In this document: positions 1 to 64,000 of the stretch, in pieces
How the letters are laid out: each line of letters begins with the position of its first letter
How positions within the stretch are numbered: the stretch's first letter is position 1
Source: Chitinophaga polysaccharea
GTDB taxonomy: Bacteria > Bacteroidota > Bacteroidia > Chitinophagales > Chitinophagaceae
Length of the DNA stretch: 64,000 nt
Reading direction: 5' to 3'
NCBI RefSeq assembly: GCF_902150045.1
Contig: NZ_CABFVU010000002.1
Coordinates: 856,001 to 920,000, forward strand
Program-made: the position numbers and the translations under genes
Notes under the pieces: generated by a model
What the model was told of the DNA's origin: nothing
Databases searched by the model: none
What the model saw: the letters and a program-made list of their open reading frames with translations, nothing else

Positions 1-14
1 TGATTTCACACTTT

Positions 15-272
15 ATGGACACTAGAGAGATAATAACTGTTACGAATAAGTTTCTGGTAGAGGAGTTTGAAGCAAACCCCGCAGCCATCACGCCTGAAGC
101 AAACATGAAATCCACGCTGGATCTGGACAGCCTGGATTATATCGACATGGTGGTAGTGATAGAAGATAACTTCGGATTTAAAGTAAAACCGGAGGAATTC
201 CAGGCTATTGTTAGCTTCCAGGATTTCTACAACTATGTAGCCACTCGTGTACAACAAAAAGAACTGGTATAA
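15..272 (+). CDS. Acyl carrier protein (first of two in the pigment cluster)
   Basis: Small acidic 85-residue carrier protein. The phosphopantetheine attachment motif DLDSLD is visible with Ser39 as the modified serine, and the length is normal for a discrete ACP. It would carry the growing acyl chain as a thioester in the cytoplasm and would need activation by the phosphopantetheinyl transferase at 20194. Its stop codon shares one base with the ATG of the following acyltransferase (TAATG), so the two are translationally coupled. The ATG at 15 is the only reasonable start. Upstream genes of the operon are probably outside the window. Family call is firm; which step it serves is inferred. Confidence 0.93.
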   Translation: MDTREIITVTNKFLVEEFEANPAAITPEANMKSTLDLDSLDYIDMVVVIEDNFGFKVKPEEFQAIVSFQDFYNYVATRVQQKELV

Positions 273-1147
273 TGCCTTCCTGGCAAGGAAAGTCTAAAGG
301 GAATAAGTTCGGATATAGTTGTTTTGTTTTCCTGTTGAAACATGGAGGGGTAGCACCGGCGTATCTGTTGCTGAAGTTTGTGGCCTTCTATTTTTTTGCG
401 TTTTCCTGGAGTTCCTCAAAACCTGTCTATCATTATTTCCGTACCAAAATCGGCTACAGCCGCGGGCGCGCATTGCTCAGTTTATACCGGAATTATCATG
501 TATTTGGCCAAACACTGATCGATAAGGTAGTGGTAATGGCAGATATGTCCAATAAATTCACTTTTGAATTTGAGGGTGAACATTATTTACGCGAAATGAT
601 TGCCGGCGGCAAAGGCGGCATCCTGCTAAGCGCTCATGTGGGCAACTGGGAAGTAGCCGGTCATTTGTTCAAGCGCCTGCAAACCCGTATCAATATAGTG
701 ATGTTCGACGGAGAGCACCAGCGTGTAAAGGACTATCTCTCCGGTGTTACGGGCGACCGTAATATGAATATTATCGTGATCAAGGATGACCTTTCGCACA
801 TTTATGCCATCAATGAAGCATTAAGTAACAAGGAGCTGGTGTGTATGCATGCCGACAGGTTCCTGCCAGGCAATAAAACAATAACGGCTCCTTTTTTAGG
901 ACAGGATGCACGTTTCCCGGTAGGGCCCTTCCTGCTGGCTGCCACTTTCCGGGTACCGGTTTCCGTGGTATTCGCCTTCAAGGAATCATCTACCCATTAT
1001 CATTTTTTTGCCACTGAACCCCGTTTATACCACGGCCGGCGTAACCAGGGCGTAGAAACAGCCCTGCAGGATTTTGTACAGCATGTAGAAGAAAAAGTAT
1101 ACCGTTACCCGGTGCAATGGTTCAATTATTACGACTTTTGGGAATAA
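272..1147 (+). CDS. LpxL/HtrB-like lysophospholipid acyltransferase family protein
   Basis: A 291-residue protein with an N-terminal hydrophobic stretch (about residues 26-46) and the acyltransferase motif H-x4-E in HVGNWE (His122, Glu127), as in lipid A acyltransferases of the LpxL/HtrB family. It should act at the inner face of the cytoplasmic membrane and transfer an acyl chain from an ACP to a hydroxyl. It overlaps the preceding ACP gene by one base, which suggests that ACP as donor. In a flexirubin locus the plausible job is forming the ester between polyene acid and dialkylresorcinol, or attaching the polyene to a lipid. That role is inferred from context only. Confidence 0.85.
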   Translation: MPSWQGKSKGNKFGYSCFVFLLKHGGVAPAYLLLKFVAFYFFAFSWSSSKPVYHYFRTKIGYSRGRALLSLYRNYHVFGQTLIDKVVVMADMSNKFTFEFEGEHYLREMIAGGKGGILLSAHVGNWEVAGHLFKRLQTRINIVMFDGEHQRVKDYLSGVTGDRNMNIIVIKDDLSHIYAINEALSNKELVCMHADRFLPGNKTITAPFLGQDARFPVGPFLLAATFRVPVSVVFAFKESSTHYHFFATEPRLYHGRRNQGVETALQDFVQHVEEKVYRYPVQWFNYYDFWE

Positions 1148-1217
1148 ATGCGTGTTTTTACTGTTAATAATTTCGTATAATTCTATTTATTTCGTGTTTC
1201 ATTTTTAATAATAACTT

Positions 1218-1649
1218 GTGCAGATGTTTATTCATTCAGACGATATTACCGCCTATATTCCCCAGCGTACGCCCATAGTGATGATCAGTGGCATCCTGGA
1301 AGTAAATGGTCCTGTAACGCGCACTGGCCTGCACATCGCCGCAGATAATATTTTTGTGGAGAACGGCGTGCTCACCGCCCCTGGCCTGATGGAAAATATT
1401 GCACAAACCGCCGCTGCCCGCATCGGCTATATCGCCAAACAGCAAAATACACCCGTTCCCCTGGGATTTATTGGCGCTGTAAAAGACCTGGAAATACTGG
1501 AACTGCCGCCGGCAGGGCAAATGATAGAAACCACCACCGAAATCGGTGCTGAAGTATTCAATGCTACTATGGTAACCGGCAAAGTAATGTTTGAAGGCCG
1601 CCTGATGGCACAATGCGAATTGAAAATATTTACCAATCCCCAAATTTAA
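1218..1649 (+). CDS. ApeP/FabZ-like hot-dog 3-hydroxyacyl-ACP dehydratase, lacks the catalytic His
   Basis: 143 residues from a GTG start (an ATG six bases later is equally possible). The central-helix segment APGLMENIAQT aligns with the FabZ segment PGVLILEAMAQ and keeps the acidic residue (Glu59). The FabZ GHFPG motif carrying the catalytic His is absent: that position reads FVENG. The same layout is found in ApeP-type dehydratases of aryl polyene clusters. Together with the hot-dog protein at 11577, which has the His but not the Glu, it could form a composite active site. It would dehydrate 3-hydroxyacyl-ACP intermediates during polyene extension. A 70-base gap precedes it, with no clear promoter box. 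Confidence 0.8.
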   Translation: MQMFIHSDDITAYIPQRTPIVMISGILEVNGPVTRTGLHIAADNIFVENGVLTAPGLMENIAQTAAARIGYIAKQQNTPVPLGFIGAVKDLEILELPPAGQMIETTTEIGAEVFNATMVTGKVMFEGRLMAQCELKIFTNPQI

Positions 1650-1655
1650 TCACAC

Positions 1656-2408
1656 ATGAACTGCAGAAAATTAATTGCACTTCCGTTGCTGATGTTGAGC
1701 ATGATGACCATGACCGCGAATGCTCAAACGCTTAAAAACTTCCTGGAGAACAAAGATTCTTCCTTTACCTGGCTGGGTGTGGATTTTACACAAGCCAGGC
1801 TGCTTGGCGACGCCGCTGCCAAAACAGATGCCATCGTAGACCATGAGTTCACTGCCCTTAACCAGGTAATTGTGAACGAACAAAAGAAGTATGATGTACC
1901 AGGCGCCTTTCACCGGGATAAATACAATACCAGTATTGGTTTGGTGAACAAACGCAATGAAGCCATCAATGGAGATGCACTGAAATCTGATGAATCTTCC
2001 GACTTTGAACGTCTTAAACCGGAAGACATTACCAAAGTGGTGAAATCGTACGATTTTTCCGGAAAACACGGAATTGGCGTAATGCTGGTAATGGAAGGCA
2101 TGAGCAAAACCACCAAAAGCGCCTCTATGTGGCTGACCATTGTAGACATGGACCGGAAAAATGTACTGCTTACAGAACGTTACATTGGTAAAGGCCAGAA
2201 ATGGAGCTTCGCATGGCGCAACTATTGGCTCGCCACCATTAAGAGCGTACTGGATGATATCGACGACGACTACAACAAACTGAAAACCAAATACGCCGAT
2301 GCCAAAGACCCCGAAGATCCAAAACCGGTAGTAGCAGCACCTGCAGCAAAGAAAGAAACCAAAGCCACTACAGCACCGGCAGCAAAGAAACCAAAGAAGA
2401 AAGGATAA
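1656..2408 (+). CDS. Exported protein of unknown function with Ala/Lys-rich tail
   Basis: 250 residues. The first 23 form a clear signal peptide (MNCRK, hydrophobic core, cleavage near ANA/Q). The last 35 or so residues are low-complexity, rich in Ala, Lys and Pro, with repeated PAAKK units, which suggests binding to a negatively charged surface or disorder. I do not recognise the central domain. It lies between the dehydratase and the thioesterase with spacers of only 4-6 bases, so it is part of the pigment operon and probably works in the periplasm during export or assembly. No catalytic motif is apparent. Confidence 0.75.
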   Translation: MNCRKLIALPLLMLSMMTMTANAQTLKNFLENKDSSFTWLGVDFTQARLLGDAAAKTDAIVDHEFTALNQVIVNEQKKYDVPGAFHRDKYNTSIGLVNKRNEAINGDALKSDESSDFERLKPEDITKVVKSYDFSGKHGIGVMLVMEGMSKTTKSASMWLTIVDMDRKNVLLTERYIGKGQKWSFAWRNYWLATIKSVLDDIDDDYNKLKTKYADAKDPEDPKPVVAAPAAKKETKATTAPAAKKPKKKG

Positions 2409-2412
2409 ATTT

Positions 2413-2832
2413 ATGATACTGACTGAATGCACCAACATACTGATTAGATTCAATGAAGCAGATCCGCTGGGAATAGTATGGCACGGGCATTATGTGCGGT
2501 ATTTTGAAGACGGCAGGGAAGCTTTCGGTGAAAAATACGGGCTCAGATACCTGGATATTTCTGACGAAGGATTCACTGTACCGGTAGTAAATGTACAATG
2601 TGATTACAAACGCTCCTTACGCTATGGCGACAGGGTGGTGGTAGAGACAAAGTATATCGACGACCTGGCAGCAAAAATAAAATTTGAATACATCCTTACC
2701 AATCCTGCCACCGGGGAAATAGTAGCAAAGGGCTCTTCTGTACAGGTATTCCTGGACAAGGAAACTTCGTCCCTGCAACTGATCACCCCTCCCTTTTTCA
2801 TGGAATGGAAAAGAAAGCACGGACTGGTATAA
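2413..2832 (+). CDS. 4-hydroxybenzoyl-CoA thioesterase family (YbgC-like) acyl thioesterase
   Basis: 139 residues, normal for a single hot-dog thioesterase. The N-terminal segment IRFNEADPLGIVWHGHYVRY matches the YbgC/4HBT signature, with the acidic residue of NEADPLG at the catalytic position and the conserved WHGHY turn. It would hydrolyse an acyl-ACP or acyl-CoA thioester, either releasing the finished polyene acid or editing stalled chains. Such a thioesterase is a regular member of aryl polyene and flexirubin clusters. It follows the exported protein by 4 bases and precedes a ketosynthase by 12. Confidence 0.88.
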   Translation: MILTECTNILIRFNEADPLGIVWHGHYVRYFEDGREAFGEKYGLRYLDISDEGFTVPVVNVQCDYKRSLRYGDRVVVETKYIDDLAAKIKFEYILTNPATGEIVAKGSSVQVFLDKETSSLQLITPPFFMEWKRKHGLV

Positions 2833-2844
2833 CCAAAGGGTATT

Positions 2845-3990
2845 ATGCAACAGGTGTATGTAGTAGCAGATAATATTGTGGGGCCTCTTGGCAGTACTAC
2901 CCGGGAAAATTTTGACCAGGTGTTATCTGCCAACAGTGGCATAGCGCAGCATAACAATGCCGCCTATGCCGCTGCTCCGTTTTATGGCGCTATCACAGCG
3001 CCTGAACAACTGGAAGCCTTTACGGCGCATATTAACGTAAATGGATATACGCGGTTTGAGAAACTGCTGGCTGCTTCGGTGCAATCGGCCCTGCAGCAAA
3101 CCGCTATTACGCTTACGGATGCCCGCACCGGCTTTATTATTTCCACTACCAAGGGAAATATTGAATTGCTGGAGCAGCAGCCGGAAGGCATGGCAGCACC
3201 GGTGAAAGACATGCAGCTGTACGCTACAGCAAAAAAAATGGCGGCACATTTTAATGCAGTCAATGAACCACTGGTGATCAGCAGCGCCTGTATCTCAGGG
3301 CTGGTAGCCATTTTAACGGGTAAGCGGCTGATCCGGTCAGGACGCTACGATCATGTGGTAGTTACCGGCGGGGATGTGCTCACCCGCTTTGTATTGTCAG
3401 GGTTTCAGTCGTTCCAGGCAGTAAGCGCCGTTCCCTGTAAGCCCTTCGATGCCAACCGGACGGGCGTTACACTCGGAGAAGGCGCGGCCACCGTAATACT
3501 CAGCCGGGAAAAAGGCAATGCCTCTTTCTCGCTGGGCGAGGGCGCCATCAGCAATGATGCCAACCATATTTCCGGCCCTTCCCGCACCGGTGAAGAACTG
3601 GCGGCAGCCATACAACTTGCGCTGAAAGGAAGCGGGCTAACTGCTGCAGACATAGGGTTTGTTTCTGCACACGGCACCGCTACCCTGTATAACGACGAAA
3701 TGGAAGCAAAAGCGCTGCATCACGCAGGGCTGGCCAATGTACCGGTAAACAGCCTGAAAGGCAACTACGGTCATACCCTGGGCGCTGCCGGTCTTATAGA
3801 AGCCATTATCAGCATGCATGCCATGAAGGCGGGCGTAATATTGCCAACAAAAGGATTTGAAGTACCCGGTGTAAGTATGCCGGTGAATGTTCATAACACC
3901 CTGCTGCAGAAAACATCCCGTCATTTCCTGAAAACAGTTTCAGGTTTCGGTGGATGTAATGCAGCTATGGTCTTTAATCTTAACAGCTAA
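2845..3990 (+). CDS. Beta-ketoacyl-ACP synthase (FabF-like), catalytically complete
   Basis: 381 residues with the full ketosynthase triad: Cys149 in ISSACISG, His276 in SAHGTAT and His310 in GNYGHTLGAAG. It should catalyse decarboxylative Claisen condensation of malonyl-ACP with the acyl chain. It is somewhat shorter than FabF (about 410) and divergent at the N-terminus, as is usual for aryl polyene ketosynthases. Its immediate neighbours are a thioesterase and a methyltransferase, not its own chain-length partner, so it may act as a homodimer in starter extension or in a different round from the KS at 7270. That division of labour is inferred. Confidence 0.9.
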   Translation: MQQVYVVADNIVGPLGSTTRENFDQVLSANSGIAQHNNAAYAAAPFYGAITAPEQLEAFTAHINVNGYTRFEKLLAASVQSALQQTAITLTDARTGFIISTTKGNIELLEQQPEGMAAPVKDMQLYATAKKMAAHFNAVNEPLVISSACISGLVAILTGKRLIRSGRYDHVVVTGGDVLTRFVLSGFQSFQAVSAVPCKPFDANRTGVTLGEGAATVILSREKGNASFSLGEGAISNDANHISGPSRTGEELAAAIQLALKGSGLTAADIGFVSAHGTATLYNDEMEAKALHHAGLANVPVNSLKGNYGHTLGAAGLIEAIISMHAMKAGVILPTKGFEVPGVSMPVNVHNTLLQKTSRHFLKTVSGFGGCNAAMVFNLNS

Positions 3991-4004
3991 ACAAAGTTAT
4001 TGTC

Positions 4005-5066
4005 GTGTTTAATAAAGAAACAAAAACAGCACTCGAAGCAAAAGAAGCTGCATTACGCCTGGCATTTGCCCCGGTTGCTTTCCAGGCCACCAGGGCATTA
4101 CGGGATATGGGCATTTTAACAGCTGTGAGCAACAGCCGTTCTGCCGGTATCACCATTGAAGAAATAATGGAACAAACAAAATTGTCGCGTTATGCTGTGA
4201 GAGTGCTGCTGGAAGCCGGTTTAGGCATGGAACTGGTGATCGTGAACGACAAACGTTACACCCTTACCAAAACAGGTTACTTTATTCTGCACGATCCCCT
4301 TACCCGCATCAACATGGACTTTTCACAGGATATCTGCTACAAAGGCATGAATCACCTGCAGGAAAGTTTAAGAGAAGGAAAACCCGCCGGTTTACGTGAA
4401 CTGGGCCCCTGGGATACCATTTACCCGGGCCTGTCGCTGCTGCCGCCTGAAGTAGGCAAAAGCTGGTTCGATTTCGACCATTACTATTCAGACCTTGCCA
4501 CTCCGCAGGCGCTGGATATTGTTTTTGAAAAGAAACCCAAACGTTTGCTCGATATAGGCGGTAACACAGGCAAGTGGGCCCTGGCCTGCACCGCAAAAGA
4601 TCCGGAAGTGGAAGTAACCATCTTCGACCTGCCGGGTCAGGCCGGACTGGCACAGCAGAAAATGAAGGATGCCGGTGTGGAAAACCGTGTGCATTTCCAT
4701 ATTGCCAATATACTCCACGAGGAAGTGCCCTTCCCGCAAGGCTTTGATGCCATCTGGATGAGCCAGTTCCTGGATTGTTTCTCTGAAGCAGAAATTGTTT
4801 CCATTCTGAAACGTTGCCGGGAAGCGCTGAACGAAGGAGGTACGGTTTATATCCTGGAGCCTTTCTGGAACCGCCAGCAGTTTAAGTCCGCCGCTTTCTG
4901 CCTGCAGCAAACGTCCCTGTACTTTACGGCTATGGCCAATGGCAACAGCCAGATGTACCATACAGATGATTTCTTCCAATGCATTGAGGATGCCGGTTTG
5001 GCTATCATCGAGGAAAATGACCAGATGGGCATGAACTATACATTGCTGAAATGTCAGAAAAAATAA
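4005..5066 (+). CDS. SAM-dependent methyltransferase with winged-helix dimerisation domain
   Basis: 353 residues from a GTG start. The N-terminal ~100 residues look like a winged-helix dimerisation domain (segment ITIEEIMEQTKLSRYAVRVL), followed by a class I Rossmann methyltransferase domain with motif I LLDIGGNTGKWA and the acidic post-I segment TIFDLPG. This is the architecture of plant-type O-methyltransferases and related C-methyltransferases. Flexirubin carries a methyl group on the terminal phenyl ring, so an aromatic methylation before or after polyene assembly is the natural hypothesis. It sits directly upstream of the halogenase-like flavoprotein, another candidate ring-tailoring enzyme. 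Whether the acceptor is carbon or oxygen cannot be read from the sequence. Confidence 0.85.
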   Translation: MFNKETKTALEAKEAALRLAFAPVAFQATRALRDMGILTAVSNSRSAGITIEEIMEQTKLSRYAVRVLLEAGLGMELVIVNDKRYTLTKTGYFILHDPLTRINMDFSQDICYKGMNHLQESLREGKPAGLRELGPWDTIYPGLSLLPPEVGKSWFDFDHYYSDLATPQALDIVFEKKPKRLLDIGGNTGKWALACTAKDPEVEVTIFDLPGQAGLAQQKMKDAGVENRVHFHIANILHEEVPFPQGFDAIWMSQFLDCFSEAEIVSILKRCREALNEGGTVYILEPFWNRQQFKSAAFCLQQTSLYFTAMANGNSQMYHTDDFFQCIEDAGLAIIEENDQMGMNYTLLKCQKK

Positions 5067-5107
5067 ACCCAATCCCATTAAATCTATAACGCCCAAAATC
5101 GTCACTT

Positions 5108-6364
5108 ATGAAAACTGAGCAAGTTGATGTACTGGTAATAGGAGCAGGTCCGGCAGGAACAGTAGCGGCATCTATTATTCATCAGGCAGGCTACAATGTA
5201 AAAGTGGTGGAGAAACAGAAATTTCCCCGCTTTGTAATAGGCGAAAGCCTGTTGCCACGTAGCATGGAAGCACTGGAAGAAGCCGGCTTTATTGATGCTA
5301 TTAAAGCAAAAGGTTTTCAGCAGAAGTCGGGGGCGAAGTTTGTAAAGGGCAACGCACTCTGTGACTTTACTTTCCAGGAACAATTTACACCAGGCTGGAC
5401 CTGGACCTGGCAGGTAACGCGTGCCGATTTTGATAAAACACTGGCCGATACGGTAGAAAGCATGGGTGTGCCGGTGGCGTATGAAACAACAGTAACGGAT
5501 ATACGTTTCAATGGATCCGATTCCATTACAACAGTAGAAGATAAAGATGGTCAGCAATCACAGATAGCCGCCCGCTTCATCGTAGATGGCAGCGGCTATG
5601 GCAGGGTGATCCCGAAATTATTCAACCTGGAGAAAAACTCCAACCTGCAACCCCGCAAGGCGCTGTTCGCACATACCGTGGATGCACGCCGTTCCATGGC
5701 AGATGAACCTAACCGCATCACTGCGGTGGTACATAAAAAGGGCGTATGGATCTGGATCATTCCTTTCGCTACGGGGATCACCTCCCTGGGCTTTGTGGGA
5801 GACCCGGAATTTTTTGAAGAATATCCCGGCACCGATGAAGAGAAATACCGTGCCCTGCTGGAAGCAGAGCCCTATACCAGGGAACGTTTCCGCGATGTGG
5901 AGCTGGTATTTGAGCCCAGGATACTGCAGTCGTGGTCGGCCACTACAGATAAATTTTACGGAGACGGGTTTGTGCTGACAGGCAACGTAACAGAATTTCT
6001 GGACCCGATTTTCTCTTCTGGTGTAACTTTGGCCTGTGTTTCATCACAAACAGCCGCAAAACTGGTGATCCGGAAACTGAAAGGAGAGGACGTAGACTGG
6101 GAAAAAGAGTACATGGAGCCTACCATGCAGGGCGTGAATACCTTCCGCTCTTATGTAATGGCCTGGTACGAAGGCACCCTGGATACCATTTTCTTTAAGA
6201 AAGATGCGGATCCGCTGATCAAAGGACAGATCTGTTCGGTATTGGCGGGTTATGTGTGGGATATGAACAATCCCTTTGTGAAAAATCATGACACGGCATT
6301 GAAACGCCTGGCCAGGACCATTGAATTAACAGAAAAATTAAAAAGCAACCCGGAGATTGAATAG
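5108..6364 (+). CDS. FAD-dependent halogenase-like oxidoreductase
   Basis: 418 residues. Visible motifs: Rossmann FAD-binding GAGPAG (residues 12-17), the flavin-dependent halogenase signature WxWxIP (WIWIIP, residues 214-219), and the FxxPxxSxG motif (FLDPIFSSG, residues 297-305) found in halogenases of the tryptophan/phenol class. Lysines at 73 and 77 lie roughly where these enzymes keep their active-site lysine, but I could not align them. It may chlorinate or hydroxylate the phenolic ring, probably on an ACP-bound intermediate; it needs a separate flavin reductase. Chlorinated flexirubins are known from this bacterial group. The next gene starts within its last 8 bases. Confidence 0.85.
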   Translation: MKTEQVDVLVIGAGPAGTVAASIIHQAGYNVKVVEKQKFPRFVIGESLLPRSMEALEEAGFIDAIKAKGFQQKSGAKFVKGNALCDFTFQEQFTPGWTWTWQVTRADFDKTLADTVESMGVPVAYETTVTDIRFNGSDSITTVEDKDGQQSQIAARFIVDGSGYGRVIPKLFNLEKNSNLQPRKALFAHTVDARRSMADEPNRITAVVHKKGVWIWIIPFATGITSLGFVGDPEFFEEYPGTDEEKYRALLEAEPYTRERFRDVELVFEPRILQSWSATTDKFYGDGFVLTGNVTEFLDPIFSSGVTLACVSSQTAAKLVIRKLKGEDVDWEKEYMEPTMQGVNTFRSYVMAWYEGTLDTIFFKKDADPLIKGQICSVLAGYVWDMNNPFVKNHDTALKRLARTIELTEKLKSNPEIE

Positions 6365-6980
6365 CGGATCGACATATATTACAGGAAGTTGCATCATACG
6401 GCAAAACAAGGTGTTCTTAAACGGTGCTTTGTTATGGGAGGCGGATCCCGCGTTGGAATTAGCGGGCTTTCTGCGGGCAGGATATGATCATTTTTCCGGG
6501 CAGTATCCCAAATTCCATAAAATGGATGCGCTTAGCAAACTGGGCTGGCTGGCAGCGGAAGTATTGCTGAAAGACACAGCCATTCATTTGCTGGCGCCTG
6601 AACAAACAGGCATGGTATTATCCAACCGGAGCAGCAGCCTGGATACCGACCTGCGCTATTATGCCACGGTAAAGGAATTTGCCAGCCCCGGGCTGTTTGT
6701 ATACACCCTGCCAAATATTGTGATGGGAGAGATCTCTATCCGGCATGGTTTTAAAGGAGAGAATACTTTTTTTGTGTCAGATATTTTTGATACGGATTTA
6801 ATGAGCGCCTATCCTGCGCAGCTGCTTGCAGAAACGCCTTTGCAGGCTTGTATTTGCGGGTGGGTAGAAGTAATGGACCAACAGTACGAGGCGGCATTAT
6901 TCCTCGTGGAAAATAAACAGCGAGACAATGGCATACCGTTAACAGCGGCGGCTTTGTCTTCACTATACCAACAAAAATAA
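6357..6980 (+). CDS. Short ketosynthase-like protein without active-site Cys
   Basis: 207 residues, about half a ketosynthase. It starts at a TTG that overlaps the end of the flavoprotein gene by 8 bases. The segment TLPNIVMGEISIRHGFKGEN matches the part of KS enzymes just before the nucleophile, but where VSTACASG should follow it reads FFVSDIFDTD, so the Cys is missing. The C-terminal half with both catalytic histidines is also absent. Short KS-like proteins (Ketoacyl-synt_2 type) occur in aryl polyene clusters, so this may be a real non-condensing partner and not a remnant. No frameshift is needed to read it, and an ACP follows it. Confidence 0.75.
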   Translation: MNSGSTYITGSCIIRQNKVFLNGALLWEADPALELAGFLRAGYDHFSGQYPKFHKMDALSKLGWLAAEVLLKDTAIHLLAPEQTGMVLSNRSSSLDTDLRYYATVKEFASPGLFVYTLPNIVMGEISIRHGFKGENTFFVSDIFDTDLMSAYPAQLLAETPLQACICGWVEVMDQQYEAALFLVENKQRDNGIPLTAAALSSLYQQK

Positions 6981-7006
6981 CAGTTAATAACTTTAATCAA
7001 ATTACA

Positions 7007-7273
7007 GTGGAAAAGTTGATGGCGGATCTGAAAGCGCAGATCATAGAACAATTGAACTTGCAGGAAGTAGCACCGGACAGTATTGGTAACGATCAGCCGT
7101 TGTTTACAAAGGAAGGGCTTGGGCTCGATTCTATCGATGCGCTGGAATTGATCGTATTGCTGCAACAGCATTATAACATCCGCATTGCCAATCCTGATGA
7201 AGGACCAAAGATCTTCCACTCGGTACGTACCATGGCAACGTACATCACCGAAAATCAAACCATAAAGGCATGA
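7007..7273 (+). CDS. Acyl carrier protein (second)
   Basis: 88 residues from a GTG start (in-frame ATG 12 bases later). The phosphopantetheine motif is GLGLDSIDALE with Ser42 modified. It shares little with the first ACP outside this motif, so the two are probably specialised, for example one for the aromatic starter and polyene and one for another acyl chain. Its stop overlaps the ATG of the next ketosynthase (ATGA), which points to translational coupling and to this ACP serving the KS/CLF pair downstream. Confidence 0.93.
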   Translation: MEKLMADLKAQIIEQLNLQEVAPDSIGNDQPLFTKEGLGLDSIDALELIVLLQQHYNIRIANPDEGPKIFHSVRTMATYITENQTIKA

Positions 7274-8466
7274 GTGAAAAGGTGTGGATAGCAGGTGGCG
7301 GGGTGATCAGTGGTATCGGGCTGGATATACCGGCCTGTATACAGTCGTTCCGGGATATGACACCGGGTATGACGGCTATGCAGCACCTCTCTTCTGTGCA
7401 TCGTAATACATTTCCGGTTGCAGAAGTAAAGGCAGATAACGCTACCCTTGCGGATATAGCGCGGATGCCGGAAAACATCAGCCGCACGGCCCTGCTCAGT
7501 ATGATTGCGGCCCGTGAAGCCTGGCAGTCCAGCGGACTGGGAGATATTTCCCAGTACCGGGTAGGATTTGTTTCCGGTAACACAGTGGGAGGTATGGATA
7601 AAACGGAAGACTTTTTCGCTGCGTATCTGTCTGACCCCCGTGGTGGCCGCCTTCAAAACCTGGTGCATCATGAATGCGGCAGCATTACCGAACTGGTGGC
7701 CGACAGCCTGGGCGTACGGCATCACATCTCTACCATCAGCACCGCCTGTTCATCCGGCGCCAATGCCCTGATGTATGGTTCCCGGCTTATCCGCAATAAT
7801 ATTGTGGATGTGGTGATCGCCGGCGGTACAGATGCCCTTACCCGTTTTACGCTTAATGGGTTCAACACGCTCATGATCCTGGATCAGCAACTCTGCCGGC
7901 CATTTGATGACACCCGCACCGGGCTTAATCTTGGCGAGGGCGCCGGTTATGTAGTACTGGTATCGGACAGCCTGGCAGCCCGTTTGCAGCCATGGTGCCG
8001 CCTTAGCGGCTTTGCCAATGCCAATGATGCTTTTCACCAAACGGCCTCTTCGCCGGATGGCACGGGTAATTACCTGGCTATGAAAGGCGCGCTGGATATG
8101 AGCGGACTGCAACCACAGCAAATTGGTTATATTAATTTACACGGCACCGGTACACAGAATAATGATGTATCGGAAGGAATCGCTATAAACCGGCTCTTTG
8201 CGCCGCATTTCCCGGCCATGAGCTCCACCAAATCTTTCACCGGTCATACGCTGGGCGCCAGCGGTGGCATAGAAGCCGTATTTTCGGCGCTGGCGGTGAA
8301 GGAAGGAATTATTTACCCGAATGCGCGCTTTGAGCACCAGATGAAGGAATTACCGTTTGCACCCGTTACCGCCTTTTCTACAGGTCATGACCTGCAACAT
8401 GTAATGTCCAATTCATTCGGATTTGGCGGTAATTGTTCCAGCCTGGTATTTTCAAGGGCCAGTTAA
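7270..8466 (+). CDS. Beta-ketoacyl-ACP synthase, catalytically complete, KS of a KS/CLF pair
   Basis: 398 residues with a complete Cys-His-His triad: Cys160 in STACSSG, His291 in LHGTGT and His326 in FTGHTLGASGG. Start ATG overlaps the ACP stop by 4 bases. The gene immediately downstream encodes a KS homologue without catalytic residues, the arrangement of type II polyketide KS/chain-length-factor pairs and of the ApeO/ApeC heterocomplex in aryl polyene synthesis. It is the best candidate for the iterative polyene-extending condensing enzyme. Cytoplasmic. Confidence 0.92.
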   Translation: MSEKVWIAGGGVISGIGLDIPACIQSFRDMTPGMTAMQHLSSVHRNTFPVAEVKADNATLADIARMPENISRTALLSMIAAREAWQSSGLGDISQYRVGFVSGNTVGGMDKTEDFFAAYLSDPRGGRLQNLVHHECGSITELVADSLGVRHHISTISTACSSGANALMYGSRLIRNNIVDVVIAGGTDALTRFTLNGFNTLMILDQQLCRPFDDTRTGLNLGEGAGYVVLVSDSLAARLQPWCRLSGFANANDAFHQTASSPDGTGNYLAMKGALDMSGLQPQQIGYINLHGTGTQNNDVSEGIAINRLFAPHFPAMSSTKSFTGHTLGASGGIEAVFSALAVKEGIIYPNARFEHQMKELPFAPVTAFSTGHDLQHVMSNSFGFGGNCSSLVFSRAS

Positions 8467-8478
8467 CAGCTATAAATT

Positions 8479-9543
8479 ATGCATATCTATATAAATGGCA
8501 CCGGTTGTATTTCTCCGCAGGAAACTGCGCTGGGAGGCCCTTTGCTGGCCACTCCCAGGGAATATGAACAGGTACGCCTGGCCACGGTGGATCCGGATTA
8601 CAAACAATGGATCGATGTGAAACAGATCCGCAGGATGAGCCGCGTGGTAAAAATGGGGGTAGGCGCCGCCAGCCTGAGCCTGGAAGCCGCCGGCATTACC
8701 GCTCCCGACGCTATCATTACCGGCACCGCATACGGCTGCCTGGATGATACCGGTGTGTTTCTTACCAAAATGGTAAACCAGCAGGAGGAAATGCTTACGC
8801 CTACTGCATTCATACAAAGCACTCACAACACCGTGGCCGGCCAGATCGCCCTGCTGCTGGGTTGTAACGGGTATAACAACACTTTCGTTCACCGCGGCTT
8901 TTCCTTTGAAAATGCCCTGCTGGACGCTATCATGATACTGAAAGAAGGATCGGCAAAAAATATTCTTGCCGGCGGAGTGGATGAGATCACCAATCATAGT
9001 TTCCAGCTATTGTCGCGTTTCGGCCTTTATAAAAAGACGCCGGTAAAAACGATGGAACTGCTGAACAGTCCTTCCAGGGGCACTATTGCAGGGGAAGGCG
9101 CCGCTTTTTTTACTCTGGGTATTACCAAACAACCCGGTGCTGTGGCGGAATTGTCCGGCGTGAGCACATTATACAAACCATTGTGGGAAGGAGAAGTGAT
9201 CGGCCACATTATGAAGTTCCTGGAAGATAACAATTGTACCCCTGCAGATATCGACCTGATCGTTACCGGCAGGAACGGAGATATTGACCAGGATGAGATT
9301 TATGAAGAAGTAGCGGAAGCCTTGTTCCCTGATCACGCGGAAGCGAGCTTTAAGCACCTTTGCGGTGAATATCCTACGGCGGCATCATTTGGCGTATGGA
9401 TGGCCAACGCGGTTATCGCACAGCAGGAAGTACCCGAAGCGGCCGTGTTTTTCGGCGCAGCTCCTGAAAAAATAAAGAAAGTATTAGTCTATAATCATCA
9501 CCAGGGAACACATCACTCCCTGGTACTACTCACCGCATGTTAA
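8479..9543 (+). CDS. Ketosynthase-like chain-length-factor protein, no catalytic residues
   Basis: 354 residues with the KS fold recognisable at the N-terminus (INGTGCISPQ, then GTAYGCLDDTG and STHNTVAGQIAL). The nucleophile segment reads NTFVHRGFSFENA in place of VSTACASG, so no Cys. The HGTGT motif is replaced by VTGRNGDID and the GHTLGA histidine region by LCGEYPTAASFG. All three catalytic residues are therefore gone, as in chain-length factors. It directly follows the complete KS at 7270 and would pair with it to set polyene length. The last 7 bases overlap the deacetylase gene. Confidence 0.85.
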   Translation: MHIYINGTGCISPQETALGGPLLATPREYEQVRLATVDPDYKQWIDVKQIRRMSRVVKMGVGAASLSLEAAGITAPDAIITGTAYGCLDDTGVFLTKMVNQQEEMLTPTAFIQSTHNTVAGQIALLLGCNGYNNTFVHRGFSFENALLDAIMILKEGSAKNILAGGVDEITNHSFQLLSRFGLYKKTPVKTMELLNSPSRGTIAGEGAAFFTLGITKQPGAVAELSGVSTLYKPLWEGEVIGHIMKFLEDNNCTPADIDLIVTGRNGDIDQDEIYEEVAEALFPDHAEASFKHLCGEYPTAASFGVWMANAVIAQQEVPEAAVFFGAAPEKIKKVLVYNHHQGTHHSLVLLTAC

Positions 9544-10316
9544 ATAACCGGGTTGTAAATATCGTAGCTGTAATCACTCTCCTGGCACTCCTGTTCCTGG
9601 ATAAGGTAATGGCGTATGGTATTTCCTTCTGGTGGTATGGCCTGCCGGTGCTCATCTTCCTTCCGGTTACCGTTTATGGCGCGATGAATATTGAATCAGG
9701 CTTCTTCCTGAAGGTACGTTGTGAAGCGGATACCACGGAAAAAGTAGTGGCGCTTTCTTTCGACGACGGGCCACAAGAGGCTTTTACACCGGAAATACTG
9801 GATATCCTCCACAGGGAGCAGGTACCTGCCGCTTTTTTTTGTATCGGGAAGAATATCAAAGGCAATGAGCACTTACTGAAACGGATATACGACGAAGGTC
9901 ATGTAATAGGCAACCATACCTATTCGCATCACTTCTGGTTCGATATGAAGCTGTCTGGTAATATGCTGAAAGATATGCAACAGATGGATGCGCTCACGGT
10001 AGGAGCTACAGGACTGCATCCGCGCCTGTTCCGACCGCCCTATGGCGTTACCAATCCCAACCTGGCAAGGGCAGTGAAAGCAGGTAATTACCTGCCCGTA
10101 GGCTGGAATATACGCTCGCTGGATACGGTAGCAAAGGATGGAACAGCTTTATTGCACCGCATCCTGGCGCAACTGAAACCAGGCGCCGTGATTTTACTGC
10201 ATGATACCTGTAAAATTACTGCTGATATACTCCCGCAGCTGATCCGGGGGATCCGTGAAAAAGGATACCAGCTGGAGAGAATTGATAAAATGTTAAACGT
10301 ACGTGCATATGTGTAA
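9537..10316 (+). CDS. Membrane-anchored polysaccharide deacetylase (NodB-like, CE4)
   Basis: 259 residues. Two hydrophobic segments (about 8-24 and 31-48) precede a NodB domain with all hallmarks: FDDGP (residues 75-79, catalytic base Asp76 and metal Asp77), HTYSH metal ligands (His127, His131), RPPYG (166-170) and a late LLHD. It should therefore be a metal-dependent N- or O-deacetylase facing the periplasm. Its substrate in a pigment cluster is unclear: a glycosylated or acetylated pigment precursor, or the cell surface that receives the pigment. It starts inside the CLF stop region and overlaps the LolA-like gene. Confidence 0.88.
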   Translation: MLNNRVVNIVAVITLLALLFLDKVMAYGISFWWYGLPVLIFLPVTVYGAMNIESGFFLKVRCEADTTEKVVALSFDDGPQEAFTPEILDILHREQVPAAFFCIGKNIKGNEHLLKRIYDEGHVIGNHTYSHHFWFDMKLSGNMLKDMQQMDALTVGATGLHPRLFRPPYGVTNPNLARAVKAGNYLPVGWNIRSLDTVAKDGTALLHRILAQLKPGAVILLHDTCKITADILPQLIRGIREKGYQLERIDKMLNVRAYV

Positions 10317-10941
10317 ATGGCTGTTAATTTTGATGGGTTGTGTGATAAGCCTGCAAATACAGGCGCAGTCCGGTTTTAAGCCGGTAGGGGATATGGCGCC
10401 GCTGAAGCAGCAGTTTGCAAAAGCCGCCCAGCACACGCAAAGTATCCAGTGCGATTTTGTACAGGAGAAGAACCTGAGCATGTTATCCGACAAAATTGTA
10501 TCTAAAGGAAAGTTCTGGTTTAAGAAAGATAATAAAGTAAGAATGGAATATCTCCAGCCTTCTTATTATTTGCTGGTGATCAACGGGAAAGATATCCGTA
10601 TCAAAGATGCGCAGAAAGAAAATAAAGTATCGGGGAAGAATAATAAACTGTTTGAACAGATCAATAAAATTACGGTCGACTGTGTAAGAGGAACCGTGCT
10701 GGATAACGCTGATTTTTCCGTGAAGGCGGCTGAAAACAGCCAGTACTACCGCCTGGAGCTTACGCCGGTGAACAAGGTAATGAAGGAATATTTTCAAACT
10801 ATCATACTGTTGGTGGATAAGCAGGATTACTCAGTATCAAAAATTACGATGACGGAACAATCAGGCGATGATACCACTATCAGTTTCTTACATAAACAAC
10901 TGAATACAAATATCCCCGATGCGGTATTTTCTGCTAAGTAG
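10309..10941 (+). CDS. LolA-like outer-membrane lipoprotein carrier protein
   Basis: About 210 residues with a signal peptide (MCKWLLILMGCVISLQIQAQ) followed by a LolA-type half-barrel: early QSIQCDFVQEK, then GKFWFKKDNKVRMEYLQPS, the usual strand pattern of LolA. I chose the ATG at 10309; a GTG at 10303 is also in frame. LolA shuttles lipid-modified cargo across the periplasm. A dedicated copy in aryl polyene and flexirubin clusters is known and would move the hydrophobic pigment, or the lipoprotein encoded next, to the outer membrane. Both ends overlap neighbouring genes. Confidence 0.88.
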   Translation: MCKWLLILMGCVISLQIQAQSGFKPVGDMAPLKQQFAKAAQHTQSIQCDFVQEKNLSMLSDKIVSKGKFWFKKDNKVRMEYLQPSYYLLVINGKDIRIKDAQKENKVSGKNNKLFEQINKITVDCVRGTVLDNADFSVKAAENSQYYRLELTPVNKVMKEYFQTIILLVDKQDYSVSKITMTEQSGDDTTISFLHKQLNTNIPDAVFSAK

Positions 10942-11542
10942 CCTGTTGGCAACAGTGATGCTGATGGCGGGCTGCCGGTCGGTATATAAAGGGTTACAGC
11001 CTGTAAACGGGGATGTGAACTGCATCAGGCAGTTCAGTCCGCAATTTACCTCTACGCTGTACAGCACCCAGGTGGATATCCTGAAGCATCACCTGAGCGG
11101 GCTGCTGTTTTTTAAGCAGATGCCCGACAGTAGCATCCGGGTGGTATTTGCCAACGAAATGGGATTTAAGTTCTTTGATTTTGAATTTGATAAACAGGGC
11201 AATTTCACTAAACACTACCTGATGGCCAAAATGGACAAAAAGGCGGTGGTGAAAACATTACAGCAGGATTTTGCATTGGTATTACTGCGGCCTGATCTGC
11301 AGCAGGCGCATGCAGCTACGGATAACCATTACCGTTATATAGTAGTGCCCACTGAAAAAGGGAACAACTATTATATCACGGATACCACCTGTACAAAGCT
11401 GGTCCGGATAGAGAAGTCGTCGCGCCGCAAACCCGCTGTTACCGTATGGATGCAGCACTACAGCAATGGCGTGCCGGATACCATCCGGATCCGTCATGAG
11501 CATTTCAAATTCAATATTTCATTGCAGAAGGTAGAAAAGTAA
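10919..11542 (+). CDS. Small lipoprotein of the pigment export group
   Basis: 207 residues with a lipoprotein signal peptide; lipobox MAGC puts the lipidated Cys at residue 19. It overlaps the 3' end of the LolA-like gene by 23 bases, a strong sign of co-translation. The mature part is rich in short beta-type segments, and I see no enzyme motif. Lipoproteins next to a LolA homologue are typical of aryl polyene clusters (DUF3261-type lipoproteins), but I cannot assign this one to that family by eye. A LolB-like acceptor role at the outer membrane is a reasonable inference. Confidence 0.78.
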   Translation: MRYFLLSSLLATVMLMAGCRSVYKGLQPVNGDVNCIRQFSPQFTSTLYSTQVDILKHHLSGLLFFKQMPDSSIRVVFANEMGFKFFDFEFDKQGNFTKHYLMAKMDKKAVVKTLQQDFALVLLRPDLQQAHAATDNHYRYIVVPTEKGNNYYITDTTCTKLVRIEKSSRRKPAVTVWMQHYSNGVPDTIRIRHEHFKFNISLQKVEK

Positions 11543-11576
11543 ATACGTCAACATAATTATATAATCACATCGTCCA

Positions 11577-11936
11577 ATGTTAGCAGGAAATTTTTATACT
11601 GTCACCTCGCAATCCCGGGAAGCCGGGCAGGTGGCTGTCACCATCGAACTGAATGCGGCACATCCTATATTCCAGGGGCATTTCCCGGAGCAGCCTGTAG
11701 TGCCTGGCGTATGCATGATGCAAACCATTACAGAAGTACTGGAAAGCGCATTGGACAAGAAAGTGAGGCTGAAAAAAGCCAGCCAGATGAAGTTCCTGAA
11801 CATGATTGACCCAACAAAACAACCGCTGGTAGATGTTACGCTCACTTATAAGGAAGAGGAAGGCGGATGGAAAGTGAATGCTACACTGAAGCGCGACGAC
11901 AAAACATTTATGAAGTTCCAGGGTATATTCAATTAA
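11577..11936 (+). CDS. FabZ/ApeI-like hot-dog dehydratase, catalytic Glu replaced by Gln
   Basis: 119 residues, a single hot-dog domain. The FabZ motif is well kept as GHFPEQPVVPGV with catalytic His35. Fourteen residues later, where FabZ has its acidic residue (LILEAMAQ), this protein has Gln49 in CMMQTITE. It is therefore the mirror image of the dehydratase at 1218, which has the Glu but no His. In hot-dog dehydratase dimers the His and the acidic residue of one active site come from different subunits, so these two proteins may work as a heterodimer, as reported for ApeI with ApeP. Its stop abuts the GTG of the glycosyltransferase. Confidence 0.83.
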   Translation: MLAGNFYTVTSQSREAGQVAVTIELNAAHPIFQGHFPEQPVVPGVCMMQTITEVLESALDKKVRLKKASQMKFLNMIDPTKQPLVDVTLTYKEEEGGWKVNATLKRDDKTFMKFQGIFN

Positions 11937-13130
11937 GTGACCAGCCAGCCTACACATAACGAACATTTTGAGCGTCACCGCGCTGCGGTGCTTATTCCTA
12001 CGTATAATAACGCGGGAACACTGGGCAATGTATTGTCGGACGTACTGACTTATACCAGTCATGTGATAGTGGTGAATGACGGTGCCACCGACGAAACAGC
12101 CGCAGTGCTGGAGCAGTTCCCCTCCCTGCAGTTAGTGTCGTATAGCCCTAACCGTGGTAAGGGCATCGCCCTGCGCCGTGGCTTCGCTTATGCATTGCAG
12201 CAGGGGTACGACTATGTGATCACGATGGATGCCGACGGGCAGCACTTTGCTACCGACCTGCCTGCTATGCTGCAACAGATCGCGGAAAAGCCGGGCGCCC
12301 TCGTAATAGGCGCCCGTAACCTGCACCAGGAGAACATGCCCGGTAAAAGTACCTCCGCCAATAAGGTATCCAATTTCTGGTTCCAGGTAACTACCGGGTT
12401 GAAAGGGCCCGATACGCAATCGGGCTACCGTTTGTATCCCTTGCGTCGCATGGGAAATATGCATTACTTCTGCACCAAATACGAATTTGAGATAGAGGTA
12501 TTGGTACGCAGCGCCTGGAAAGGTATTAAAATAGACTGGACACCCGTGCGGGTGTACTATCCGCCACCGGAAGAACGGGTATCCCATTTCAGGCCGGTGA
12601 GGGACGTTTCCCGTATCACTGTACTGAATACGGTATTGGTACTGGTTACCTTTTTATATATCAAGCCCCGCGACCTGGTCCGTTTTCTTTTAAAAAAAGA
12701 GAACTGGAAAAAGATGTGGAAAGAAGAAGTGCTGAAGTCTGATGAATCCAATATCAGGAAAGCAGCCGCCATTGGCTTTGGTATTTTTATGGGAATAGTG
12801 CCCATCTGGGGATTCCAGCTGCTGGTATCTATCCTGCTGTCTATTAAATTCAAACTGAATAAAGCACTGGTGCTGCTTTTTGCGCATATCAGCACACCAC
12901 CGCTTACGCCTTTCGTGATCTTTGCCAGTTTCCTGGCTGGCCGGGTATGGATGGGACAAACCGCCAAAGACCTGGTATTCTCCAACGGCATTACCTTCGA
13001 CACCATCAGGGATAACCTGTTGCAATATGTATTTGGCAGTATTACCCTGGCAGTAACCGGAGGCTTACTGGCCTGGTTGATCAGCTGGGCAATACTGGCA
13101 ATTTTTAGAAAAGAACAGAAAAATGGGTAA
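11937..13130 (+). CDS. Glycosyltransferase family 2 fused to DUF2062
   Basis: 397 residues from a GTG that directly follows the preceding stop. The N-terminal ~240 residues form a GT-A domain of the DPM1 type: VVNDGATDET (45-54) and the metal-binding DADGQH (98-103). The last ~130 residues are hydrophobic and match DUF2062 (segment MGIVPIWGFQLLVS and STPPLTPFVIFA). It would use a nucleotide sugar or polyprenyl-linked donor at the inner leaflet. This GT2-DUF2062 fusion recurs in aryl polyene and flexirubin clusters, where it may glycosylate the lipid anchor. It overlaps the exporter gene by 8 bases. Confidence 0.9.
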   Translation: MTSQPTHNEHFERHRAAVLIPTYNNAGTLGNVLSDVLTYTSHVIVVNDGATDETAAVLEQFPSLQLVSYSPNRGKGIALRRGFAYALQQGYDYVITMDADGQHFATDLPAMLQQIAEKPGALVIGARNLHQENMPGKSTSANKVSNFWFQVTTGLKGPDTQSGYRLYPLRRMGNMHYFCTKYEFEIEVLVRSAWKGIKIDWTPVRVYYPPPEERVSHFRPVRDVSRITVLNTVLVLVTFLYIKPRDLVRFLLKKENWKKMWKEEVLKSDESNIRKAAAIGFGIFMGIVPIWGFQLLVSILLSIKFKLNKALVLLFAHISTPPLTPFVIFASFLAGRVWMGQTAKDLVFSNGITFDTIRDNLLQYVFGSITLAVTGGLLAWLISWAILAIFRKEQKNG

Positions 13131-16100
13131 TCTATTTGTAGCGATCTATAACTTTTTTGAACAGCGTAAAGCATGGATGTGGTGTTGCACCATTGCCAGT
13201 TTTCTGCTGGTAGGTTATTTTGCCGCACAAATAAAGCTGGAAGAAGATATTACCAGAATTTTGCCGCAGGATAAGAAACTGGATAAACTGCAACAGGTGT
13301 TCCAGGATTCAAGATTTGCGGACAAACTGATCATTACCATCTCCCAAAAAGATACCTTAAAGGAAGCGCAACCTGATAGTTTAACCGCTTATGCAGCGGC
13401 ATTAAGCACCAGGGCCGGCGCACAGTTGTCGCCCTATATCAGGCAGATCCAATCGCAAACAGACGACGCCATGATCATGGGATTAATGCAGGTGATACAG
13501 CAACACCTGCCCGTTTTCCTGGAAGCAAATGATTATGCAAAGATCGATAGTTTGCTGACACCCGGGCAACTGCAGCAATCTTTACAGTACGATTATAATA
13601 CGCTGATATCACCAGCCGGACTGGTGCTGAAGAAAATGATCCAGGCCGATCCGGTTGGCATTGCCTGGATAGGCGTAAAGAAGCTGCAGCACCTGCAATA
13701 CGACGACCAGTTTGAACTGTACGATAACTACATCATCACCAAAGATCATAAACACCTGATGATCTTTATTACGCCTGCCAATCCGCCAGGCGCTACAAAA
13801 ATAAACGCGCAGTTCCTGAAAGGGCTTGACAATATTAAAGATACCCTGGATCAGCAGTATCCGGGAATTGCTGCTTCCTGGTTTGGCGGCACCGCCGTTT
13901 CTGTAGGCAATGCCACGCAGTTAAGACAGGACACTTTTCTCACACAAGGTATCACGATAGTATTACTGATTGTATTGATCGCGTTGTTTTTTAAGAAGAA
14001 GAGAGCGCCGGTGCTGGTGATGCTGCCGGTAATTTTCGGCGGCCTGTTCTCACTGGCATGGATATACTTGATCAAAGGCCACATTGCTGTGATGGCACTG
14101 GGCGCCGGCGCTGTGGTGCTGGGTATTGCAGTGAACTATTCCCTGCATGTGTTTAACCATTACCGCCACTCGCATGATATCCGTGAAGTGATCAGCGACC
14201 TGGCCACGCCTATGACGCTGGGAAGCTTTACCACCATCGGAGGTTTTCTCTGTTTGCAGTTTGTGCATTCGCCTATGCTGAAAGATGTGGGATTGTTCGC
14301 CGCACTCAGCCTGGTAGGAGCCGCGTTGTTTTCACTGATCTTCCTGCCGCACTGGATTGTAATGGGAAGAAAGCCAGCTGCTGTAAATACGCAGCATCAC
14401 AACTGGCTCGATAAACTATCCGCGCTCCGGCCCGAGAAAAATAAATACCTGGTGAGCGCTATTTTCCTGCTCACAATTATATTTTTTTATACCGCGCGTA
14501 ACGTATCATTTGAAAGTGATATGATGCGCATGAACTATATGACGCCGGAATTAAAAACGGCGGAAGCGCAGCTGAACAGTGTGAACTCCTACGTGGCGCA
14601 GTCTGTTTACGTGGTATCCGACGGCCCGAACCTGGAAGGAGCGCTGGAAAACGGGGAGCGGCTGATGCCGGTTATCAGCCAGTTACAGGATAAAGGTATT
14701 GTGAAGAAGTACGCCGGCGTACAGGCGTTACTGTTATCCGCCCGGGAACAGCAGGCCCGTATTAACCGTTGGAATAATTACTGGACGGCCGATAAAAAGC
14801 AGCAGCTGTTGCAATACCTCCGCAGGGAAGGTAGTACGCTGGGCTTTAGCGCATCTGCATTTGATCCGTTCGAAAGGTTGGTCAACAGCAACTTCCAGCC
14901 GCTTGAGCCGGAGGCGTTAGAAACATTACGCAGCGGTAACCTCGGCGATTTTATTATAGAGAAGAACGGGACTACGTCAGTAGTGACCCTGCTGAAAGTA
15001 GATCCATCCCATAAACAGGCAGTATATGATGCGCTGGAAAAATTACCCGGCACCACCGTGCTGGATAAACAATATGCTGCAAACCGCCTGGTAGAAGTAG
15101 TGAAAGATGAGTTCAACAGCATTGCCTGGATGACATCCCTGCTGGTGTTCTTCGCATTGTTGCTATCATACGGCCGTATTGAACTGGCGCTGATCACCTT
15201 TATCCCCATGGCGGTGAGCTGGATATGGATACTGGGTATTATGGGCCTGTTTGGCATTAAATTCAATATTGTAAATATCATCCTGTCTACTTTTATTTTT
15301 GGTTTGGGAGATGATTACAGCATCTTTATGATGGATGGGCTGTTGCAGGAATACAGAACAGGAAAGAAGACACTTTCTTCCTTTAAATCATCCATCTTCC
15401 TGTCGGCCATCACTACCATTTTAGGACTGGGCGTGCTCATTTTTGCACAGCACCCTTCGCTGAGATCCATTGCGCTGATCTCTATTATTGGCATCGGAAC
15501 AGTGGTGCTGATCTCGCAGGTGATGATCCCTTTCCTGTTTAACTGGCTTATTACCGGGCGGGTGCGCAAAGGCTTTGCACCGTGGACTTTCAAGGGATGG
15601 GTGCTCTCTGTATTTTCGTTCACTTATTTCGCAACCGGCAGTTTCCTTCTAACTGCCATTGGCACAGTGCTGATCCGCTGGAACCCTTTTAATAAAGAGA
15701 AAGGAAAGGTATTGTATCACCGCATCCTTTCCGCATACACGCACAGTGTATTGTATATTATGCGCAATGTAAAGAAGCGTATCATCAATCCCTTGAATGA
15801 ACAATTGGAAAAGCCCGCGGTGATCATCAGCAATCACCAGTCGTTCCTCGATATACTCGTGTCTACCATGCTGCATCCTAAAGTGATATTGCTTACCAAC
15901 CAGTGGGTATGGCGCTCACCGGTGTTTGGTGCGGTGGTACGACTGGCAGATTATTACCCCGTAGCAGATGGGGCCGAAGGAGCCATTGAAAAACTGAGAG
16001 AAAGAGTGGCGGCAGGATATTCTATTGTGGTATACCCGGAAGGCACCCGTTCTCCGGACCCGGCTATCAAGCGGTTTCACAAAGGCGCTTTTTATATTGC

Positions 16101-16998
16101 AGAGCAACTCGGACTGGATATTTTACCAATGGTGATTCACGGTACCGCCTATACGATGACCAAAGGTGATTTCCTGTTGAAAGACGGAACGGTAAGCGTA
16201 AAGTACCTGCCCCGTATTACACAGAACGACAGATCCTGGGGAGATAACTACAGCGCCCGTACGAGATCTATCAGCCGTTATTTTAAACAACAGTATGAAG
16301 TATTACGCGCGGAAACGGAAGTACCAAAGTATTTCCGGGAACAGCTGAAATATAATTACATCTATAAGGGACCGGTGCTGGAATGGTACATGCGGGTGAA
16401 AACAAAGATGGAGAACAATTATGAATTGTTCCATGAATTGTTGCCAAAAGAAGGCCGTATACTGGACATTGGCTGCGGGTACGGCTTTATGGACTATATG
16501 CTTGCATGGACGGCGCCCGGCAGGAACATCACCGGTATTGATTATGATGAAGATAAAATAGCCACTGCGGCGCATTGCTTTAAGAAAGCGGAACAGCTGC
16601 AGTTCATTCACGGCGATATCTCCGCCACTCCGTTTGAGGAATATGATGCCTTTATTTTGAGCGATGTACTGCACTACCTGCCTGCAGATGAACAGGAAAC
16701 GTTGTTACAGCAATGCATAGCCCGGTTGGCGCCCGGTGGGGTGATCGTGGTCCGCGATGGCGACAGCGACAGGGCCAAAAGGCATGAGGGTACGAAGTTT
16801 ACGGAGTTTATGTCTACGAAAGTAATTGGGTTCAATAAAACGAAAGATCAGCAGTTATCGTTCTTCTCAGCTGCACATGTGCGTAGCCTGGTTCACAAGT
16901 ATGGTGCAGAAGCAGAGGAAATAGATAATACCCGGTATACCTCCAATGTCATATTTGTGATAAAAAAACTCCCCCGGAAAAATTATGCAACACTATGA
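13123..16998 (+). CDS. Trifunctional MMPL exporter / lysophospholipid acyltransferase / SAM methyltransferase
   Basis: 1291 residues in three parts. Residues 1 to ~870 form an RND/MMPL transporter: an N-terminal helix, a periplasmic loop, a bundle of helices around 270-420, a second loop and a second bundle around 670-870. Residues ~890-1080 form a PlsC-type acyltransferase with NHQSFLD (His905, Asp910) and YPEGTRS (971-977). Residues ~1105-1285 form a class I methyltransferase with LDIGCGYG (1114-1121). The natural reading is a membrane machine that acylates, methylates and exports the pigment or its lipid. It overlaps both neighbours (8 and 14 bases) with no frameshift, so the fusion is genuine. 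Confidence 0.92.
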   Translation: MGNLFVAIYNFFEQRKAWMWCCTIASFLLVGYFAAQIKLEEDITRILPQDKKLDKLQQVFQDSRFADKLIITISQKDTLKEAQPDSLTAYAAALSTRAGAQLSPYIRQIQSQTDDAMIMGLMQVIQQHLPVFLEANDYAKIDSLLTPGQLQQSLQYDYNTLISPAGLVLKKMIQADPVGIAWIGVKKLQHLQYDDQFELYDNYIITKDHKHLMIFITPANPPGATKINAQFLKGLDNIKDTLDQQYPGIAASWFGGTAVSVGNATQLRQDTFLTQGITIVLLIVLIALFFKKKRAPVLVMLPVIFGGLFSLAWIYLIKGHIAVMALGAGAVVLGIAVNYSLHVFNHYRHSHDIREVISDLATPMTLGSFTTIGGFLCLQFVHSPMLKDVGLFAALSLVGAALFSLIFLPHWIVMGRKPAAVNTQHHNWLDKLSALRPEKNKYLVSAIFLLTIIFFYTARNVSFESDMMRMNYMTPELKTAEAQLNSVNSYVAQSVYVVSDGPNLEGALENGERLMPVISQLQDKGIVKKYAGVQALLLSAREQQARINRWNNYWTADKKQQLLQYLRREGSTLGFSASAFDPFERLVNSNFQPLEPEALETLRSGNLGDFIIEKNGTTSVVTLLKVDPSHKQAVYDALEKLPGTTVLDKQYAANRLVEVVKDEFNSIAWMTSLLVFFALLLSYGRIELALITFIPMAVSWIWILGIMGLFGIKFNIVNIILSTFIFGLGDDYSIFMMDGLLQEYRTGKKTLSSFKSSIFLSAITTILGLGVLIFAQHPSLRSIALISIIGIGTVVLISQVMIPFLFNWLITGRVRKGFAPWTFKGWVLSVFSFTYFATGSFLLTAIGTVLIRWNPFNKEKGKVLYHRILSAYTHSVLYIMRNVKKRIINPLNEQLEKPAVIISNHQSFLDILVSTMLHPKVILLTNQWVWRSPVFGAVVRLADYYPVADGAEGAIEKLRERVAAGYSIVVYPEGTRSPDPAIKRFHKGAFYIAEQLGLDILPMVIHGTAYTMTKGDFLLKDGTVSVKYLPRITQNDRSWGDNYSARTRSISRYFKQQYEVLRAETEVPKYFREQLKYNYIYKGPVLEWYMRVKTKMENNYELFHELLPKEGRILDIGCGYGFMDYMLAWTAPGRNITGIDYDEDKIATAAHCFKKAEQLQFIHGDISATPFEEYDAFILSDVLHYLPADEQETLLQQCIARLAPGGVIVVRDGDSDRAKRHEGTKFTEFMSTKVIGFNKTKDQQLSFFSAAHVRSLVHKYGAEAEEIDNTRYTSNVIFVIKKLPRKNYATL

Positions 16999-18502
16999 TG
17001 TTATCATTATAGGCAGCGGCCTTGGCGGTTTGGTATGCGGAGCGATCCTCAGCCGGCACGGGTACCGCGTATGCATATACGAAAAGAACCGGCAAACGGG
17101 GGGATGCCTGCAAACCTGGTCCCGCGATAAAGTAATTTTTGACTCCGGCGTGCATTATATAGGCGGACTGGCCCCCGGTGAAAATCTCTATAAAGTATTT
17201 AAATACCTCGGTATTTATGATAAGCTGCGCCTGAAACGCATGGATATGGACGGGTTTGATCATATCAGTTTTGCAGGCGATGATAAAGTATACCGCATTG
17301 CCCAGGGGGAAGAAAATTTCATCCGTACCCTGCTGGCAGATTTTCCCGGTGAAGAAGCGGCACTGCGCGCTTATTGCAGCAAGATCTCTGAAGTATGCAG
17401 CAAATTCCCTTTGTATAACCTGCGTACAGGCGATTATGAAGAGAAGCGCTCAGTACTGCAGCTCAATACAGCCGATTATCTTCGCAGCATTACCGGTAAT
17501 GAAAAACTGCAACAGGTGCTGGCCGGCAACAACCTGTTATACGCGGGCGTAGCAGAGAAAACACCTTTTTATGTACATGCGCTGGTGGTGAACAGCTATA
17601 TGCAAAGTTCCTGGAAATGCATAGATGGTGGCTCACAGATAGGGAAGCTGTTATGCCGGCAAATCAGGGAACATGGTGGTGAAGTGATCCGTAACATGGC
17701 CGTTACGGCTATCAAAGGGGAAGGCGACCGGGTAGATCATGTAGTATTACAGGATGGCAGTAAAGCACAGGCCACGCATTATATCTCCAACCTGCATCCC
17801 GCGCAAACCATGGCTATTACGCACAGCGATGTACTGCGCAGCGCTTACCGCAACCGTATACAGGGCCTTGAAAATTCAGTAGGCGCTTTTGTGCTGAACG
17901 TGGCATTGAAGCCGCGTACCTTTAAATATCTTAACTATAATCATTATTACCACGCCAGTGATAATGCCTGGGCGGGTATTGCCTATAAAGAGGAGGAATG
18001 GCCCCAAACCTATGCCATGTATGTATCTGCCAGCTCAAAGGACGAAACATGGGCAGATAGTTTGTCGGTGATGACCTATATGCGGTATGAAGAGGTGCAG
18101 CCATGGCGGCATACTTTCAACACCGTATTGCAAACAGGCAGCAGGGGCGCGGATTATGAAGCTTTTAAAGAGAAGAAGGCCAACCTGCTCATTGATTGCG
18201 TGGAGAAGCAGTTCCCGGGTTTTCGTGATTGTATCCATACTTCCTATGTAGCAACGCCTTTGTCGTACCGCGATTACATTGGTACCGGCGACGGCAGTAT
18301 GTACGGTATCGCAAAAGATAGTGCAGATCCTTTACGGTCAATGGTTTCCGCCCGTACTAAACTATCCAATTTGTATCTTACCGGGCAAAACCTGAACTTG
18401 CATGGAATTCTGGGGGTAACCATCAGTGGTGTGATCACCTCGGCAGAGCTGCTGGGAATGGGTTTCCTGGTAGATGAAATTAATCAGTCAATATATACAT
18501 AA
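16985..18502 (+). CDS. CrtI/phytoene-desaturase-like FAD-dependent oxidoreductase
   Basis: 505 residues, the usual length of the CrtI/retinol-saturase family. The N-terminal dinucleotide-binding motif is visible (DVIIIGSGLGGLVCGAIL) followed by the characteristic RQTGGCLQTW, and the C-terminus has the FAD-contacting LYLTGQNLNLHGILG. It should add or remove double bonds in a conjugated lipid. In a polyene pigment cluster it could desaturate, saturate or isomerise the chain. It is not part of a carotenoid operon here: no crtB or crtE is nearby. It overlaps the exporter gene by 14 bases. Confidence 0.88.
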   Translation: MQHYDVIIIGSGLGGLVCGAILSRHGYRVCIYEKNRQTGGCLQTWSRDKVIFDSGVHYIGGLAPGENLYKVFKYLGIYDKLRLKRMDMDGFDHISFAGDDKVYRIAQGEENFIRTLLADFPGEEAALRAYCSKISEVCSKFPLYNLRTGDYEEKRSVLQLNTADYLRSITGNEKLQQVLAGNNLLYAGVAEKTPFYVHALVVNSYMQSSWKCIDGGSQIGKLLCRQIREHGGEVIRNMAVTAIKGEGDRVDHVVLQDGSKAQATHYISNLHPAQTMAITHSDVLRSAYRNRIQGLENSVGAFVLNVALKPRTFKYLNYNHYYHASDNAWAGIAYKEEEWPQTYAMYVSASSKDETWADSLSVMTYMRYEEVQPWRHTFNTVLQTGSRGADYEAFKEKKANLLIDCVEKQFPGFRDCIHTSYVATPLSYRDYIGTGDGSMYGIAKDSADPLRSMVSARTKLSNLYLTGQNLNLHGILGVTISGVITSAELLGMGFLVDEINQSIYT

Positions 18503-20188
18503 GTGAAAAATAAGAAACGCAGCGGCTGGAGAATATTTGGACGCATACTATTATACATCACCGGCTTTTTCATATTGCTTTTTGTGGGGCTGGCCATTTA
18601 CCTGGTAGCCATAAGCAAAATGCCCCCGCCGGAAATTGCAGACAAGAGCGCATTGCAGCTGCAACGTACGGCGCTGGACAGTACCGCGTATACTTTGGGC
18701 AACAACTGGTTCCGTAAAAGCAACAGCGGTTTGTATGAAATGTATGTGGAAGGAGCGCCTTTCGAAAGAGGTGTGATCAACGGTAAACTTTCCGGGGAGC
18801 TGATCCGCCGGCAGGAAGACGTATTTGTGGCGCAGTTCAGCAAAATGGTACCTTCTACTTTTTACCTGCATTTCCTGAAATATTTTATTGGCTGGTTTAA
18901 CCGGGACCTGGCAGATTATGTGCCGGAAGAATTTAAGGAAGAAATATACGGGGAGTCCTTTTCTGCTTCTCCGAACTATGATTATATCGGTACCAACTAT
19001 GCGAGGTTGATGAACTATCATGCCGCGCACGACATAGGGCATGCCCTGCAGGGCATGATGCTGGTAGGTTGCACCTCTTTTGCTACCTGGAATGAGCAGT
19101 CGGCCGACAGTAACCTGATCATTGGCCGTAACTTTGATTTTTATATGGGCGATGATTTTGCGAAAGAGAAGATGGTGGTATTCTACCGCCCGCAGAAAGG
19201 TCATAACTTTATGTTTGTAACCTGGGGCGGCTTTACCGGCGTGGTATCCGGCATGAACGATAAAGGACTGACGGTAACCATCAATGCGGCTAAAACAAGT
19301 GTGCCTACTGCCGCTGCCACCCCGGTTTCGCTGGTGGCGAGGGAGATACTGCAGTATGCGAAAAATATCAACGAAGCCTGGGAAATTGCGCGGAAACGCA
19401 AAATGTTCGTATCAGAATCTTTCCTGGTGGGTTCTGCAGAAGATAACAAAGCCGTGATTATCCAGAAAACACCAGAAGGTATGGACATGTACAGCTCCGG
19501 TAAAAACTTTATCACCTGTACCAATCATTACCAGGGCGATTCTCTGGGCGGCCTTGCCTCCAACAAACTGCAGATAAAGGAAAGCGCCTCCGGGTACCGT
19601 TTTGAAAGGCTGGCCGAGCTGATGAAAGAGAAAGGCCCCAACACCGTTCAGAAAACAGTGGATATCCTGCGCGACCGTGGCGGGTTACATAATGCCAATA
19701 TAGGGATGGGAAATGAGAAAGCCATCAACCAGCTGATAGCGCATCATTCCATTGTGTTTGAGCCTAAGAAAGGAATGGTATGGGTATCTACTGCTCCCTA
19801 CCAGCTGGGGCAGTTCGTGGCGTATGATCTGAATAAGATATTCAGCATGCATGGTCTTACTACTGATCATGAAGTATACGACAGCGCACAGAATATTGCG
19901 GCCGACAGTTTCCTGTTGTCAAAAGAATATCTTGCCTTTGAAACATACCGCCGGCTGCGAGACCAGCTGAAAGAAGGAAAGGCAGTGGATATCAATGCGC
20001 TGATTGCTTCCAACCCCGCCTATTACCATACCTATGTGCTGGCAGGCGATTATGAGTATAAGCAGAAAGCATATGCCAAAGCAAAATCCTATTATGAAAC
20101 GGCTTTAACAAAAGTAATTGCTACCAAAGGAGAGGAAGATCATATCCGCAAGCAACTGGCACTGTGTAATGCTAAATTAAAAAGCTAA
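18503..20188 (+). CDS. C45-family Ntn-hydrolase (acyl-CoA:6-APA acyltransferase-like), membrane-anchored
   Basis: 561 residues from a GTG right after the previous stop. A transmembrane segment (about 14-36) anchors it. The C45 signature is present: LVGCTSF with candidate N-terminal nucleophile Cys190 and the following IIGRNFDF. In this family autocleavage before the Cys exposes the nucleophile. The final ~90 residues have a TPR-like look (YKQKAYAKAKSYYETALTK). The enzyme would hydrolyse or form an amide or ester on the periplasmic side. Within a flexirubin locus it is a second candidate for ester formation or for trimming the exported pigment. Role inferred only. Confidence 0.85.
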   Translation: MKNKKRSGWRIFGRILLYITGFFILLFVGLAIYLVAISKMPPPEIADKSALQLQRTALDSTAYTLGNNWFRKSNSGLYEMYVEGAPFERGVINGKLSGELIRRQEDVFVAQFSKMVPSTFYLHFLKYFIGWFNRDLADYVPEEFKEEIYGESFSASPNYDYIGTNYARLMNYHAAHDIGHALQGMMLVGCTSFATWNEQSADSNLIIGRNFDFYMGDDFAKEKMVVFYRPQKGHNFMFVTWGGFTGVVSGMNDKGLTVTINAAKTSVPTAAATPVSLVAREILQYAKNINEAWEIARKRKMFVSESFLVGSAEDNKAVIIQKTPEGMDMYSSGKNFITCTNHYQGDSLGGLASNKLQIKESASGYRFERLAELMKEKGPNTVQKTVDILRDRGGLHNANIGMGNEKAINQLIAHHSIVFEPKKGMVWVSTAPYQLGQFVAYDLNKIFSMHGLTTDHEVYDSAQNIAADSFLLSKEYLAFETYRRLRDQLKEGKAVDINALIASNPAYYHTYVLAGDYEYKQKAYAKAKSYYETALTKVIATKGEEDHIRKQLALCNAKLKS

Positions 20189-20193
20189 CTGTT

Positions 20194-20571
20194 ATGATCA
20201 TTGGCATCGGGACAGATATCGTAGAAGTGCCACGTATAGCGGCAAAGCTGGCGAAGGGAGATGGATTCCGTAACCTGGTTTTCACTCCTTTTGAAATCAG
20301 TTACTGCGAAAACCAGGCGGTGCCGGCAGAAAGCTATGCGGCCCGTTTCGCGGCAAAGGAAGCCCTGCTAAAGGCTTTGGGCACAGGCTGGGGCAACGGA
20401 GGCGTAAACTTCGACGAAATAGAAATACGTAACGATGCCGCCGGGAAACCGGAGTTATTTTTAATAGGGAACGGAGCTGCCAGGTATGAACAGGCAGGCA
20501 TAAGGAAAATATGGGTATCCTTATCACATGAAAAAAGCGCCGCCGTTGCCACGGTGATTTTAGAAGGATAA
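20194..20571 (+). CDS. acpS: Holo-[acyl-carrier-protein] synthase
   Basis: 125 residues, standard AcpS size. Motifs GIGTDIVEV (Asp8 metal ligand) and FAAKEALLKALG (Glu56, Lys60) are intact. It transfers 4'-phosphopantetheine from CoA to the ACP serine. Its place at the end of the operon, 5 bases after the C45 gene, suggests a dedicated activator of the two pigment ACPs. Whether it also serves fatty acid synthesis cannot be judged without the rest of the genome. Confidence 0.93.
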   Translation: MIIGIGTDIVEVPRIAAKLAKGDGFRNLVFTPFEISYCENQAVPAESYAARFAAKEALLKALGTGWGNGGVNFDEIEIRNDAAGKPELFLIGNGAARYEQAGIRKIWVSLSHEKSAAVATVILEG

Positions 20572-20582
20572 ATTTACAGAAG

Positions 20583-21875
20583 ATGTATATACCGGATATA
20601 GAACTACAGTCTAAAGCAGCTATCAGGGCTTACCAGGAGAAAGAAGTACTGCGCCTGCTGGGATACCTGCGTGAGTTTTCACCGTTCTATAAAGCATGGT
20701 TTAAAAAGCATGACATTGTTGCGGACCAGGTTCAATCGCTGGAAGCATTTTCACAGATACCTCCCGTTACCAAAGAGGATTTGCAGGAACATAACTGGGA
20801 ATTCCTTTGTGTGGATAAAAGCAAGATAGCCGAGTACACCACTACCTCCGGTACATTAGGACGCCCCGTGATCATTGCTTTAACGGAAAAAGACCTGCAG
20901 CGTTTAAGCTACAATGAATATATTTCTTTCTGTTGCGCCGATGGTACCGACAGCGACATTTACCAGCTGATGCTCACACTCGACCGCCAGTTCATGGCCG
21001 GGATGGCTTATTATAACGGCATCCGCAAACTGGGTGCTGGCGTGTTGCGGGTTGGTCCCGGTGTGCCCAGTATGCAATGGGAAAATATACAGCGCATTCA
21101 GCCTACCACCATTGTAGGGGTGCCTTCCTTTATAGTAAAGCTCATTGCTTACGCAAAAGAGCATCACATAGATATTAACCAGACCTCCGTAAAGAAAGCC
21201 GTATGTATCGGGGAAAATATCCGTAACACAGATTTTTCACTCAATGTACTGGGTAAGAAGATCACAGAGCAATGGAATATCAAGCTGTATTCCACTTATG
21301 CATCCACTGAAATGCAGACTGCCTTTACCGAATGCAGGGCAGGGCAGGGAGGTCATCATCATCCCGAACTATTGTACGTGGAGTTGCTGGATGAAAATAA
21401 CCAGCCGGTAGCCCCCGGTGAGGAAGGAGAAGTGACCATCACTACACTTGGCGTGGAAGGCATGCCCCTGCTGCGTTACAAAACAGGCGACATTTGCCAG
21501 TATCATTATGAAGCCTGTTCATGCGGCAGGCATACGCTCCGGTTATCTCCCGTAATAGGACGTAAAAAACAGATGATCAAATATAAAGGCACTACGCTGT
21601 ATCCACCGGCCCTGTTTGATTTGCTCAATGATATGGAAGATGTGAAGGAATTTGTGGTAGAAGTATACTCCAATGAGCTGGGCACTGATGAAATACTGCT
21701 CCACCTGTGGCCACGCGAGGAATCAGAGGAGATGGACCGTAAAATAAAATCCTACCTGCAGGCGAAGCTGCGCGTAATCCCACAGGTAAGGTATACCGGG
21801 CAGCAGGATATTATGCGGATGCAGTTCCCGGAAAATAGCCGTAAACCGGTGAAGTTTGTGGATAACAGGAGTTAA
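20583..21875 (+). CDS. PaaK-like AMP-forming acyl-CoA/ACP ligase
   Basis: 430 residues resembling phenylacetate-CoA ligase. Visible motifs: TTTSGTLGRP (adenylation P-loop), YASTEMQTAFTEC, LLRYKTGDIC and a Cys/His-rich YEACSCGRH. It should adenylate an aromatic carboxylic acid and transfer it to CoA or an ACP. For flexirubin the expected starter is a 4-hydroxycinnamate-type acid made by an aromatic ammonia-lyase; no such lyase is in this window. It is the last gene of the cluster. Its TAA overlaps the stop of the convergent antitoxin gene in a shared TTAA. Confidence 0.9.
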   Translation: MYIPDIELQSKAAIRAYQEKEVLRLLGYLREFSPFYKAWFKKHDIVADQVQSLEAFSQIPPVTKEDLQEHNWEFLCVDKSKIAEYTTTSGTLGRPVIIALTEKDLQRLSYNEYISFCCADGTDSDIYQLMLTLDRQFMAGMAYYNGIRKLGAGVLRVGPGVPSMQWENIQRIQPTTIVGVPSFIVKLIAYAKEHHIDINQTSVKKAVCIGENIRNTDFSLNVLGKKITEQWNIKLYSTYASTEMQTAFTECRAGQGGHHHPELLYVELLDENNQPVAPGEEGEVTITTLGVEGMPLLRYKTGDICQYHYEACSCGRHTLRLSPVIGRKKQMIKYKGTTLYPPALFDLLNDMEDVKEFVVEVYSNELGTDEILLHLWPREESEEMDRKIKSYLQAKLRVIPQVRYTGQQDIMRMQFPENSRKPVKFVDNRS

Positions 21876-22252
21876 ACATGTTGCATAATAAAATCCGCGT
21901 CAATTTTGAGCTTGTGATATATTTTTTTTAAAAAATCTACATCAGCATTCCGTTTGCCGTTTAGGATCTGTGAAAATTTAGCCTCTCCAATATCCAGCAT
22001 AATTGCCATTTCTTTTTGTTTGAGTTTCATTTCAAACATTTTAAGTTCTATCATACCTGCTAATGTAGTTGGTTTGGGAAGCGGATAACGTGTATCTTCA
22101 TAGCGCTCAGCAGCGATGGAAAGTTGTTGAAGTTCTTTTAGTTCGCCGGCTTTTAAATTTGACTCGCCTTTTTTCATTAACAGGTGAATACGTTGCATTG
22201 CGGCAGCATATTCTTTTTCTGAGGACAATGAAGGGTTGCGTAACTTTTTCAT
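21872..22252 (-). CDS. higA: HigA-type antitoxin with Xre-family helix-turn-helix
   Basis: 126 residues from the ATG chosen here (in-frame ATG at 22279 and GTG at 22282 would extend it). The N-terminal half (SSEKEYAAAMQRIHLL) is the usual HigA lead-in. The C-terminal half is an Xre HTH with LKQKEMAIMLDIGEAKFSQILNGKR. HigA normally binds its toxin HigB and represses the shared promoter. Here the toxin gene immediately upstream is destroyed by three lesions (see 22307-22598), so the antitoxin is an orphan. Its stop overlaps the end of the pigment cluster. The surrounding DNA is clearly more AT-rich than its neighbours, consistent with acquisition by transfer. Confidence 0.82.
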   Translation of the reverse strand: MKKLRNPSLSSEKEYAAAMQRIHLLMKKGESNLKAGELKELQQLSIAAERYEDTRYPLPKPTTLAGMIELKMFEMKLKQKEMAIMLDIGEAKFSQILNGKRNADVDFLKKIYHKLKIDADFIMQHV

Positions 22253-22306
22253 ATTATCGTTTTTGCTGTATGCATACATCACCCATATGCTGATTGGGCC
22301 TGTCGC

Positions 22307-22598
22307 CTAAAGTGAACCAGGTTTTATTTTATCATATTCTTATGCGTTCCTATAAATCTTATGTATATGGTTCGGACCCGAAAGAAAATTCTTGCTATTA
22401 ATCTGAATTTATTTCCACCTATATCAAAAACATATAGGTCATCACCAATATAATCAACCGTATTAAAGCTTTCCTTTATATCCGAAAACTTTGACCAGTC
22501 AGCCAGTTTACTAACATAATATCAGTACAATAAAGGGTCAACAGCATCTGGATGCTTAAGGAAAACTCATTGATTGCCGTTTTCGAGACGATCACCAT
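22307..22598 (-). pseudogene. higB: Decayed HigB-family toxin gene (two frameshifts and a nonsense codon)
   Basis: Reading leftwards from an ATG at 22598 gives MVIVSKTAINEF. One base is then missing near 22560-22562 and the frame shifts to LKHPDAVDPLLY, then a TGA at 22524-22522 where a Trp codon is expected. After it come 61 readable codons including LADWSKF, DYIGDDLYVFDIGG and YIRFIGTHK. A second missing base near 22338 hides the tail EYDKIKPGSL and its TAG at 22307. These segments match the HigB order (HPDA, W-x-x-F/D, VFxIxGNxxRL, IGTHxEYDK). The frame order and position directly before higA are right for higBA. The toxin cannot be made intact. Confidence 0.85.
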
Positions 22599-22615
22599 AA
22601 CATGAGTTTATCTTC

Positions 22616-22623
22616 CAAAATTA
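22616..22623 (-). promoter_or_regulatory. Probable higBA promoter -7 box (TAATTTTG)
   Basis: On the minus strand the sequence is TAATTTTG, an exact match to the Bacteroidota -7 consensus TAnnTTTG. It ends 17 bases before the higB pseudogene ATG. It abuts a 12-bp palindrome that may be the antitoxin operator. Confidence 0.5.
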
Positions 22624-22625
22624 GA

Positions 22626-22654
22626 AATTAAATTTCAAATAATGAAATTTAATT
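22626..22654. repeat. 12-bp perfect inverted repeat, likely HigA operator or a terminator
   Basis: AATTAAATTTCA and TGAAATTTAATT are exact reverse complements separated by 5 bases. It lies just upstream of the higBA -7 box, where an autoregulatory operator would be. It is also 38 bases past the stop of the DUF6702 gene, where it could act as a transcription stop. The rest of 22599-22691 holds nothing else I recognise. Confidence 0.5.
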
Positions 22655-22691
22655 TAGACAATGTAAATGAGCTGAATTCCCTTTTTACCCT

Positions 22692-23180
22692 TTAAAACCC
22701 CATCACCACCATATCTTCCGGGTTATCCAGCTTGGTGCTTTTCCGCTCTCCACCAACCAGCACATGCACCATATTCGTTTGCGAAGGATGCCGTTCATAC
22801 AACAGGTTATTCTTCACCTGTACCTTTTTGGGCGCTGGTATATTTTCCGCTTCCAGGAAGCTCCATACCGCATCTTCCTCTATCCTGTAACCAATAAAAT
22901 GCAGGGGAATATTTTTACCGTCGAGAGTAATTACAAGATGTTGTGAAAGATAGGCGGCCACGTATCCCTCCGCCTGTTTCCTGTTGGCAGGATGGGTAAG
23001 ATCCAGTGGGGCCTTGTATTGCGCTTTAAGCGTGTTCTCCAGGTCATCTGTAAAAATACGGCAGCTTACCTGCAGTTCTTTTTTACCGGCATCATGTGAA
23101 ATCTCCGTCACGCTTGCATAAAAGGGATGCATGGCTGTAAGCCACAATGCCATCCACCATTTACATAATAATAAACCCAC
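22692..23180 (-). CDS. DUF6702 family protein
   Basis: 162 residues from a GTG (an ATG at codon 10 is the alternative). A short hydrophobic leader is followed by HPFYASVTEISHD, the signature opening of DUF6702, a small beta-rich family of Bacteroidota of unknown function that usually sits beside HupE/UreJ-like and M1 peptidase genes, exactly as here. It is divergently transcribed from the HupE gene. A -7 box lies at 23227-23234. Function unknown. Confidence 0.8.
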   Translation of the reverse strand: MGLLLCKWWMALWLTAMHPFYASVTEISHDAGKKELQVSCRIFTDDLENTLKAQYKAPLDLTHPANRKQAEGYVAAYLSQHLVITLDGKNIPLHFIGYRIEEDAVWSFLEAENIPAPKKVQVKNNLLYERHPSQTNMVHVLVGGERKSTKLDNPEDMVVMGF

Positions 23181-23226
23181 TGGACTAATATTTTTAAAAA
23201 AATTAACTTTTACGCTTTATAATTAC

Positions 23227-23234
23227 CAAAATTA
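23227..23234 (-). promoter_or_regulatory. Promoter -7 box for the DUF6702 gene (TAATTTTG)
   Basis: Minus-strand TAATTTTG matches TAnnTTTG and lies 46 bases upstream of the GTG start, in the divergent spacer with the HupE gene. Confidence 0.45.
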
Positions 23235-23248
23235 TAGAAAAGGGGACA

Positions 23249-23830
23249 ATGGATGAGTTGTATTTTCAGCTGGGGTGGCAACATATTATAAACTGGGATG
23301 CGTATGACCATATTCTTTTTGTAATAGCGTTGAGCGCCATTTACCTGCTGCGCGACTGGAGAAAAGTACTGGTATTGGTGACTGCATTTACAGTGGGTCA
23401 TTCTATTACGCTGGCTTTAAGTGTGTTACACATTATCCGTATACCTGCGGCACTGATTGAATTCCTGATACCCGTTACCATTTGTATCACCGCCATTTCC
23501 AATATTATCCGGAAAGACGATGAGCCGCAAAAACTGCAACTGAATTATTTCTATGCGTTATTTTTCGGATTGATCCATGGACTGGGGTTTTCCAATTACC
23601 TGAAAAGTTTGCTGGGAAGCCAGGCAAATATTGTTAAACCACTCCTGGGATTCAATTTAGGACTGGAATTCGGACAGATCATCATTGTAATGTGCATTCT
23701 GCTCATTTCTACAACGATCGTGAAATTTGGCAGCTTAAAACGCCGGGATTGGAATATGTTCCTTTCTTCTGCTACTTTTGGCGCGGCATTTCTGATGGTT
23801 ATTCAAGGCGTAAGAGCACTGTTTATATAA
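23249..23830 (+). CDS. HupE/UreJ family integral membrane protein
   Basis: 193 residues with about six or seven hydrophobic helices. The family's polar signature is visible: WDAYDHILFVIAL, VGHSITLALS and GLIHGLGF, whose Asp/His residues are thought to bind nickel or cobalt. HupE/UreJ proteins are linked to metal uptake or metalloprotein maturation, but the Bacteroidota form beside DUF6702 and an M1 peptidase has no established substrate. The stop is 8 bases before the peptidase ATG, so the two are co-transcribed. Confidence 0.85.
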   Translation: MDELYFQLGWQHIINWDAYDHILFVIALSAIYLLRDWRKVLVLVTAFTVGHSITLALSVLHIIRIPAALIEFLIPVTICITAISNIIRKDDEPQKLQLNYFYALFFGLIHGLGFSNYLKSLLGSQANIVKPLLGFNLGLEFGQIIIVMCILLISTTIVKFGSLKRRDWNMFLSSATFGAAFLMVIQGVRALFI

Positions 23831-23838
23831 TACTGTTT

Positions 23839-26163
23839 ATGAGAAAACAACTTTATCTCGCCGGGGTTTTGTGCTGCAGCGCATTGCTGCTGAAGGCGCA
23901 GAGCAATCCCGGATCCAATCATGGCAACCGTTTTGAGCAGCTGGGCGCCATGTTACAAACACCTAATATGTACCGCTCCGCGTCCGGCGCTCCCGGGCCC
24001 AAATACTGGCAGCAACGGGCTGATTATGATATAGAAGCGCAGCTGGACGATGAACAGCAGAAACTTACCGGCGCGGAAACCATTACCTACTTTAATAATT
24101 CGCCCGATCCGCTTAGCTACCTGTGGTTGCAGCTGGACGAGAATGAGCACGACCCCAAAAGCGACAACCAGCAATTCGATGAAAGCCGCATGTCTGATAA
24201 AATGACGATGGCTACACTGAACAGGATCCTTCCTCCGGTGAAAGACCTGGGCGTAAAGATTGTAAAGCTGACAGACGCCGATGGTAAAGCGTTGCCTTAT
24301 ACGGTTAACCAGACCATGCTCCGCATAGATCTGCCAAAACCATTGATGCCAGGTGAAAAGTTCCGGTTCAGGGTATCGTGGTGGTATAATATCTCCGACC
24401 GTATGACTATCGGCGGCCGCGGTGGTTATGAATATTTCCCGGAAGATAAAAACTACCTGTACACTATTTCACAGTGGTACCCGCGACTGGCAGTATATTC
24501 CGACTTTCAGGGCTGGCAGAATAAACAGTTTACCGGCAGGGGGGAATTTGCCCTTACATTCGGCAATTTTCGTGTGCGCATGACCGTTCCCGCTGATCAT
24601 ATTGTTGGCGCTACCGGCGAATGCCAGAACTACAAGGAAGTGCTCACACCGGCGCAGTACCAGCGCTGGCAACAGGCGCAAAACAGCAGCGAACCGGTGG
24701 AAGTGGTAAATCTCGATGAGGTGAAAAAAGCTATGCAGGGCCATTCCGGTAAAACAAATACCTGGGTATACGAAGCACAGAACGTACGCGATTTCGCCTG
24801 GGTCTCGTCCCGCCGCATTGTATGGGATGCGATGGCAGCTAACGTGGAAGGCAGTAAGGTAATGGCCATGTCGTACTACGGCCCGGAAGCCTACCCGCTG
24901 TATCGCCGGTATTCCTCGAAAGTAGTGGCGCATACGCTTAAGTCCTATTCCAAACATACTATTCCATATCCTTACCCGGTAGCCATTTCCGTGGAAGCCG
25001 CCAACGGAATGGAATATCCCATGATCTGCTTTAACTACGGCCGCGCCGATAAAGACGGTACCTACAGCGAAGCGACAAAGAACGGTATGATAGGAGTGAT
25101 CACCCATGAAGTGGGACACAACTTCTTCCCTATGATCGTGAACTCCGATGAAAGACAGTGGACCTGGATGGATGAAGGGCTCAATACTTTCTGCCAGTTT
25201 ATGGCGGAACAGGAATGGGACAGCAACTTTCCTTCCGGCCGCGGCCCTGCCCATAAGATCGTGGATTATATGAAGATGCCGAAAGATCAGCTGGAACCTA
25301 TCATGACCAACTCGGAGAATATTGTGCAGTTTGGGCCGAATGCTTATGCAAAGCCGGCAACAGGACTGAATATTCTGAGAGAAACCATCATGGGGCGCGA
25401 CCTGTTTGATTTTGCTTTCCGTGAATACGCCCGCCGCTGGGCATTCAAACACCCCACACCGGCCGATTTCTTCCGTACCATGGAAGATGCCTCTGCTGTA
25501 GACCTGGACTGGTTCTGGCGCGGATGGTTCTTTGGGATTGAACCGGTAGATATCTCTATCGACAGCGTAAAATGGTATCGCATGGATGGGAAGAACCCGG
25601 AAGAAACTGCCAGGAACGAACAGGCTACCTATGAGAAAAATATGGACCATATAGCCAGGCAGCGCAACAAAGCCGCCGGCGTGAAATTCGCGGTAGACCA
25701 GGATACCAGCCTGCAGGATTTCTACAGCAAATGGAACCGCTTCGGGGTAAGACAGGAAGATAAAGCCGCCTACAACCAGTTTTACAATGGGCTGAGTAAA
25801 GAAGAAAAAGCGCTGTATGATAGTAAGAAGAATTTCTACCAGCTTACATTTTCCAATAAAGGTGGACTGGTAATGCCCCTTATTATTGAATGGACCTTTG
25901 CAGATGGCACAAAAGAAACCGACCGTATTTCTGCCTATATCTGGCGCAAGAATGAAAATGAAGTAACAAAAGTGTTTGCGAAAGATAAACAGGCGGTAGC
26001 TGTGAGGCTGGACCCACTGCGCGAAACAGCCGATATAGACGAAAGCAATAACAGCTGGCCACGGGAGGCTGCGGCTTCCAGGTTTGAGCTGTTTAAGTCA
26101 ACCGGGGGCGTACGGGGCGCTTCCAGCGGCGATAACCCGATGAAGAAAGCCAGTATAAAATAA
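23839..26163 (+). CDS. M1 family zinc metallopeptidase, exported
   Basis: 774 residues from the ATG at 23839. A longer in-frame reading from 23692 runs through the HupE gene and is rejected because this ATG opens a proper signal peptide (MRKQLYLAGVLCCSALLLKAQ). Zinc site: HEVGH at 423-427 with the third ligand Glu446 in WMDEG, giving the M1 spacing HExxH-x18-E. The substrate motif NGMEYP stands in for GxMEN. It should be a periplasmic or outer-membrane aminopeptidase. It ends before a strong terminator at 26185. Confidence 0.93.
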   Translation: MRKQLYLAGVLCCSALLLKAQSNPGSNHGNRFEQLGAMLQTPNMYRSASGAPGPKYWQQRADYDIEAQLDDEQQKLTGAETITYFNNSPDPLSYLWLQLDENEHDPKSDNQQFDESRMSDKMTMATLNRILPPVKDLGVKIVKLTDADGKALPYTVNQTMLRIDLPKPLMPGEKFRFRVSWWYNISDRMTIGGRGGYEYFPEDKNYLYTISQWYPRLAVYSDFQGWQNKQFTGRGEFALTFGNFRVRMTVPADHIVGATGECQNYKEVLTPAQYQRWQQAQNSSEPVEVVNLDEVKKAMQGHSGKTNTWVYEAQNVRDFAWVSSRRIVWDAMAANVEGSKVMAMSYYGPEAYPLYRRYSSKVVAHTLKSYSKHTIPYPYPVAISVEAANGMEYPMICFNYGRADKDGTYSEATKNGMIGVITHEVGHNFFPMIVNSDERQWTWMDEGLNTFCQFMAEQEWDSNFPSGRGPAHKIVDYMKMPKDQLEPIMTNSENIVQFGPNAYAKPATGLNILRETIMGRDLFDFAFREYARRWAFKHPTPADFFRTMEDASAVDLDWFWRGWFFGIEPVDISIDSVKWYRMDGKNPEETARNEQATYEKNMDHIARQRNKAAGVKFAVDQDTSLQDFYSKWNRFGVRQEDKAAYNQFYNGLSKEEKALYDSKKNFYQLTFSNKGGLVMPLIIEWTFADGTKETDRISAYIWRKNENEVTKVFAKDKQAVAVRLDPLRETADIDESNNSWPREAAASRFELFKSTGGVRGASSGDNPMKKASIK

Positions 26164-26184
26164 ACAAGCTATTTTATATTTTGT

Positions 26185-26223
26185 GGCGGCTATCATTATA
26201 GTATGATAGCCGCCTTATTTTTT
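26185..26223 (+). terminator. Rho-independent terminator after the M1 peptidase
   Basis: Perfect 11-bp stem GGCGGCTATCA / TGATAGCCGCC with an 8-base loop, followed by TTATTTTTT. It lies 21 bases past the peptidase stop. Confidence 0.88.
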
Positions 26224-26246
26224 AAGATGCTTTAAAAGCCAGAGTA

Positions 26247-27059
26247 ATGAAAGCAATAGCCCATTTCTTATTATTGATATGCCTGGCGCAAACGGCCAGG
26301 GCAGCGGATGTGGATACCGTATCTATTCTCAGCGCAAAAATGAAGCGCGCCTACAAATGTGTGGTCATTACGCCCGCCACCTATAAAAACGGTACGCAGC
26401 GGTACCCGGTAGTATACCTGCTGCACGGCGCCGGTGGTAATTTCGCCAACTGGGTGACCAATGTGCCGGTTATCAAGGAACTGGCGGATGCCTACCAGTG
26501 CATGATCGTATGCCCCGATGGCGCAGTAACCAGCTGGTATTTTGACAGCCCGGTAGATAGCTCTATGCGTTTTGAAACCTATGTATCAAAGGAAATTCCG
26601 CAATATATAGATCAGCACTATCAAACCCTGCCAGAGCCCGCTCACCGTGCCATTGCCGGCCTGAGCATGGGCGGCCACGGTGCGCTGTTCCTTGCCATCC
26701 GCCACCAGGATATGTTTGGCGCTGCCGGCAGCATGAGCGGCGGCGTGGATTTCCGGCCCTTCCCGAAGAACTGGGATATTAAAAAACGTCTCGGTGATCC
26801 CGGAAAGGATGGGGCTAACTGGTACGACTATACGGTAATTAAGCAGGTAGACAGCCTGAAGTCCGGCGCTTTATCGCTGATCATCGATTGCGGGGTGAAA
26901 GACTTTTTTATTGATGTAAACCGGGATCTTCATAAAAAATTATTGCTGACAGGTATCGATCACGATTATATAGAGCGTCCCGGGGAGCATAACTGGAACT
27001 ACTGGGCAAATGCGGTGAAATACCAATTGCTGTTTTTCCACCAGTTTTTTCAAAAGTAA
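26247..27059 (+). CDS. Secreted esterase (esterase D / feruloyl-esterase-like alpha/beta hydrolase)
   Basis: 270 residues with a signal peptide (cleavage near ARA/A). Alpha/beta-hydrolase features: oxyanion region YLLHGAGGN, nucleophile elbow AGLSMGG with Ser140, candidate acid Asp214 or Asp219 in DCGVKD, and His248 in GEHNW. This is the putative-esterase family that includes S-formylglutathione hydrolase, mycolyltransferases and acetyl-xylan or feruloyl esterases. Being exported, a carbohydrate-ester substrate is most likely. Monocistronic: a terminator lies before it and a palindromic element and terminator after it. Confidence 0.88.
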   Translation: MKAIAHFLLLICLAQTARAADVDTVSILSAKMKRAYKCVVITPATYKNGTQRYPVVYLLHGAGGNFANWVTNVPVIKELADAYQCMIVCPDGAVTSWYFDSPVDSSMRFETYVSKEIPQYIDQHYQTLPEPAHRAIAGLSMGGHGALFLAIRHQDMFGAAGSMSGGVDFRPFPKNWDIKKRLGDPGKDGANWYDYTVIKQVDSLKSGALSLIIDCGVKDFFIDVNRDLHKKLLLTGIDHDYIERPGEHNWNYWANAVKYQLLFFHQFFQK

Positions 27060-27063
27060 AAGA

Positions 27064-27267
27064 GCGGATGTTGTCTGGCTCAGGATTTAGATGATTACGC
27101 TGATTACACAGATTTTTTTAAAGAAAACAGATCTTTTAAAATTGATAAGAACAAATAGGGAGATAGCAGCGGAATGCGCTTTTATCTCCCTAGTCTATAA
27201 AAAAAACTAAAAGGTAAATCAATGTAATCAGCGTAATCATCTAAATCCTGAGTCAGACAAAATCCGC
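27064..27267. repeat. 204-bp palindromic element with 45-bp terminal inverted repeats
   Basis: Left arm 27064-27108 (GCGGATGTTGTCTGGCTCAG...) and right arm 27223-27267 are inverted copies matching at 43 of 45 positions. Between them is a second hairpin, TAGGGAGATA (27156-27165) with TATCTCCCTA (27183-27192) and an inner AGCG/CGCT stem. There is no ORF inside. A diverged single arm recurs at 51636-51677, so this is a dispersed family. It resembles a miniature inverted-repeat element or a pair of REP-type units. No target-site duplication is obvious. Confidence 0.8.
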
Positions 27268-27274
27268 AAAGAAT

Positions 27275-27303
27275 GCCGGTCCTCAACAGAACCGGCCTTT
27301 TTT
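27275..27303 (+). terminator. Rho-independent terminator
   Basis: Stem GCCGGT / ACCGGC (27275-27280, 27291-27296) followed by a run of T. It would end transcription of the esterase before the convergent SusD gene. Confidence 0.75.
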
Positions 27304-27335
27304 ATGCACGCGATTCAAAATAAGAATGTCTGTTT

Positions 27336-28937
27336 TTATTTTTTAGGATCCCACCACAGGTGCGTACCGCCCACATCTTTGGGCTCACTCAGCGTGGCAA
27401 CCGCTTTGGTAACACCTGCGCCGTTGGTAGAGTATTCATTACTCGGGAATGGGGCTCTGCGAACAAAATCAGTAGTGCTTACTTTTCCACCACTGTTGTT
27501 CACAACAACCGGGAACAGTTTCGGATAACCGGTGCGGCGGAATTCACTCCATGCCTCCTGTCCTTCAGGGAAATTAGCGATCCATTTCTGGGTAATGATA
27601 CGTTCCAGTTTCCTGTCGAAGTTGGCGCCTTCATCCCATTTGATGGTGATGGTGCTCAGGTACTGCGAACCTTTTTTAATATCATTCTGGCCGGCTGTCA
27701 TTGCTTTGGGATCAATGTATTCAGCAGGCAGGGAAGTGGCATTGTTATAATAAGTGCCGGCGCTGCCCAGTGAATATTGATTAAAGGATGTTTGTATACC
27801 GGTTTCATAATTGGTTTGTGCGTTACCTGCACCGGCCCATCCGCGGATAGCCGCTTCTGCTTTCAGGAACCAGGCTTCAGCAGCCGTTACCAGTTGCAAT
27901 TTGCCAGGCAGGTCTGCCAGCTTGGAATAATCAGCATAGCGCGCTTTACCATCAATATTGATACCATTGCGGATACCGATGTATTTATCTTTTACAACAG
28001 GATCTACTGCCTTCTTAAAGTATAAAGGAAGGCGGGGATCATTGTACCCGCCGAGGTAAGTGCCCATTGGCGCCCCCATCAGGATATCGCCCCAGGAACC
28101 GCAGATGGTGTTCAACGGATGGGTGGTGGTACCAATATCCACGGTGAAGTTATCTTTATAGGTTTGCAGTAATCCGCCTGCATTGGCCAGGGCGGCTTCC
28201 CCTTCCAGTTTGGCTTTGGCTGCATCTACGTTTACAATGCGTAAGGCAAGCCTCAAACGCAGTGTGTTGGCAAATTGTAGCCATTGTTTGTAGTTGCCGC
28301 CGTATACAAGATCTGATTTTGTGAACAACGCTGTAGAAGGCTTATCTGCCAGCGGCGTAAGGATATCGATCGCTGTTTTCAGCTCTTCAAAAAAAGTATA
28401 ATACACATCCTTCTGGCTGTCGTAATCGATAGAACCATCTGCATTCGGTGTATTGTATTTGCTGTAGATGATAGGGCCGAAGATATCGGAGGTGCGGTGC
28501 ATGGCTTCCACCTTAATGATGAGCGACATGGCATAGCTGTCCGGTACTTTGCCTTTTGTGAAACCGGCCACTTTGAAGCAGGGGTTCATTACATTCGTAT
28601 AGCCGGTACTGAAAGTGGTGTTGATCCAGCCATCCACGAAGCTGTAGGTGATGTTGTTGATATTGCCGCCAAAAGGTGTGGGCGACATCATATAACCACT
28701 GTAAATATCGCTCAGCAGGTTTTGCTGCAGCTGGAAAGTGGGAGCCGGCTGATACAGGTAAATACTGCGTTGCGCCTGTTGCAGCAAGGCCGGAACCAGT
28801 GCGAAATCGGCTGCCAGTTCATCGTCGGTGGAACCGTAGGGATTTTTATTGATGTCTTCAAAGTTTTTGGTACAGCTGCTGAAGCATAGCGTGGCTGCCA
28901 TAGCCAGACCTGCTATTTTGAATATTTTATAATTCAT
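27336..28937 (-). CDS. SusD/RagB-family outer-membrane lipoprotein (pair 1)
   Basis: 533 residues. Lipoprotein signal with lipobox FSSC (lipidated Cys22), then TKNFEDINKNPYGSTDDEL, typical of the SusD-like_2 branch. It is the surface nutrient-binding partner of the SusC at 28967, whose stop lies 29 bases upstream of this start. It is clearly paralogous to the SusD at 32497: shared SGYMM-PTPF-GNINN, VEAMHR-SDI-GP and EAWSEFRRTGYPKLFPVV. The ligand is unknown; no glycoside hydrolase is adjacent, so peptides or another polymer are as likely as a glycan. Confidence 0.93.
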   Translation of the reverse strand: MNYKIFKIAGLAMAATLCFSSCTKNFEDINKNPYGSTDDELAADFALVPALLQQAQRSIYLYQPAPTFQLQQNLLSDIYSGYMMSPTPFGGNINNITYSFVDGWINTTFSTGYTNVMNPCFKVAGFTKGKVPDSYAMSLIIKVEAMHRTSDIFGPIIYSKYNTPNADGSIDYDSQKDVYYTFFEELKTAIDILTPLADKPSTALFTKSDLVYGGNYKQWLQFANTLRLRLALRIVNVDAAKAKLEGEAALANAGGLLQTYKDNFTVDIGTTTHPLNTICGSWGDILMGAPMGTYLGGYNDPRLPLYFKKAVDPVVKDKYIGIRNGINIDGKARYADYSKLADLPGKLQLVTAAEAWFLKAEAAIRGWAGAGNAQTNYETGIQTSFNQYSLGSAGTYYNNATSLPAEYIDPKAMTAGQNDIKKGSQYLSTITIKWDEGANFDRKLERIITQKWIANFPEGQEAWSEFRRTGYPKLFPVVVNNSGGKVSTTDFVRRAPFPSNEYSTNGAGVTKAVATLSEPKDVGGTHLWWDPKK

Positions 28938-28966
28938 AGCTCTTGTTTTTGTTGTTCTTAATCAGG

Positions 28967-31900
28967 TTAAAATGCACATTTCAGGTTCAGTCCAAAGCTG
29001 CGGGTAGATGGTAAACCAAATACATCCACACCTTGTACACCATTGCCGGTGCTCATGCTCAGTTCGGGATCATAAGGCGCTTTTTTAGTGATGAAGAACA
29101 GGTTACGTCCTACCAGTCCAAGCTTCATATCTTTGAAGAATCCTGGTTTCAATGCAAAACCATAGCTGATGGATAATTCCCTTAAGCGGATGTTGGTAGC
29201 ATCATACATATAGAATTCAGTGATGCCTGCACGGCCGCCAATACCCTGGTAGTACAGGTCTGCCGGTATTTTGCCGGTGTAGGCCTTGCCGCTGGCGTAC
29301 ACAGCGGGAACATCCACGCCGCCGTTATTACGTGCGTCTGCAGTTGCTTTTGATACGCCGTACTGGTCCATCATCGCCTGGGTAATGCTCATTACCTTAC
29401 CGCCAAAGCGGCCATCCACAAGGATGTTCACATTGAATTTTTTCCAGTTGATGGAGTTGTTCCATCCCAGCAGGAAATCCGGCGTAGGGTTGCCCAGGTA
29501 TTCCAGTTTGCCGTCTTTTGCTTTGGGCTTGCCGGTTTCATCATCTATTACCAGCGCACCGCTTTCATTGCGTAAGGCTTTCTTTCCGTAGATGTCGCCA
29601 TAGGCGCTGCCTTCATGAAGTACTAACGCATATGTATTAACGTTGTCTCCTTTTGGCGTGATGGTATAATCCCCGTTCAGCTGCGGTGCCAGTTTGATCA
29701 GTTTGTTCCGGTTACGGGTAAAGTTGAAGCCGGTGTTCCAGCCTACGTTCTTTTGCTTGATCACCTGGTATCCCAGTGTGGCTTCAATACCGGTATTCTG
29801 TACATCGCCTGCATTCAGGTAAGCATTAGGATACAGGTAGCCTACGGATACAGGGAAATCGAAGTACTGGTTTTTGGTGTGGGAGTTGTACCAGGTAACA
29901 TCCAGGTTGAGGCGATTATCGAAGAACCTCCACTCGGTACCAATTTCAACGGAAGTAGTGATCTCTGGCTTCAGCGCGATACCGCCAAAAGGACCGGCAA
30001 TATTGGATATCAGCGTTCCTGAAATCACCTGGTTGGTTGGTCTTGTTACAAACTGGTCCACATCATTACCCACTTTCGCATAGGAAGCGCGGATCTTTGA
30101 ATAGGTGATGGAAGAAGGCATCTTGAATACATCGCTGAGAATGGTATTTAAACCGGCGGAGTAATAGAGGTATCCTTTCTTCATGGAAGGAGTATAAGCC
30201 AGGGTGGACGACCAGTCGTTACGGGCGGTCAGGTCCAGGAATACTTTTTCGCTCAGGTTTATGCCGGCGGTTGCAAACACAGACTGGGTCTGCCTCCTGG
30301 CGCCGGTGGGCGTTAATTTCGCTGCAGGGCTCAGTTTCAGGTTACCGATGTGGAATACATTCGCAAATGCAAGATCGCCGTCTTTGGAATCTATAAAGGT
30401 GCGGTCCTGTTTCAGATCATTGATACTGGTACCGGCAGTAAAATTGAATCCCAGTTTATCAGATAATTTCCTGTTACCGGATACCAGCAGGTCGCCATAG
30501 TATTGCGTACTGGTAAGGTAATCGTATGTATAACGGCCGTTGGCATCAGCGATGGTTGTTTGTGTACCTGCGTTTGCTTTCAGTTCATACTTGTCCCATG
30601 CTTTGTTGGCGTTACCACGTACCTGTACATTTAACCAGTCGTTGATAGCATACCGCAGGCTCAGTGAAGCAATGAGATTATCTTTCCTGTTTTCGGTAAC
30701 GTTCCTGTTCAATATCCAGTATGGGTTCTGCTGGAAGTCTTCCCCCGCCTGGCCTTTATCATAGTTGATATTCCACCAGTTCTGCATGTTCACGTTACGC
30801 ATGGTGGAGAAGTACTCATAGTTGTTTTTGTAACTTTCAAAATCCAGTCCCCTGGGGAAAATGTATAAACCGGTAAGCGGGTTATAATACAAACCGGAAG
30901 TAGGGCGGTTATGCGCATTTTGTGTAGTCATCTGTACATTTGCGTCGGCAGTCAGTTTGTCGTTCAGGAAAGTACCTGTTTCCCTGAAATTGAGCGTGTG
31001 CTGGCCATACTTTGTGGTAGGCATGATGCCCTTATTCGTGGTGTTGGAATAAGAGAAGTAGGTTTGCGCTTTTTCTGTACCGCCGGCTATGTTTACAGAA
31101 TTGATCCAGGTAGTGCCTGTCCGGAAGAAATCTTTCACAATTTCCCGGCTGCTGCCTGCTTTGCCCCAGCTGTCGATCGTACCTGCGCCTGTTTGAAGAT
31201 AGGAGTTTTGTGATTCGGGGAGATAAGCGAGCCTGTCGATCGTGAAGTTGGAGGAGAAGTTCACCTTAGCCTGACCTATCTTTCCTTTTTTCGTGGTAAT
31301 GATAATCACCCCGTTACCGGCCTGGCTGCCATACAATGCAGATGCGGAAGCGCCTTTCAGTACGTTGATGCTTTCAATATCATCCGGGTTGATGGTGCTT
31401 AGAATATCGCCTCCGTCACGGCCGCCGGAAGATGCGCCGGATGCCTGTCCCCACAGGTCGCCGGGTTGTGCGCTGGTGAAGTTGGCAATAGGTACTCCAT
31501 CTACTACATACAGGGGCTGGTTTTCACGGATAGATTTTTGTCCGCGTAATATCACCCTGGCAGAACCGCCCACACCGGAAGCGCTGCGGTTGATCTGTAA
31601 ACCGGATACTCTGCCGGATAAGCTATTGATAACGTTTGTTTCTTTTACATTGGTAAGATCTTCTCCTTTTACCTGTTGGGTAGAGTAGGTGAGGTCTTTT
31701 GCTTTACGTTGTATACCGAGTGCGGTAACTACCAGTTCATTAAGTCCTTTTACATTGTCTTCCAATGTAACATTCACGGTGGCGTTGCTGCCAACGCTGC
31801 TTTCTTTCACAGCGAATCCAACATAGCTGAAAACAAGCACATCACCGGTTTTAGCATTGATATGATATTTACCTTCTGCACTTGTTTGTGTGCCTTTGGA

Positions 31901-32116
31901 GGCGCCTTTGATTTGTACAGTAACACCGGGAAGCGGGTTGCCTTTGCTGTCCTTTACGGTGCCACTGATTTCTTTTTCCTGGAAAGTGCTACGGAATGAA
32001 GATGCGGGCGACCATGCATAGCCGGCGGCCTTCGCATATGCACTGTCGGCTAATATGGAAGTGAGGGCCAGACCGGTCATAGCGCACACTTTCATAAGGC
32101 GTAGGTTTTTTTTCAT
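28967..32116 (-). CDS. SusC/RagA-family TonB-linked outer-membrane transporter (pair 1)
   Basis: 1049 residues. After a signal peptide comes a CarboxypepD_reg-like domain (ISGTVKDSKGNPLPGVTVQIKG, about residues 50-125), then the plug with NELVVTALGIQRK and LYVVDGVPI, then a C-terminal beta-barrel ending in Phe. It imports ligand captured by SusD. Unlike its paralogue at 34086 it has no STN domain, so it should not signal to the FecR/sigma pair. It is the fifth gene in a leftward series beginning with the ECF sigma gene, but a 380-base gap separates it from the preceding SusD, so it may have its own promoter. Confidence 0.93.
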   Translation of the reverse strand: MKKNLRLMKVCAMTGLALTSILADSAYAKAAGYAWSPASSFRSTFQEKEISGTVKDSKGNPLPGVTVQIKGASKGTQTSAEGKYHINAKTGDVLVFSYVGFAVKESSVGSNATVNVTLEDNVKGLNELVVTALGIQRKAKDLTYSTQQVKGEDLTNVKETNVINSLSGRVSGLQINRSASGVGGSARVILRGQKSIRENQPLYVVDGVPIANFTSAQPGDLWGQASGASSGGRDGGDILSTINPDDIESINVLKGASASALYGSQAGNGVIIITTKKGKIGQAKVNFSSNFTIDRLAYLPESQNSYLQTGAGTIDSWGKAGSSREIVKDFFRTGTTWINSVNIAGGTEKAQTYFSYSNTTNKGIMPTTKYGQHTLNFRETGTFLNDKLTADANVQMTTQNAHNRPTSGLYYNPLTGLYIFPRGLDFESYKNNYEYFSTMRNVNMQNWWNINYDKGQAGEDFQQNPYWILNRNVTENRKDNLIASLSLRYAINDWLNVQVRGNANKAWDKYELKANAGTQTTIADANGRYTYDYLTSTQYYGDLLVSGNRKLSDKLGFNFTAGTSINDLKQDRTFIDSKDGDLAFANVFHIGNLKLSPAAKLTPTGARRQTQSVFATAGINLSEKVFLDLTARNDWSSTLAYTPSMKKGYLYYSAGLNTILSDVFKMPSSITYSKIRASYAKVGNDVDQFVTRPTNQVISGTLISNIAGPFGGIALKPEITTSVEIGTEWRFFDNRLNLDVTWYNSHTKNQYFDFPVSVGYLYPNAYLNAGDVQNTGIEATLGYQVIKQKNVGWNTGFNFTRNRNKLIKLAPQLNGDYTITPKGDNVNTYALVLHEGSAYGDIYGKKALRNESGALVIDDETGKPKAKDGKLEYLGNPTPDFLLGWNNSINWKKFNVNILVDGRFGGKVMSITQAMMDQYGVSKATADARNNGGVDVPAVYASGKAYTGKIPADLYYQGIGGRAGITEFYMYDATNIRLRELSISYGFALKPGFFKDMKLGLVGRNLFFITKKAPYDPELSMSTGNGVQGVDVFGLPSTRSFGLNLKCAF

Positions 32117-32399
32117 ACTTGCCTTTTTATTTGGTTAATAAATGGGATTTATATTGTTGATTTAAACTGTTCATTTTTTGCGTGCTTTTAGAAAATGAAT
32201 ACCCGTTAGCATGGCGCGCACCATCCTTTAGCGGTTGTTTTCCCCCGCGTTATATGCAATACCGGCCCATAGGAGCGTGCAAAGCCTCATTGCCTATCGC
32301 AATGTGTTGAACCGGGTTGAGCAAAGCAGTGTTGTTGTGATGTGTTTCCCTTACATGAAATATGTTTTTGATAACGCCTGCCTGTTACAGGTTACATAG

Positions 32400-32428
32400 C
32401 CTGAAGCGCTCAAATGCGGCGCTTCAGG
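32400..32428. terminator. Hairpin in the 380-bp gap between two susCD pairs
   Basis: Perfect 10-bp stem CCTGAAGCGC / GCGCTTCAGG with a 9-base loop, 68 bases downstream of the SusD2 stop. It lacks a T-run on the minus strand, so it is either a weak terminator or an mRNA stabiliser that separates the two pairs. The rest of 32117-32496 should hold the promoter of SusC1, but I see no exact TAnnTTTG box. Confidence 0.5.
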
Positions 32429-32496
32429 AAAGGAGTCGTGCGGAGTTATTTTTAGTACTATCCTGTTTTAAATTATTTTTATTTTTTGGGGAGATG

Positions 32497-34074
32497 TTAA
32501 CGGAGATCCCACCAGAGCGGGGTTCCGCCGGTGTCAGGGCCTCTGAGCGTGGCTATGGCACGGGCAACCGCCTTGGGGTTGGTAACAAGTTCTATCTGTG
32601 GCATAGGCAGGCGCCGGATAAATTTTTCAGTAGAAATAGTATTACCGCTGTTATTGATCACTACAGGAAATAATTTCGGATAACCGGTGCGGCGGAATTC
32701 ACTCCAGGCTTCCTGCCCTTCGGGAAACATGGCGATCCATTTTTGTGTGATAATGCGTTCCAGTTTCCGTTGTAATGGCGCATCTTCTTCCCATTTGATG
32801 GTAATGGTGCTTAAGTGGGGATCACCTTCCGGCACGTTGTTATCGCTGTTCTGCGGATCAATATAGGGATGAGGTTTATCCACGCTATTGTTCATATATG
32901 CATTGACGTTAGGAATGCCGTACTGATTAAAAGAGGTACTGATACCGGCGGCATAGTTGGTAGCGGCATTCCCGGCGCCTTTCCATCCGTATAGCGCTGC
33001 TTCAGCTTTCAGGAACCAGGCTTCCGCTGCCGTCATGAACAGGATCCTGTTGTCAAATTTCACCAGCTGTGAAAAACCGCTGTATTCTTCCTTGGCGGCA
33101 ATCCTGATACCGTTGCGTATGCCATGATAAATATTTACCCCATCGTCTGTAGGAACAAAATAATGAGCCAGCCGCGGATCTTTATACCCGGTTAATATTG
33201 ATTCCATAGGAGCGCTCATCCTCAGATCGGCCCAGGTGTAGCACATGATATTCAGCGGATGTGTAACCGGCGATATATTCACTGCAAAATTATCTGCGGG
33301 CAGGGTGAGCAATCCGAGTGGATGGCTCAATGCAGCTTCTCCTTCTTCCTTTGCTTTCTTCGGATCAATCCCCGAAATACGGATGGCCAGCCGTAAACGC
33401 AGTGTGTTGGCAAATTTTACCCACTGGGTATAATCGCCTTTGTATACAAGGTCGAATGTGGCGAAACGTTGGGGAAAGCCGCTGCTGATAAAACCGGTGA
33501 GTGTGTCTATCGCTTCACCCAGGTCTTTAAAAAAAGCATAGTAGGCTTCCTGTTGTGAATCATAATCAATGCCCATTTCTTCATTCAGTATGCCATACTT
33601 TGTATAAATAACGGGCCCGTAAATATCGCTGATGCGATGCATGGCTTCCACCCTGATGATCTGTGCCCATGCATAGAAATCAGCGTAATGTCCTTTGGCT
33701 TTGGATTGTGCAAAGTCGCAGGTTTTCATCACATTGCTGTAGGTAACCTGCCAGGGTTTATTATTCCAGTAGTATAACAGGCCGTAGTTGGTATTGTTGA
33801 TATTGCCTTCAAAGGGAGTAGGCACCATCATATAGCCGGAAAAGACATCCGCATTGAGATTTTGCTGCAGCTGGGCGGTGGGGGGATCGTTATAAATGAG
33901 CAGGTTCAGCTGCGCCTGCGACAAAGGTTCTCCCATCAGCCGGTAATCGGCTTTCAGTTCCTCTTCTGTAAAGTCGAAAGGATTCTTGTTGATCTCATCA
34001 AATTTCTTCGTACATGCACTTGCCAGCATAATTGCCATAACAGCGAATAATGTGGTTGTTTTCCAGCTTTTCAT
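32497..34074 (-). CDS. SusD/RagB-family outer-membrane lipoprotein (pair 2)
   Basis: 525 residues with lipobox ASAC (lipidated Cys21) and TKKFDEINKNPFDFTEEEL, again the SusD-like_2 branch. It pairs with the STN-containing SusC at 34086 (11-base spacer). It is an evident paralogue of the SusD at 27336, matching along its whole length, so this region arose by duplication of a susCD unit. The two differ most in the surface-loop regions that would contact ligand. Confidence 0.93.
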   Translation of the reverse strand: MKSWKTTTLFAVMAIMLASACTKKFDEINKNPFDFTEEELKADYRLMGEPLSQAQLNLLIYNDPPTAQLQQNLNADVFSGYMMVPTPFEGNINNTNYGLLYYWNNKPWQVTYSNVMKTCDFAQSKAKGHYADFYAWAQIIRVEAMHRISDIYGPVIYTKYGILNEEMGIDYDSQQEAYYAFFKDLGEAIDTLTGFISSGFPQRFATFDLVYKGDYTQWVKFANTLRLRLAIRISGIDPKKAKEEGEAALSHPLGLLTLPADNFAVNISPVTHPLNIMCYTWADLRMSAPMESILTGYKDPRLAHYFVPTDDGVNIYHGIRNGIRIAAKEEYSGFSQLVKFDNRILFMTAAEAWFLKAEAALYGWKGAGNAATNYAAGISTSFNQYGIPNVNAYMNNSVDKPHPYIDPQNSDNNVPEGDPHLSTITIKWEEDAPLQRKLERIITQKWIAMFPEGQEAWSEFRRTGYPKLFPVVINNSGNTISTEKFIRRLPMPQIELVTNPKAVARAIATLRGPDTGGTPLWWDLR

Positions 34075-34085
34075 TGGTGAGTATT

Positions 34086-37000
34086 TTAAATTCCTAATCT
34101 CAGGTTAATACCCATACTGCGTACGGGTGGTAACCCAAAAACATCTACACCCTGCAGGCCATTGCCGGTACCCATAGATACTTCAGGATCAAACGGGGCA
34201 TGCAGCTCAAAAAAGAAAAGGTTCCTGCCTACAATGCCCATCCGCATATTGCGGATCCATTTCCATTTCAGTGGTATGCGGTAGCTCAGGCTCAGTTCCC
34301 GTAAGCGGATGTTGGTGGCATCATACATATACATTTCACCGATACCGGCCCTGCCGCCAATGGTGGTATAGTAGCTTTGCGCATCAATTTTTCCGCTGTG
34401 GGGTGTACCGTTGCTGTTTACGGCATTGATATCCACGCCGCCATTATCACGGGCTTTGGCGCTTACTTCACTCACGCCGTACCAGTCGAGCACCGCCTGG
34501 GTAACGCTCATTACCTTGCCGCCGAAACGGCCGTCTACCAGGAAGCTCAGGTTAAAGTTCTTATAGTCGATGCTGTTGTTCCATCCTATGGTGAAATCAG
34601 GATTAGGGTTGCCTACTTTTTTAAATGCATTGCGCGTTTGCAGCTTACCTGCTGCATCGATGATGTAGGCGCCCTTATCATCCTGTACCAGTTCCTTATT
34701 GGAATAAATATCTCCCCATGATCCTCCTTCCATGATAAAAGAGCCGAACATATTCACGCCAAAATCGGTGAGCACAAACATACTGCTGGTATCTGCGCCG
34801 ATGATCCTTGAGTTGGAAAGCGATATGATCTTGTTTTTATTCGCGGCGAAGTTGATGGTGCTGGTCCAGGAAACGGCCTTATTACGTATAGGCATCAAGG
34901 TGAGTGTGGCTTCCCAACCCTGATTTTGTATGTTACCCATGTTGAGATAGTAGGTGTTATACTTATTACCAAGTGGCGCCGGCACTTCCATGTATTGTTT
35001 GTAGTTATTGTTTTTGTAGAAGGTAACGTCGGCGGTGATCCTGTTTTTCAGCAGGTGCGCTTCCAGTCCTATTTCAAAGGAGCGGTTGTCTTCCGGCTCC
35101 AGGCTAAGCCCGGGGTATAGTATACGCTGGTTCAGCACTACGCGCGTAACGCCGGCGATGGTTTGCAGGCTGAACGCTGCGGGCCTCGAGGAGTAAGCAG
35201 CAATGTCGTTCCCTACTTTTGCATAGGAAATGCGGGAGCGCAGGAAATCGATGGGCGCCGGCATTTTAAACATCTCGCTCCATACGGCCGATAGGCCGGC
35301 GGAATAATAGAAGTATCCTTTATGCAGGGTGGAGGTATAGGCAAATGTGCTGGACCAGTCGTTGCGCCCTGTAAGATCCAGGAAAAGATAATTGTTGATG
35401 CCTGCCTGTATGTTGCTGAAAAGTGCCTGCAGCTGTTTCTGGTCTATGCTGTGCTGCGCATCGAGCGAGGTACTCAGGATATTGGATACGGAAAATTTAT
35501 TCGGATAGGTAAGGCCCGGATCTGCATTGGGATTGGAGCCGTTAAAGGTGCGCTCATGCGCTTTGGTATCTGTAATACTTGCCCCGATATTACCGGTCAG
35601 GTGCAGCCACTTATTCATTTTGCGGCTGGCATTCAGCATCATGTCCCCATATAGTTGGGTATTGAATTCCCGCTCAAGCGTGTACCGCCCGTTGGAACCG
35701 GCTAATACGATCTGTGTACCGGCATAGGCTTCCAGTTCATACTGATCCAGCGATTTGTCGAAGTTGCCCCGTGCTTTGAGCGACAACCAATCATTCAGCT
35801 GCCAGGTGAGCGACAGCGTAGCGAGGCCACGGTACCTGGAATCCAGCCGCAGATCGCGGTGCAGTGCCCACATGGGATTCTGCTGATCGTCCTGCCCTAT
35901 CCATTTTTTATCATTACGGATATTCCACCAGTTCTGCATGTACAGATCGCGGCCCTGGTCGTAATATTCAAAGTTGTTTTTATAATAATCGAAATCCTGT
36001 CCGCGGGGAAAGGTGTAAAGCCCGGAGATAGGACTGTAGTACAATCCCGATGAAAGCCGATTGGTAGTGCTTTGTGCGGTGAAAGATACATTGGCGTCCA
36101 TCACCAGTTTATCGTTCAGCAGTTTCAGTGTTTCGCGCAGGTTTACCGTATGACGGTCGAATTTGTTGGTGGGAAGAATTCCTTTATTGGTTGTATTGGC
36201 GTATGAAAAATAACTCTGCGCGGTTTCCGTACCGCCGCTGAAAGCGATGGTATTGGTGAAGGTGGAGCCGGTGTTATAGAAGTGCCTTACATGATCCGGT
36301 ACGTTAACAGGTCGGCCCCAGCTGCCCAGGGAGCCGGGTTGCGGGGTGCCTACTTTGTCTACGCCGGGTGTATCAGTTTGGGCATACCGGTATTGCAGGG
36401 GAGGAAGCAATGCGGGCATTTCCCTGGTATAATCAGAAGAAATGTCAATTTTGCTCCGGCCGGGCTTACCTTTTTTAGTAGTGATGAGGATAACGCCGTT
36501 GGCGGCCTGGCTGCCGTAAAGCGCGGCTGCGGAAGCGCCTTTCAGGATACTGATGCTTTCTATGTCATCGGGGTTGATGTTGGAAATGCCATCTCCTCCA
36601 TCGCGGCCACCGGCGCCGATGATGTTATGCGTCTGCCCCCATACATCCGCCGGCTGTGCAGGGGTATAGTTGGCATAGGGTACGCCATCAACAATATATA
36701 GCGGCTGATTTTCACGGGTTGACTTGTTGCCGCGCAGCACTACTCTTACCGAACCGCCGATACCGGAAGCACTGCGGGTGATGGTGGCGCCGGCCGTTTT
36801 CCCGTTCAGGCTGTTGATCACATTGGCGTCTTTTACCAGCTGAAGGTCGTCGCCATCCAGCTGCTGGGTAGCGTAAGGCAGTTCCCTGCTTTTTTTCTGG
36901 ATGCCCAGGGCAGTGACCACCAGTTCACTGAGGGCTTTTACATTTTCCTGCAGGCGCACATGGATAGCCGGATCGGTACCTACGGTAACTTCGCGGGTAA

Positions 37001-37571
37001 TGAAGCCTACGGAACTGAACACAAGCACATCGCCGGTGCTGGCTTTCAGTGAAAAACCGGCATCGGCGTTGGATTGGGTTCCTTTGTTGGAATGTTTGAT
37101 CTGAATGGTGACTCCGGGGAGTGGCGTGCCTTTGTTGTCGCGTACTGTTCCACTGATATCTCTTTCCAGGGACACATGATCCAGCAGGTTTACAGCAGGT
37201 GAGGTCCCGGTATCACTTTCTGCTCCTACTATAATTTTATTATTGATACGGGTAAATTTTAACCCTGCCTGCACTGATAATAACGTAAGAACTTCATCTA
37301 TGGGTGTTTTAGTACAGTTTAACGTAATCTTTTTCTTCAGGTTAAGGTCTGCTTTGTCGTAGTGAAAATTCAGGCCTGTTTTCGCCGAAATTTCGGTCAT
37401 TACATCTTCCAGGTTTTTGTCTTTCACCTGAATGGTGACAACTATAGCTGGGGGCGGGTCGGGTATTTGCGTGATGGCACTAGTCGTTGTGTTCAGGCTC
37501 CCCGCCAACAGCAGTGTCAGCATCAACCCCGTGGATACAAACCACATCAGGGGGCATGGCTTTACCCTCAT
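34086..37571 (-). CDS. SusC/RagA-family TonB-dependent transducer with STN domain (pair 2)
   Basis: 1161 residues. The extra N-terminal part, about 45-115, is a secretin/TonB short N-terminal (STN) domain (VTIQVKDKNLEDVMTEISAK). It is followed by a CarboxypepD_reg-like domain (ISGTVRDNKGTPLPGVTIQIK), the plug (ELVVTALGIQKK, LYIVDGVPY) and the barrel. In such proteins the STN domain contacts a FecR-type anti-sigma factor in the periplasm when ligand binds. The FecR gene is only 5 bases upstream and the ECF sigma before it, so this is a complete cell-surface signalling unit. It probably drives its own operon and perhaps pair 1. Confidence 0.94.
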   Translation of the reverse strand: MRVKPCPLMWFVSTGLMLTLLLAGSLNTTTSAITQIPDPPPAIVVTIQVKDKNLEDVMTEISAKTGLNFHYDKADLNLKKKITLNCTKTPIDEVLTLLSVQAGLKFTRINNKIIVGAESDTGTSPAVNLLDHVSLERDISGTVRDNKGTPLPGVTIQIKHSNKGTQSNADAGFSLKASTGDVLVFSSVGFITREVTVGTDPAIHVRLQENVKALSELVVTALGIQKKSRELPYATQQLDGDDLQLVKDANVINSLNGKTAGATITRSASGIGGSVRVVLRGNKSTRENQPLYIVDGVPYANYTPAQPADVWGQTHNIIGAGGRDGGDGISNINPDDIESISILKGASAAALYGSQAANGVILITTKKGKPGRSKIDISSDYTREMPALLPPLQYRYAQTDTPGVDKVGTPQPGSLGSWGRPVNVPDHVRHFYNTGSTFTNTIAFSGGTETAQSYFSYANTTNKGILPTNKFDRHTVNLRETLKLLNDKLVMDANVSFTAQSTTNRLSSGLYYSPISGLYTFPRGQDFDYYKNNFEYYDQGRDLYMQNWWNIRNDKKWIGQDDQQNPMWALHRDLRLDSRYRGLATLSLTWQLNDWLSLKARGNFDKSLDQYELEAYAGTQIVLAGSNGRYTLEREFNTQLYGDMMLNASRKMNKWLHLTGNIGASITDTKAHERTFNGSNPNADPGLTYPNKFSVSNILSTSLDAQHSIDQKQLQALFSNIQAGINNYLFLDLTGRNDWSSTFAYTSTLHKGYFYYSAGLSAVWSEMFKMPAPIDFLRSRISYAKVGNDIAAYSSRPAAFSLQTIAGVTRVVLNQRILYPGLSLEPEDNRSFEIGLEAHLLKNRITADVTFYKNNNYKQYMEVPAPLGNKYNTYYLNMGNIQNQGWEATLTLMPIRNKAVSWTSTINFAANKNKIISLSNSRIIGADTSSMFVLTDFGVNMFGSFIMEGGSWGDIYSNKELVQDDKGAYIIDAAGKLQTRNAFKKVGNPNPDFTIGWNNSIDYKNFNLSFLVDGRFGGKVMSVTQAVLDWYGVSEVSAKARDNGGVDINAVNSNGTPHSGKIDAQSYYTTIGGRAGIGEMYMYDATNIRLRELSLSYRIPLKWKWIRNMRMGIVGRNLFFFELHAPFDPEVSMGTGNGLQGVDVFGLPPVRSMGINLRLGI

Positions 37572-37576
37572 ATGGA

Positions 37577-38602
37577 CTAGTTTTTATTTTGCAGGTAAAC
37601 GGTATCGTTTTTAATGGTATAAGAAAGGGATTTGGCGAGGCAGATAATATCCATCACATCTTTCAGGCTTTCATTTTTGAAAGAGCCGTTATAGTTCCAT
37701 TCTTTTTTGTTGCTTTTGTTAACAACGGTGATGCCATAGCGGTTTTCTATACCTGTTACTATTTCATTATAGGGAGCATCCCTGAATACAAGGTATCCCT
37801 GTTTCCAGCCGGTTACTTCTTCGGGTTTGCTGAATACGGATTTTACCATGCTGAGTGAAATACGGTCGTAGCTGATTTGTTCGCTTGGCAGCAGGATGAG
37901 TGAAGAAGATGAGCGGCTGTTTTTATCCAGCTGGTCTACTTTCACTTTACCGCTTACCAATGCTACCGTTACTTTGTGTTCGCTGGCATATGCCCGGATG
38001 TTAAACGCCGTGCCAAGTGCGGTGGTAGCCAGTTCCCCGGTATTCACCACAAATTGCCTGGCCGGATCCGGCGCCACATTAAAGAAGGCCTCACCTTCTT
38101 CCAGGAAGATGGTACGGCTGCCGGCATCAAAATGTTCAGGGTAGCGCACCTTGCTGCCTGCGTTGAGTTCCAGCGAGCTGCCGTCTTCAAGGGTAATACT
38201 TTCTTTATTTCCCTTGGGAGTGGTGATTTCCACGAACCCGTTCCTGATCACCCGGTTGGATTGCAGTGCAATCACCGGGGGCTGGAAACTGCCGGCGGCT
38301 GGCCGGGTAGCGGGCGATGGCCGGTTAAACCAGAAAAGCCCTGCAGCAAGTAATAGCACCGCTGCTGCGGCAGCATACCAGTAACGGGTATAGATAGGCC
38401 GCACTTTTGGCGCGGGGCTGATCTGTTCATTCAGTTGTAAGCGGATGCTGTCCAGTTCCTGGTCGAGCTCCTTGTCTGCTACGTAGGTGGACTTATGCCG
38501 GTTGATATTTTCAAACCATTGATCTACAATAGCCTCTTCTTCAGGAGAGCAGTTCCCCTGGTTATACCGCTCCAGCAATATTTTGATCTGTTCTGTGTCC
38601 AC
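37577..38602 (-). CDS. FecR-family anti-sigma factor
   Basis: 341 residues. A cytoplasmic N-terminal region (about 1-70) holds the sigma-binding part (QWFENINRHK). One transmembrane helix follows (about 74-91), then a periplasmic FecR domain (FVEITTPKGNKESITLEDGSSL, and FVVNTGELATTALGTAFNIRAY) and a C-terminal DUF4974-type domain. It should hold the ECF sigma encoded upstream inactive until the STN domain of SusC2 signals. Normal length for the family. Confidence 0.94.
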   Translation of the reverse strand: MDTEQIKILLERYNQGNCSPEEEAIVDQWFENINRHKSTYVADKELDQELDSIRLQLNEQISPAPKVRPIYTRYWYAAAAAVLLLAAGLFWFNRPSPATRPAAGSFQPPVIALQSNRVIRNGFVEITTPKGNKESITLEDGSSLELNAGSKVRYPEHFDAGSRTIFLEEGEAFFNVAPDPARQFVVNTGELATTALGTAFNIRAYASEHKVTVALVSGKVKVDQLDKNSRSSSSLILLPSEQISYDRISLSMVKSVFSKPEEVTGWKQGYLVFRDAPYNEIVTGIENRYGITVVNKSNKKEWNYNGSFKNESLKDVMDIICLAKSLSYTIKNDTVYLQNKN

Positions 38603-38680
38603 CTGTTGCCGTTTTAAGTGTTCATAAGTCGTATTAACGTGGAAAAGGTACCATGTACATTTAATTATTTTTTACCCGGG

Positions 38681-39265
38681 TCAGGCAAATAAATAGACAA
38701 ATGCCAAAAGTATGGTCAGGTCGGTCCTGGCATAGCTGGTCCTTAGTATCTTCAACGCTTTGGTGATCTGGTTCTTTACGGTTTGCTGCGAAAGGCCAAG
38801 ATGGGTGGAAATCTGTTCCACGCTGAGGTTTTCAAACCGGCTGAGCATGAAAATTTCTTTCATACGGTCGGGCAGGTGATTGATGGCCTCGAACAGTTCC
38901 TGTGTCCGTGCTTTGTTGTCTACCGTTTCCGTGATGGAATGCGGTTGTGCATCGAAATGTTCGATGAGTTGCTGCAGGTATTTACGGTAGGTAGCGTTTT
39001 TCCGGTAGATGTCGATGATCTTGTGGCGGGCTACCTGGTACAGGTATGCTTTCAGTGATTCCCGGAGGATCAGTGAATGCCTTTTTTCCCAGAGGGAAAT
39101 AAAGAGCTCCTGCAGCACATCTTTGCTGATCTCGGTAGCGTCCAGTTTACTGTGTATAAATAAATACAATGGTTTACTGTAGCGGTCGTAGATGGCATTA
39201 AAGGCAGCGGTGTCGTCGCTTTTCAGCAGCGAAATTAACTGGTTGTCGGAATAACTGCTGTACAT
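38681..39265 (-). CDS. ECF RNA polymerase sigma factor (FecI-like)
   Basis: 194 residues. Region 2 is visible (FNAIYDRYSKPLYLF and DVLQELFISLWEKR) and region 4 has the HTH ENLSVEQISTHLGLSQQTVKNQ. The hydrophobic C-terminal tail (LTILLAFVYLFA) is typical of this Bacteroidota sigma group. It heads the leftward sigma-FecR-SusC-SusD unit and should direct its transcription when released by FecR. In the 139 bases upstream I found no exact -7 box. A TGATAAAA/TTTTATCA hairpin at 39382-39407 marks the end of the AraC gene. Confidence 0.93.
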   Translation of the reverse strand: MYSSYSDNQLISLLKSDDTAAFNAIYDRYSKPLYLFIHSKLDATEISKDVLQELFISLWEKRHSLILRESLKAYLYQVARHKIIDIYRKNATYRKYLQQLIEHFDAQPHSITETVDNKARTQELFEAINHLPDRMKEIFMLSRFENLSVEQISTHLGLSQQTVKNQITKALKILRTSYARTDLTILLAFVYLFA

Positions 39266-39404
39266 CGAATTACAGTAGTAATTAAGCGTTTTGGTTGATA
39301 ATTACTGAACTGAATGTAAGAAGAAAATTTTGATATTAGGACATTTGGCCCCTTGCTTTTTAAAATAACTCAATAACCAAATGATAAAATAATTACATTT
39401 TTTA

Positions 39405-40280
39405 TCATGCTTCCTTCAGGCGCAGTTCATTTTTATATTCCTTGGGGGTTTTGCCAACTATTTCCTTGAAGAAGCGGTTGAAGTTAGACAGGTTCTTGAA
39501 TCCGCAGGAGTAGGCTATTTCAGCGATGGACCAGTCTTCTTCGGTTAACCGTTTGCAGGCGTGGCCTATGCGTACTTCGTTCAGGAACTGTACAAACGAC
39601 TTTTTGGTGCGGTTTTTAAAGAAGCGGCAGAAAGATTGTGGCGACAGGTTGGTGATGCTGGCCACATCCTGCAGGGATATTTCTTTGGAGAAGTTATTCA
39701 TTACATACTTGAATACTTCATCTATCTTATGGTTGTCTTTTACGTTATAGGCATGGGAATAGCCGGTGCTGGCCAGGTAGTAGCAGTCGCGGGTTTCCGA
39801 CAGTGTTTTCAGGATATTGAGCAGGGATATGATACGGTCCAGCCCTTCTTTCCGCGGTAGGGCCAGGATTTCCGGTTTCAGCAGCTCATGGGTGGCGCCG
39901 GTGATCTTCATCCCTCTTTGTGCGCGGTGGAATAATTCGCTGAGGGCCTTGGTTTCCGGCAATCCGTAAAACTTCTCCCCGAATATATCTTTTGGAAAAT
40001 AGATGACCACTGAACGGGCCTTCAGGTTTTCATCTCCCTTATAATATTCCTCCTCATTATACCACACATGCGGTATATGCGGGCCAAGAAACACCATATC
40101 GCCCTCTTCAAAGCTTTCAATGCTATCCCCCACAATTCTTTTCCCGTGGCTTTCTGTTACATATACCAGCTCGCATTCGGGGTGGAAATGAAAGGGTGTA
40201 TTGAAATAAGGATCACTTCTTTCTATGATGGTGATCTGATTATCGGCAAAAGCCCCCACTTTAATAAGGATGGGTTTCAT
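39405..40280 (-). CDS. AraC-family transcriptional regulator
   Basis: 291 residues. The N-terminal cupin-type sensing domain (FHFHPECELVYVTESHGKRIVGD) is followed by a C-terminal pair of HTH motifs (EISLQDVASITNLSPQSFCRFF and WSIAEIAYSCGFKNLSNFNRFF) and the family ending GKTPKEY. It is divergent from the LacI gene and upstream of the sigma-FecR-susCD locus. A sugar or small-molecule effector is likely. A target cannot be named from the sequence. Confidence 0.93.
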   Translation of the reverse strand: MKPILIKVGAFADNQITIIERSDPYFNTPFHFHPECELVYVTESHGKRIVGDSIESFEEGDMVFLGPHIPHVWYNEEEYYKGDENLKARSVVIYFPKDIFGEKFYGLPETKALSELFHRAQRGMKITGATHELLKPEILALPRKEGLDRIISLLNILKTLSETRDCYYLASTGYSHAYNVKDNHKIDEVFKYVMNNFSKEISLQDVASITNLSPQSFCRFFKNRTKKSFVQFLNEVRIGHACKRLTEEDWSIAEIAYSCGFKNLSNFNRFFKEIVGKTPKEYKNELRLKEA

Positions 40281-40494
40281 TCATGTATTAATTTAAGCTA
40301 CTATATTACTGTGACTGTTCTGTACTTTATTACCATCGCCATTATTACCGTTTAGGGGAACCCTATGCAGGCAGGCGAGTAGTATTGAGAATGTCCTATG
40401 AATGTTGCCAAATTATTAAAAATTGGTTAAAAAAATATCATTCTTCTCAAAATAACCATTTTATGTGATAAAAATCAGACAAGACGAAAGAGAA

Positions 40495-40502
40495 TAGTTT
40501 TG
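40495..40502 (+). promoter_or_regulatory. Probable lacI-type gene promoter -7 box (TAGTTTTG)
   Basis: TAGTTTTG matches TAnnTTTG and lies 91 bases before the chosen ATG. The other bases of the 313-base divergent spacer 40281-40593 are AT-rich and show nothing else I recognise. Confidence 0.5.
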
Positions 40503-40593
40503 CGGGAGTTACTTGGAATAATTGGTACAACAATGTAATTTCCAACTTCATTTTGTAAATTACGTCCGGCTAAATCGATGTAGCATTATTTCT

Positions 40594-41622
40594 ATGAAAG
40601 GGATCTCTATTAAAGATATTGCAAAACAAGCCGGAGTATCTCCCACAACGGTATCGTTTGTACTCAACGGCAAAGCAAAGGAGAAGAGGATCAGTGAACA
40701 GGTAAGTAAGAAAATCCAGAAAATTGCAACGCGGCTGAAATATAAACCCAATCAGCTTGCCCGCGGATTGCGCACCGGTAAAACCAAAACCATCGGCCTT
40801 ATTGTGGAAGATATTGCCAATAACTTTTTTGCTACGCTGGCCAAAGTGGTGGAAGATGAGGCGGACAAGCACGGTTATAAAGTGCTTTACGGCAGTACGG
40901 AAGACAACACAGAAAAGGCCAAGGGCTTGCTGGAAGTGTTAAAGTACCGGCAGGTGGATGGATATATTATAACGCCTACAAAGAACCTCGACAAAGAAAT
41001 TGAACTGCTGCAATCTGCCGCCAAACCACTGGTACTGGTAGACCGTTATTTTCCGCATGTGAGCAGTCACTATGTAGTGCTCAACAATTACCAGGGTGCA
41101 TATGAAGCCACTGCACACCTGGCAAAACAGGGCTACAGGAAAATTGCCATCGTCACCATTGCATCTGATCAAACGCAGATGAAAGAAAGGCTGGATGGCT
41201 TTACTGCAGCGCTTAAAGATCATAAGATCCCGTTTAATAAATCACTGGTGAAGCGGTTGCCGTTCGATCTCGACCGGGAAAGTTTCAATAACGAAATGAA
41301 GAAATTCCTTACCTCAGTGAAGGACCTCGACGCCGTTTTTTTTGCTACCAACTACCTGGGAATTGCTGGCATAGAGGCTATCCGCTCGCTGGGATGGGAA
41401 ATAGGCAAACAAATAGGGCTGGTTGGTTTCGACGATCACGATCTTTTCCGGTTACACAGCCCGTCGATCACCTGCGTGTCGCAACCTATTGCCGCTATTG
41501 GAAAAAGCCTGGTAGATATACTGATGAAAGAGCTGAACCACGCTGCGGGCAGTCCTGCTTACCCACAACAGCAGGTGGTGCTGGAGCCTGAGCTGATCAT
41601 CAGGGACTCGTCGCGGAGATGA
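40594..41622 (+). CDS. LacI-family transcriptional regulator
   Basis: 342 residues from the ATG at 40594. An upstream in-frame TTG at 40522 would add 24 residues before the universal LacI opening, so it is rejected. The HTH and hinge read SIKDIAKQAGVSPTTVSFVLNG, then a periplasmic-binding-protein-like effector domain from about residue 60 (KTIGLIVEDIANNFF, and LVGFDDHD near the C-terminus). It probably controls the susCD pair that follows: a perfect 12-bp LacI-type palindrome lies 241 bases past its stop. Confidence 0.93.
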   Translation: MKGISIKDIAKQAGVSPTTVSFVLNGKAKEKRISEQVSKKIQKIATRLKYKPNQLARGLRTGKTKTIGLIVEDIANNFFATLAKVVEDEADKHGYKVLYGSTEDNTEKAKGLLEVLKYRQVDGYIITPTKNLDKEIELLQSAAKPLVLVDRYFPHVSSHYVVLNNYQGAYEATAHLAKQGYRKIAIVTIASDQTQMKERLDGFTAALKDHKIPFNKSLVKRLPFDLDRESFNNEMKKFLTSVKDLDAVFFATNYLGIAGIEAIRSLGWEIGKQIGLVGFDDHDLFRLHSPSITCVSQPIAAIGKSLVDILMKELNHAAGSPAYPQQQVVLEPELIIRDSSRR

Positions 41623-41659
41623 TCGCTTGCCGCGTCGCCGAAGGCGGCCAGGGAGCGAT
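41622..41659 (+). terminator. Hairpin at the end of the LacI gene
   Basis: ATCGCT (41622-41627) pairs with AGCGAT (41654-41659), enclosing further GC-rich pairing (CCGC/GCGG). No good T-run follows, so termination is only possible. Confidence 0.4.
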
Positions 41660-41746
41660 TATCTAATGTTATTTTAAGCACAGGAAATAGTATTTTCTCT
41701 TTCTTAACGAGCTGTTAACTATAAATAAAAAAATTGTTAAATCTTC

Positions 41747-41777
41747 TTTGCACTTCTCATAATTATCCCTAAGTTTG
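41747..41777 (+). promoter_or_regulatory. Bacteroidota-type promoter of susCD pair 3
   Basis: TTTG at 41747-41750 (-33 element) and TAAGTTTG at 41770-41777 (-7 element) are separated by 19 bases, the expected spacing. The start site would be near 41782, giving a leader of about 280 bases before the SusC ATG. Confidence 0.65.
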
Positions 41778-41862
41778 AAACCATTATTCAAACAAATCAG
41801 CCAAACTTGTAGCGAAAATGAAAAGTGAGAGTGGTTTACAGGTTTTTTTTATGTGGTGTAGC

Positions 41863-41874
41863 TAAAACGTTTTA
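41863..41874. promoter_or_regulatory. LacI-family operator (perfect 12-bp palindrome)
   Basis: TAAAACGTTTTA is an exact palindrome with the central CG typical of LacI-family operators. It sits about 85 bases downstream of the predicted promoter and 191 bases upstream of the SusC start, so bound repressor would act as a roadblock. The regulator is most likely the LacI protein encoded just upstream. Confidence 0.65.
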
Positions 41875-41908
41875 TCACTGGCATGATGTCAGAATAACAA
41901 TTAATACC

Positions 41909-42015
41909 AATGGAGTAATTCCATTTTATTTTTTAAGAACGGAAACCACGTGATTACCATCGGGACTCCTGTGCAATGCAGGTATGTTTATGGTAACGGG
42001 ACTTCCGTGTTTTTT
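41909..42015 (+). promoter_or_regulatory. Structured leader RNA upstream of susCD pair 3, attenuator-like
   Basis: Two hairpins: AATGGA/TCCATT (41909-41925) followed by a T-rich stretch, and a larger nested one with ACGGAA/TTCCGT (41939-41944, 42003-42008), TTACCAT/ATGGTAA (41954-41960, 41990-41996) and CCTG/CAGG (41968-41982), followed by six T (42010-42015). The second looks like a transcription terminator placed 51 bases before the SusC ATG. This suggests attenuation or an RNA-based switch. I do not recognise a known riboswitch. Confidence 0.45.
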
Positions 42016-42065
42016 GCTTATGTGTCTGATTCACTTGTTATAATTCACTAAACCAAAAGGAAGCT

Positions 42066-45000
42066 ATGCGAAGATCACTTCTTCTCACCACGTTGCTTTT
42101 CTTATGCTGCTGTATCACTGCCTGGGCGCAGGATAAGAAAGCTGTTACGGGAACCGTTAAGGACACAAAAGGAACGCCTTTACCAGGTGTTACCGTAAAA
42201 GAGAAAAACGCCTCCAACGGAGCTACAACCGGCCCGGATGGAAATTTTAAAATCCAGGTAGCAGATGGTGCTACCCTCGTTTTTTCCTACATCGGATTTA
42301 TTAACCAGGAAGTAGCTGTTAACGGACAGTCTGCACTAAACATCGTATTAAAAGAAGACAACAAGAACCTGAACGAAGTAGTGGTTACCGCTATGGGTAT
42401 GAAGCGCGAACAGCGTAAACTCGGGTATGCGGTAACAGAATTAAAAGGGGCTGATGTGGCTAAAACCAACTCCATCAACCCTGTATCAGCTCTGCAGGGT
42501 AAAGTAGCAGGTCTGGACATCTCCGCAGCTGCCGGCGGTCCTGCCGCTGCCCCGCGTATCGTGCTGCGTGGTGCTAAATCATTAAATGGTAAAGACCAAC
42601 CCATTTTTATACTGGATGGTGTGATCTTTGAAAACGATGAAAGCGCCAACGACGTAAACTTCGGTAATGTGCTGAAAAACCTCAACCCGGACGATTACGA
42701 ATCAGTAACTGTATTGAAAGGTGCTGCTGCTACTGCGTTGTATGGCTCCCGCGCTATCAATGGTGCGATCCTGATCACTACCAAAAAAGGTATCTCAAGA
42801 AAGGGTATAGGCGTTACAGTTAGCCAGACTGCCCAGATGGAAAAAGTATACCGCGGTGCTATTGACCTGCAAAATTCGTACGGTCAGGGGCTCGACGGTA
42901 AATACGATAACACAGCAGGAGGTTACAGCTTCGGTTCCAAAATGGACGGCAGCATGGTAACCCTGCCTAATGGTATGCAGGTTCCTTACACCGCCAAACC
43001 CAATAATGCAAAGGATCTGTACCAGACAGGAAAATATTTTAATACCAACGTAGCCATGGAAGGCGGTAATGATAAAGGAACTTTCCGTTTATCTTACTCT
43101 CACCTGGACAATAACAGCGTATCTCCAAACAACAGCTTTGGAAGAAATACCTTCGCATTCCGCGGATCTTCCCAGATATCAAAAGTACTGAGCGCAGATG
43201 CAGGGGTGACTTACGCTACCAGTAAAACACTGAACCCCGACCGGCAGGGTGGCGATTATACCAACTACAATATTGGTCGTAAATGGGCATATGTATTTCC
43301 CCGTAACTACGACCCAAGCATATGGAGCAAACCAGAAAATTTCACCGGACCTCAGGGCGGCCGCGCAAATCTGAGCACAAATCCCGGCGCTGACTACTTC
43401 TTCCAGCAGGCTTATAACAGCTGGTCACGCAAGGAATCACTGATCACGGGTAATTTCTCCCTCACTGCCACCGCTACTGACTGGCTGAAATTTGTAGGTA
43501 AAGCAAACTTCAGCACCGAGCAAAGTACCGACGAACGTAAGGAAGCCGGCACAGGTATTAACTTTACAGGTTCCGACGGTTTTTATTCTATTGCAGGTGT
43601 GAACAAATCCCAATATACTTTCACCGGTATGGCGACGATCACACCAAAGCTGGGTAATAAATTTGAAGGTAGTTTAAACCTGGGTGGAGAAACCTGGAAC
43701 AGCGGTATTGGTAAACAATATAACAACTATACCAGTGGTGGTTTACGCATACCGTTCCTCTATGACGTCAGCAATAGCACAGGCGCCGCGGTAATAAAAA
43801 ATGATCCGTTGCTGCGTAAGCAGATCAATTCCCTGTTCTTTGCAGCCAGCCTGTCTTATAACAATGAATTGTTCCTGGATGTAACCGGCCGTAACGACTG
43901 GTCCTCTGCGCTGACTTATCCTAAAGGAAGCCTGGGAAACACTACCAACTCCTATTTCTATCCATCTGTAAGCGCTGCATGGGAATTTACCCAGACGCTG
44001 AAAAATACACTGCCTGAATGGGTAAGCTATGGTAAACTGCGCGCTTCCTACGCTATGGTAGGCGGTGACCTGGACCCATACCAGATCAACACAGGATATT
44101 ATACTTCTGATTATTTCAGAGGTTCGGGCACAGGCGAAAACCTGCCAATGGTAAATATCTTTAACCAGGATATTCTGCCTAACATGAACCTGAAACCCTC
44201 TATCTCCAAGAGCGTGGAATTAGGCGCGAATGTCCGCTTCCTGAATAACCGTTTGGGCTTTGACGTTGCCTGGTACCGTACCAATATTACCAACCAGATC
44301 ATTAACCTGCCAACTACCATTGAAAGCGGTGTGATATCCCGCTATATCAACGCCGGCAGCATGATCAACAGGGGTATTGAGGTAATGATTAACGGAACAC
44401 CGGTACAAAGTAAAAACTTTACCTGGGATGTAAGTCTGAATGGTAGCCGTAACAAAAACAAGATTGTAAGCCTCACGCCTGGTGTAGACCAGATGCAGCT
44501 GAATGAAGACCAGGGCGTACAGGCTATTGCTAAAGTGGGCGGCGCCTATGGCGACCTGATCACCGACTACGGTTACACCAAAGATGCCAATGGCAACAAC
44601 CTGATCACTTTTGGCGGTTCTGATTTCCCATACAAATTTGTTCGCGGCCGTAGAATTGTTGGTAACATCCTTCCCGACTTCAACCTCGGTTTACAGAACT
44701 CCTTTACTTATAAGAACTGGTCGCTCGGTGTATTGATCCAGGCACGTATCGGTGGCGACTTCTTCTCTGCTTCCCATCAGTATGGTACGGGTAGAGGTAA
44801 TACAGCCAACACTATGGGCGGACGTGACACAGAGCATGGCGGTATCACTTACACAGACGCTTCCGGTACAAAAAGAAACGATGGGATGATCCCCGATGGT
44901 GTGTTTGCTCCGGGAACCGTTATCAGTAAAGACGGGCAGAATATTACACTGGATGGTATGACATACCAGCAGGCTTACGAGAAAGGTTATGTATCGCCCG

Positions 45001-45317
45001 TTACACCAATGCAATACTATGGTATGATTGGCGATTGGGGAATTGGTATCCGTGAGGCTTCTGTATTTGATGCTTCCTATGTGGCATTGCGTGAAGTATC
45101 CCTCGGGTATTCTTTGCCAACAGATATGGTTCAACGCTGGAAACTCAACAGTCTCCGTGTATCACTGGTAGGCCGTAACCTGGGTTACCTGTTTAATAAT
45201 CTGCCGGATCATATTAACCCTGAAGCAGTTCGTAATAACAAAACTTCTGCATTCTCCGAATATGGCGCTGTACCATTTGTTCGTAACATGGGTGTAACTG
45301 TGCAGGTAGGATTCTAA
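42066..45317 (+). CDS. SusC/RagA-family TonB-linked outer-membrane transporter (pair 3)
   Basis: 1083 residues. Signal peptide (MRRSLLLTTLLFLCCCITAWAQ), CarboxypepD_reg-like domain (VTGTVKDTKGTPLPGVTVKE), plug (NEVVVTAMGMKREQRK, IFILDGVIF, and ATALYGSRAINGAILITTKKG) and a beta-barrel ending in VQVGF. No STN domain, so control is by the LacI regulator and leader upstream, not by FecR. It is distinct from the other two SusC proteins, so its ligand is probably different. Confidence 0.94.
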   Translation: MRRSLLLTTLLFLCCCITAWAQDKKAVTGTVKDTKGTPLPGVTVKEKNASNGATTGPDGNFKIQVADGATLVFSYIGFINQEVAVNGQSALNIVLKEDNKNLNEVVVTAMGMKREQRKLGYAVTELKGADVAKTNSINPVSALQGKVAGLDISAAAGGPAAAPRIVLRGAKSLNGKDQPIFILDGVIFENDESANDVNFGNVLKNLNPDDYESVTVLKGAAATALYGSRAINGAILITTKKGISRKGIGVTVSQTAQMEKVYRGAIDLQNSYGQGLDGKYDNTAGGYSFGSKMDGSMVTLPNGMQVPYTAKPNNAKDLYQTGKYFNTNVAMEGGNDKGTFRLSYSHLDNNSVSPNNSFGRNTFAFRGSSQISKVLSADAGVTYATSKTLNPDRQGGDYTNYNIGRKWAYVFPRNYDPSIWSKPENFTGPQGGRANLSTNPGADYFFQQAYNSWSRKESLITGNFSLTATATDWLKFVGKANFSTEQSTDERKEAGTGINFTGSDGFYSIAGVNKSQYTFTGMATITPKLGNKFEGSLNLGGETWNSGIGKQYNNYTSGGLRIPFLYDVSNSTGAAVIKNDPLLRKQINSLFFAASLSYNNELFLDVTGRNDWSSALTYPKGSLGNTTNSYFYPSVSAAWEFTQTLKNTLPEWVSYGKLRASYAMVGGDLDPYQINTGYYTSDYFRGSGTGENLPMVNIFNQDILPNMNLKPSISKSVELGANVRFLNNRLGFDVAWYRTNITNQIINLPTTIESGVISRYINAGSMINRGIEVMINGTPVQSKNFTWDVSLNGSRNKNKIVSLTPGVDQMQLNEDQGVQAIAKVGGAYGDLITDYGYTKDANGNNLITFGGSDFPYKFVRGRRIVGNILPDFNLGLQNSFTYKNWSLGVLIQARIGGDFFSASHQYGTGRGNTANTMGGRDTEHGGITYTDASGTKRNDGMIPDGVFAPGTVISKDGQNITLDGMTYQQAYEKGYVSPVTPMQYYGMIGDWGIGIREASVFDASYVALREVSLGYSLPTDMVQRWKLNSLRVSLVGRNLGYLFNNLPDHINPEAVRNNKTSAFSEYGAVPFVRNMGVTVQVGF

Positions 45318-45345
45318 TAACCGTTTAACAACAAAAAAAAGAAAA

Positions 45346-47049
45346 ATGAAAACTGTTAATAAATGGGGAATAGGTGTGGCAGTTGCCGGTTTAATGCTGA
45401 GCTCCTGTACGAAAAATTTCGCTGACCTGAATACAAGTCCGGTTATTACACAAGATCCCCCACCGGAGCTATTAATCACACAATCTGTAAAAAGTATTGT
45501 AGATCGTGATTTTGACTGGTTCTATGATGCATATCAATACCAGATGCAGTGGATGCAGTTTGGGGTAGCTTCACCCGGAACATCTCCCACCGGTTTATTT
45601 AGCCCGACTAATACCAATGATTTTTATAACGCATTATATAAGAACATTGGCCGTAACCTGGTAGAAATACAGGACGTAGTGGCCAGGAAACCCCAGGATC
45701 AGCAGGCACAGTACAGCAACCTGGTGGCTATTGCACAGATATTGAAGGTATATTCCTCCTGGAGAGTGTCTGACGCTAATGGCAGCATTCCGTATACAGA
45801 GGCATGGGCTGCCCGCAGCGACGCTAATTTTACGCCTAAATACGATACGCAGGAAACCCTGTTTACCACCTGGGACGCAGAACTGAAAAAAGCAGTAGAA
45901 ACATTGGCAGCCGGATTACCTACCCAGGTAAGTTATGGCGCTAACGATATCTTCTACAGCGGTGACGCTGCAAAGTGGGCAAAAGCTGGTAATGTGCTTC
46001 GCCTGAAGATTGCCATGCGCCTGTTGAAAAGGGCTCCCGAGAAAGTAAGCGCCGTTGCAAAAGAAGTGTTGGCCAGCAATGCCGGTATTTTTCAGTCCAA
46101 CAATGATGAATGGAAATTTGTGTCTGCGGCGATAAACTTCGCTCGTGGCGGTAACTGGGCCATGGATAATAATCCGCTGTCTGCTGCCAAAAACATGGTA
46201 GATTACATGGTAGATAACAAAGATCCGCGTCTGAACCTTTTCTTTGAAAAAAACAGTTATACCAAAGCGCTGTTCGACAGTCTGAAACTGGCAGGTATTT
46301 ATAGCCCGACTGCACAATATGTGGATCGCCGCTATGTAGGCCTTCCTTCCAGCCCGGATAAGAGAACCAATGCTGCTTACAGTAACGTGTTTACTGTTAA
46401 AAAGTATACAATGGTGATCAACGGTAAAACAATCAACAGGAATGCGGATACTATATCGCCTCTTCAGCGCAGGTTATTTAACCTCGATGCAGAGAATGGA
46501 TCCAATAATGGAGCCCGTTATACGCAGCCTATCCTTACCTATGCAGAACAGTGCTTTATGCTGGCGGAACTGGCTGTACGTGGTATGGTAGAAGGGGACG
46601 CTAAAACTTACTATGAGAATGGCATCACCGCGTCTGTAAATGCATACGATGCAATGGGCAACCTGGCAAAGATCCAGGATTATGCACCGGTGGATGCAGC
46701 TGCATTACAGGCTTATATTGCAACTCCTGCAGTAGCTTTCACCGGCACCACAGATGTGTTACTGGAGAAAATCAATATCCAGAACTTCCTGAACCATTTT
46801 AAATCACCATGGGAAGCATGGGGTGCATGGAAAAGAGCAGGTGTTCCTAAAGTAGATGGTATCCTGCCAATGGAACCAATGGTGTCTTCCGGGCAAACAG
46901 TGGCCATTCCGCGCCGTTGGTCATTACCTCAGCCGTCTATCGCGAACCAGATCAACTGGAGAAATGCCATTACCGAAATGCAGAAAACGGGTGAATACGG
47001 AGCTAATGATAACGACTTCACCGGCCGTGTTTGGTGGGATAAGAAATAG
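45346..47049 (+). CDS. SusD/RagB-family outer-membrane lipoprotein (pair 3)
   Basis: 567 residues with lipobox LSSC (lipidated Cys21) followed by TKNFADLNTSPVITQD, SusD-like_2 type. It lies 28 bases after its SusC partner and is followed by a bidirectional terminator. The C-terminal RVWWDKK ending parallels the LWWD endings of the other two SusD proteins. It binds the ligand at the cell surface and caps the SusC barrel. Ligand unknown. Confidence 0.93.
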   Translation: MKTVNKWGIGVAVAGLMLSSCTKNFADLNTSPVITQDPPPELLITQSVKSIVDRDFDWFYDAYQYQMQWMQFGVASPGTSPTGLFSPTNTNDFYNALYKNIGRNLVEIQDVVARKPQDQQAQYSNLVAIAQILKVYSSWRVSDANGSIPYTEAWAARSDANFTPKYDTQETLFTTWDAELKKAVETLAAGLPTQVSYGANDIFYSGDAAKWAKAGNVLRLKIAMRLLKRAPEKVSAVAKEVLASNAGIFQSNNDEWKFVSAAINFARGGNWAMDNNPLSAAKNMVDYMVDNKDPRLNLFFEKNSYTKALFDSLKLAGIYSPTAQYVDRRYVGLPSSPDKRTNAAYSNVFTVKKYTMVINGKTINRNADTISPLQRRLFNLDAENGSNNGARYTQPILTYAEQCFMLAELAVRGMVEGDAKTYYENGITASVNAYDAMGNLAKIQDYAPVDAAALQAYIATPAVAFTGTTDVLLEKINIQNFLNHFKSPWEAWGAWKRAGVPKVDGILPMEPMVSSGQTVAIPRRWSLPQPSIANQINWRNAITEMQKTGEYGANDNDFTGRVWWDKK

Positions 47050-47078
47050 GGTAGCCGTATAGGTTAGTGTATAAAAAA

Positions 47079-47108
47079 ACGTCCCGGGTTTCCCGGGACG
47101 TTTTTTTA
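47079..47108. terminator. Bidirectional terminator between SusD3 and mutS
   Basis: Perfect 10-bp stem ACGTCCCGGG / CCCGGGACGT with a TTT loop, flanked by a run of A on the left and T on the right, so it can stop transcripts from both convergent genes. Confidence 0.93.
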
Positions 47109-47119
47109 TATGAAGATAT

Positions 47120-49729
47120 TTAACCGATCATATTCTTGATCTCGCTCAGCTTCAGCAATGCTTCCACCGGTGTAAGCCGGTTGATGTCTACTGTATCAAG
47201 TTTCTCACGGATCTGCTGGAATACATCGCTGTGCGCATCAAAAATGTTCAGCTGCAGTTTTTGTGAAGGAGTGCTGATCTGTTTGATATTTTTCTGTAGT
47301 GGAGCGTCAATATGTTTTTCTTCGAGATTGGCCAGCACTTCATTTGCCCGGTTGATCAGTTCAGGCGGCATGCCGGCCATACGGGCCACGTGTATACCAA
47401 AGCTGTGGCGGCTTCCGCCGGTGGCCAGTTTACGGAGAAAAATGATTTTATTGCCGGATTCCATATTGGTGATATGAAAGTTCTTTACCCTTGCGTGTTT
47501 GTTCTCCAGTTCATTCAGTTCATGATAGTGAGTGGCAAACAGCGTTTTGGGCCGGTGCGCCGTCATATCGTGGAGGTATTCCACGATGCTCCAGGCAATA
47601 GAGATCCCATCGTAAGTGCTGGTACCGCGGCCTATTTCATCGAGTATCACCAGGCTGCGTGCCGTGATGCTGTTGATGATGCTGGCGGTTTCATTCATCT
47701 CCACCATGAAGGTAGATTCGCCTCCGCTCAGGTTATCGGAAGCGCCTACACGGGTGAATATTTTATCGGTCAAACCAATATCTGCACTGGTGGCAGGCAC
47801 AAAGCTGCCCATGTGCGCCATCAGGGTGATAAGCGCGGTTTGCCGCAGCAGTGCTGATTTACCGGACATGTTAGGCCCTGTGAGGATAATGATCTGCTGA
47901 GATTCCTTATCGAGCCGGAGGTCGTTGGAAACGTAGGTTTCACCGGGAGGCAATCCTTTTTCGATCACCGGGTGCCGGCCTTCTTTTATCACCAGGTCGA
48001 ACCCTTCCGTGATATTCGGGCGGCGGTATTTATATTGCATGGCGTTGTGGGCAAAACACAGGAGGCAGTCGATCCGCGCCAATACCTGCGCATCTTCCTG
48101 CACAGGCTTAATATACGCCTGGAGGCTCTGCACGAGGTCGTCGAACAGTTTGCTTTCCAGCACCTGGATCTTATCTTCAGCGCCTACTATTTTTTCTTCA
48201 TATTCTTTCAGTTCGGGTGTGATATAACGTTCTGCATTGGCCAGTGTTTGCTTGCGCATCCAGCGGTCGGGCACTTTATTTTTGTGGGTGTTGGTTACTT
48301 CCAGGTAATAGCCGAATACGTTATTGAAGGCTATTTTCAGGGAAGGGATGCCGGTGGCTTCGGATTCTTTTTGCTGGATCTGGAGAAGATAATCCTTTCC
48401 TTTATTGGCGATGTTGCGCAGGTCGTCCAGTTCTGCGTTTACACCTTCTTTAATGCAGCCGCCCTTGTTCACCAGTACGGGCGGGTTTTCCATGATCTCA
48501 TTAAGAATGCGGTCCAATACGGGAACGCAGGGATCCAGCTTTTCGTTTAGCCGCCGGAGGTAGTCGCTGCTGCTGTCGGCCAGGAGAGCCTGTACCGCCT
48601 GTACCTGTTGCAGGGAGCGGGCCAGCTGTAATACTTCCCGGGGATTTATTTTCTTTAGTGGTATTTTCGATACAAGCCTTTCCAGGTCGCCGGTTTGTTT
48701 CAGGTGATGGGCCAGTGATTTGGAAAGATCTGTTTCCCTGATAAAATATTCCACGGTATCCAGTCTTTCGTTAATGGCCTTGATATCGCGGAGGGGGAAT
48801 ACCATCCAGCGTTTGAGCAGGCGGGCGCCCATGGGAGTAATGGTATTGTCCAGCACTTTCAGGAGGGTATGCCCGTTTTCCACGCTGCTGTTGAGCAGTT
48901 CCAGGTTACGTACCGTGAAGCGGTCCATCCACAGGAAATCGTCCTGGCTGATGCGCTGCATGCGGGTGATGTGCTGGAGGTTGGGATGTTCGGTATCTTT
49001 CAGGTAGTGGAGGGTGGCGCCTGCGGCGATGATCGCGGCCGGCAATCCGTCTACGCCATATCCTTTCAGGGAATGGGTCTGAAAGTGTTTCAGCAGTATT
49101 TCTTCCGCATAGGTAGTGGTGAATATCCACTCATCCATGGTATAGGTATAGAAACGGGTACCGAAGATGGCCTTGAAGTTTTTCTGCTGTTGTTTGGCAA
49201 ACAGTACCTCTGCCGGGCGGAAGCTCTGAAGGAGCTTATCCACATATTCTGTGCTGCCCTCTGCAATAAAGAACTCACCGGTGGAAATATCGAGGAAAGA
49301 TACACCGGTGGTATCCGTGCTGAAATGAACAGCAGCCAGGAAGTTGTTGCTGGAATTTTCCAGCAGTTTATCATTGATAGCTACGCCAGGTGTTACCATT
49401 TCGGTAACGCCGCGTTTTACAATACCTTTTACTGTTTTGGGATCTTCCAGCTGGTCGCATACGGCCACCCGGTGACCGGCCTTTACCAGTTTATGGAGAT
49501 AAGTATCCAGTGAGTGGTGGGGAAATCCTGCCAGGTCAACATAAGAGGCGGACCCATTGGCCCTTTTGGTTAAAACAATGCCCAGAACGCGGGCGGCTAT
49601 AACTGCGTCCTCATTAAACGTTTCATAAAAATCGCCAACACGGAACAACAGTACGGCATCAGGGTATCTCTCCTTGATGGCCTTATGTTGCTGCATGAGC
49701 GGGGTTTCTTCCGTTTTACTTTTTGCCAT
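47120..49729 (-). CDS. mutS: DNA mismatch repair protein MutS
   Basis: 869 residues, typical for MutS. The N-terminal mismatch-recognition domain has RVGDFYETF with the Phe-x-Glu motif. The C-terminal ATPase has Walker A GPNMSGKS (618-625), Walker B LVILDEIGRGTSTYDG and the HTH tail. It recognises base mismatches and recruits MutL. Its -7 box at 49734-49741 sits so close to the ATG that the transcript would be nearly leaderless. Confidence 0.97.
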   Translation of the reverse strand: MAKSKTEETPLMQQHKAIKERYPDAVLLFRVGDFYETFNEDAVIAARVLGIVLTKRANGSASYVDLAGFPHHSLDTYLHKLVKAGHRVAVCDQLEDPKTVKGIVKRGVTEMVTPGVAINDKLLENSSNNFLAAVHFSTDTTGVSFLDISTGEFFIAEGSTEYVDKLLQSFRPAEVLFAKQQQKNFKAIFGTRFYTYTMDEWIFTTTYAEEILLKHFQTHSLKGYGVDGLPAAIIAAGATLHYLKDTEHPNLQHITRMQRISQDDFLWMDRFTVRNLELLNSSVENGHTLLKVLDNTITPMGARLLKRWMVFPLRDIKAINERLDTVEYFIRETDLSKSLAHHLKQTGDLERLVSKIPLKKINPREVLQLARSLQQVQAVQALLADSSSDYLRRLNEKLDPCVPVLDRILNEIMENPPVLVNKGGCIKEGVNAELDDLRNIANKGKDYLLQIQQKESEATGIPSLKIAFNNVFGYYLEVTNTHKNKVPDRWMRKQTLANAERYITPELKEYEEKIVGAEDKIQVLESKLFDDLVQSLQAYIKPVQEDAQVLARIDCLLCFAHNAMQYKYRRPNITEGFDLVIKEGRHPVIEKGLPPGETYVSNDLRLDKESQQIIILTGPNMSGKSALLRQTALITLMAHMGSFVPATSADIGLTDKIFTRVGASDNLSGGESTFMVEMNETASIINSITARSLVILDEIGRGTSTYDGISIAWSIVEYLHDMTAHRPKTLFATHYHELNELENKHARVKNFHITNMESGNKIIFLRKLATGGSRHSFGIHVARMAGMPPELINRANEVLANLEEKHIDAPLQKNIKQISTPSQKLQLNIFDAHSDVFQQIREKLDTVDINRLTPVEALLKLSEIKNMIG

Positions 49730-49733
49730 GGCG

Positions 49734-49741
49734 CAAATATA
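49734..49741 (-). promoter_or_regulatory. mutS promoter -7 box (TATATTTG)
   Basis: Minus-strand TATATTTG fits TAnnTTTG and ends 4 bases before the mutS ATG, which predicts a leaderless or near-leaderless mRNA. Confidence 0.55.
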
Positions 49742-49761
49742 TAAAACTCATCCCATCCTAT

Positions 49762-49769
49762 TATCTTTG
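49762..49769 (+). promoter_or_regulatory. Promoter -7 box for the TrmH-type gene (TATCTTTG)
   Basis: TATCTTTG fits TAnnTTTG and ends 6 bases before the chosen ATG at 49776, again predicting a very short leader. It also rules out the longer reading that would begin at 49674. Confidence 0.6.
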
Positions 49770-49775
49770 CAGGTG

Positions 49776-50309
49776 ATGAGAAAATTAAGCATGGATGAAC
49801 TGGGCCGTAAAACGGTGGAAGAGTTCAAGGCTGCCGATAAAACGCCTGTTGTACTGGTACTGGATAATATACGCAGTATGCACAATGTGGGCTCGGTGTT
49901 CCGTACAGCGGATGCTTTCCTGGTACAGGGCATTATCCTTTGTGGCTATACGCCGGTACCCCCGCACCGCGATATCAATAAAACGGCGTTGGGCGCTACC
50001 GAAACCGTGGAATGGCAGTATTTTGATACTACCGTAAGCGCGGTACAGGAGCTGAAAGCGGCCGGTTATAAGGTGATGGCCATTGAACAGGCGGTGAACA
50101 GTTTTATGCTGGACAGTTTTGTTCCGCCGGCAGGGCAGCCGCTGGCGCTGGTTTTCGGGAATGAAGTAAGCGGGGTGGATACGGAAGTGATGAAGCTGGC
50201 GGATGGTTGTATTGAAATACCCCAGCTGGGCATGAAGCATTCCTTAAATATTTCTGTGAGCACCGGTATCGTGGTTTGGGATATCTTTGTAAAATTGAAG
50301 CAAGCTTAA
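49776..50309 (+). CDS. TrmH/SpoU-family RNA 2'-O-methyltransferase
   Basis: 177 residues from the ATG at 49776. A longer in-frame ORF from 49674 overlaps mutS and precedes the promoter, so it is rejected. SPOUT motifs are present: VLDNIRSMHNVGSVFRTADAF (motif 1), LVFGNEVSGVD (motif 2) and IEIPQLGMKHSLNISVSTGI (motif 3). It methylates the ribose of a tRNA or rRNA nucleotide using SAM bound in the trefoil knot. Substrate not assignable by eye. The UbiA gene follows after 12 bases. Confidence 0.92.
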   Translation: MRKLSMDELGRKTVEEFKAADKTPVVLVLDNIRSMHNVGSVFRTADAFLVQGIILCGYTPVPPHRDINKTALGATETVEWQYFDTTVSAVQELKAAGYKVMAIEQAVNSFMLDSFVPPAGQPLALVFGNEVSGVDTEVMKLADGCIEIPQLGMKHSLNISVSTGIVVWDIFVKLKQA

Positions 50310-50321
50310 AGGACTAATAAT

Positions 50322-51188
50322 ATGATTTCTACGGTCAACAAGTATTTATCGCTGGTAAAGTTCAGTCATACCATCTTTGCCATGCCTTTTGCCCTCACCG
50401 GTTTTTTTATGGCCACTACCAAGGGAGGTGGCAGCTTTAGCTGGCTTACATTCCTGCTGGTAGTATTATGCATGGTGTTTGCCCGCAGTGCGGCCATGGC
50501 ATTTAACCGCTGGCTGGATGTGGATATCGACAAGCTCAATCCCCGTACGGCAAAAAGAGAAATACCGGCCGGTATCATATCTCCCAAAAATGCCCTGTTT
50601 TTTATTATCGCCAATGTGGTACTGTTTATTATTACCACCTGGTTTATTAACCCGGTATGTTTTTACCTGTCGCCGGTAGCTTTGATGGTGGTGCTGGGTT
50701 ATAGCTATACCAAGCGGTTTACCGCCTTTTGCCACCTGGTGCTTGGCGTAGGACTGGCCCTTGCGCCCATAGGCGCTTACCTGGCGGTGACCGGCAGTTT
50801 CGCGTTGTTGCCGGTGCTGGTATCCTTCCTGGTGTTATGCTGGGTTTCCGGTTTTGATATTATCTATTCCCTGCAGGATGAGGATTTCGACAAATCCCAG
50901 CAGCTGAACTCTATCCCTGCCTGGCTGGGGCTTTCCGGCGCCCTGCGTTTTTCCGAATTGCTTCATGTGATAGCTGCTGCGCTGGTGGTAACCATCGGTT
51001 TAACCGGGCATTTTCACTGGGTATACTGGATTGGCACCGCTGTATTTGTGGTAATGCTGGTTTCCCAGCACCTGCTGGTGAAACCAGACGACCTGAGCAG
51101 GATCAATATTATGTTTATGACCACCAACGGGATTGCAAGCATGGTATTTGCCACTTTTGCCATCACGGATATGCTTGTTTTTCAGTAA
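50322..51188 (+). CDS. UbiA-family prenyltransferase (4-hydroxybenzoate / MqnP-like)
   Basis: 288 residues, eight or nine membrane helices. Both Asp-rich motifs are visible: NRWLDVDIDKLNPRT (Asn62, Asp66, Asp70) and YSLQDEDFDK (Asp186, Asp190). These bind the Mg-polyprenyl diphosphate. It should prenylate an aromatic ring for quinone synthesis. Because Bacteroidota use menaquinone and not ubiquinone, an MqnP role in the futalosine route is more likely than UbiA proper, but this is inference. Confidence 0.88.
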   Translation: MISTVNKYLSLVKFSHTIFAMPFALTGFFMATTKGGGSFSWLTFLLVVLCMVFARSAAMAFNRWLDVDIDKLNPRTAKREIPAGIISPKNALFFIIANVVLFIITTWFINPVCFYLSPVALMVVLGYSYTKRFTAFCHLVLGVGLALAPIGAYLAVTGSFALLPVLVSFLVLCWVSGFDIIYSLQDEDFDKSQQLNSIPAWLGLSGALRFSELLHVIAAALVVTIGLTGHFHWVYWIGTAVFVVMLVSQHLLVKPDDLSRINIMFMTTNGIASMVFATFAITDMLVFQ

Positions 51189-51209
51189 CAGACCAATAAA
51201 GTTAGAGAT

Positions 51210-51623
51210 ATGGCCCGTTTGATGGCAATAGATTATGGAAAAAAGAGAACGGGACTGGCAGTAACAGATCCTTTACAGATGATTGCCACCGGGCTTACCA
51301 CCGTTGCCACGCACGACCTGATCCCTTTTCTGAAAAAGTACCTGGTTACAGAGCCTGTGGAAACCATTATCATAGGGGAACCCAAAAACCTGGATGGCAA
51401 CGCTACAGACGCCACTGCCCTGGTAACCGAATGTATCCGCATTATTAAAAAGAACTTCCCGGAGATACCGGTGGTTACAGTGGATGAGCGTTTTACTTCC
51501 AAAATGGCCTTCCAGGCAATGATCGACAGCGGCCTGAAAAAGAAAGACCGCCGTAATAAAGCCCTCGTTGACGAGATCAGTGCCACTATTATATTACAGG
51601 AATACCTCCGTAATAAAATATAA
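51210..51623 (+). CDS. ruvX: Putative pre-16S rRNA nuclease / Holliday junction resolvase RuvX (YqgF)
   Basis: 137 residues, RNase H-like fold. Motifs MAIDYGKKRTGLAV (catalytic Asp8), IIIGEPKNLDG and VTVDERFTS are as in YqgF/RuvX. The family is implicated in 16S rRNA 5' maturation and possibly junction processing. It lies between the prenyltransferase and def; a repeat unit at 51636 follows. Confidence 0.93.
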   Translation: MARLMAIDYGKKRTGLAVTDPLQMIATGLTTVATHDLIPFLKKYLVTEPVETIIIGEPKNLDGNATDATALVTECIRIIKKNFPEIPVVTVDERFTSKMAFQAMIDSGLKKKDRRNKALVDEISATIILQEYLRNKI

Positions 51624-51635
51624 TAACATATAAAA

Positions 51636-51677
51636 AATCAGCAAAATCAGCGTAATCCCAGGACTGACAACATCCGC
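51636..51677. repeat. Diverged single copy of the palindromic-element arm
   Basis: CAGCGTAATC followed by CTGACAACATCCGC matches the right arm of the element at 27223-27267, with a small internal deletion. It lies between ruvX and the def promoter, supporting a dispersed repeat family. Confidence 0.6.
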
Positions 51678-51694
51678 TTAAATATGAAATTGTC

Positions 51695-51702
51695 TATCTT
51701 TG
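51695..51702 (+). promoter_or_regulatory. def promoter -7 box (TATCTTTG)
   Basis: TATCTTTG fits TAnnTTTG and lies 23 bases upstream of the def ATG. Confidence 0.6.
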
Positions 51703-51725
51703 CGGATTAAACCAAGTATTTGAAC

Positions 51726-52304
51726 ATGATTTTGCCAATTGTAGCTTACGGGCACCCGGTATTGAGAAAGGTAGCGGAAGACATTACTCCTGAATATCCT
51801 AACCTGAAGGAATTGATTGCCAATATGTGGGAAACCATGTATGGCTCTAATGGGGTGGGCATTGCCGCCCCGCAGGTAAATAAGGCGATCCGGCTGTTTG
51901 TGGTAGACAGTGAGCAGATCATTCATAACCTGGAAGAAGACGAAAAGAATGATTATCCCGGAGATGAAGGTGTAAAGGGAGTGTTTATCAACGCGCATAT
52001 CGTGGAAACCGGGGGAAAGGACTGGGCTTACAATGAAGGATGTTTAAGTATTCCGAAGGTACGGGAAGACGTAACCCGTGCGGAAACCGTTACCCTGAGC
52101 TATGTAGACGAAAACTTCACCCCGCATGTAAGAACTTTTACCGGCGTGACTGCCCGGGTGATCCTTCATGAATACGATCACATAGACGGTGTTTTATTCA
52201 TTGATCATCTGAAACCGCTAAAACGCAGGATGTTGAAAAGTAAATTGGAAGATATCACAAAAGGCAAAATACGGGTGGATTACAAGATGACTTTCCCTAA
52301 ATAG
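51726..52304 (+). CDS. def: Peptide deformylase
   Basis: 192 residues from the ATG at 51726 (a TTG two codons earlier is possible). All three PDF motifs are present: GVGIAAPQ (43-50), EGCLS with Cys106, and HEYDH with His148, Glu149 and His152. It removes the formyl group from nascent proteins using Fe2+ or another metal. It carries an insertion around residues 65-85 (EEDEKNDYPGD), as is common in Bacteroidota PDFs. Confidence 0.96.
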   Translation: MILPIVAYGHPVLRKVAEDITPEYPNLKELIANMWETMYGSNGVGIAAPQVNKAIRLFVVDSEQIIHNLEEDEKNDYPGDEGVKGVFINAHIVETGGKDWAYNEGCLSIPKVREDVTRAETVTLSYVDENFTPHVRTFTGVTARVILHEYDHIDGVLFIDHLKPLKRRMLKSKLEDITKGKIRVDYKMTFPK

Positions 52305-52308
52305 GAAA

Positions 52309-52316
52309 TAATTTTG
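52309..52316 (+). promoter_or_regulatory. Promoter -7 box for the ECF sigma gene (TAATTTTG)
   Basis: TAATTTTG fits TAnnTTTG and begins 4 bases after the def stop. The sigma gene starts 23 bases downstream. Confidence 0.5.
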
Positions 52317-52339
52317 TAATGTAAAGAAAACCTGTTATT

Positions 52340-52927
52340 TTGGTATCGCAAAGTATAACATCCATATCCTCAAACTTGGGAGCTACCTTAACATACACTG
52401 AAGTGGAATTGATTCAGGGCCTTATGGCCAGGGATGAAAAGATATTCACTTACTTGTATGACCACTATTCACCCGCATTATACGGTGTAGCCCTGAAAGT
52501 AGTAGGAGAAGAAACTGCAGCCGGAGATATATTACAGGAAGTATTTGTAAAGATCTGGCGGAATATTGACCGTTATGATGCTTCAAAAGGCCGGTTGTTT
52601 ACCTGGATGCTGAATATTACCCGCAACACGGCTATCGACAGTCTTCGCTCAAAAAATCACAAACTCGAACAGCGCGTACAGGATGTAAACAGTGTGGCAC
52701 TGATGTATGAACCCCAGCTGGCGGTACATTTATCAGTGGATCATCTTGGGTTGACAAAAGTGATTGAGCGGTTGCAGAAAGATCAACGCATTATTATTGA
52801 TATGGCTTATTTCAAGGGGCATACCCAGGAAGAAATAGCCAAGACACTCGAAATACCATTGGGCACTGTGAAAACCCGCATGCGCAATGCAATTATACAA
52901 TTGAGAATACTGTTAAAACAATTGTAA
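52340..52927 (+). CDS. ECF sigma factor paired with an RskA-type anti-sigma
   Basis: 195 residues from a TTG; no ATG occurs until codon 30, which would cut into region 2, so the TTG or a nearby non-ATG start is likely. Region 2 reads FTYLYDHYSPALYGVAL and DILQEVFVKIWRN. Region 4 reads GHTQEEIAKTLEIPLGTVKTRMRNA. This resembles SigK/RpoE-like factors. The anti-sigma gene follows after 12 bases. A decayed second copy of the same sigma lies at 53934. Confidence 0.9.
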   Translation: MVSQSITSISSNLGATLTYTEVELIQGLMARDEKIFTYLYDHYSPALYGVALKVVGEETAAGDILQEVFVKIWRNIDRYDASKGRLFTWMLNITRNTAIDSLRSKNHKLEQRVQDVNSVALMYEPQLAVHLSVDHLGLTKVIERLQKDQRIIIDMAYFKGHTQEEIAKTLEIPLGTVKTRMRNAIIQLRILLKQL

Positions 52928-52939
52928 TTATAAGAGATA

Positions 52940-53878
52940 GTGGATGTACAACGATACATATCATCCGGAATCCTTGAAAGCTATGTATTCGGTATGTTGC
53001 CGGAAGCGGAACAAGGTGAGGTAGAAACGGCCGTATCACAATACCCCGATGTCAAAGCCGCAGTAGATTCCCTGCAGCATGATAAAGAGCGGTTTGTACA
53101 GCTGTATGCCATAGCACCGCCGAATAGCATCAGGGAACGGCTGATGGAAATTATCCATCACGAAAATACGCAGGAAGGAAACGACCTGCTGCCGGATGAA
53201 CTGCGTGCGCCTGCTCCTGTATCTCTTAACGGGAAAGCTGTTCCACTACTCCTGAACGAAAAAAAAAAGGAAAAGCAGCAGCCACGGAGGGGGGAAACGC
53301 CGGTGAAACAACTTCCGGCAGCTAAATCCTCCAATGACCGGATCTGGAAATATCTTACTGCTGCTATTGTGGTATTGCTGCTGGGCAGCATTTTTATGAA
53401 CTTCTTTTTCTTCCGGAAATCTACTGATTATAAAAGCCGTTACCAGTCGCTCATAGCTACCAAAGAGAAGCTGGAAGCCGATAAAAAACAACAGTCGCTT
53501 ACCCGTTTGAAAGAAACGCCGGCTGAAGCAGACCCGCTGAATAACCCCGATTTTAAATGGACAAAGCTCCCCGGCGGCGGGAAGTATGCCGGCAACATAG
53601 TTGCTGTGGGATGGAATGAAAAAACACAGGTGGTATACCTGCAGGCGCAACTGATGCCCCTGCCTCCGGCCGGCAGGCAGTTCCAGCTGTGGGCCATTGT
53701 GAATAGGAAACTGGTTGATGCCGGTGTTTTCCTTACCGGTGGTGAAGTATCCCGGCAATTACAACAAATGAAAGCCGTGGCAGCAGCACAGGGCTTTGCC
53801 ATCACACTTGAAAAGAAAGGCGGCAGCCCTGAGCCGAGCATGGACCAGGTATGCATGTCGGCAAAGCTGGAAAGATAA
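52940..53878 (+). CDS. RskA-type membrane anti-sigma factor
   Basis: 312 residues from a GTG. The N-terminal ~75 residues form the sigma-binding part (SGILESYVFGMLPEAEQGEVE). A flexible linker follows, then one transmembrane helix (about 135-156), a coiled-coil-like segment (SRYQSLIATKEKLEADKKQQ) and a periplasmic RskA domain (FQLWAIVNRKLVDAGVF, FAITLEKKGGSPEPSMDQV). It would sequester the sigma encoded upstream until an envelope signal arrives. A truncated paralogue lies downstream. Confidence 0.9.
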   Translation: MDVQRYISSGILESYVFGMLPEAEQGEVETAVSQYPDVKAAVDSLQHDKERFVQLYAIAPPNSIRERLMEIIHHENTQEGNDLLPDELRAPAPVSLNGKAVPLLLNEKKKEKQQPRRGETPVKQLPAAKSSNDRIWKYLTAAIVVLLLGSIFMNFFFFRKSTDYKSRYQSLIATKEKLEADKKQQSLTRLKETPAEADPLNNPDFKWTKLPGGGKYAGNIVAVGWNEKTQVVYLQAQLMPLPPAGRQFQLWAIVNRKLVDAGVFLTGGEVSRQLQQMKAVAAAQGFAITLEKKGGSPEPSMDQVCMSAKLER

Positions 53879-53933
53879 GGCCTGTTCTGTCATGTGGAGT
53901 TTATCCGTCCGGTATTAAATACGAAACTATATC

Positions 53934-54160
53934 CAATCTGTTTTGGAATACGCTGCTATATATACAGAAGCTGAGCTGGTGGTTTTTCCCGTATCCTGGA
54001 AAAGCTCACTAAAGAATAGCATACCCTGACAGATTACGCCTATCATAAAGGTTGTACCCGAAAGAAATTGCGGGGTAATGGAGATCATCGGGGTACGGTG
54101 AAAACGGCAATGCGCAACGCCAGAGGATATCAAAGCTCGTTTATTCACACAAATCAATAA
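53934..54160 (+). pseudogene. Decayed duplicate of the ECF sigma gene, internally deleted
   Basis: Frame-by-frame reading recovers an N-terminal scrap, AAIYTEAELV (compare TYTEVELI in the intact sigma at 52340), followed by stops. In another frame it recovers the region-4 end TDYAYHKGCTRKKL...GTVKTAMRNA (compare IDMAYFKGHTQEEI...GTVKTRMRNA). The middle of the gene is missing. Near 54110 the reading frame of an anti-sigma protein begins (ATPEDIKARLFTQINNE), so the sigma tail and the anti-sigma head have been deleted and joined. This explains the otherwise empty 290 bases after the intact anti-sigma gene. Confidence 0.82.
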
Positions 54161-54170
54161 TGAATCCATT

Positions 54171-54788
54171 TTGCAGGAGGGTGAGCCTGTACCCGATCAA
54201 GACCTGCAGCAACCAAAAATAGTGTCCATGCAAGAAACTAAAAGCCTATCCTGGAAATGGCTTGCCGTCGCTGCCGCTGTGCTGCTGATAGGAAGCCTTA
54301 TTCTAAATTATGTGTTCTTTAACCGGTACAAGGAATTCAAGGAGTACAAAGATAAATACCAGTCTTTACTCGTATCCCAGAACTCCATTTTGTCAAAGAG
54401 CAATCTTTACAAAACCCGCTTAGAACAAATGCAGGAATCCATGGAAATCATCCAGGATCCTAAAGTCCTGAAAGTGCCAATGCCGGGTACCAAAGCGTTC
54501 CCTGAAGCATTAGCCACTGTATTCTGGAACCCGCAAAGTCAGGAAGTGTATCTGAAAGTTAACAAACTGCCGGAACCAGCTGCCGACAAACAGTATCAAC
54601 TCTGGGCTATCGTAGATGGCAAACCGGTTGATATGGGCGTGTTCGAAATGGGTGATACAGCCAGCCTCCTCCAGAAAATGAAAGTAACCGGCAAAGCACA
54701 AATGTTTGCGGTTACCCTGGAAAAGAAAGGTGGTGCGCTGCAGCCTACTATGGAACAAATGTATGTGGCCGGAAAAATTCCCGGTTGA
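54171..54788 (+). CDS. N-terminally truncated RskA-type anti-sigma paralogue
   Basis: 205 residues from a TTG; an ATG at 54228 is the alternative. A transmembrane helix (about 28-48), coiled-coil-like segment and RskA domain (YQLWAIVDGKPVDMGVF, FAVTLEKKGGALQPTMEQM) match the intact anti-sigma at 52940 from its linker onward. The open frame extends upstream to about 54102 without a start codon and still reads IKARLFTQINNE, homologous to IRERLMEIIHHE of the intact copy. The first ~60 residues, which bind sigma, are gone. It may be a pseudogene or a sigma-blind periplasmic sensor. The remaining frame is undamaged, and a good terminator follows. Confidence 0.78.
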   Translation: MQEGEPVPDQDLQQPKIVSMQETKSLSWKWLAVAAAVLLIGSLILNYVFFNRYKEFKEYKDKYQSLLVSQNSILSKSNLYKTRLEQMQESMEIIQDPKVLKVPMPGTKAFPEALATVFWNPQSQEVYLKVNKLPEPAADKQYQLWAIVDGKPVDMGVFEMGDTASLLQKMKVTGKAQMFAVTLEKKGGALQPTMEQMYVAGKIPG

Positions 54789-54815
54789 TAAAAAGAGATA
54801 ACCCTCTTTTTAAAG

Positions 54816-54864
54816 AAAAACAGGAAGCTGTTGTAAGTGATACTTGCAACGGCTTCCTGTTTTT
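54816..54864. terminator. Strong bidirectional-looking terminator
   Basis: AAAAACAGGAAGC pairs with GCTTCCTGTTTTT, with further pairing inside (GTTGTAAGT / ACTTGCAAC) around a short loop. It lies 27 bases past the truncated anti-sigma gene. Confidence 0.88.
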
Positions 54865-54911
54865 AGCATTTGTGTAACACCGGCTTTGCGCTTTTTTATT
54901 AAATTGCAGCC

Positions 54912-55862
54912 ATGTCACAATTTTGGAAAAGTATAGCAGGAGTCGCTGCCCTCAGCCTGTTACAATGTTTGCAGCTCAGCGCTCAGGACACAGCCCGCTA
55001 TAAAGGAATGACGGTTAACCTGGATGAAGTGATTGTAGCTGCAAAGCGTATAGGCTTCGACGTTAACAGCTTTATAAAAAGGGTAGAAGATGACACCACT
55101 TTTTACCGCGCATTTAAAAACCTGCATATTGTAGGATTTGATGCTATCAATGATATACAGGTACTGGGCAAAAATGCACAGGTACAGGCCTCGCTGTATA
55201 ATCAAACCCACCAGGAAATAAAAGGAAAATGCCGCACTATGCAGGTATCCAATGAAAAGGTGACCGGCGATTTCTATACCCGCAAAGGAAATTATAACTA
55301 CTATACTGCCGAATTATATGCTAACCTGTTCTTCACCAAGGGCACTGTATGCACTGATGAACAGGGGGAAGATCCCGATCGTTCAAGTGGCAGCCTGGCA
55401 CGGCATAAGGCGCAGCTGAAGCAGCTGATCTTTAATCCGGGGAAGCCTATACGGGGCGTACCCATTGTGGGATCCAAAGTAGCCATTTTTAACAGTGAGG
55501 TAATGCGGTTCTACGATTTTTCCATTACTGCCGAAAACTATGTGGACGGTACCTCCTGTTATGTGTTTACAGCTAAAACAAAGCCGGGCCTGAACCGGAT
55601 CGACCGGGCAGATGTGGTGATCGACGAGCTTATCACCTGGTTTAATAAGGAGAATTTTGAGATAGTAGGCCGCAAGTATGCCCTTTCCTATAAAACGATG
55701 CTGTTTGATTTTAATGTGAAGATGAATGTGCAGATGACCAAATACAATGGCCTCCTGATCCCCGCCCTGGTTACCTATAACGGCACCTGGAATGTGCCTT
55801 TCAAAAAAAGGGAAACAGCCGTTTTTGCGGCAAAATTCCTCAATTTCACCGGTGCACAGTAA
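54912..55862 (+). CDS. Exported conserved protein of unknown function
   Basis: 316 residues with a signal peptide (MSQFWKSIAGVAALSLLQCL, cleavage near SAQ/D). The start of the mature part, TVNLDEVIVAAKRIGFD, resembles the linker that precedes plug domains in TonB-linked proteins, but no plug or barrel follows. The rest is predicted mixed alpha/beta with many aromatic residues. I do not recognise a family. It has its own transcription unit after a terminator and is convergent with the T9SS protein gene, whose stop is 5 bases away. Confidence 0.75.
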   Translation: MSQFWKSIAGVAALSLLQCLQLSAQDTARYKGMTVNLDEVIVAAKRIGFDVNSFIKRVEDDTTFYRAFKNLHIVGFDAINDIQVLGKNAQVQASLYNQTHQEIKGKCRTMQVSNEKVTGDFYTRKGNYNYYTAELYANLFFTKGTVCTDEQGEDPDRSSGSLARHKAQLKQLIFNPGKPIRGVPIVGSKVAIFNSEVMRFYDFSITAENYVDGTSCYVFTAKTKPGLNRIDRADVVIDELITWFNKENFEIVGRKYALSYKTMLFDFNVKMNVQMTKYNGLLIPALVTYNGTWNVPFKKRETAVFAAKFLNFTGAQ

Positions 55863-55867
55863 CCAAT

Positions 55868-57538
55868 TTAATTCACCAGCGTGATGGTCCCTGTTTTATG
55901 TACAGCAAACCGGGTGATCGCTTCTTTATAATCCACTATCCACACATAGGTGGCAATATCCGCTAAAGTGCCATTCACACGCCCGTTCCAGCCTACCTGC
56001 GGATCGGTGGTGTAAAAGACCCGTTCTCCCCAGCGGTTATATATGCTAAGGGTATAATCGTATATGGGGCACCGGTATACCGGCCGGAAATAATCATTCC
56101 TTCCATCCCCGTTGGGAGAAAAGGCAGTAGGGAAAAACAACTGGCATTCGCAATCGTGATATTTTACTTCTACAGAATCAACAGACGTTCCGCAACTATT
56201 GGTAGCCACCATGGCGTAAAACCCGGGCCGCGTAACAGTATACATTGGTGTGCTGGTGCTGTCCTGCCATTTGTAAATGCCGCCGCCCGCGCCGGTAGCG
56301 CGCAGCTGATATACTTCATTCCTGCAAAGCAGTGTATCAGGACCGAGGTTTACCCGGAGCGTATCTTCAAATTTTACTGAGATGCTGTCCATGGATTCGC
56401 AGCGGCCTATTTGTGCGTGCACGTAATAGAAGCCGGGCTTGGTGACGTAATAGGTGGCCTGGTCGGAGCCATCCTGCCAGAGGTATTGGCCATTGCCAAA
56501 ATCAGCTGTAAGCACCAGGAAGTTGCCTTTGCAGATACTGGTGTCGTTACCGAGGTCCAGTTTTTTTAAGCGGTTATAGTTAATGAAGATGGTATCTACC
56601 ACGCTGCAGGTATTGTTGATCTCTACCAGCGCCCAAAGGTTGGTGGTATTGCTGATGGTAACGACGGGAGTGGTAGCGCCTGTGCTCCATTCCCAGGCAG
56701 TGGCTTCGGGAATGCTGGGAGCCACACGAATAGACTCACCGGGGCATAGCAGCGTATCCGGCCCCAGTGAAAAAGGATAAGGCGTGCCTGTAAAGGTAAT
56801 GGTGATCTCGTCTGACATGGTGGGGCATCCTTTCGGGAACACATCTACATGATAAGTGCCCGAGGTATACACATCCTGCGTGGGCTCTGTATTGCCGGTA
56901 TTCCAGAGATAGGTGCAGTTTTGCGCGGTGGCATCCAAAGCAATATGCTCACCGGTGCATAGTATAAGATCTTTGCCAAGGTCAATTTCGGGAATGGGTG
57001 TATAAAACACATTCACAGAATCAGGATTGGGGCAACCGTTTATTTTTACTTTATAGGTAGCGGAAGTATCCACAAGGATGCTGCTGTTGGTAGAGCTGTC
57101 CTGCCAGAGATAGGTAGCGCCGGGAATAACGGGAGCCTGCAAGGTCATAGTGCCGCCTTCACACAGGGTAATGTCCTGGTCGCCCAGGTCAAAGATCACC
57201 GGCGTAACAATGGTAACAGGTTGCACGGTAGTATCCGGAACGCCGTTGCGCCAGGCTATGAGGGTATCGGTATATGTGCCGGTGCTGGTGTAAATATGCC
57301 AGGCACGCATGCTGCGGGAGGAGTCTTTATCTCCTGAAGCAGGATCATTAAAGAACCATTTTACCGAGTCGATGCCCGCAGGATTAATGATCAGGAAAAA
57401 AGAAGTGTCGTTCACACAGGTAGAAGATACTGCAAAGGGAGTGTTCTGAGCGGCGGCTTTGTTGATAAACATGCTGCATACCAGGAAAACCGGTACAAGG
57501 AATAAGGATCGACAGAAAGTAGATATTTGGTCTCTCAT
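55868..57538 (-). CDS. T9SS type B sorted surface protein with repeated LGxDTxxC domains
   Basis: 556 residues with a signal peptide (cleavage near KAAAQ). About five repeats of ~80 residues follow, each opening with LG-D(T/I/L)-LC and containing YLWQDGS or YLWNTGN and a Tyr-rich end, the pattern of Ig/PKD-like adhesion modules. The last ~90 residues are the gliding-motility-associated C-terminal domain (FFPTAFSPNGDGRNDYF, IYNRWGERVF, GWNG, TYVW), a type B type IX secretion signal. It is exported through T9SS and attached or released at the cell surface. The ligand or partner is unknown. Confidence 0.9.
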   Translation of the reverse strand: MRDQISTFCRSLFLVPVFLVCSMFINKAAAQNTPFAVSSTCVNDTSFFLIINPAGIDSVKWFFNDPASGDKDSSRSMRAWHIYTSTGTYTDTLIAWRNGVPDTTVQPVTIVTPVIFDLGDQDITLCEGGTMTLQAPVIPGATYLWQDSSTNSSILVDTSATYKVKINGCPNPDSVNVFYTPIPEIDLGKDLILCTGEHIALDATAQNCTYLWNTGNTEPTQDVYTSGTYHVDVFPKGCPTMSDEITITFTGTPYPFSLGPDTLLCPGESIRVAPSIPEATAWEWSTGATTPVVTISNTTNLWALVEINNTCSVVDTIFINYNRLKKLDLGNDTSICKGNFLVLTADFGNGQYLWQDGSDQATYYVTKPGFYYVHAQIGRCESMDSISVKFEDTLRVNLGPDTLLCRNEVYQLRATGAGGGIYKWQDSTSTPMYTVTRPGFYAMVATNSCGTSVDSVEVKYHDCECQLFFPTAFSPNGDGRNDYFRPVYRCPIYDYTLSIYNRWGERVFYTTDPQVGWNGRVNGTLADIATYVWIVDYKEAITRFAVHKTGTITLVN

Positions 57539-57619
57539 GCAATTGACATGGGTAATTGCTGCTAAGATAACCTAAACATGTAGAATATTTATAATAATAA
57601 ATATGATTTTTATGATAAG

Positions 57620-57654
57620 ACGATTTTAGCGGAGCATTGCTCAGCTAAAATCGT
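57620..57654. repeat. Perfect 11-bp hairpin between rluD and the T9SS gene
   Basis: ACGATTTTAGC / GCTAAAATCGT with an inner GAGC/GCTC stem. It follows the rluD-type stop by 11 bases on the minus strand. No real T-run is present, so it is a terminator without a tail or an mRNA-stabilising stem. Confidence 0.6.
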
Positions 57655-57664
57655 TGCGGGCTGG

Positions 57665-58738
57665 TTATTCCCCATCGTCTTTCAGCGGTCTTGCTGAAAT
57701 ATATCTTCTCCATTTTTCCAGGACGGAGGTAAAGTCGGATGGTAACTGGCTTTCGAAATGCATTTTTTCGCGGGTGCGCGGGTGTATAAAGCCCAGTTGT
57801 TGCGCATGCAGGGCGTGACGGGGCATTATATCAAAGCAGTTTTCCACAAACTGTTTGTATTTCGTGTATACGGTTCCTTTAACGATGCGGTTGCCGCCAT
57901 AGGTTTCATCGTTGAACAGGGAATGACCGATATGCTGCATGTGTACGCGGATCTGGTGGGTGCGGCCGGTTTCCAGCCGGCATTCGACCATGGTTACATA
58001 ATTGAACCGTTCCAGTACACGGTAATGGGTAATGGCTTCCTTGCCGTATTCGCCGTCGGGGTAAGCGTCCATGATCTTGCGCAGGCGTTGGTGGCGGCCT
58101 ACATGGGCTACAACGGTACCTTCATCTTCTTCAAAGTCCCCCCATACCAGGGCAATATAACGTCTGTGCACAGTGTGGTCAAAGAATTGTTTGGCCAGGT
58201 CGTTCATCGCTTTATCGGATTTGGCGATCACCAGCAGCCCGCTGGTGTTTTTATCGATACGGTGCACCAGTCCGAAGCGGGGCAGCTCAGGTTCGGTAGC
58301 CTGGGTTTTATCGCCCAGGTACCAGGAGAGGCCGTTCACGAGTGTGCCATCCCGATTGCCGCAGCCGGGGTGTACTACCAGGCCGGCGGGTTTGTCGATG
58401 ACCATTATATCGTCGTCTTCATATACAATATTCAGCGGCAGTTCCTGTGGAATGATATCTGTATTTTCCGGGTTCCTGTTGGAAAACACAACGATCCTGT
58501 CCAGCGGCCTGATCTTGTAATTGGCTTTAACGGGTTTGTCGTTCACCAATACCATTTCACCATCCAGGGCCTGCTGGATTTTATTGCGGGTAGCGCCTTC
58601 TATGCGGTTAGTAAGGAATTTATCAATACGGACGGGCTCCTGGCCTTTATCTACCACCATATTGATCTTTTCATACAGTTCCTCGCTGCCATCCCCGTTA
58701 TCCAGCTCATCTTCCAGTTCCAGCAATTCTTCAGCCAT
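57665..58738 (-). CDS. RluD-family 23S rRNA pseudouridine synthase
   Basis: 357 residues from the ATG at 58738. A TTG at 58756 would lie inside the promoter box and is rejected. An N-terminal acidic extension is followed by an S4 RNA-binding domain (VRIDKFLTNRIEGATRNKIQ) and the RluA/RluD catalytic domain with GLVHRIDKNTSGLLV, catalytic Asp162. The C-terminal GRTHQIRVH motif is present. It converts uridines in rRNA to pseudouridine, probably in helix 69 if truly RluD. Confidence 0.93.
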   Translation of the reverse strand: MAEELLELEDELDNGDGSEELYEKINMVVDKGQEPVRIDKFLTNRIEGATRNKIQQALDGEMVLVNDKPVKANYKIRPLDRIVVFSNRNPENTDIIPQELPLNIVYEDDDIMVIDKPAGLVVHPGCGNRDGTLVNGLSWYLGDKTQATEPELPRFGLVHRIDKNTSGLLVIAKSDKAMNDLAKQFFDHTVHRRYIALVWGDFEEDEGTVVAHVGRHQRLRKIMDAYPDGEYGKEAITHYRVLERFNYVTMVECRLETGRTHQIRVHMQHIGHSLFNDETYGGNRIVKGTVYTKYKQFVENCFDIMPRHALHAQQLGFIHPRTREKMHFESQLPSDFTSVLEKWRRYISARPLKDDGE

Positions 58739-58753
58739 TAATACAATTTTTTG

Positions 58754-58761
58754 CAAAGGTA
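58754..58761 (-). promoter_or_regulatory. Promoter -7 box of the RluD-type gene (TACCTTTG)
   Basis: Minus-strand TACCTTTG fits TAnnTTTG and ends 15 bases before the ATG at 58738. It decides the start codon. Confidence 0.6.
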
Positions 58762-58821
58762 AAGTTTAGTTGGCAGTTTAGCGGCCCCGGGGTAAATGTT
58801 CTGTATCACGGCGATTTGGCG

Positions 58822-58829
58822 TACCTTTG
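58822..58829 (+). promoter_or_regulatory. lipB promoter -7 box (TACCTTTG)
   Basis: TACCTTTG fits TAnnTTTG and lies 20 bases upstream of the ATG at 58850, so the longer reading from 58796 is untenable. The same 8-mer faces the other way at 58754-58761 for the divergent gene. Confidence 0.6.
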
Positions 58830-58849
58830 CGCAGCTGAAAAAGACCAAT

Positions 58850-59560
58850 ATGATCATGGACAAAGCAAAGCAGAAGATTGTTGTAAAAGACCTCGGCGTG
58901 ATAGATTACCAGGCAGCCTGGGATTACCAGGAGCAGTTGCTGAAGGAGAATGTGCAGTTGAAAACCCGCGTGGCTGGTCAGTTATCGGGAGCTACTACCA
59001 ATTACCTGTTGTTTTGCGAACATCCTCCTGTGTATACCATTGGTAAAAGCGGGCATATAGAAAACCTGCTCATCTCCCAGGAGGAGCTGCAGGAGCGGGG
59101 TATAGGCTTTGTGCCTACCAACCGCGGCGGCGATATTACTTTTCATGGCCCCGGCCAGGTGGTGGGCTATCCTATCCTGGATCTCGAAAATTTCTTTACT
59201 GATATCGGCAAATACCTGCGTTGCCTGGAAGAGGTGATCATCCGCACCCTGGCGGAGTACGGGGTAACCGGCGATCGCTCTGCCGGGGAAACCGGTGTGT
59301 GGCTGGACCCGCACGATAAAGCAAAGGCCCGTAAAATATGTGCTATGGGCGTACGCTGCAGCCGCTGGGTAACCATGCATGGTTTTGCGCTGAATGTAAA
59401 TATCCTGATGGATTACTTCAATAACATCATTGCCTGTGGCATTGCCGACAAGCAGGTGGCCTCACTGGACAGGGAAGTGGGCGGCCCGGTAAGCCTTGAA
59501 GAGGTGAAAGCGAAGCTGAGCAGGCATTTCGGTGAGGTGTTCAGTGCCGAAATGGTATAG
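58850..59560 (+). CDS. lipB: Lipoyl(octanoyl) transferase
   Basis: 236 residues from the ATG at 58850. LipB motifs: NRGGDITFHGPGQVVGYPI, the lysine-containing ARKICAMGVRCSRWVTMHGFA and the catalytic Cys in IIACGIADK. It moves octanoyl from ACP to the lipoyl domains of 2-oxoacid dehydrogenases and the glycine cleavage H protein. It is convergent with the following exported protein, with only 2 bases between stops. Confidence 0.95.
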   Translation: MIMDKAKQKIVVKDLGVIDYQAAWDYQEQLLKENVQLKTRVAGQLSGATTNYLLFCEHPPVYTIGKSGHIENLLISQEELQERGIGFVPTNRGGDITFHGPGQVVGYPILDLENFFTDIGKYLRCLEEVIIRTLAEYGVTGDRSAGETGVWLDPHDKAKARKICAMGVRCSRWVTMHGFALNVNILMDYFNNIIACGIADKQVASLDREVGGPVSLEEVKAKLSRHFGEVFSAEMV

Positions 59561-59562
59561 CC

Positions 59563-60294
59563 TTACATTTTATAGTTCAGTGGAATAAACAGGCTCCATT
59601 TCTCCTTTAATTTTCCTTCCTCGAATATTTCGAAGTTGAACCATCCTGCGTGCATAAAAATGGCTTTCTCCAGTATAAGGAAAGGCGCTTTTACCTGGTC
59701 TATATCAAAAAGGAAAGTGCCGTTGGCTTCATAGAACTTAACGGAGTATTTTTTCTGCGGGGCGTCCGGCAGTTTTATGTTGACGTTACCATCGGCGGTA
59801 GTGTAAATGTAGTTGGAGGGATGCCAGGAAACTCTTTCAGGCTCCCTGTTCTCCTGTTCTTTACCCCTCAGTCCTCTTGAGGCGTCCATAATATCGGCAT
59901 ATTGCAGCTTCTGGTCTGCACGTATAGTGCTGTCCGACAGGGCCAGCACGGTTTTACTGTACATGAAGCGCCCGTTGGTGAACAGTATAAAGAGGCGGTA
60001 GTAATTGGTACCGGGCAATGGTTTATTATCGAGATAGGCGTTCCTTGTTTGAGTAGGATAGCTGGCGTAGCCGATGGTATTAAAGTTCAGCACGCTGTCG
60101 AGCGAGCGCTGTACGCCTATTTCCTTTACCTGGGTGAAACCGGAGATCCAGTCCAGTTGTATTCTGCCGGTTTTGATAGAAGCGGTAAAATTAGGCAACA
60201 CAGGCGGCACAAACTCCTGTGCCTGTGCATTTCCGGCAAATCCTGTCAATAAAAAAATTCCAATAACAAAAGTTATACGCACAAACTGCTTCAT
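59563..60294 (-). CDS. Exported FN3-like protein of unknown function
   Basis: 243 residues from the ATG at 60294, which opens a signal peptide (MKQFVRITFVIGIFLLTGFA, cleavage near AQA/Q). A longer reading from 60345 precedes the promoter and is rejected. The first ~90 mature residues look like a fibronectin type III or PKD-type beta-sandwich (IQLDWISGFTQVKEIGVQRS, NYYRLFILF). The C-terminal ~70 residues form a second beta-rich part. No catalytic motif is seen. Probably periplasmic or surface-associated. Confidence 0.75.
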   Translation of the reverse strand: MKQFVRITFVIGIFLLTGFAGNAQAQEFVPPVLPNFTASIKTGRIQLDWISGFTQVKEIGVQRSLDSVLNFNTIGYASYPTQTRNAYLDNKPLPGTNYYRLFILFTNGRFMYSKTVLALSDSTIRADQKLQYADIMDASRGLRGKEQENREPERVSWHPSNYIYTTADGNVNIKLPDAPQKKYSVKFYEANGTFLFDIDQVKAPFLILEKAIFMHAGWFNFEIFEEGKLKEKWSLFIPLNYKM

Positions 60295-60324
60295 ACTGAT
60301 TATTCCGTGAGCTCTTAAAGTTGG

Positions 60325-60332
60325 CAAAAATA
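60325..60332 (-). promoter_or_regulatory. Promoter -7 box of the FN3-like protein gene (TATTTTTG)
   Basis: Minus-strand TATTTTTG fits TAnnTTTG and ends 30 bases before the ATG at 60294. Confidence 0.5.
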
Positions 60333-60361
60333 CACTACCGTTCAAATATAATGAACAGTTT

Positions 60362-61255
60362 TTAAAAGGATAGAACGCCGGGAGGGAGAGAAAGATTGCC
60401 CTGAAGGCCGCCGGTATGTATCAGCAGTACCTTGCTGTTTTCCGGGAAGTAGCCCTGCTGCGCCAGTTCACGGAAAGCCATTACCAGTTTACCTGTGTAA
60501 ATAATGTCTGTGGGGATGCCTGTTTCGTTGTAAAAACTATTGATAAAATCTATAAGGGCGGGCGTTTTTTTTGCATAGCCGCCACCGTGGTGCCCGTATA
60601 AAAGCTGCCAGTGGCTGGTACCACCGGGTTGGAGCAGGCCGGCTACTTCTTTTTCAAGGTATTGTGCGCCTTTCAGCACCGGGATGCCGGTTACCTGCTG
60701 ATAGGGCTGCGCGCTGTTGATAAGACCTGCGAGGGTAGTACCGGTGCCTGCTGCACAGAGGATATGTGTGAAGCCGATGGCGGGGAGTACCGAAAGGATC
60801 TCCCCGCAACCTTTGGCGCCTGCTGCATTGTGCCCGCCTTCCGGAACAATATGGTAATGGGGAAACATCATTTCCCAGGTATTGGCCGCTTTGCCGCTGC
60901 GGTAGTCTTCACGGCTCACGAAAACCAGTTCCATACCATTATTTTCTGCGGTTTGCAGGGTGTGATTAAGGTGTTTATGATGTTCTTCTCCTCTTATAAC
61001 TCCTGTGCAGTGCAGGCCGGCTTCCTTACAGGCCAGGGCGGTGGCGGCAATATGGTTGGAGTAGGCGCCGCCGTAAGTAAGGATGCCCCTGCAGTTATTT
61101 GCTTTGGCTGCCGCGATGTTGTATTTCAGTTTAAACCATTTATTCCCTGATATTTCCGGGTGTATCTTATCCAGGCGGAGCATACCGGCGCTGAGGTGCG
61201 CCGGCAGCCAGCTGGTTTGAAACGGGTCGAGGGTAATATGATCGTAAGAAAGCAT
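60362..61255 (-). CDS. PLP-dependent ACC deaminase / D-cysteine desulfhydrase-like enzyme
   Basis: 297 residues, a little shorter than the ~330 usual for the family. The PLP lysine motif is SGNKWFKLKYN (Lys39 the likely Schiff-base lysine), followed by LTYGGAYSNHIAATA and the phosphate-binding CAAGTGTTLAG. It is fold type II, deaminating ACC or D-cysteine to a keto acid, ammonia and in the latter case H2S. D-cysteine desulfhydrase activity is the safer guess. It lies 19 bases after the fucosidase gene on the same strand. Confidence 0.87.
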   Translation of the reverse strand: MLSYDHITLDPFQTSWLPAHLSAGMLRLDKIHPEISGNKWFKLKYNIAAAKANNCRGILTYGGAYSNHIAATALACKEAGLHCTGVIRGEEHHKHLNHTLQTAENNGMELVFVSREDYRSGKAANTWEMMFPHYHIVPEGGHNAAGAKGCGEILSVLPAIGFTHILCAAGTGTTLAGLINSAQPYQQVTGIPVLKGAQYLEKEVAGLLQPGGTSHWQLLYGHHGGGYAKKTPALIDFINSFYNETGIPTDIIYTGKLVMAFRELAQQGYFPENSKVLLIHTGGLQGNLSLPPGVLSF

Positions 61256-61274
61256 GCGCGGTTCGGGTGATTGA

Positions 61275-62615
61275 TTAATCGTTCGTCAGGAAGCCGCCCT
61301 GACCCCTGTACAATTTTACGGGTTTATCCAGCTTCACTTTCAGTACGGTGATGTATTTGTCGTGCACATTTTCCGGTACATTGATGAATACCAGTCCGGG
61401 TACCGGGCTCCAGGAAATTTTGCCTACTACTTTATGTGTAAGCTGGCTGTTATTGCCCAGCACGGTGATGTTTTCAATTTTATTGGACAGGCCTTTTACC
61501 ATTACCTGGCCGCTGGTTTTGGCGGGAAGGAACAGGTAAAGGGTGGTGGAATCTTTAGACAGGGTAGTAGGGCCATAGAAGTGACCCTGGGGGATACCGC
61601 CGATGGTATTGAACACAGCTTCGCCGTTGCGTTGGTTCCAGGCGCCCAGTTCTTTCAGCACGTTTACTTCTTCTTCGGGGATGCTGCCATCGGCTTTGGG
61701 GCCGATATCGAGGAGAAGATTACCGCCGTTGCTTACTGCATCCACGAAGATGGTAATGATCTCAAAGGGTGTTTTCCAGTTGGTATCCTGTGGCTGCCAG
61801 CCCCAGTTGCTGTTGATGGTCATGCAAAGTTCCCACCAGTGGTACTTCGGGCGTGACACGGGAAAATTCTGTTCCGGGGTTTCATAATCGCCATAGCCTT
61901 GTAAACGCCCGTTGATAATGGTGTTGGGATTATGGGAGGTGAGCATCTGCCGCATTTTGGGCGCTTCCCATTCCTCTGCGGAATGTTCCCAGTCGCCATC
62001 GAACCACCAGAGGTCCGGGTTGAACTTCGTCATTACTTCCGCCATTTGTCCTTCGTAGAACTTCAGGAAGCGCTGCCATCTTTCAGGCTGTGCTTTGATA
62101 TCGTAGCGGTTACTGTCTTTCAGGAACTGCGGATAATCATTGTGGCTCCAGTCGATCAGGGAAAAATAGGCACCACATTTGATGCTATCGCGCCGCAAAG
62201 CCGCGTAGAAAGGCGTGAGCACATCTCTTTTCGCCGGCGTACTGTTAACAACATCCAGTTTACTGTATTTGCTGTCCCACAGGGCCACGCCATCGTGGTG
62301 TTTGGTGGTCATTACCGCGTAGCGGGCGCCGGATGCTTTGATAAGATCGGCCCATGCCTGGGGGTTGTACTTATTTGCAGTAAAGCCTTTGAGCTGCTGC
62401 ATGTAATCGGGGTAAGATATTTTTTTGTTGTGGAATGACCAGGATTCATCTACTCCTTTAACTGAGTAGATGCCCCAGTGGATGAAAATGCCCAGTTTGG
62501 CATCAGCAAACCACTGCATTTTTTCTTTGATGTCATCCGGATTTGTTTTCTGTTGCGCATTGGCAGCGGTGAAAAGCTGCATGGCAAAGGCTCCCAGCAC
62601 TAATAATCTCTTCAT
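61275..62615 (-). CDS. GH29 alpha-L-fucosidase, exported
   Basis: 446 residues with a signal peptide (cleavage near ANA/Q). GH29 landmarks: KLGIFIHWGIYSV, TTKHHDGVALW, and the nucleophile Asp206 in PDLWWFDGDWE. It should release alpha-linked L-fucose from glycans in the periplasm. The acid/base residue is less conserved in this family and I cannot fix it by eye. It leads a short leftward operon with the PLP enzyme and is divergent from the nucleotidyltransferase gene. Confidence 0.93.
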   Translation of the reverse strand: MKRLLVLGAFAMQLFTAANAQQKTNPDDIKEKMQWFADAKLGIFIHWGIYSVKGVDESWSFHNKKISYPDYMQQLKGFTANKYNPQAWADLIKASGARYAVMTTKHHDGVALWDSKYSKLDVVNSTPAKRDVLTPFYAALRRDSIKCGAYFSLIDWSHNDYPQFLKDSNRYDIKAQPERWQRFLKFYEGQMAEVMTKFNPDLWWFDGDWEHSAEEWEAPKMRQMLTSHNPNTIINGRLQGYGDYETPEQNFPVSRPKYHWWELCMTINSNWGWQPQDTNWKTPFEIITIFVDAVSNGGNLLLDIGPKADGSIPEEEVNVLKELGAWNQRNGEAVFNTIGGIPQGHFYGPTTLSKDSTTLYLFLPAKTSGQVMVKGLSNKIENITVLGNNSQLTHKVVGKISWSPVPGLVFINVPENVHDKYITVLKVKLDKPVKLYRGQGGFLTND

Positions 62616-62747
62616 TGTTCAGTTTAATTAATCTTTAAAAAAGGGCACTACTACAAAAAGAAAGTGTGAAAATAGTTTTAATGATTAAATTTAGCGCCGA
62701 TATTTTTAGGTAAATAGTTGACACTTTATAAAACTAATATCAGAAAA

Positions 62748-63650
62748 ATGCAACCGACTTTATTGATTCTGGCGGCCGGTATGGCCAGCCGATACGGCAG
62801 TTTAAAGCAAATCCAGAAATTTGGCCCCAGCGGTGAAACTATCATCGATTACTCTATTTACGACGCTATCAGCGCCGGTTTTGGAAAAATAGTGTTCATC
62901 ATCCGCGAGAATTTTGCAGCAGATTTCAAAGAGATCTTTGAACCGAAGCTCAAAGGCCGCGTGGCTGTTGATTTTGTATACCAGGAAATGGATGCTTTTT
63001 TAGATGGTCATACAGTGCCTGCTGACAGGACCAAACCATGGGGTACTGCCCATGCGGTTCTTTGCGCGAAAAACGCTATCAATGAGCCATTTGCAGTGAT
63101 CAATGCAGATGATTTCTATGGTACCGATGCTTTTGTTAAGATGGCGGAGTTCCTGAACAACGGCTGTAAGCCCAACGTATACAGCGTGGTAGGGTATGAG
63201 CTGGGCAAAACGATCAGTGAGCATGGTTCTGTTTCCCGCGGTGTATGCGAAGTGAGCACAGACGGGAACCTGGCGGCTATCAATGAAAGGACCAAGATAT
63301 ACCCGGAGAATGGACAGATCGTTTACGAAGAGGCAGATGGCAGCAAGCACCCGCTGGCGGCCAATACGCCGGTATCCATGAACTTCTGGGGATTCCATCC
63401 GAGTGTATTTGAGCTGAGCCAGGGCCTTTTCAGCGAGTTTTTGGAGAAGAACAGCAGCAATCCTAAATCTGAATTCTTTATTACAATTGTAGCCGATGAA
63501 TTTACCCGCCGTGGCATTGGCACGGTGAAGGTGATACCTACCAGTGCAAAATGGTTTGGCGTTACCTATAAAGAAGATGCACCAGGCGTGCAGGCCAGCT
63601 TATCGGCGCTGGTTGAGAATGGAGAATATCCAGACAATTTATGGAAATAA
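62748..63650 (+). CDS. Sugar-1-phosphate nucleotidyltransferase family protein
   Basis: 300 residues from the ATG at 62748 (a TTG at 62718 would add 10). The N-terminal nucleotide-binding motif is LAAGMASRYGSLKQ, followed by KPWGTAHAVLCA and AVINADDFYG, the metal-binding loop of NTP transferases. It should form an NDP-sugar from NTP and a sugar phosphate. The next gene, overlapping by 10 bases, looks like a small-molecule kinase, which suggests a two-step salvage route: sugar to sugar-1-phosphate to NDP-sugar. Confidence 0.9.
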   Translation: MQPTLLILAAGMASRYGSLKQIQKFGPSGETIIDYSIYDAISAGFGKIVFIIRENFAADFKEIFEPKLKGRVAVDFVYQEMDAFLDGHTVPADRTKPWGTAHAVLCAKNAINEPFAVINADDFYGTDAFVKMAEFLNNGCKPNVYSVVGYELGKTISEHGSVSRGVCEVSTDGNLAAINERTKIYPENGQIVYEEADGSKHPLAANTPVSMNFWGFHPSVFELSQGLFSEFLEKNSSNPKSEFFITIVADEFTRRGIGTVKVIPTSAKWFGVTYKEDAPGVQASLSALVENGEYPDNLWK

Positions 63651-64000
63651 AACCCAACAAAAGCATCCTTCAGGCTTTTGGACTTGAGCCTGAAGGATTA
63701 AATGTCCGAAAATTTGGATCAGGACACATCAACAACACTTTTTTGTTAGAAAAAAAGCAGGACGGCAGTAACTACGTTTTACAAAAGATCAATGTAAACG
63801 TATTTAAGGAACCAGGAGTCATCGCCGCCAACCAGAGAATGGCAGCAAACTATCTGGCAGTACATCATCCCGGCTATCTGTTTATTACGCCGATCCCCAC
63901 GGTTAACGGGGAAGAGCTCTTTGTAATTGACAACGAATACTGGAGATTGATCCCTTTTATTGCGGATTCCGTAACGGTGGATCAGGCCGACAACCCAAAG
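63641..64000 (+). CDS. Aminoglycoside-phosphotransferase-family kinase, partial at the right edge
   Basis: The frame is open from an ATG at 63641 to the end of the window, 120 codons with no stop. The ATG lies inside the 3' end of the nucleotidyltransferase gene. Recognisable features: FGSGHINNTFLL (nucleotide-binding loop) and YVLQKINVNVF (the lysine strand), as in APH-type kinases such as N-acetylhexosamine 1-kinase. The catalytic loop would be beyond the window. Coupling with the nucleotidyltransferase suggests a sugar-1-kinase. Confidence 0.82.
   Translation, partial: MEIKPNKSILQAFGLEPEGLNVRKFGSGHINNTFLLEKKQDGSNYVLQKINVNVFKEPGVIAANQRMAANYLAVHHPGYLFITPIPTVNGEELFVIDNEYWRLIPFIADSVTVDQADNPK

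Follow-up and report, generated by a model that had tools for sequence, protein, structure and literature searches.

Flexirubins are orange marker pigments of the Bacteroidota. In the flexirubin cluster of Chitinophaga pinensis, FlxF and FlxS are both proposed to be dehydratases; the step is given to them by annotation only, and the main text of that paper does not use the word heterodimer (PMC3992019). Active sites of dimeric hot-dog enzymes draw residues from both subunits, and a Glu-His dyad is described for FabZ (PMC2698920). ApeI and ApeP of the aryl polyene pathway are described as dehydratases that form heterodimers with only one active site (PMC8041823) and have a solved structure (PDB 6QSR; PF22818 and PF22817), so the heterocomplex that the initial annotation had mentioned is indeed reported. 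Other hot-dog heterodimers, HadAB and HadBC of mycobacterial FAS-II and the steroid hydratase ChsH1-ChsH2, are described as combining a catalytic with a substrate-binding subunit, and HadB has two alternative partners, HadA or HadC (PMC5902629, PMC11321319). The HadB motif holds its catalytic Asp and His together, whereas the residues of FlxF and FlxS are split across subunits.

The window, the whole 64,000-nucleotide stretch of DNA that was analysed, appears to contain flxD-flxY from a flexirubin cluster (Table 1). By description, it is the same kind of cluster with the same gene order as in C. pinensis: an acyl carrier protein, an acyltransferase, two dehydratase homologues, a thioesterase, ketosynthases, LolA, a glycosyltransferase, an MMPL exporter and an AMP-binding ligase are placed as in the published flxD-flxY order (PMC3992019). 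The genes flxA-flxC are expected beyond the window. All assigned genes from 15 to 21875 lie on the plus strand, with gaps that are short or overlapping, and this layout would fit a single operon. The ORF corresponding to flxM contains what we take to be a carrier-protein motif. Promoter-like matches (19 vs 18.3 expected) and terminator-like matches (18 vs 14.7 expected, sd 3.6) in positions 1-13000 were both near chance.

Table 1. Positions in the window of FlxF, FlxS, their key residues and the cluster genes discussed.
Feature	Position	Strand	Basis
Acyl carrier protein that may carry the substrate (flxD by gene order)	15..272	+	family match
FlxF, hot-dog dehydratase homologue, acid-bearing/His-less subunit, 143 aa	1218..1649	+	AlphaFold2 mean pLDDT 92.5
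FlxF residues 48-56, place of GHFPG in FabZ, motif absent	1359..1385	+	alignment
Codon for Glu59 of FlxF, putative catalytic acid of composite site	1392..1394	+	Glu in 182/182 FlxF ORFs
FlxJ-family methyltransferase, cluster marker	4005..5066	+	NF053543, 548.2 bits vs curated 560 (slightly below)
Putative second carrier-protein ORF (flxM by gene order)	7007..7273	+	size, position
FlxS, hot-dog dehydratase homologue, His-bearing/acid-less subunit, 119 aa	11577..11936	+	AlphaFold2 mean pLDDT 95.2
Codon for His35 of FlxS, putative catalytic His of composite site	11679..11681	+	His in 123/123 FlxS ORFs
FlxS Gln49 codon, FabZ Glu/ApeI Asp position	11721..11723	+	Q 116, E 4, H 2, M 1 of 123
FlxS Glu53 codon, rival acid, four residues past 49	11733..11735	+	E 112, D 5, N 4, G 1, Q 1 of 123

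Residues were counted in 182 FlxF ORFs and 123 FlxS ORFs from 132 loci chosen by id; the genomes in these counts and in the co-occurrence counts below are related, so the counts are not independent. The initial annotation had stated that FlxF keeps the FabZ glutamate at position 59 and has lost the GHFPG histidine. Both statements held: the ORF was found with the coordinates and strand given in Table 1, and Glu59 was invariant. Its numbering counts from the GTG at 1218, and an alternative in-frame ATG at 1224 would make it Glu57. Gln63, four residues past Glu59 and matching the 'ExxxQ' of FabZ, was also kept in all 182 ORFs. The FlxF stretch 'IFVENGVLTAPGLMENIAQ' aligns where FabZ reads 'FFQGHFPxxPxxPGVLxxEAxAQ'; it is four residues shorter than FabZ and lacks GHFPG. 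No conserved His was found in aligned FlxF columns 44-58 (per-column maximum 12/182), and His occurred elsewhere in some FlxF, at position 16 in 69/182 and at position 60 in 48/182.

For FlxS, the ORF and the earlier claim of His35 with Gln49 at the acid position were likewise confirmed. The motif in the window is G34-H35-F36-P37, and around His35, F36 and P37 were present in 123/123 FlxS and G34 in 122/123. In ungapped alignments Gln49 lined up with the Glu of FabZ and with the Asp of ApeI chain 6qsr_A. Only four FlxS, the window's not among them, were acidic there. The idea that FlxS retains this acid where FlxF is absent was dropped, as the genomes with the acid-keeping FlxS (G042, G049, G404 and G408) have FlxF, that of G049 being a contig-edge fragment only. 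Alignment of the FlxS model with bacterial FabZ chains began only at about residue 11-27, indicating that the first stretch of FabZ is missing from FlxS.

FabZ-type proteins from 10 of the genomes carried His and Glu on one chain in 12/12 cases. This set covers 12 of the 13 loci submitted; L202 was missed by the pattern, in which the His position was left free and the acid position could be E, D, Q or N. His and acid on one chain were not found in FlxF, which has no GHFPG His, nor in 119/123 FlxS, as judged at position 49. The FabZ homodimer resembles FlxF and FlxS in fold and presumed reaction, but its features are divided between them, with ExxxQ and the N-terminal stretch in FlxF and GHFP in FlxS. 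ApeI:ApeP resembles FlxS:FlxF in joining a short, His-bearing subunit to a longer, His-less, Glu-bearing one, and the predicted models have folds like those of the 6QSR chains. At 81 ApeI/ApeP loci (E. coli CFT073, the source of the reference sequences, and the best 80 of 121 loci), ApeP had Glu60 and Gln64 in 81/81 and ApeI had His32 in 81/81. However, ApeI retained its own acid in 80/81 (D 71, E 9, N 1) where FlxS carries Gln, and FlxS is therefore half-equipped more strictly than ApeI.

We propose, with a probability of about 0.8, that FlxF and FlxS form an obligate heterodimeric 3-hydroxyacyl-ACP dehydratase with one composite site that acts in flexirubin polyene synthesis. Since each half-site is kept in nearly all relatives examined, it is most likely that neither protein works without the other. 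The heterodimer with one complete site that had been suggested from the window is supported by complementary invariant residues, by near-perfect co-occurrence, by persistence of the two genes where they are unlinked and by chain correspondence with 6QSR, and this comparative evidence strongly favours one composite site. From it we infer physical pairing, the site, its activity and its substrate. The two hot-dog folds would pair as in FabZ, and FlxS His35 and FlxF Glu59 would meet at the dimer interface to make the single working site; the mirror-image site would be dead, with FlxF lacking the His loop and FlxS having Gln49. The heterodimer would dehydrate each 3-hydroxy intermediate once ketoreduced, and because no enoyl reduction would follow, the polyene would grow.

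Gln49 of FlxS is itself near-constant, which is unlike free drift and counts against this proposal. Residue 53 of FlxS, four residues past 49 on the same predicted helix (44-59), is Glu or Asp in 117/123; it might serve otherwise, and it too counts against the proposal. Together with the score of FlxS above the FabA-like Pfam cut-off (36.6 bits vs 23), it favours FlxS being active alone as a homodimer through Glu53 (or Gln49), with FlxF as an accessory. We consider this improbable, because FlxF Glu59 is invariant and FlxF almost always present, the beginning of the bacterial FabZ chains has no counterpart in the FlxS model, and five FlxS (L105, L220, L238, L239 and L252) carry Asn or Gln at 53 while also being non-acidic at 49.

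The distribution of the genes is consistent with an obligate FlxF:FlxS pair. Among 395 genomes of the phylum, an identical 36 had both genes and none had only one, with the cut set after seeing the results, at a gap in E-value, and the row sets compared by eye. Best matches per genome ran up to 1.3e-22 for FlxF (next 1.2e-8) and up to 1.6e-17 for FlxS (next 8.3e-8). At a cut-off of 1e-3, 56/395 genomes matched FlxF and 298/395 matched FlxS; among the matches listed, the extra rows fell mostly in frames close to 150 or 470 aa in length, presumed to be FabZ-like proteins and LpxC-FabZ fusions. Within the family of G400 (249 genomes), FlxF was present in 56/56 genomes with FlxS, the rows again being matched up by eye. 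The FlxF count there was lowered from 59 to 57 by leaving out G580 and G671, whose sole matches (6.0e-13 and 7.8e-13) lay in 480- and 357-aa frames. In the window's genus, FlxF was found in 34 of the 35 other genomes having FlxS. Both genes were also kept where they are unlinked, namely on one contig with >1.1 Mb between them in G473 and on different contigs, away from contig ends, in G075 and G042. They almost adjoin in G404, G408 and G481. Discordant genomes were G005 (FlxS without FlxF, 530 contigs), G465 (FlxF without FlxS, 350 contigs, 84% complete) and G049, which is 57% complete. No natural FlxF-FlxS fusion was found among strong-match frames, the longest of which (221 aa) is too short for both.

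Structural comparison of the FlxS model gave 6qsr_A as the top row (Z 15.8, rmsd 1.9, 110 aligned), tied with the ApeI relative 3esi_A (Z 15.2), and the best FabZ scored 14.6. The FlxF model matched 6qsr_B (Z 19.5, rmsd 2.0, 138 aligned) in a tie with FabZ (Z 19.6). Foldseek placed FabZ chains ahead of the 6QSR chains for FlxF and FlxS alike, with 6qsr_B at rank 11 and 6qsr_A at rank 13. A profile comparison, made with the FlxF, FlxS and FabZ rows of the tree described below and all 81 ApeI and 81 ApeP, paired FlxF with ApeP (97.8%) and FlxS with ApeI (98.0%), with cross pairs at <1%; FlxF and FlxS matched FabZ as well as they matched ApeP and ApeI. Because the FabZ matches were equal by profile or better by Foldseek, these comparisons do not demonstrate a shared heterodimer ancestor of the Flx and Ape pairs. 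The tree had 98 rows: 29 of 94 FlxF and 27 of 74 FlxS (thinned by identity), 12 FabZ, and 15 of 81 each of ApeI and ApeP, picked by hand. FlxF and ApeP formed a group (99/94), under a long-branch warning and with the bootstrap unsettled; the FlxS-ApeI grouping was not recovered, though not rejected either (p 0.459).

Against Pfam, the window's FlxS scored 17.4 bits with PF22818, below the cut-off of 28.5, and its FlxF had no match to PF22817 at E<=1. Among relatives, 42/58 FlxS matched PF22818 at E<=0.01 and 5/72 FlxF matched PF22817 at E<=0.1. A PF22817 profile search gave 0 matches in 6 genomes and likewise 0 in 14 controls, an uninformative result. MaoC was not among the family matches of FlxF or FlxS. 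With both proteins under the two cut-offs, the pair would work like ApeI:ApeP yet stand outside PF22818 and PF22817.

The window's own genome also encodes a 146-aa protein resembling FabZ and, within a 473-aa frame that we read as LpxC-FabZ, a FabZ domain; His and Glu are intact in each. These favour dehydration by a housekeeping FabZ or a second FabZ-like protein, with FlxF and FlxS serving, for example, in isomerisation or polyene binding. Strict retention of both catalytic residues in FlxF and FlxS argues against such other roles. The E. coli host of the APE cluster possesses FabA and FabZ. Most core-gene deletions in that cluster abolish pigment, and apeI and apeP are unlisted among the exceptions given in the text (PMC8253772). 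We consider this explanation very improbable.

Single-site ApeI/ApeP heterodimers are already published; the extension to flexirubins, the loss of the spare acid and the two tandem FlxF in half of the both-gene loci are new. An obligate FlxF:FlxS pair, if true, would explain why clusters retain both genes and predicts that FlxF alone and FlxS alone are inactive. Rebuilding the pathway in a host would then require co-expression of the two, and neither should be annotated as a complete FabZ. The pair would also be a test case for the change from homodimer to obligate heterodimer, in which one site is kept and the other decays. Loss of the His loop may have preceded that of the spare acid, ApeI representing an intermediate state.

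Unlike in the ApeI:ApeP system, FlxF is duplicated at many loci. Two tandem FlxF were present in 56/112 loci holding both genes, in a sample that leans on one family through genome choice; two FlxF per FlxS are unexpected for a simple 1:1 pair. Among the first 70 loci with FlxF, 24 had two copies, with residues 59-60 being Glu-His in the upstream copy (22/24) and Glu-Asn in the downstream copy (24/24). Glu59 and Gln63 are present in both copies, and the GHFPG His is absent from both. We tentatively suggest that in these lineages a common FlxS may serve FlxF1 and FlxF2, giving two alternative dehydratases, each with a composite site, of which one may act in the early and the other in the late rounds of elongation. 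If true, this would be a partner-swapping enzyme in which the FlxF partner gives half the catalytic residues, whereas HadA and HadC give HadB a substrate pocket only. The frequency of tandem loci and the residue 59-60 difference could also point to a different working unit in such lineages, such as FlxF1:FlxF2 or a choice between two FlxS:FlxF dimers. This appears doubtful, since FlxF1:FlxF2 would have no complete site, neither copy having the His, and since only a single FlxF match was obtained in the window's genome and in each of the 34 other genomes of the genus that have FlxF.

In the window ORFs, FlxF carries E59 and lacks GHFPG, the His motif of the homodimeric 3-hydroxyacyl-ACP dehydratase FabZ, and FlxS carries H35 with Q49 at the acid position, as the initial annotation had described; FlxF also carries Q63. 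The final residue count covered 132 loci, chosen by id, which gave 182 FlxF ORFs (121 loci) and 123 FlxS ORFs (123 loci). All 182 FlxF contained E59 and Q63, 181 contained A62, and P15 and P19 of the N-terminal stretch were each found in 180; residue 60 was N in 134 and H in 48, and residue 16 was Q in 113 and H in 69. No conserved His was found in aligned FlxF columns 44-58, where the highest His count per column was 12/182. H35, F36, P37 and G44 of FlxS were each present in 123/123. Residue 49 was Q in 116 FlxS, E in 4, H in 2 and M in 1, residue 53 was E in 112, D in 5, N in 4, G in 1 and Q in 1, and neither was acidic in five. From 13 FabZ-type loci given, 12 proteins of 10 of these genomes were obtained, and each of the 12 contained GHF and Glu within one chain. 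Set against these complete chains, the residue counts indicate at the sequence level that the losses in FlxF and FlxS are complementary and family-wide, and no accident of a single genome. A second stand-alone FabZ-like protein, 146 aa long and with both His and Glu intact, is encoded elsewhere in the window's genome (L201, G000:C1:3235903-3236193).

In FabZ, the His and Glu of a site come from different chains. Dimeric hot-dog enzymes are described as drawing active-site residues from both subunits, with a Glu-His dyad in FabZ (PMC2698920), and the aryl polyene (APE) pair ApeI/ApeP as heterodimeric dehydratases with a single active site, ApeI being fused to ApeH in one Acinetobacter (PMC8041823). 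We consider the sequences best read as a heterodimer of FlxF and FlxS in which His35 of FlxS and Glu59 of FlxF make up a single composite site, with a probability of about 0.8; the heterodimer that the initial annotation proposed is upheld on comparative evidence. The pair is a variant of a known enzyme kind, not a new kind.

The same residues were counted at 81 APE loci: that of E. coli CFT073 and the 80 best among 121 detected. ApeP contained Glu and Gln in 81/81, and the residue eight before the Glu was variable, with His in 5. ApeI contained His in 81/81 and an acid in 80/81 (D 71, E 9, N 1), whereas FlxS residue 49 was acidic (E) in only 4/123. Had the FlxF loop lost its His first, the FlxS acid would have faced a dead site and been free to change, in keeping with the Gln, His, Met and Glu seen at residue 49. 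Gln so predominates there (116/123), however, that some other requirement probably maintains it. The acid kept in ApeI is not explained by the His-loss-first account alone. PMC8253772 reports loss of pigment for most deletions of core APE genes, and the exceptions listed in the text covered include neither apeI nor apeP. An enterobacterial-type APE locus with an ApeP 71% identical to that of E. coli was found in a record titled Chryseobacterium sp. 18061 (L143), and a similarly named Citrobacter record (L135) also contains one; the assembly may be mislabelled or contaminated.

Profile comparison scored FlxF-ApeP at 97.8% and FlxS-ApeI at 98.0%, and FlxF-FlxS, FlxF-ApeI, FlxS-ApeP and ApeP-ApeI each below 1%. 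Because FabZ scored equally high (98.2% with FlxF, 98.0% with FlxS), the profiles show which protein resembles which but do not establish that the two heterodimers share an ancestor. In a tree of 98 sequences, FlxF grouped with ApeP (99/94; the run gave a long-branch warning and its bootstrap had not settled), and FlxS fell separately from ApeI; a clade uniting these two was not rejected (p 0.459). AlphaFold2 predicted confident hot-dog folds (mean pLDDT 92.5 for FlxF, 95.2 for FlxS). By VIA-align Z, the first match of the FlxS model was 6qsr_A (15.8), which is ApeI in the Xenorhabdus ApeI:P heterocomplex; it was tied with 3esi_A (15.2), an ApeI relative judged by sequence, and the best FabZ scored 14.6. 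The FlxF model matched the ApeP chain, 6qsr_B (19.5), tied with FabZ (19.6). Foldseek E-values ranked FabZ chains above both 6QSR chains (6qsr_B rank 11, 6qsr_A rank 13). The alignment of the FlxS model with bacterial FabZ began only at about residue 11-27, and FlxF retained the N-terminal stretch; E. coli ApeI and ApeP show the same contrast by sequence.

With the strong-match cut set at a gap in the E-values of 395 phylum genomes, strong FlxF (best per genome up to 1.3e-22) and FlxS (up to 1.6e-17) occurred in the same 36/395. The FlxS search set comprised 58 genomes besides the window's own, 35 of them from its genus. FlxS was found in 36/36 searched genomes of that genus, own included, and FlxF in 34/35 of the others, the exception being G005 (530 contigs). 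Among 249 genomes of the family of G400, 56 contained FlxS, and all 56 contained FlxF; G465 (350 contigs, 84% complete), of the same family, contained FlxF without FlxS. G042 and G054 contained both genes, and G049 (57% complete) contained FlxS and a FlxF fragment at a contig edge. These counts are not independent, because the genomes are related. The two genes lay on one strand in 112/112 loci with both, nearly adjoining in G404, G408 and G481 and at least 4 kb apart in the others. They were unlinked in G473 (one contig), G075 and G042, with separate sites at L219/L220 (G473) and L066/L107 (G042). Since both were nevertheless retained, co-retention is not merely a by-product of linkage.

Two tandem FlxF copies, whose order was constant and whose signatures differed, were present in 56/112 loci with both genes. 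At 24 loci (L079-L081, L083-L089, L091-L104) with tandem paralogues beside one FlxS, residues 59-60 were Glu-His in 22/24 upstream copies and Glu-Asn in 24/24 downstream copies. The FlxF:FlxS heterodimer does not explain this arrangement; one testable reading, by analogy with HadB and its partners HadA and HadC, is a partner swap.

PMC3992019 assigns the dehydratase role in flexirubin synthesis of C. pinensis to FlxF and FlxS. In our literature search, with most subscription journals outside its coverage, flexirubin, dehydratase and heterodimer never appeared together, and FlxF or FlxS appeared with flexirubin only in that paper. Letters were assigned to the window genes (G000:C2:856001-920000; genome 7.6 Mb) by gene order, and the ORFs are read accordingly from their sequences (table).

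Features of the putative flexirubin cluster in the window
Feature	Position	Strand	Content
flx ORFs, read as flxD to flxY; first part	15-21875 (all parts together)	+	ACP, LpxL-type acyltransferase, FlxF, FlxG (no family), thioesterase, ketosynthase
Next flx ORFs		+	FlxJ-family methyltransferase, halogenase-like flavoprotein, half-size ketosynthase, second carrier protein (putative)
Next flx ORFs		+	Two more ketosynthase-like proteins, deacetylase, LolA, FlxR, FlxS, glycosyltransferase
Last flx ORFs		+	MMPL exporter fusion, flavin oxidoreductase, AAT-type acyltransferase, phosphopantetheinyl transferase, AMP-binding ligase
FlxF	1218-1649	+	Hot-dog dehydratase homologue, 143 aa
Halogenase-like protein	5108-6364	+	Flavin-dependent
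FlxL	6357-6980	+	Half-size ketosynthase homologue, 207 aa
FlxN	7270-8466		Matches 6qsp_A, E 3.3e-52
FlxS	11577-11936	+	Hot-dog dehydratase homologue, 119 aa
MMPL exporter fusion	13123-16998	+	Single 1291-aa ORF: MMPL exporter, acyltransferase and methyltransferase domains

The FlxJ-family methyltransferase scored 548.2 bits, under the cut-off of 560, and the halogenase-like protein matched the CmlS model (E 4.1e-52) far under the curated cut-off. FlxL had no strong match among solved structures (best E 0.049) and resembles in size the aryl polyene chain length factor, given as 211 residues in PMC12664062. FlxL and FlxN may form a second APE-like heterodimer.
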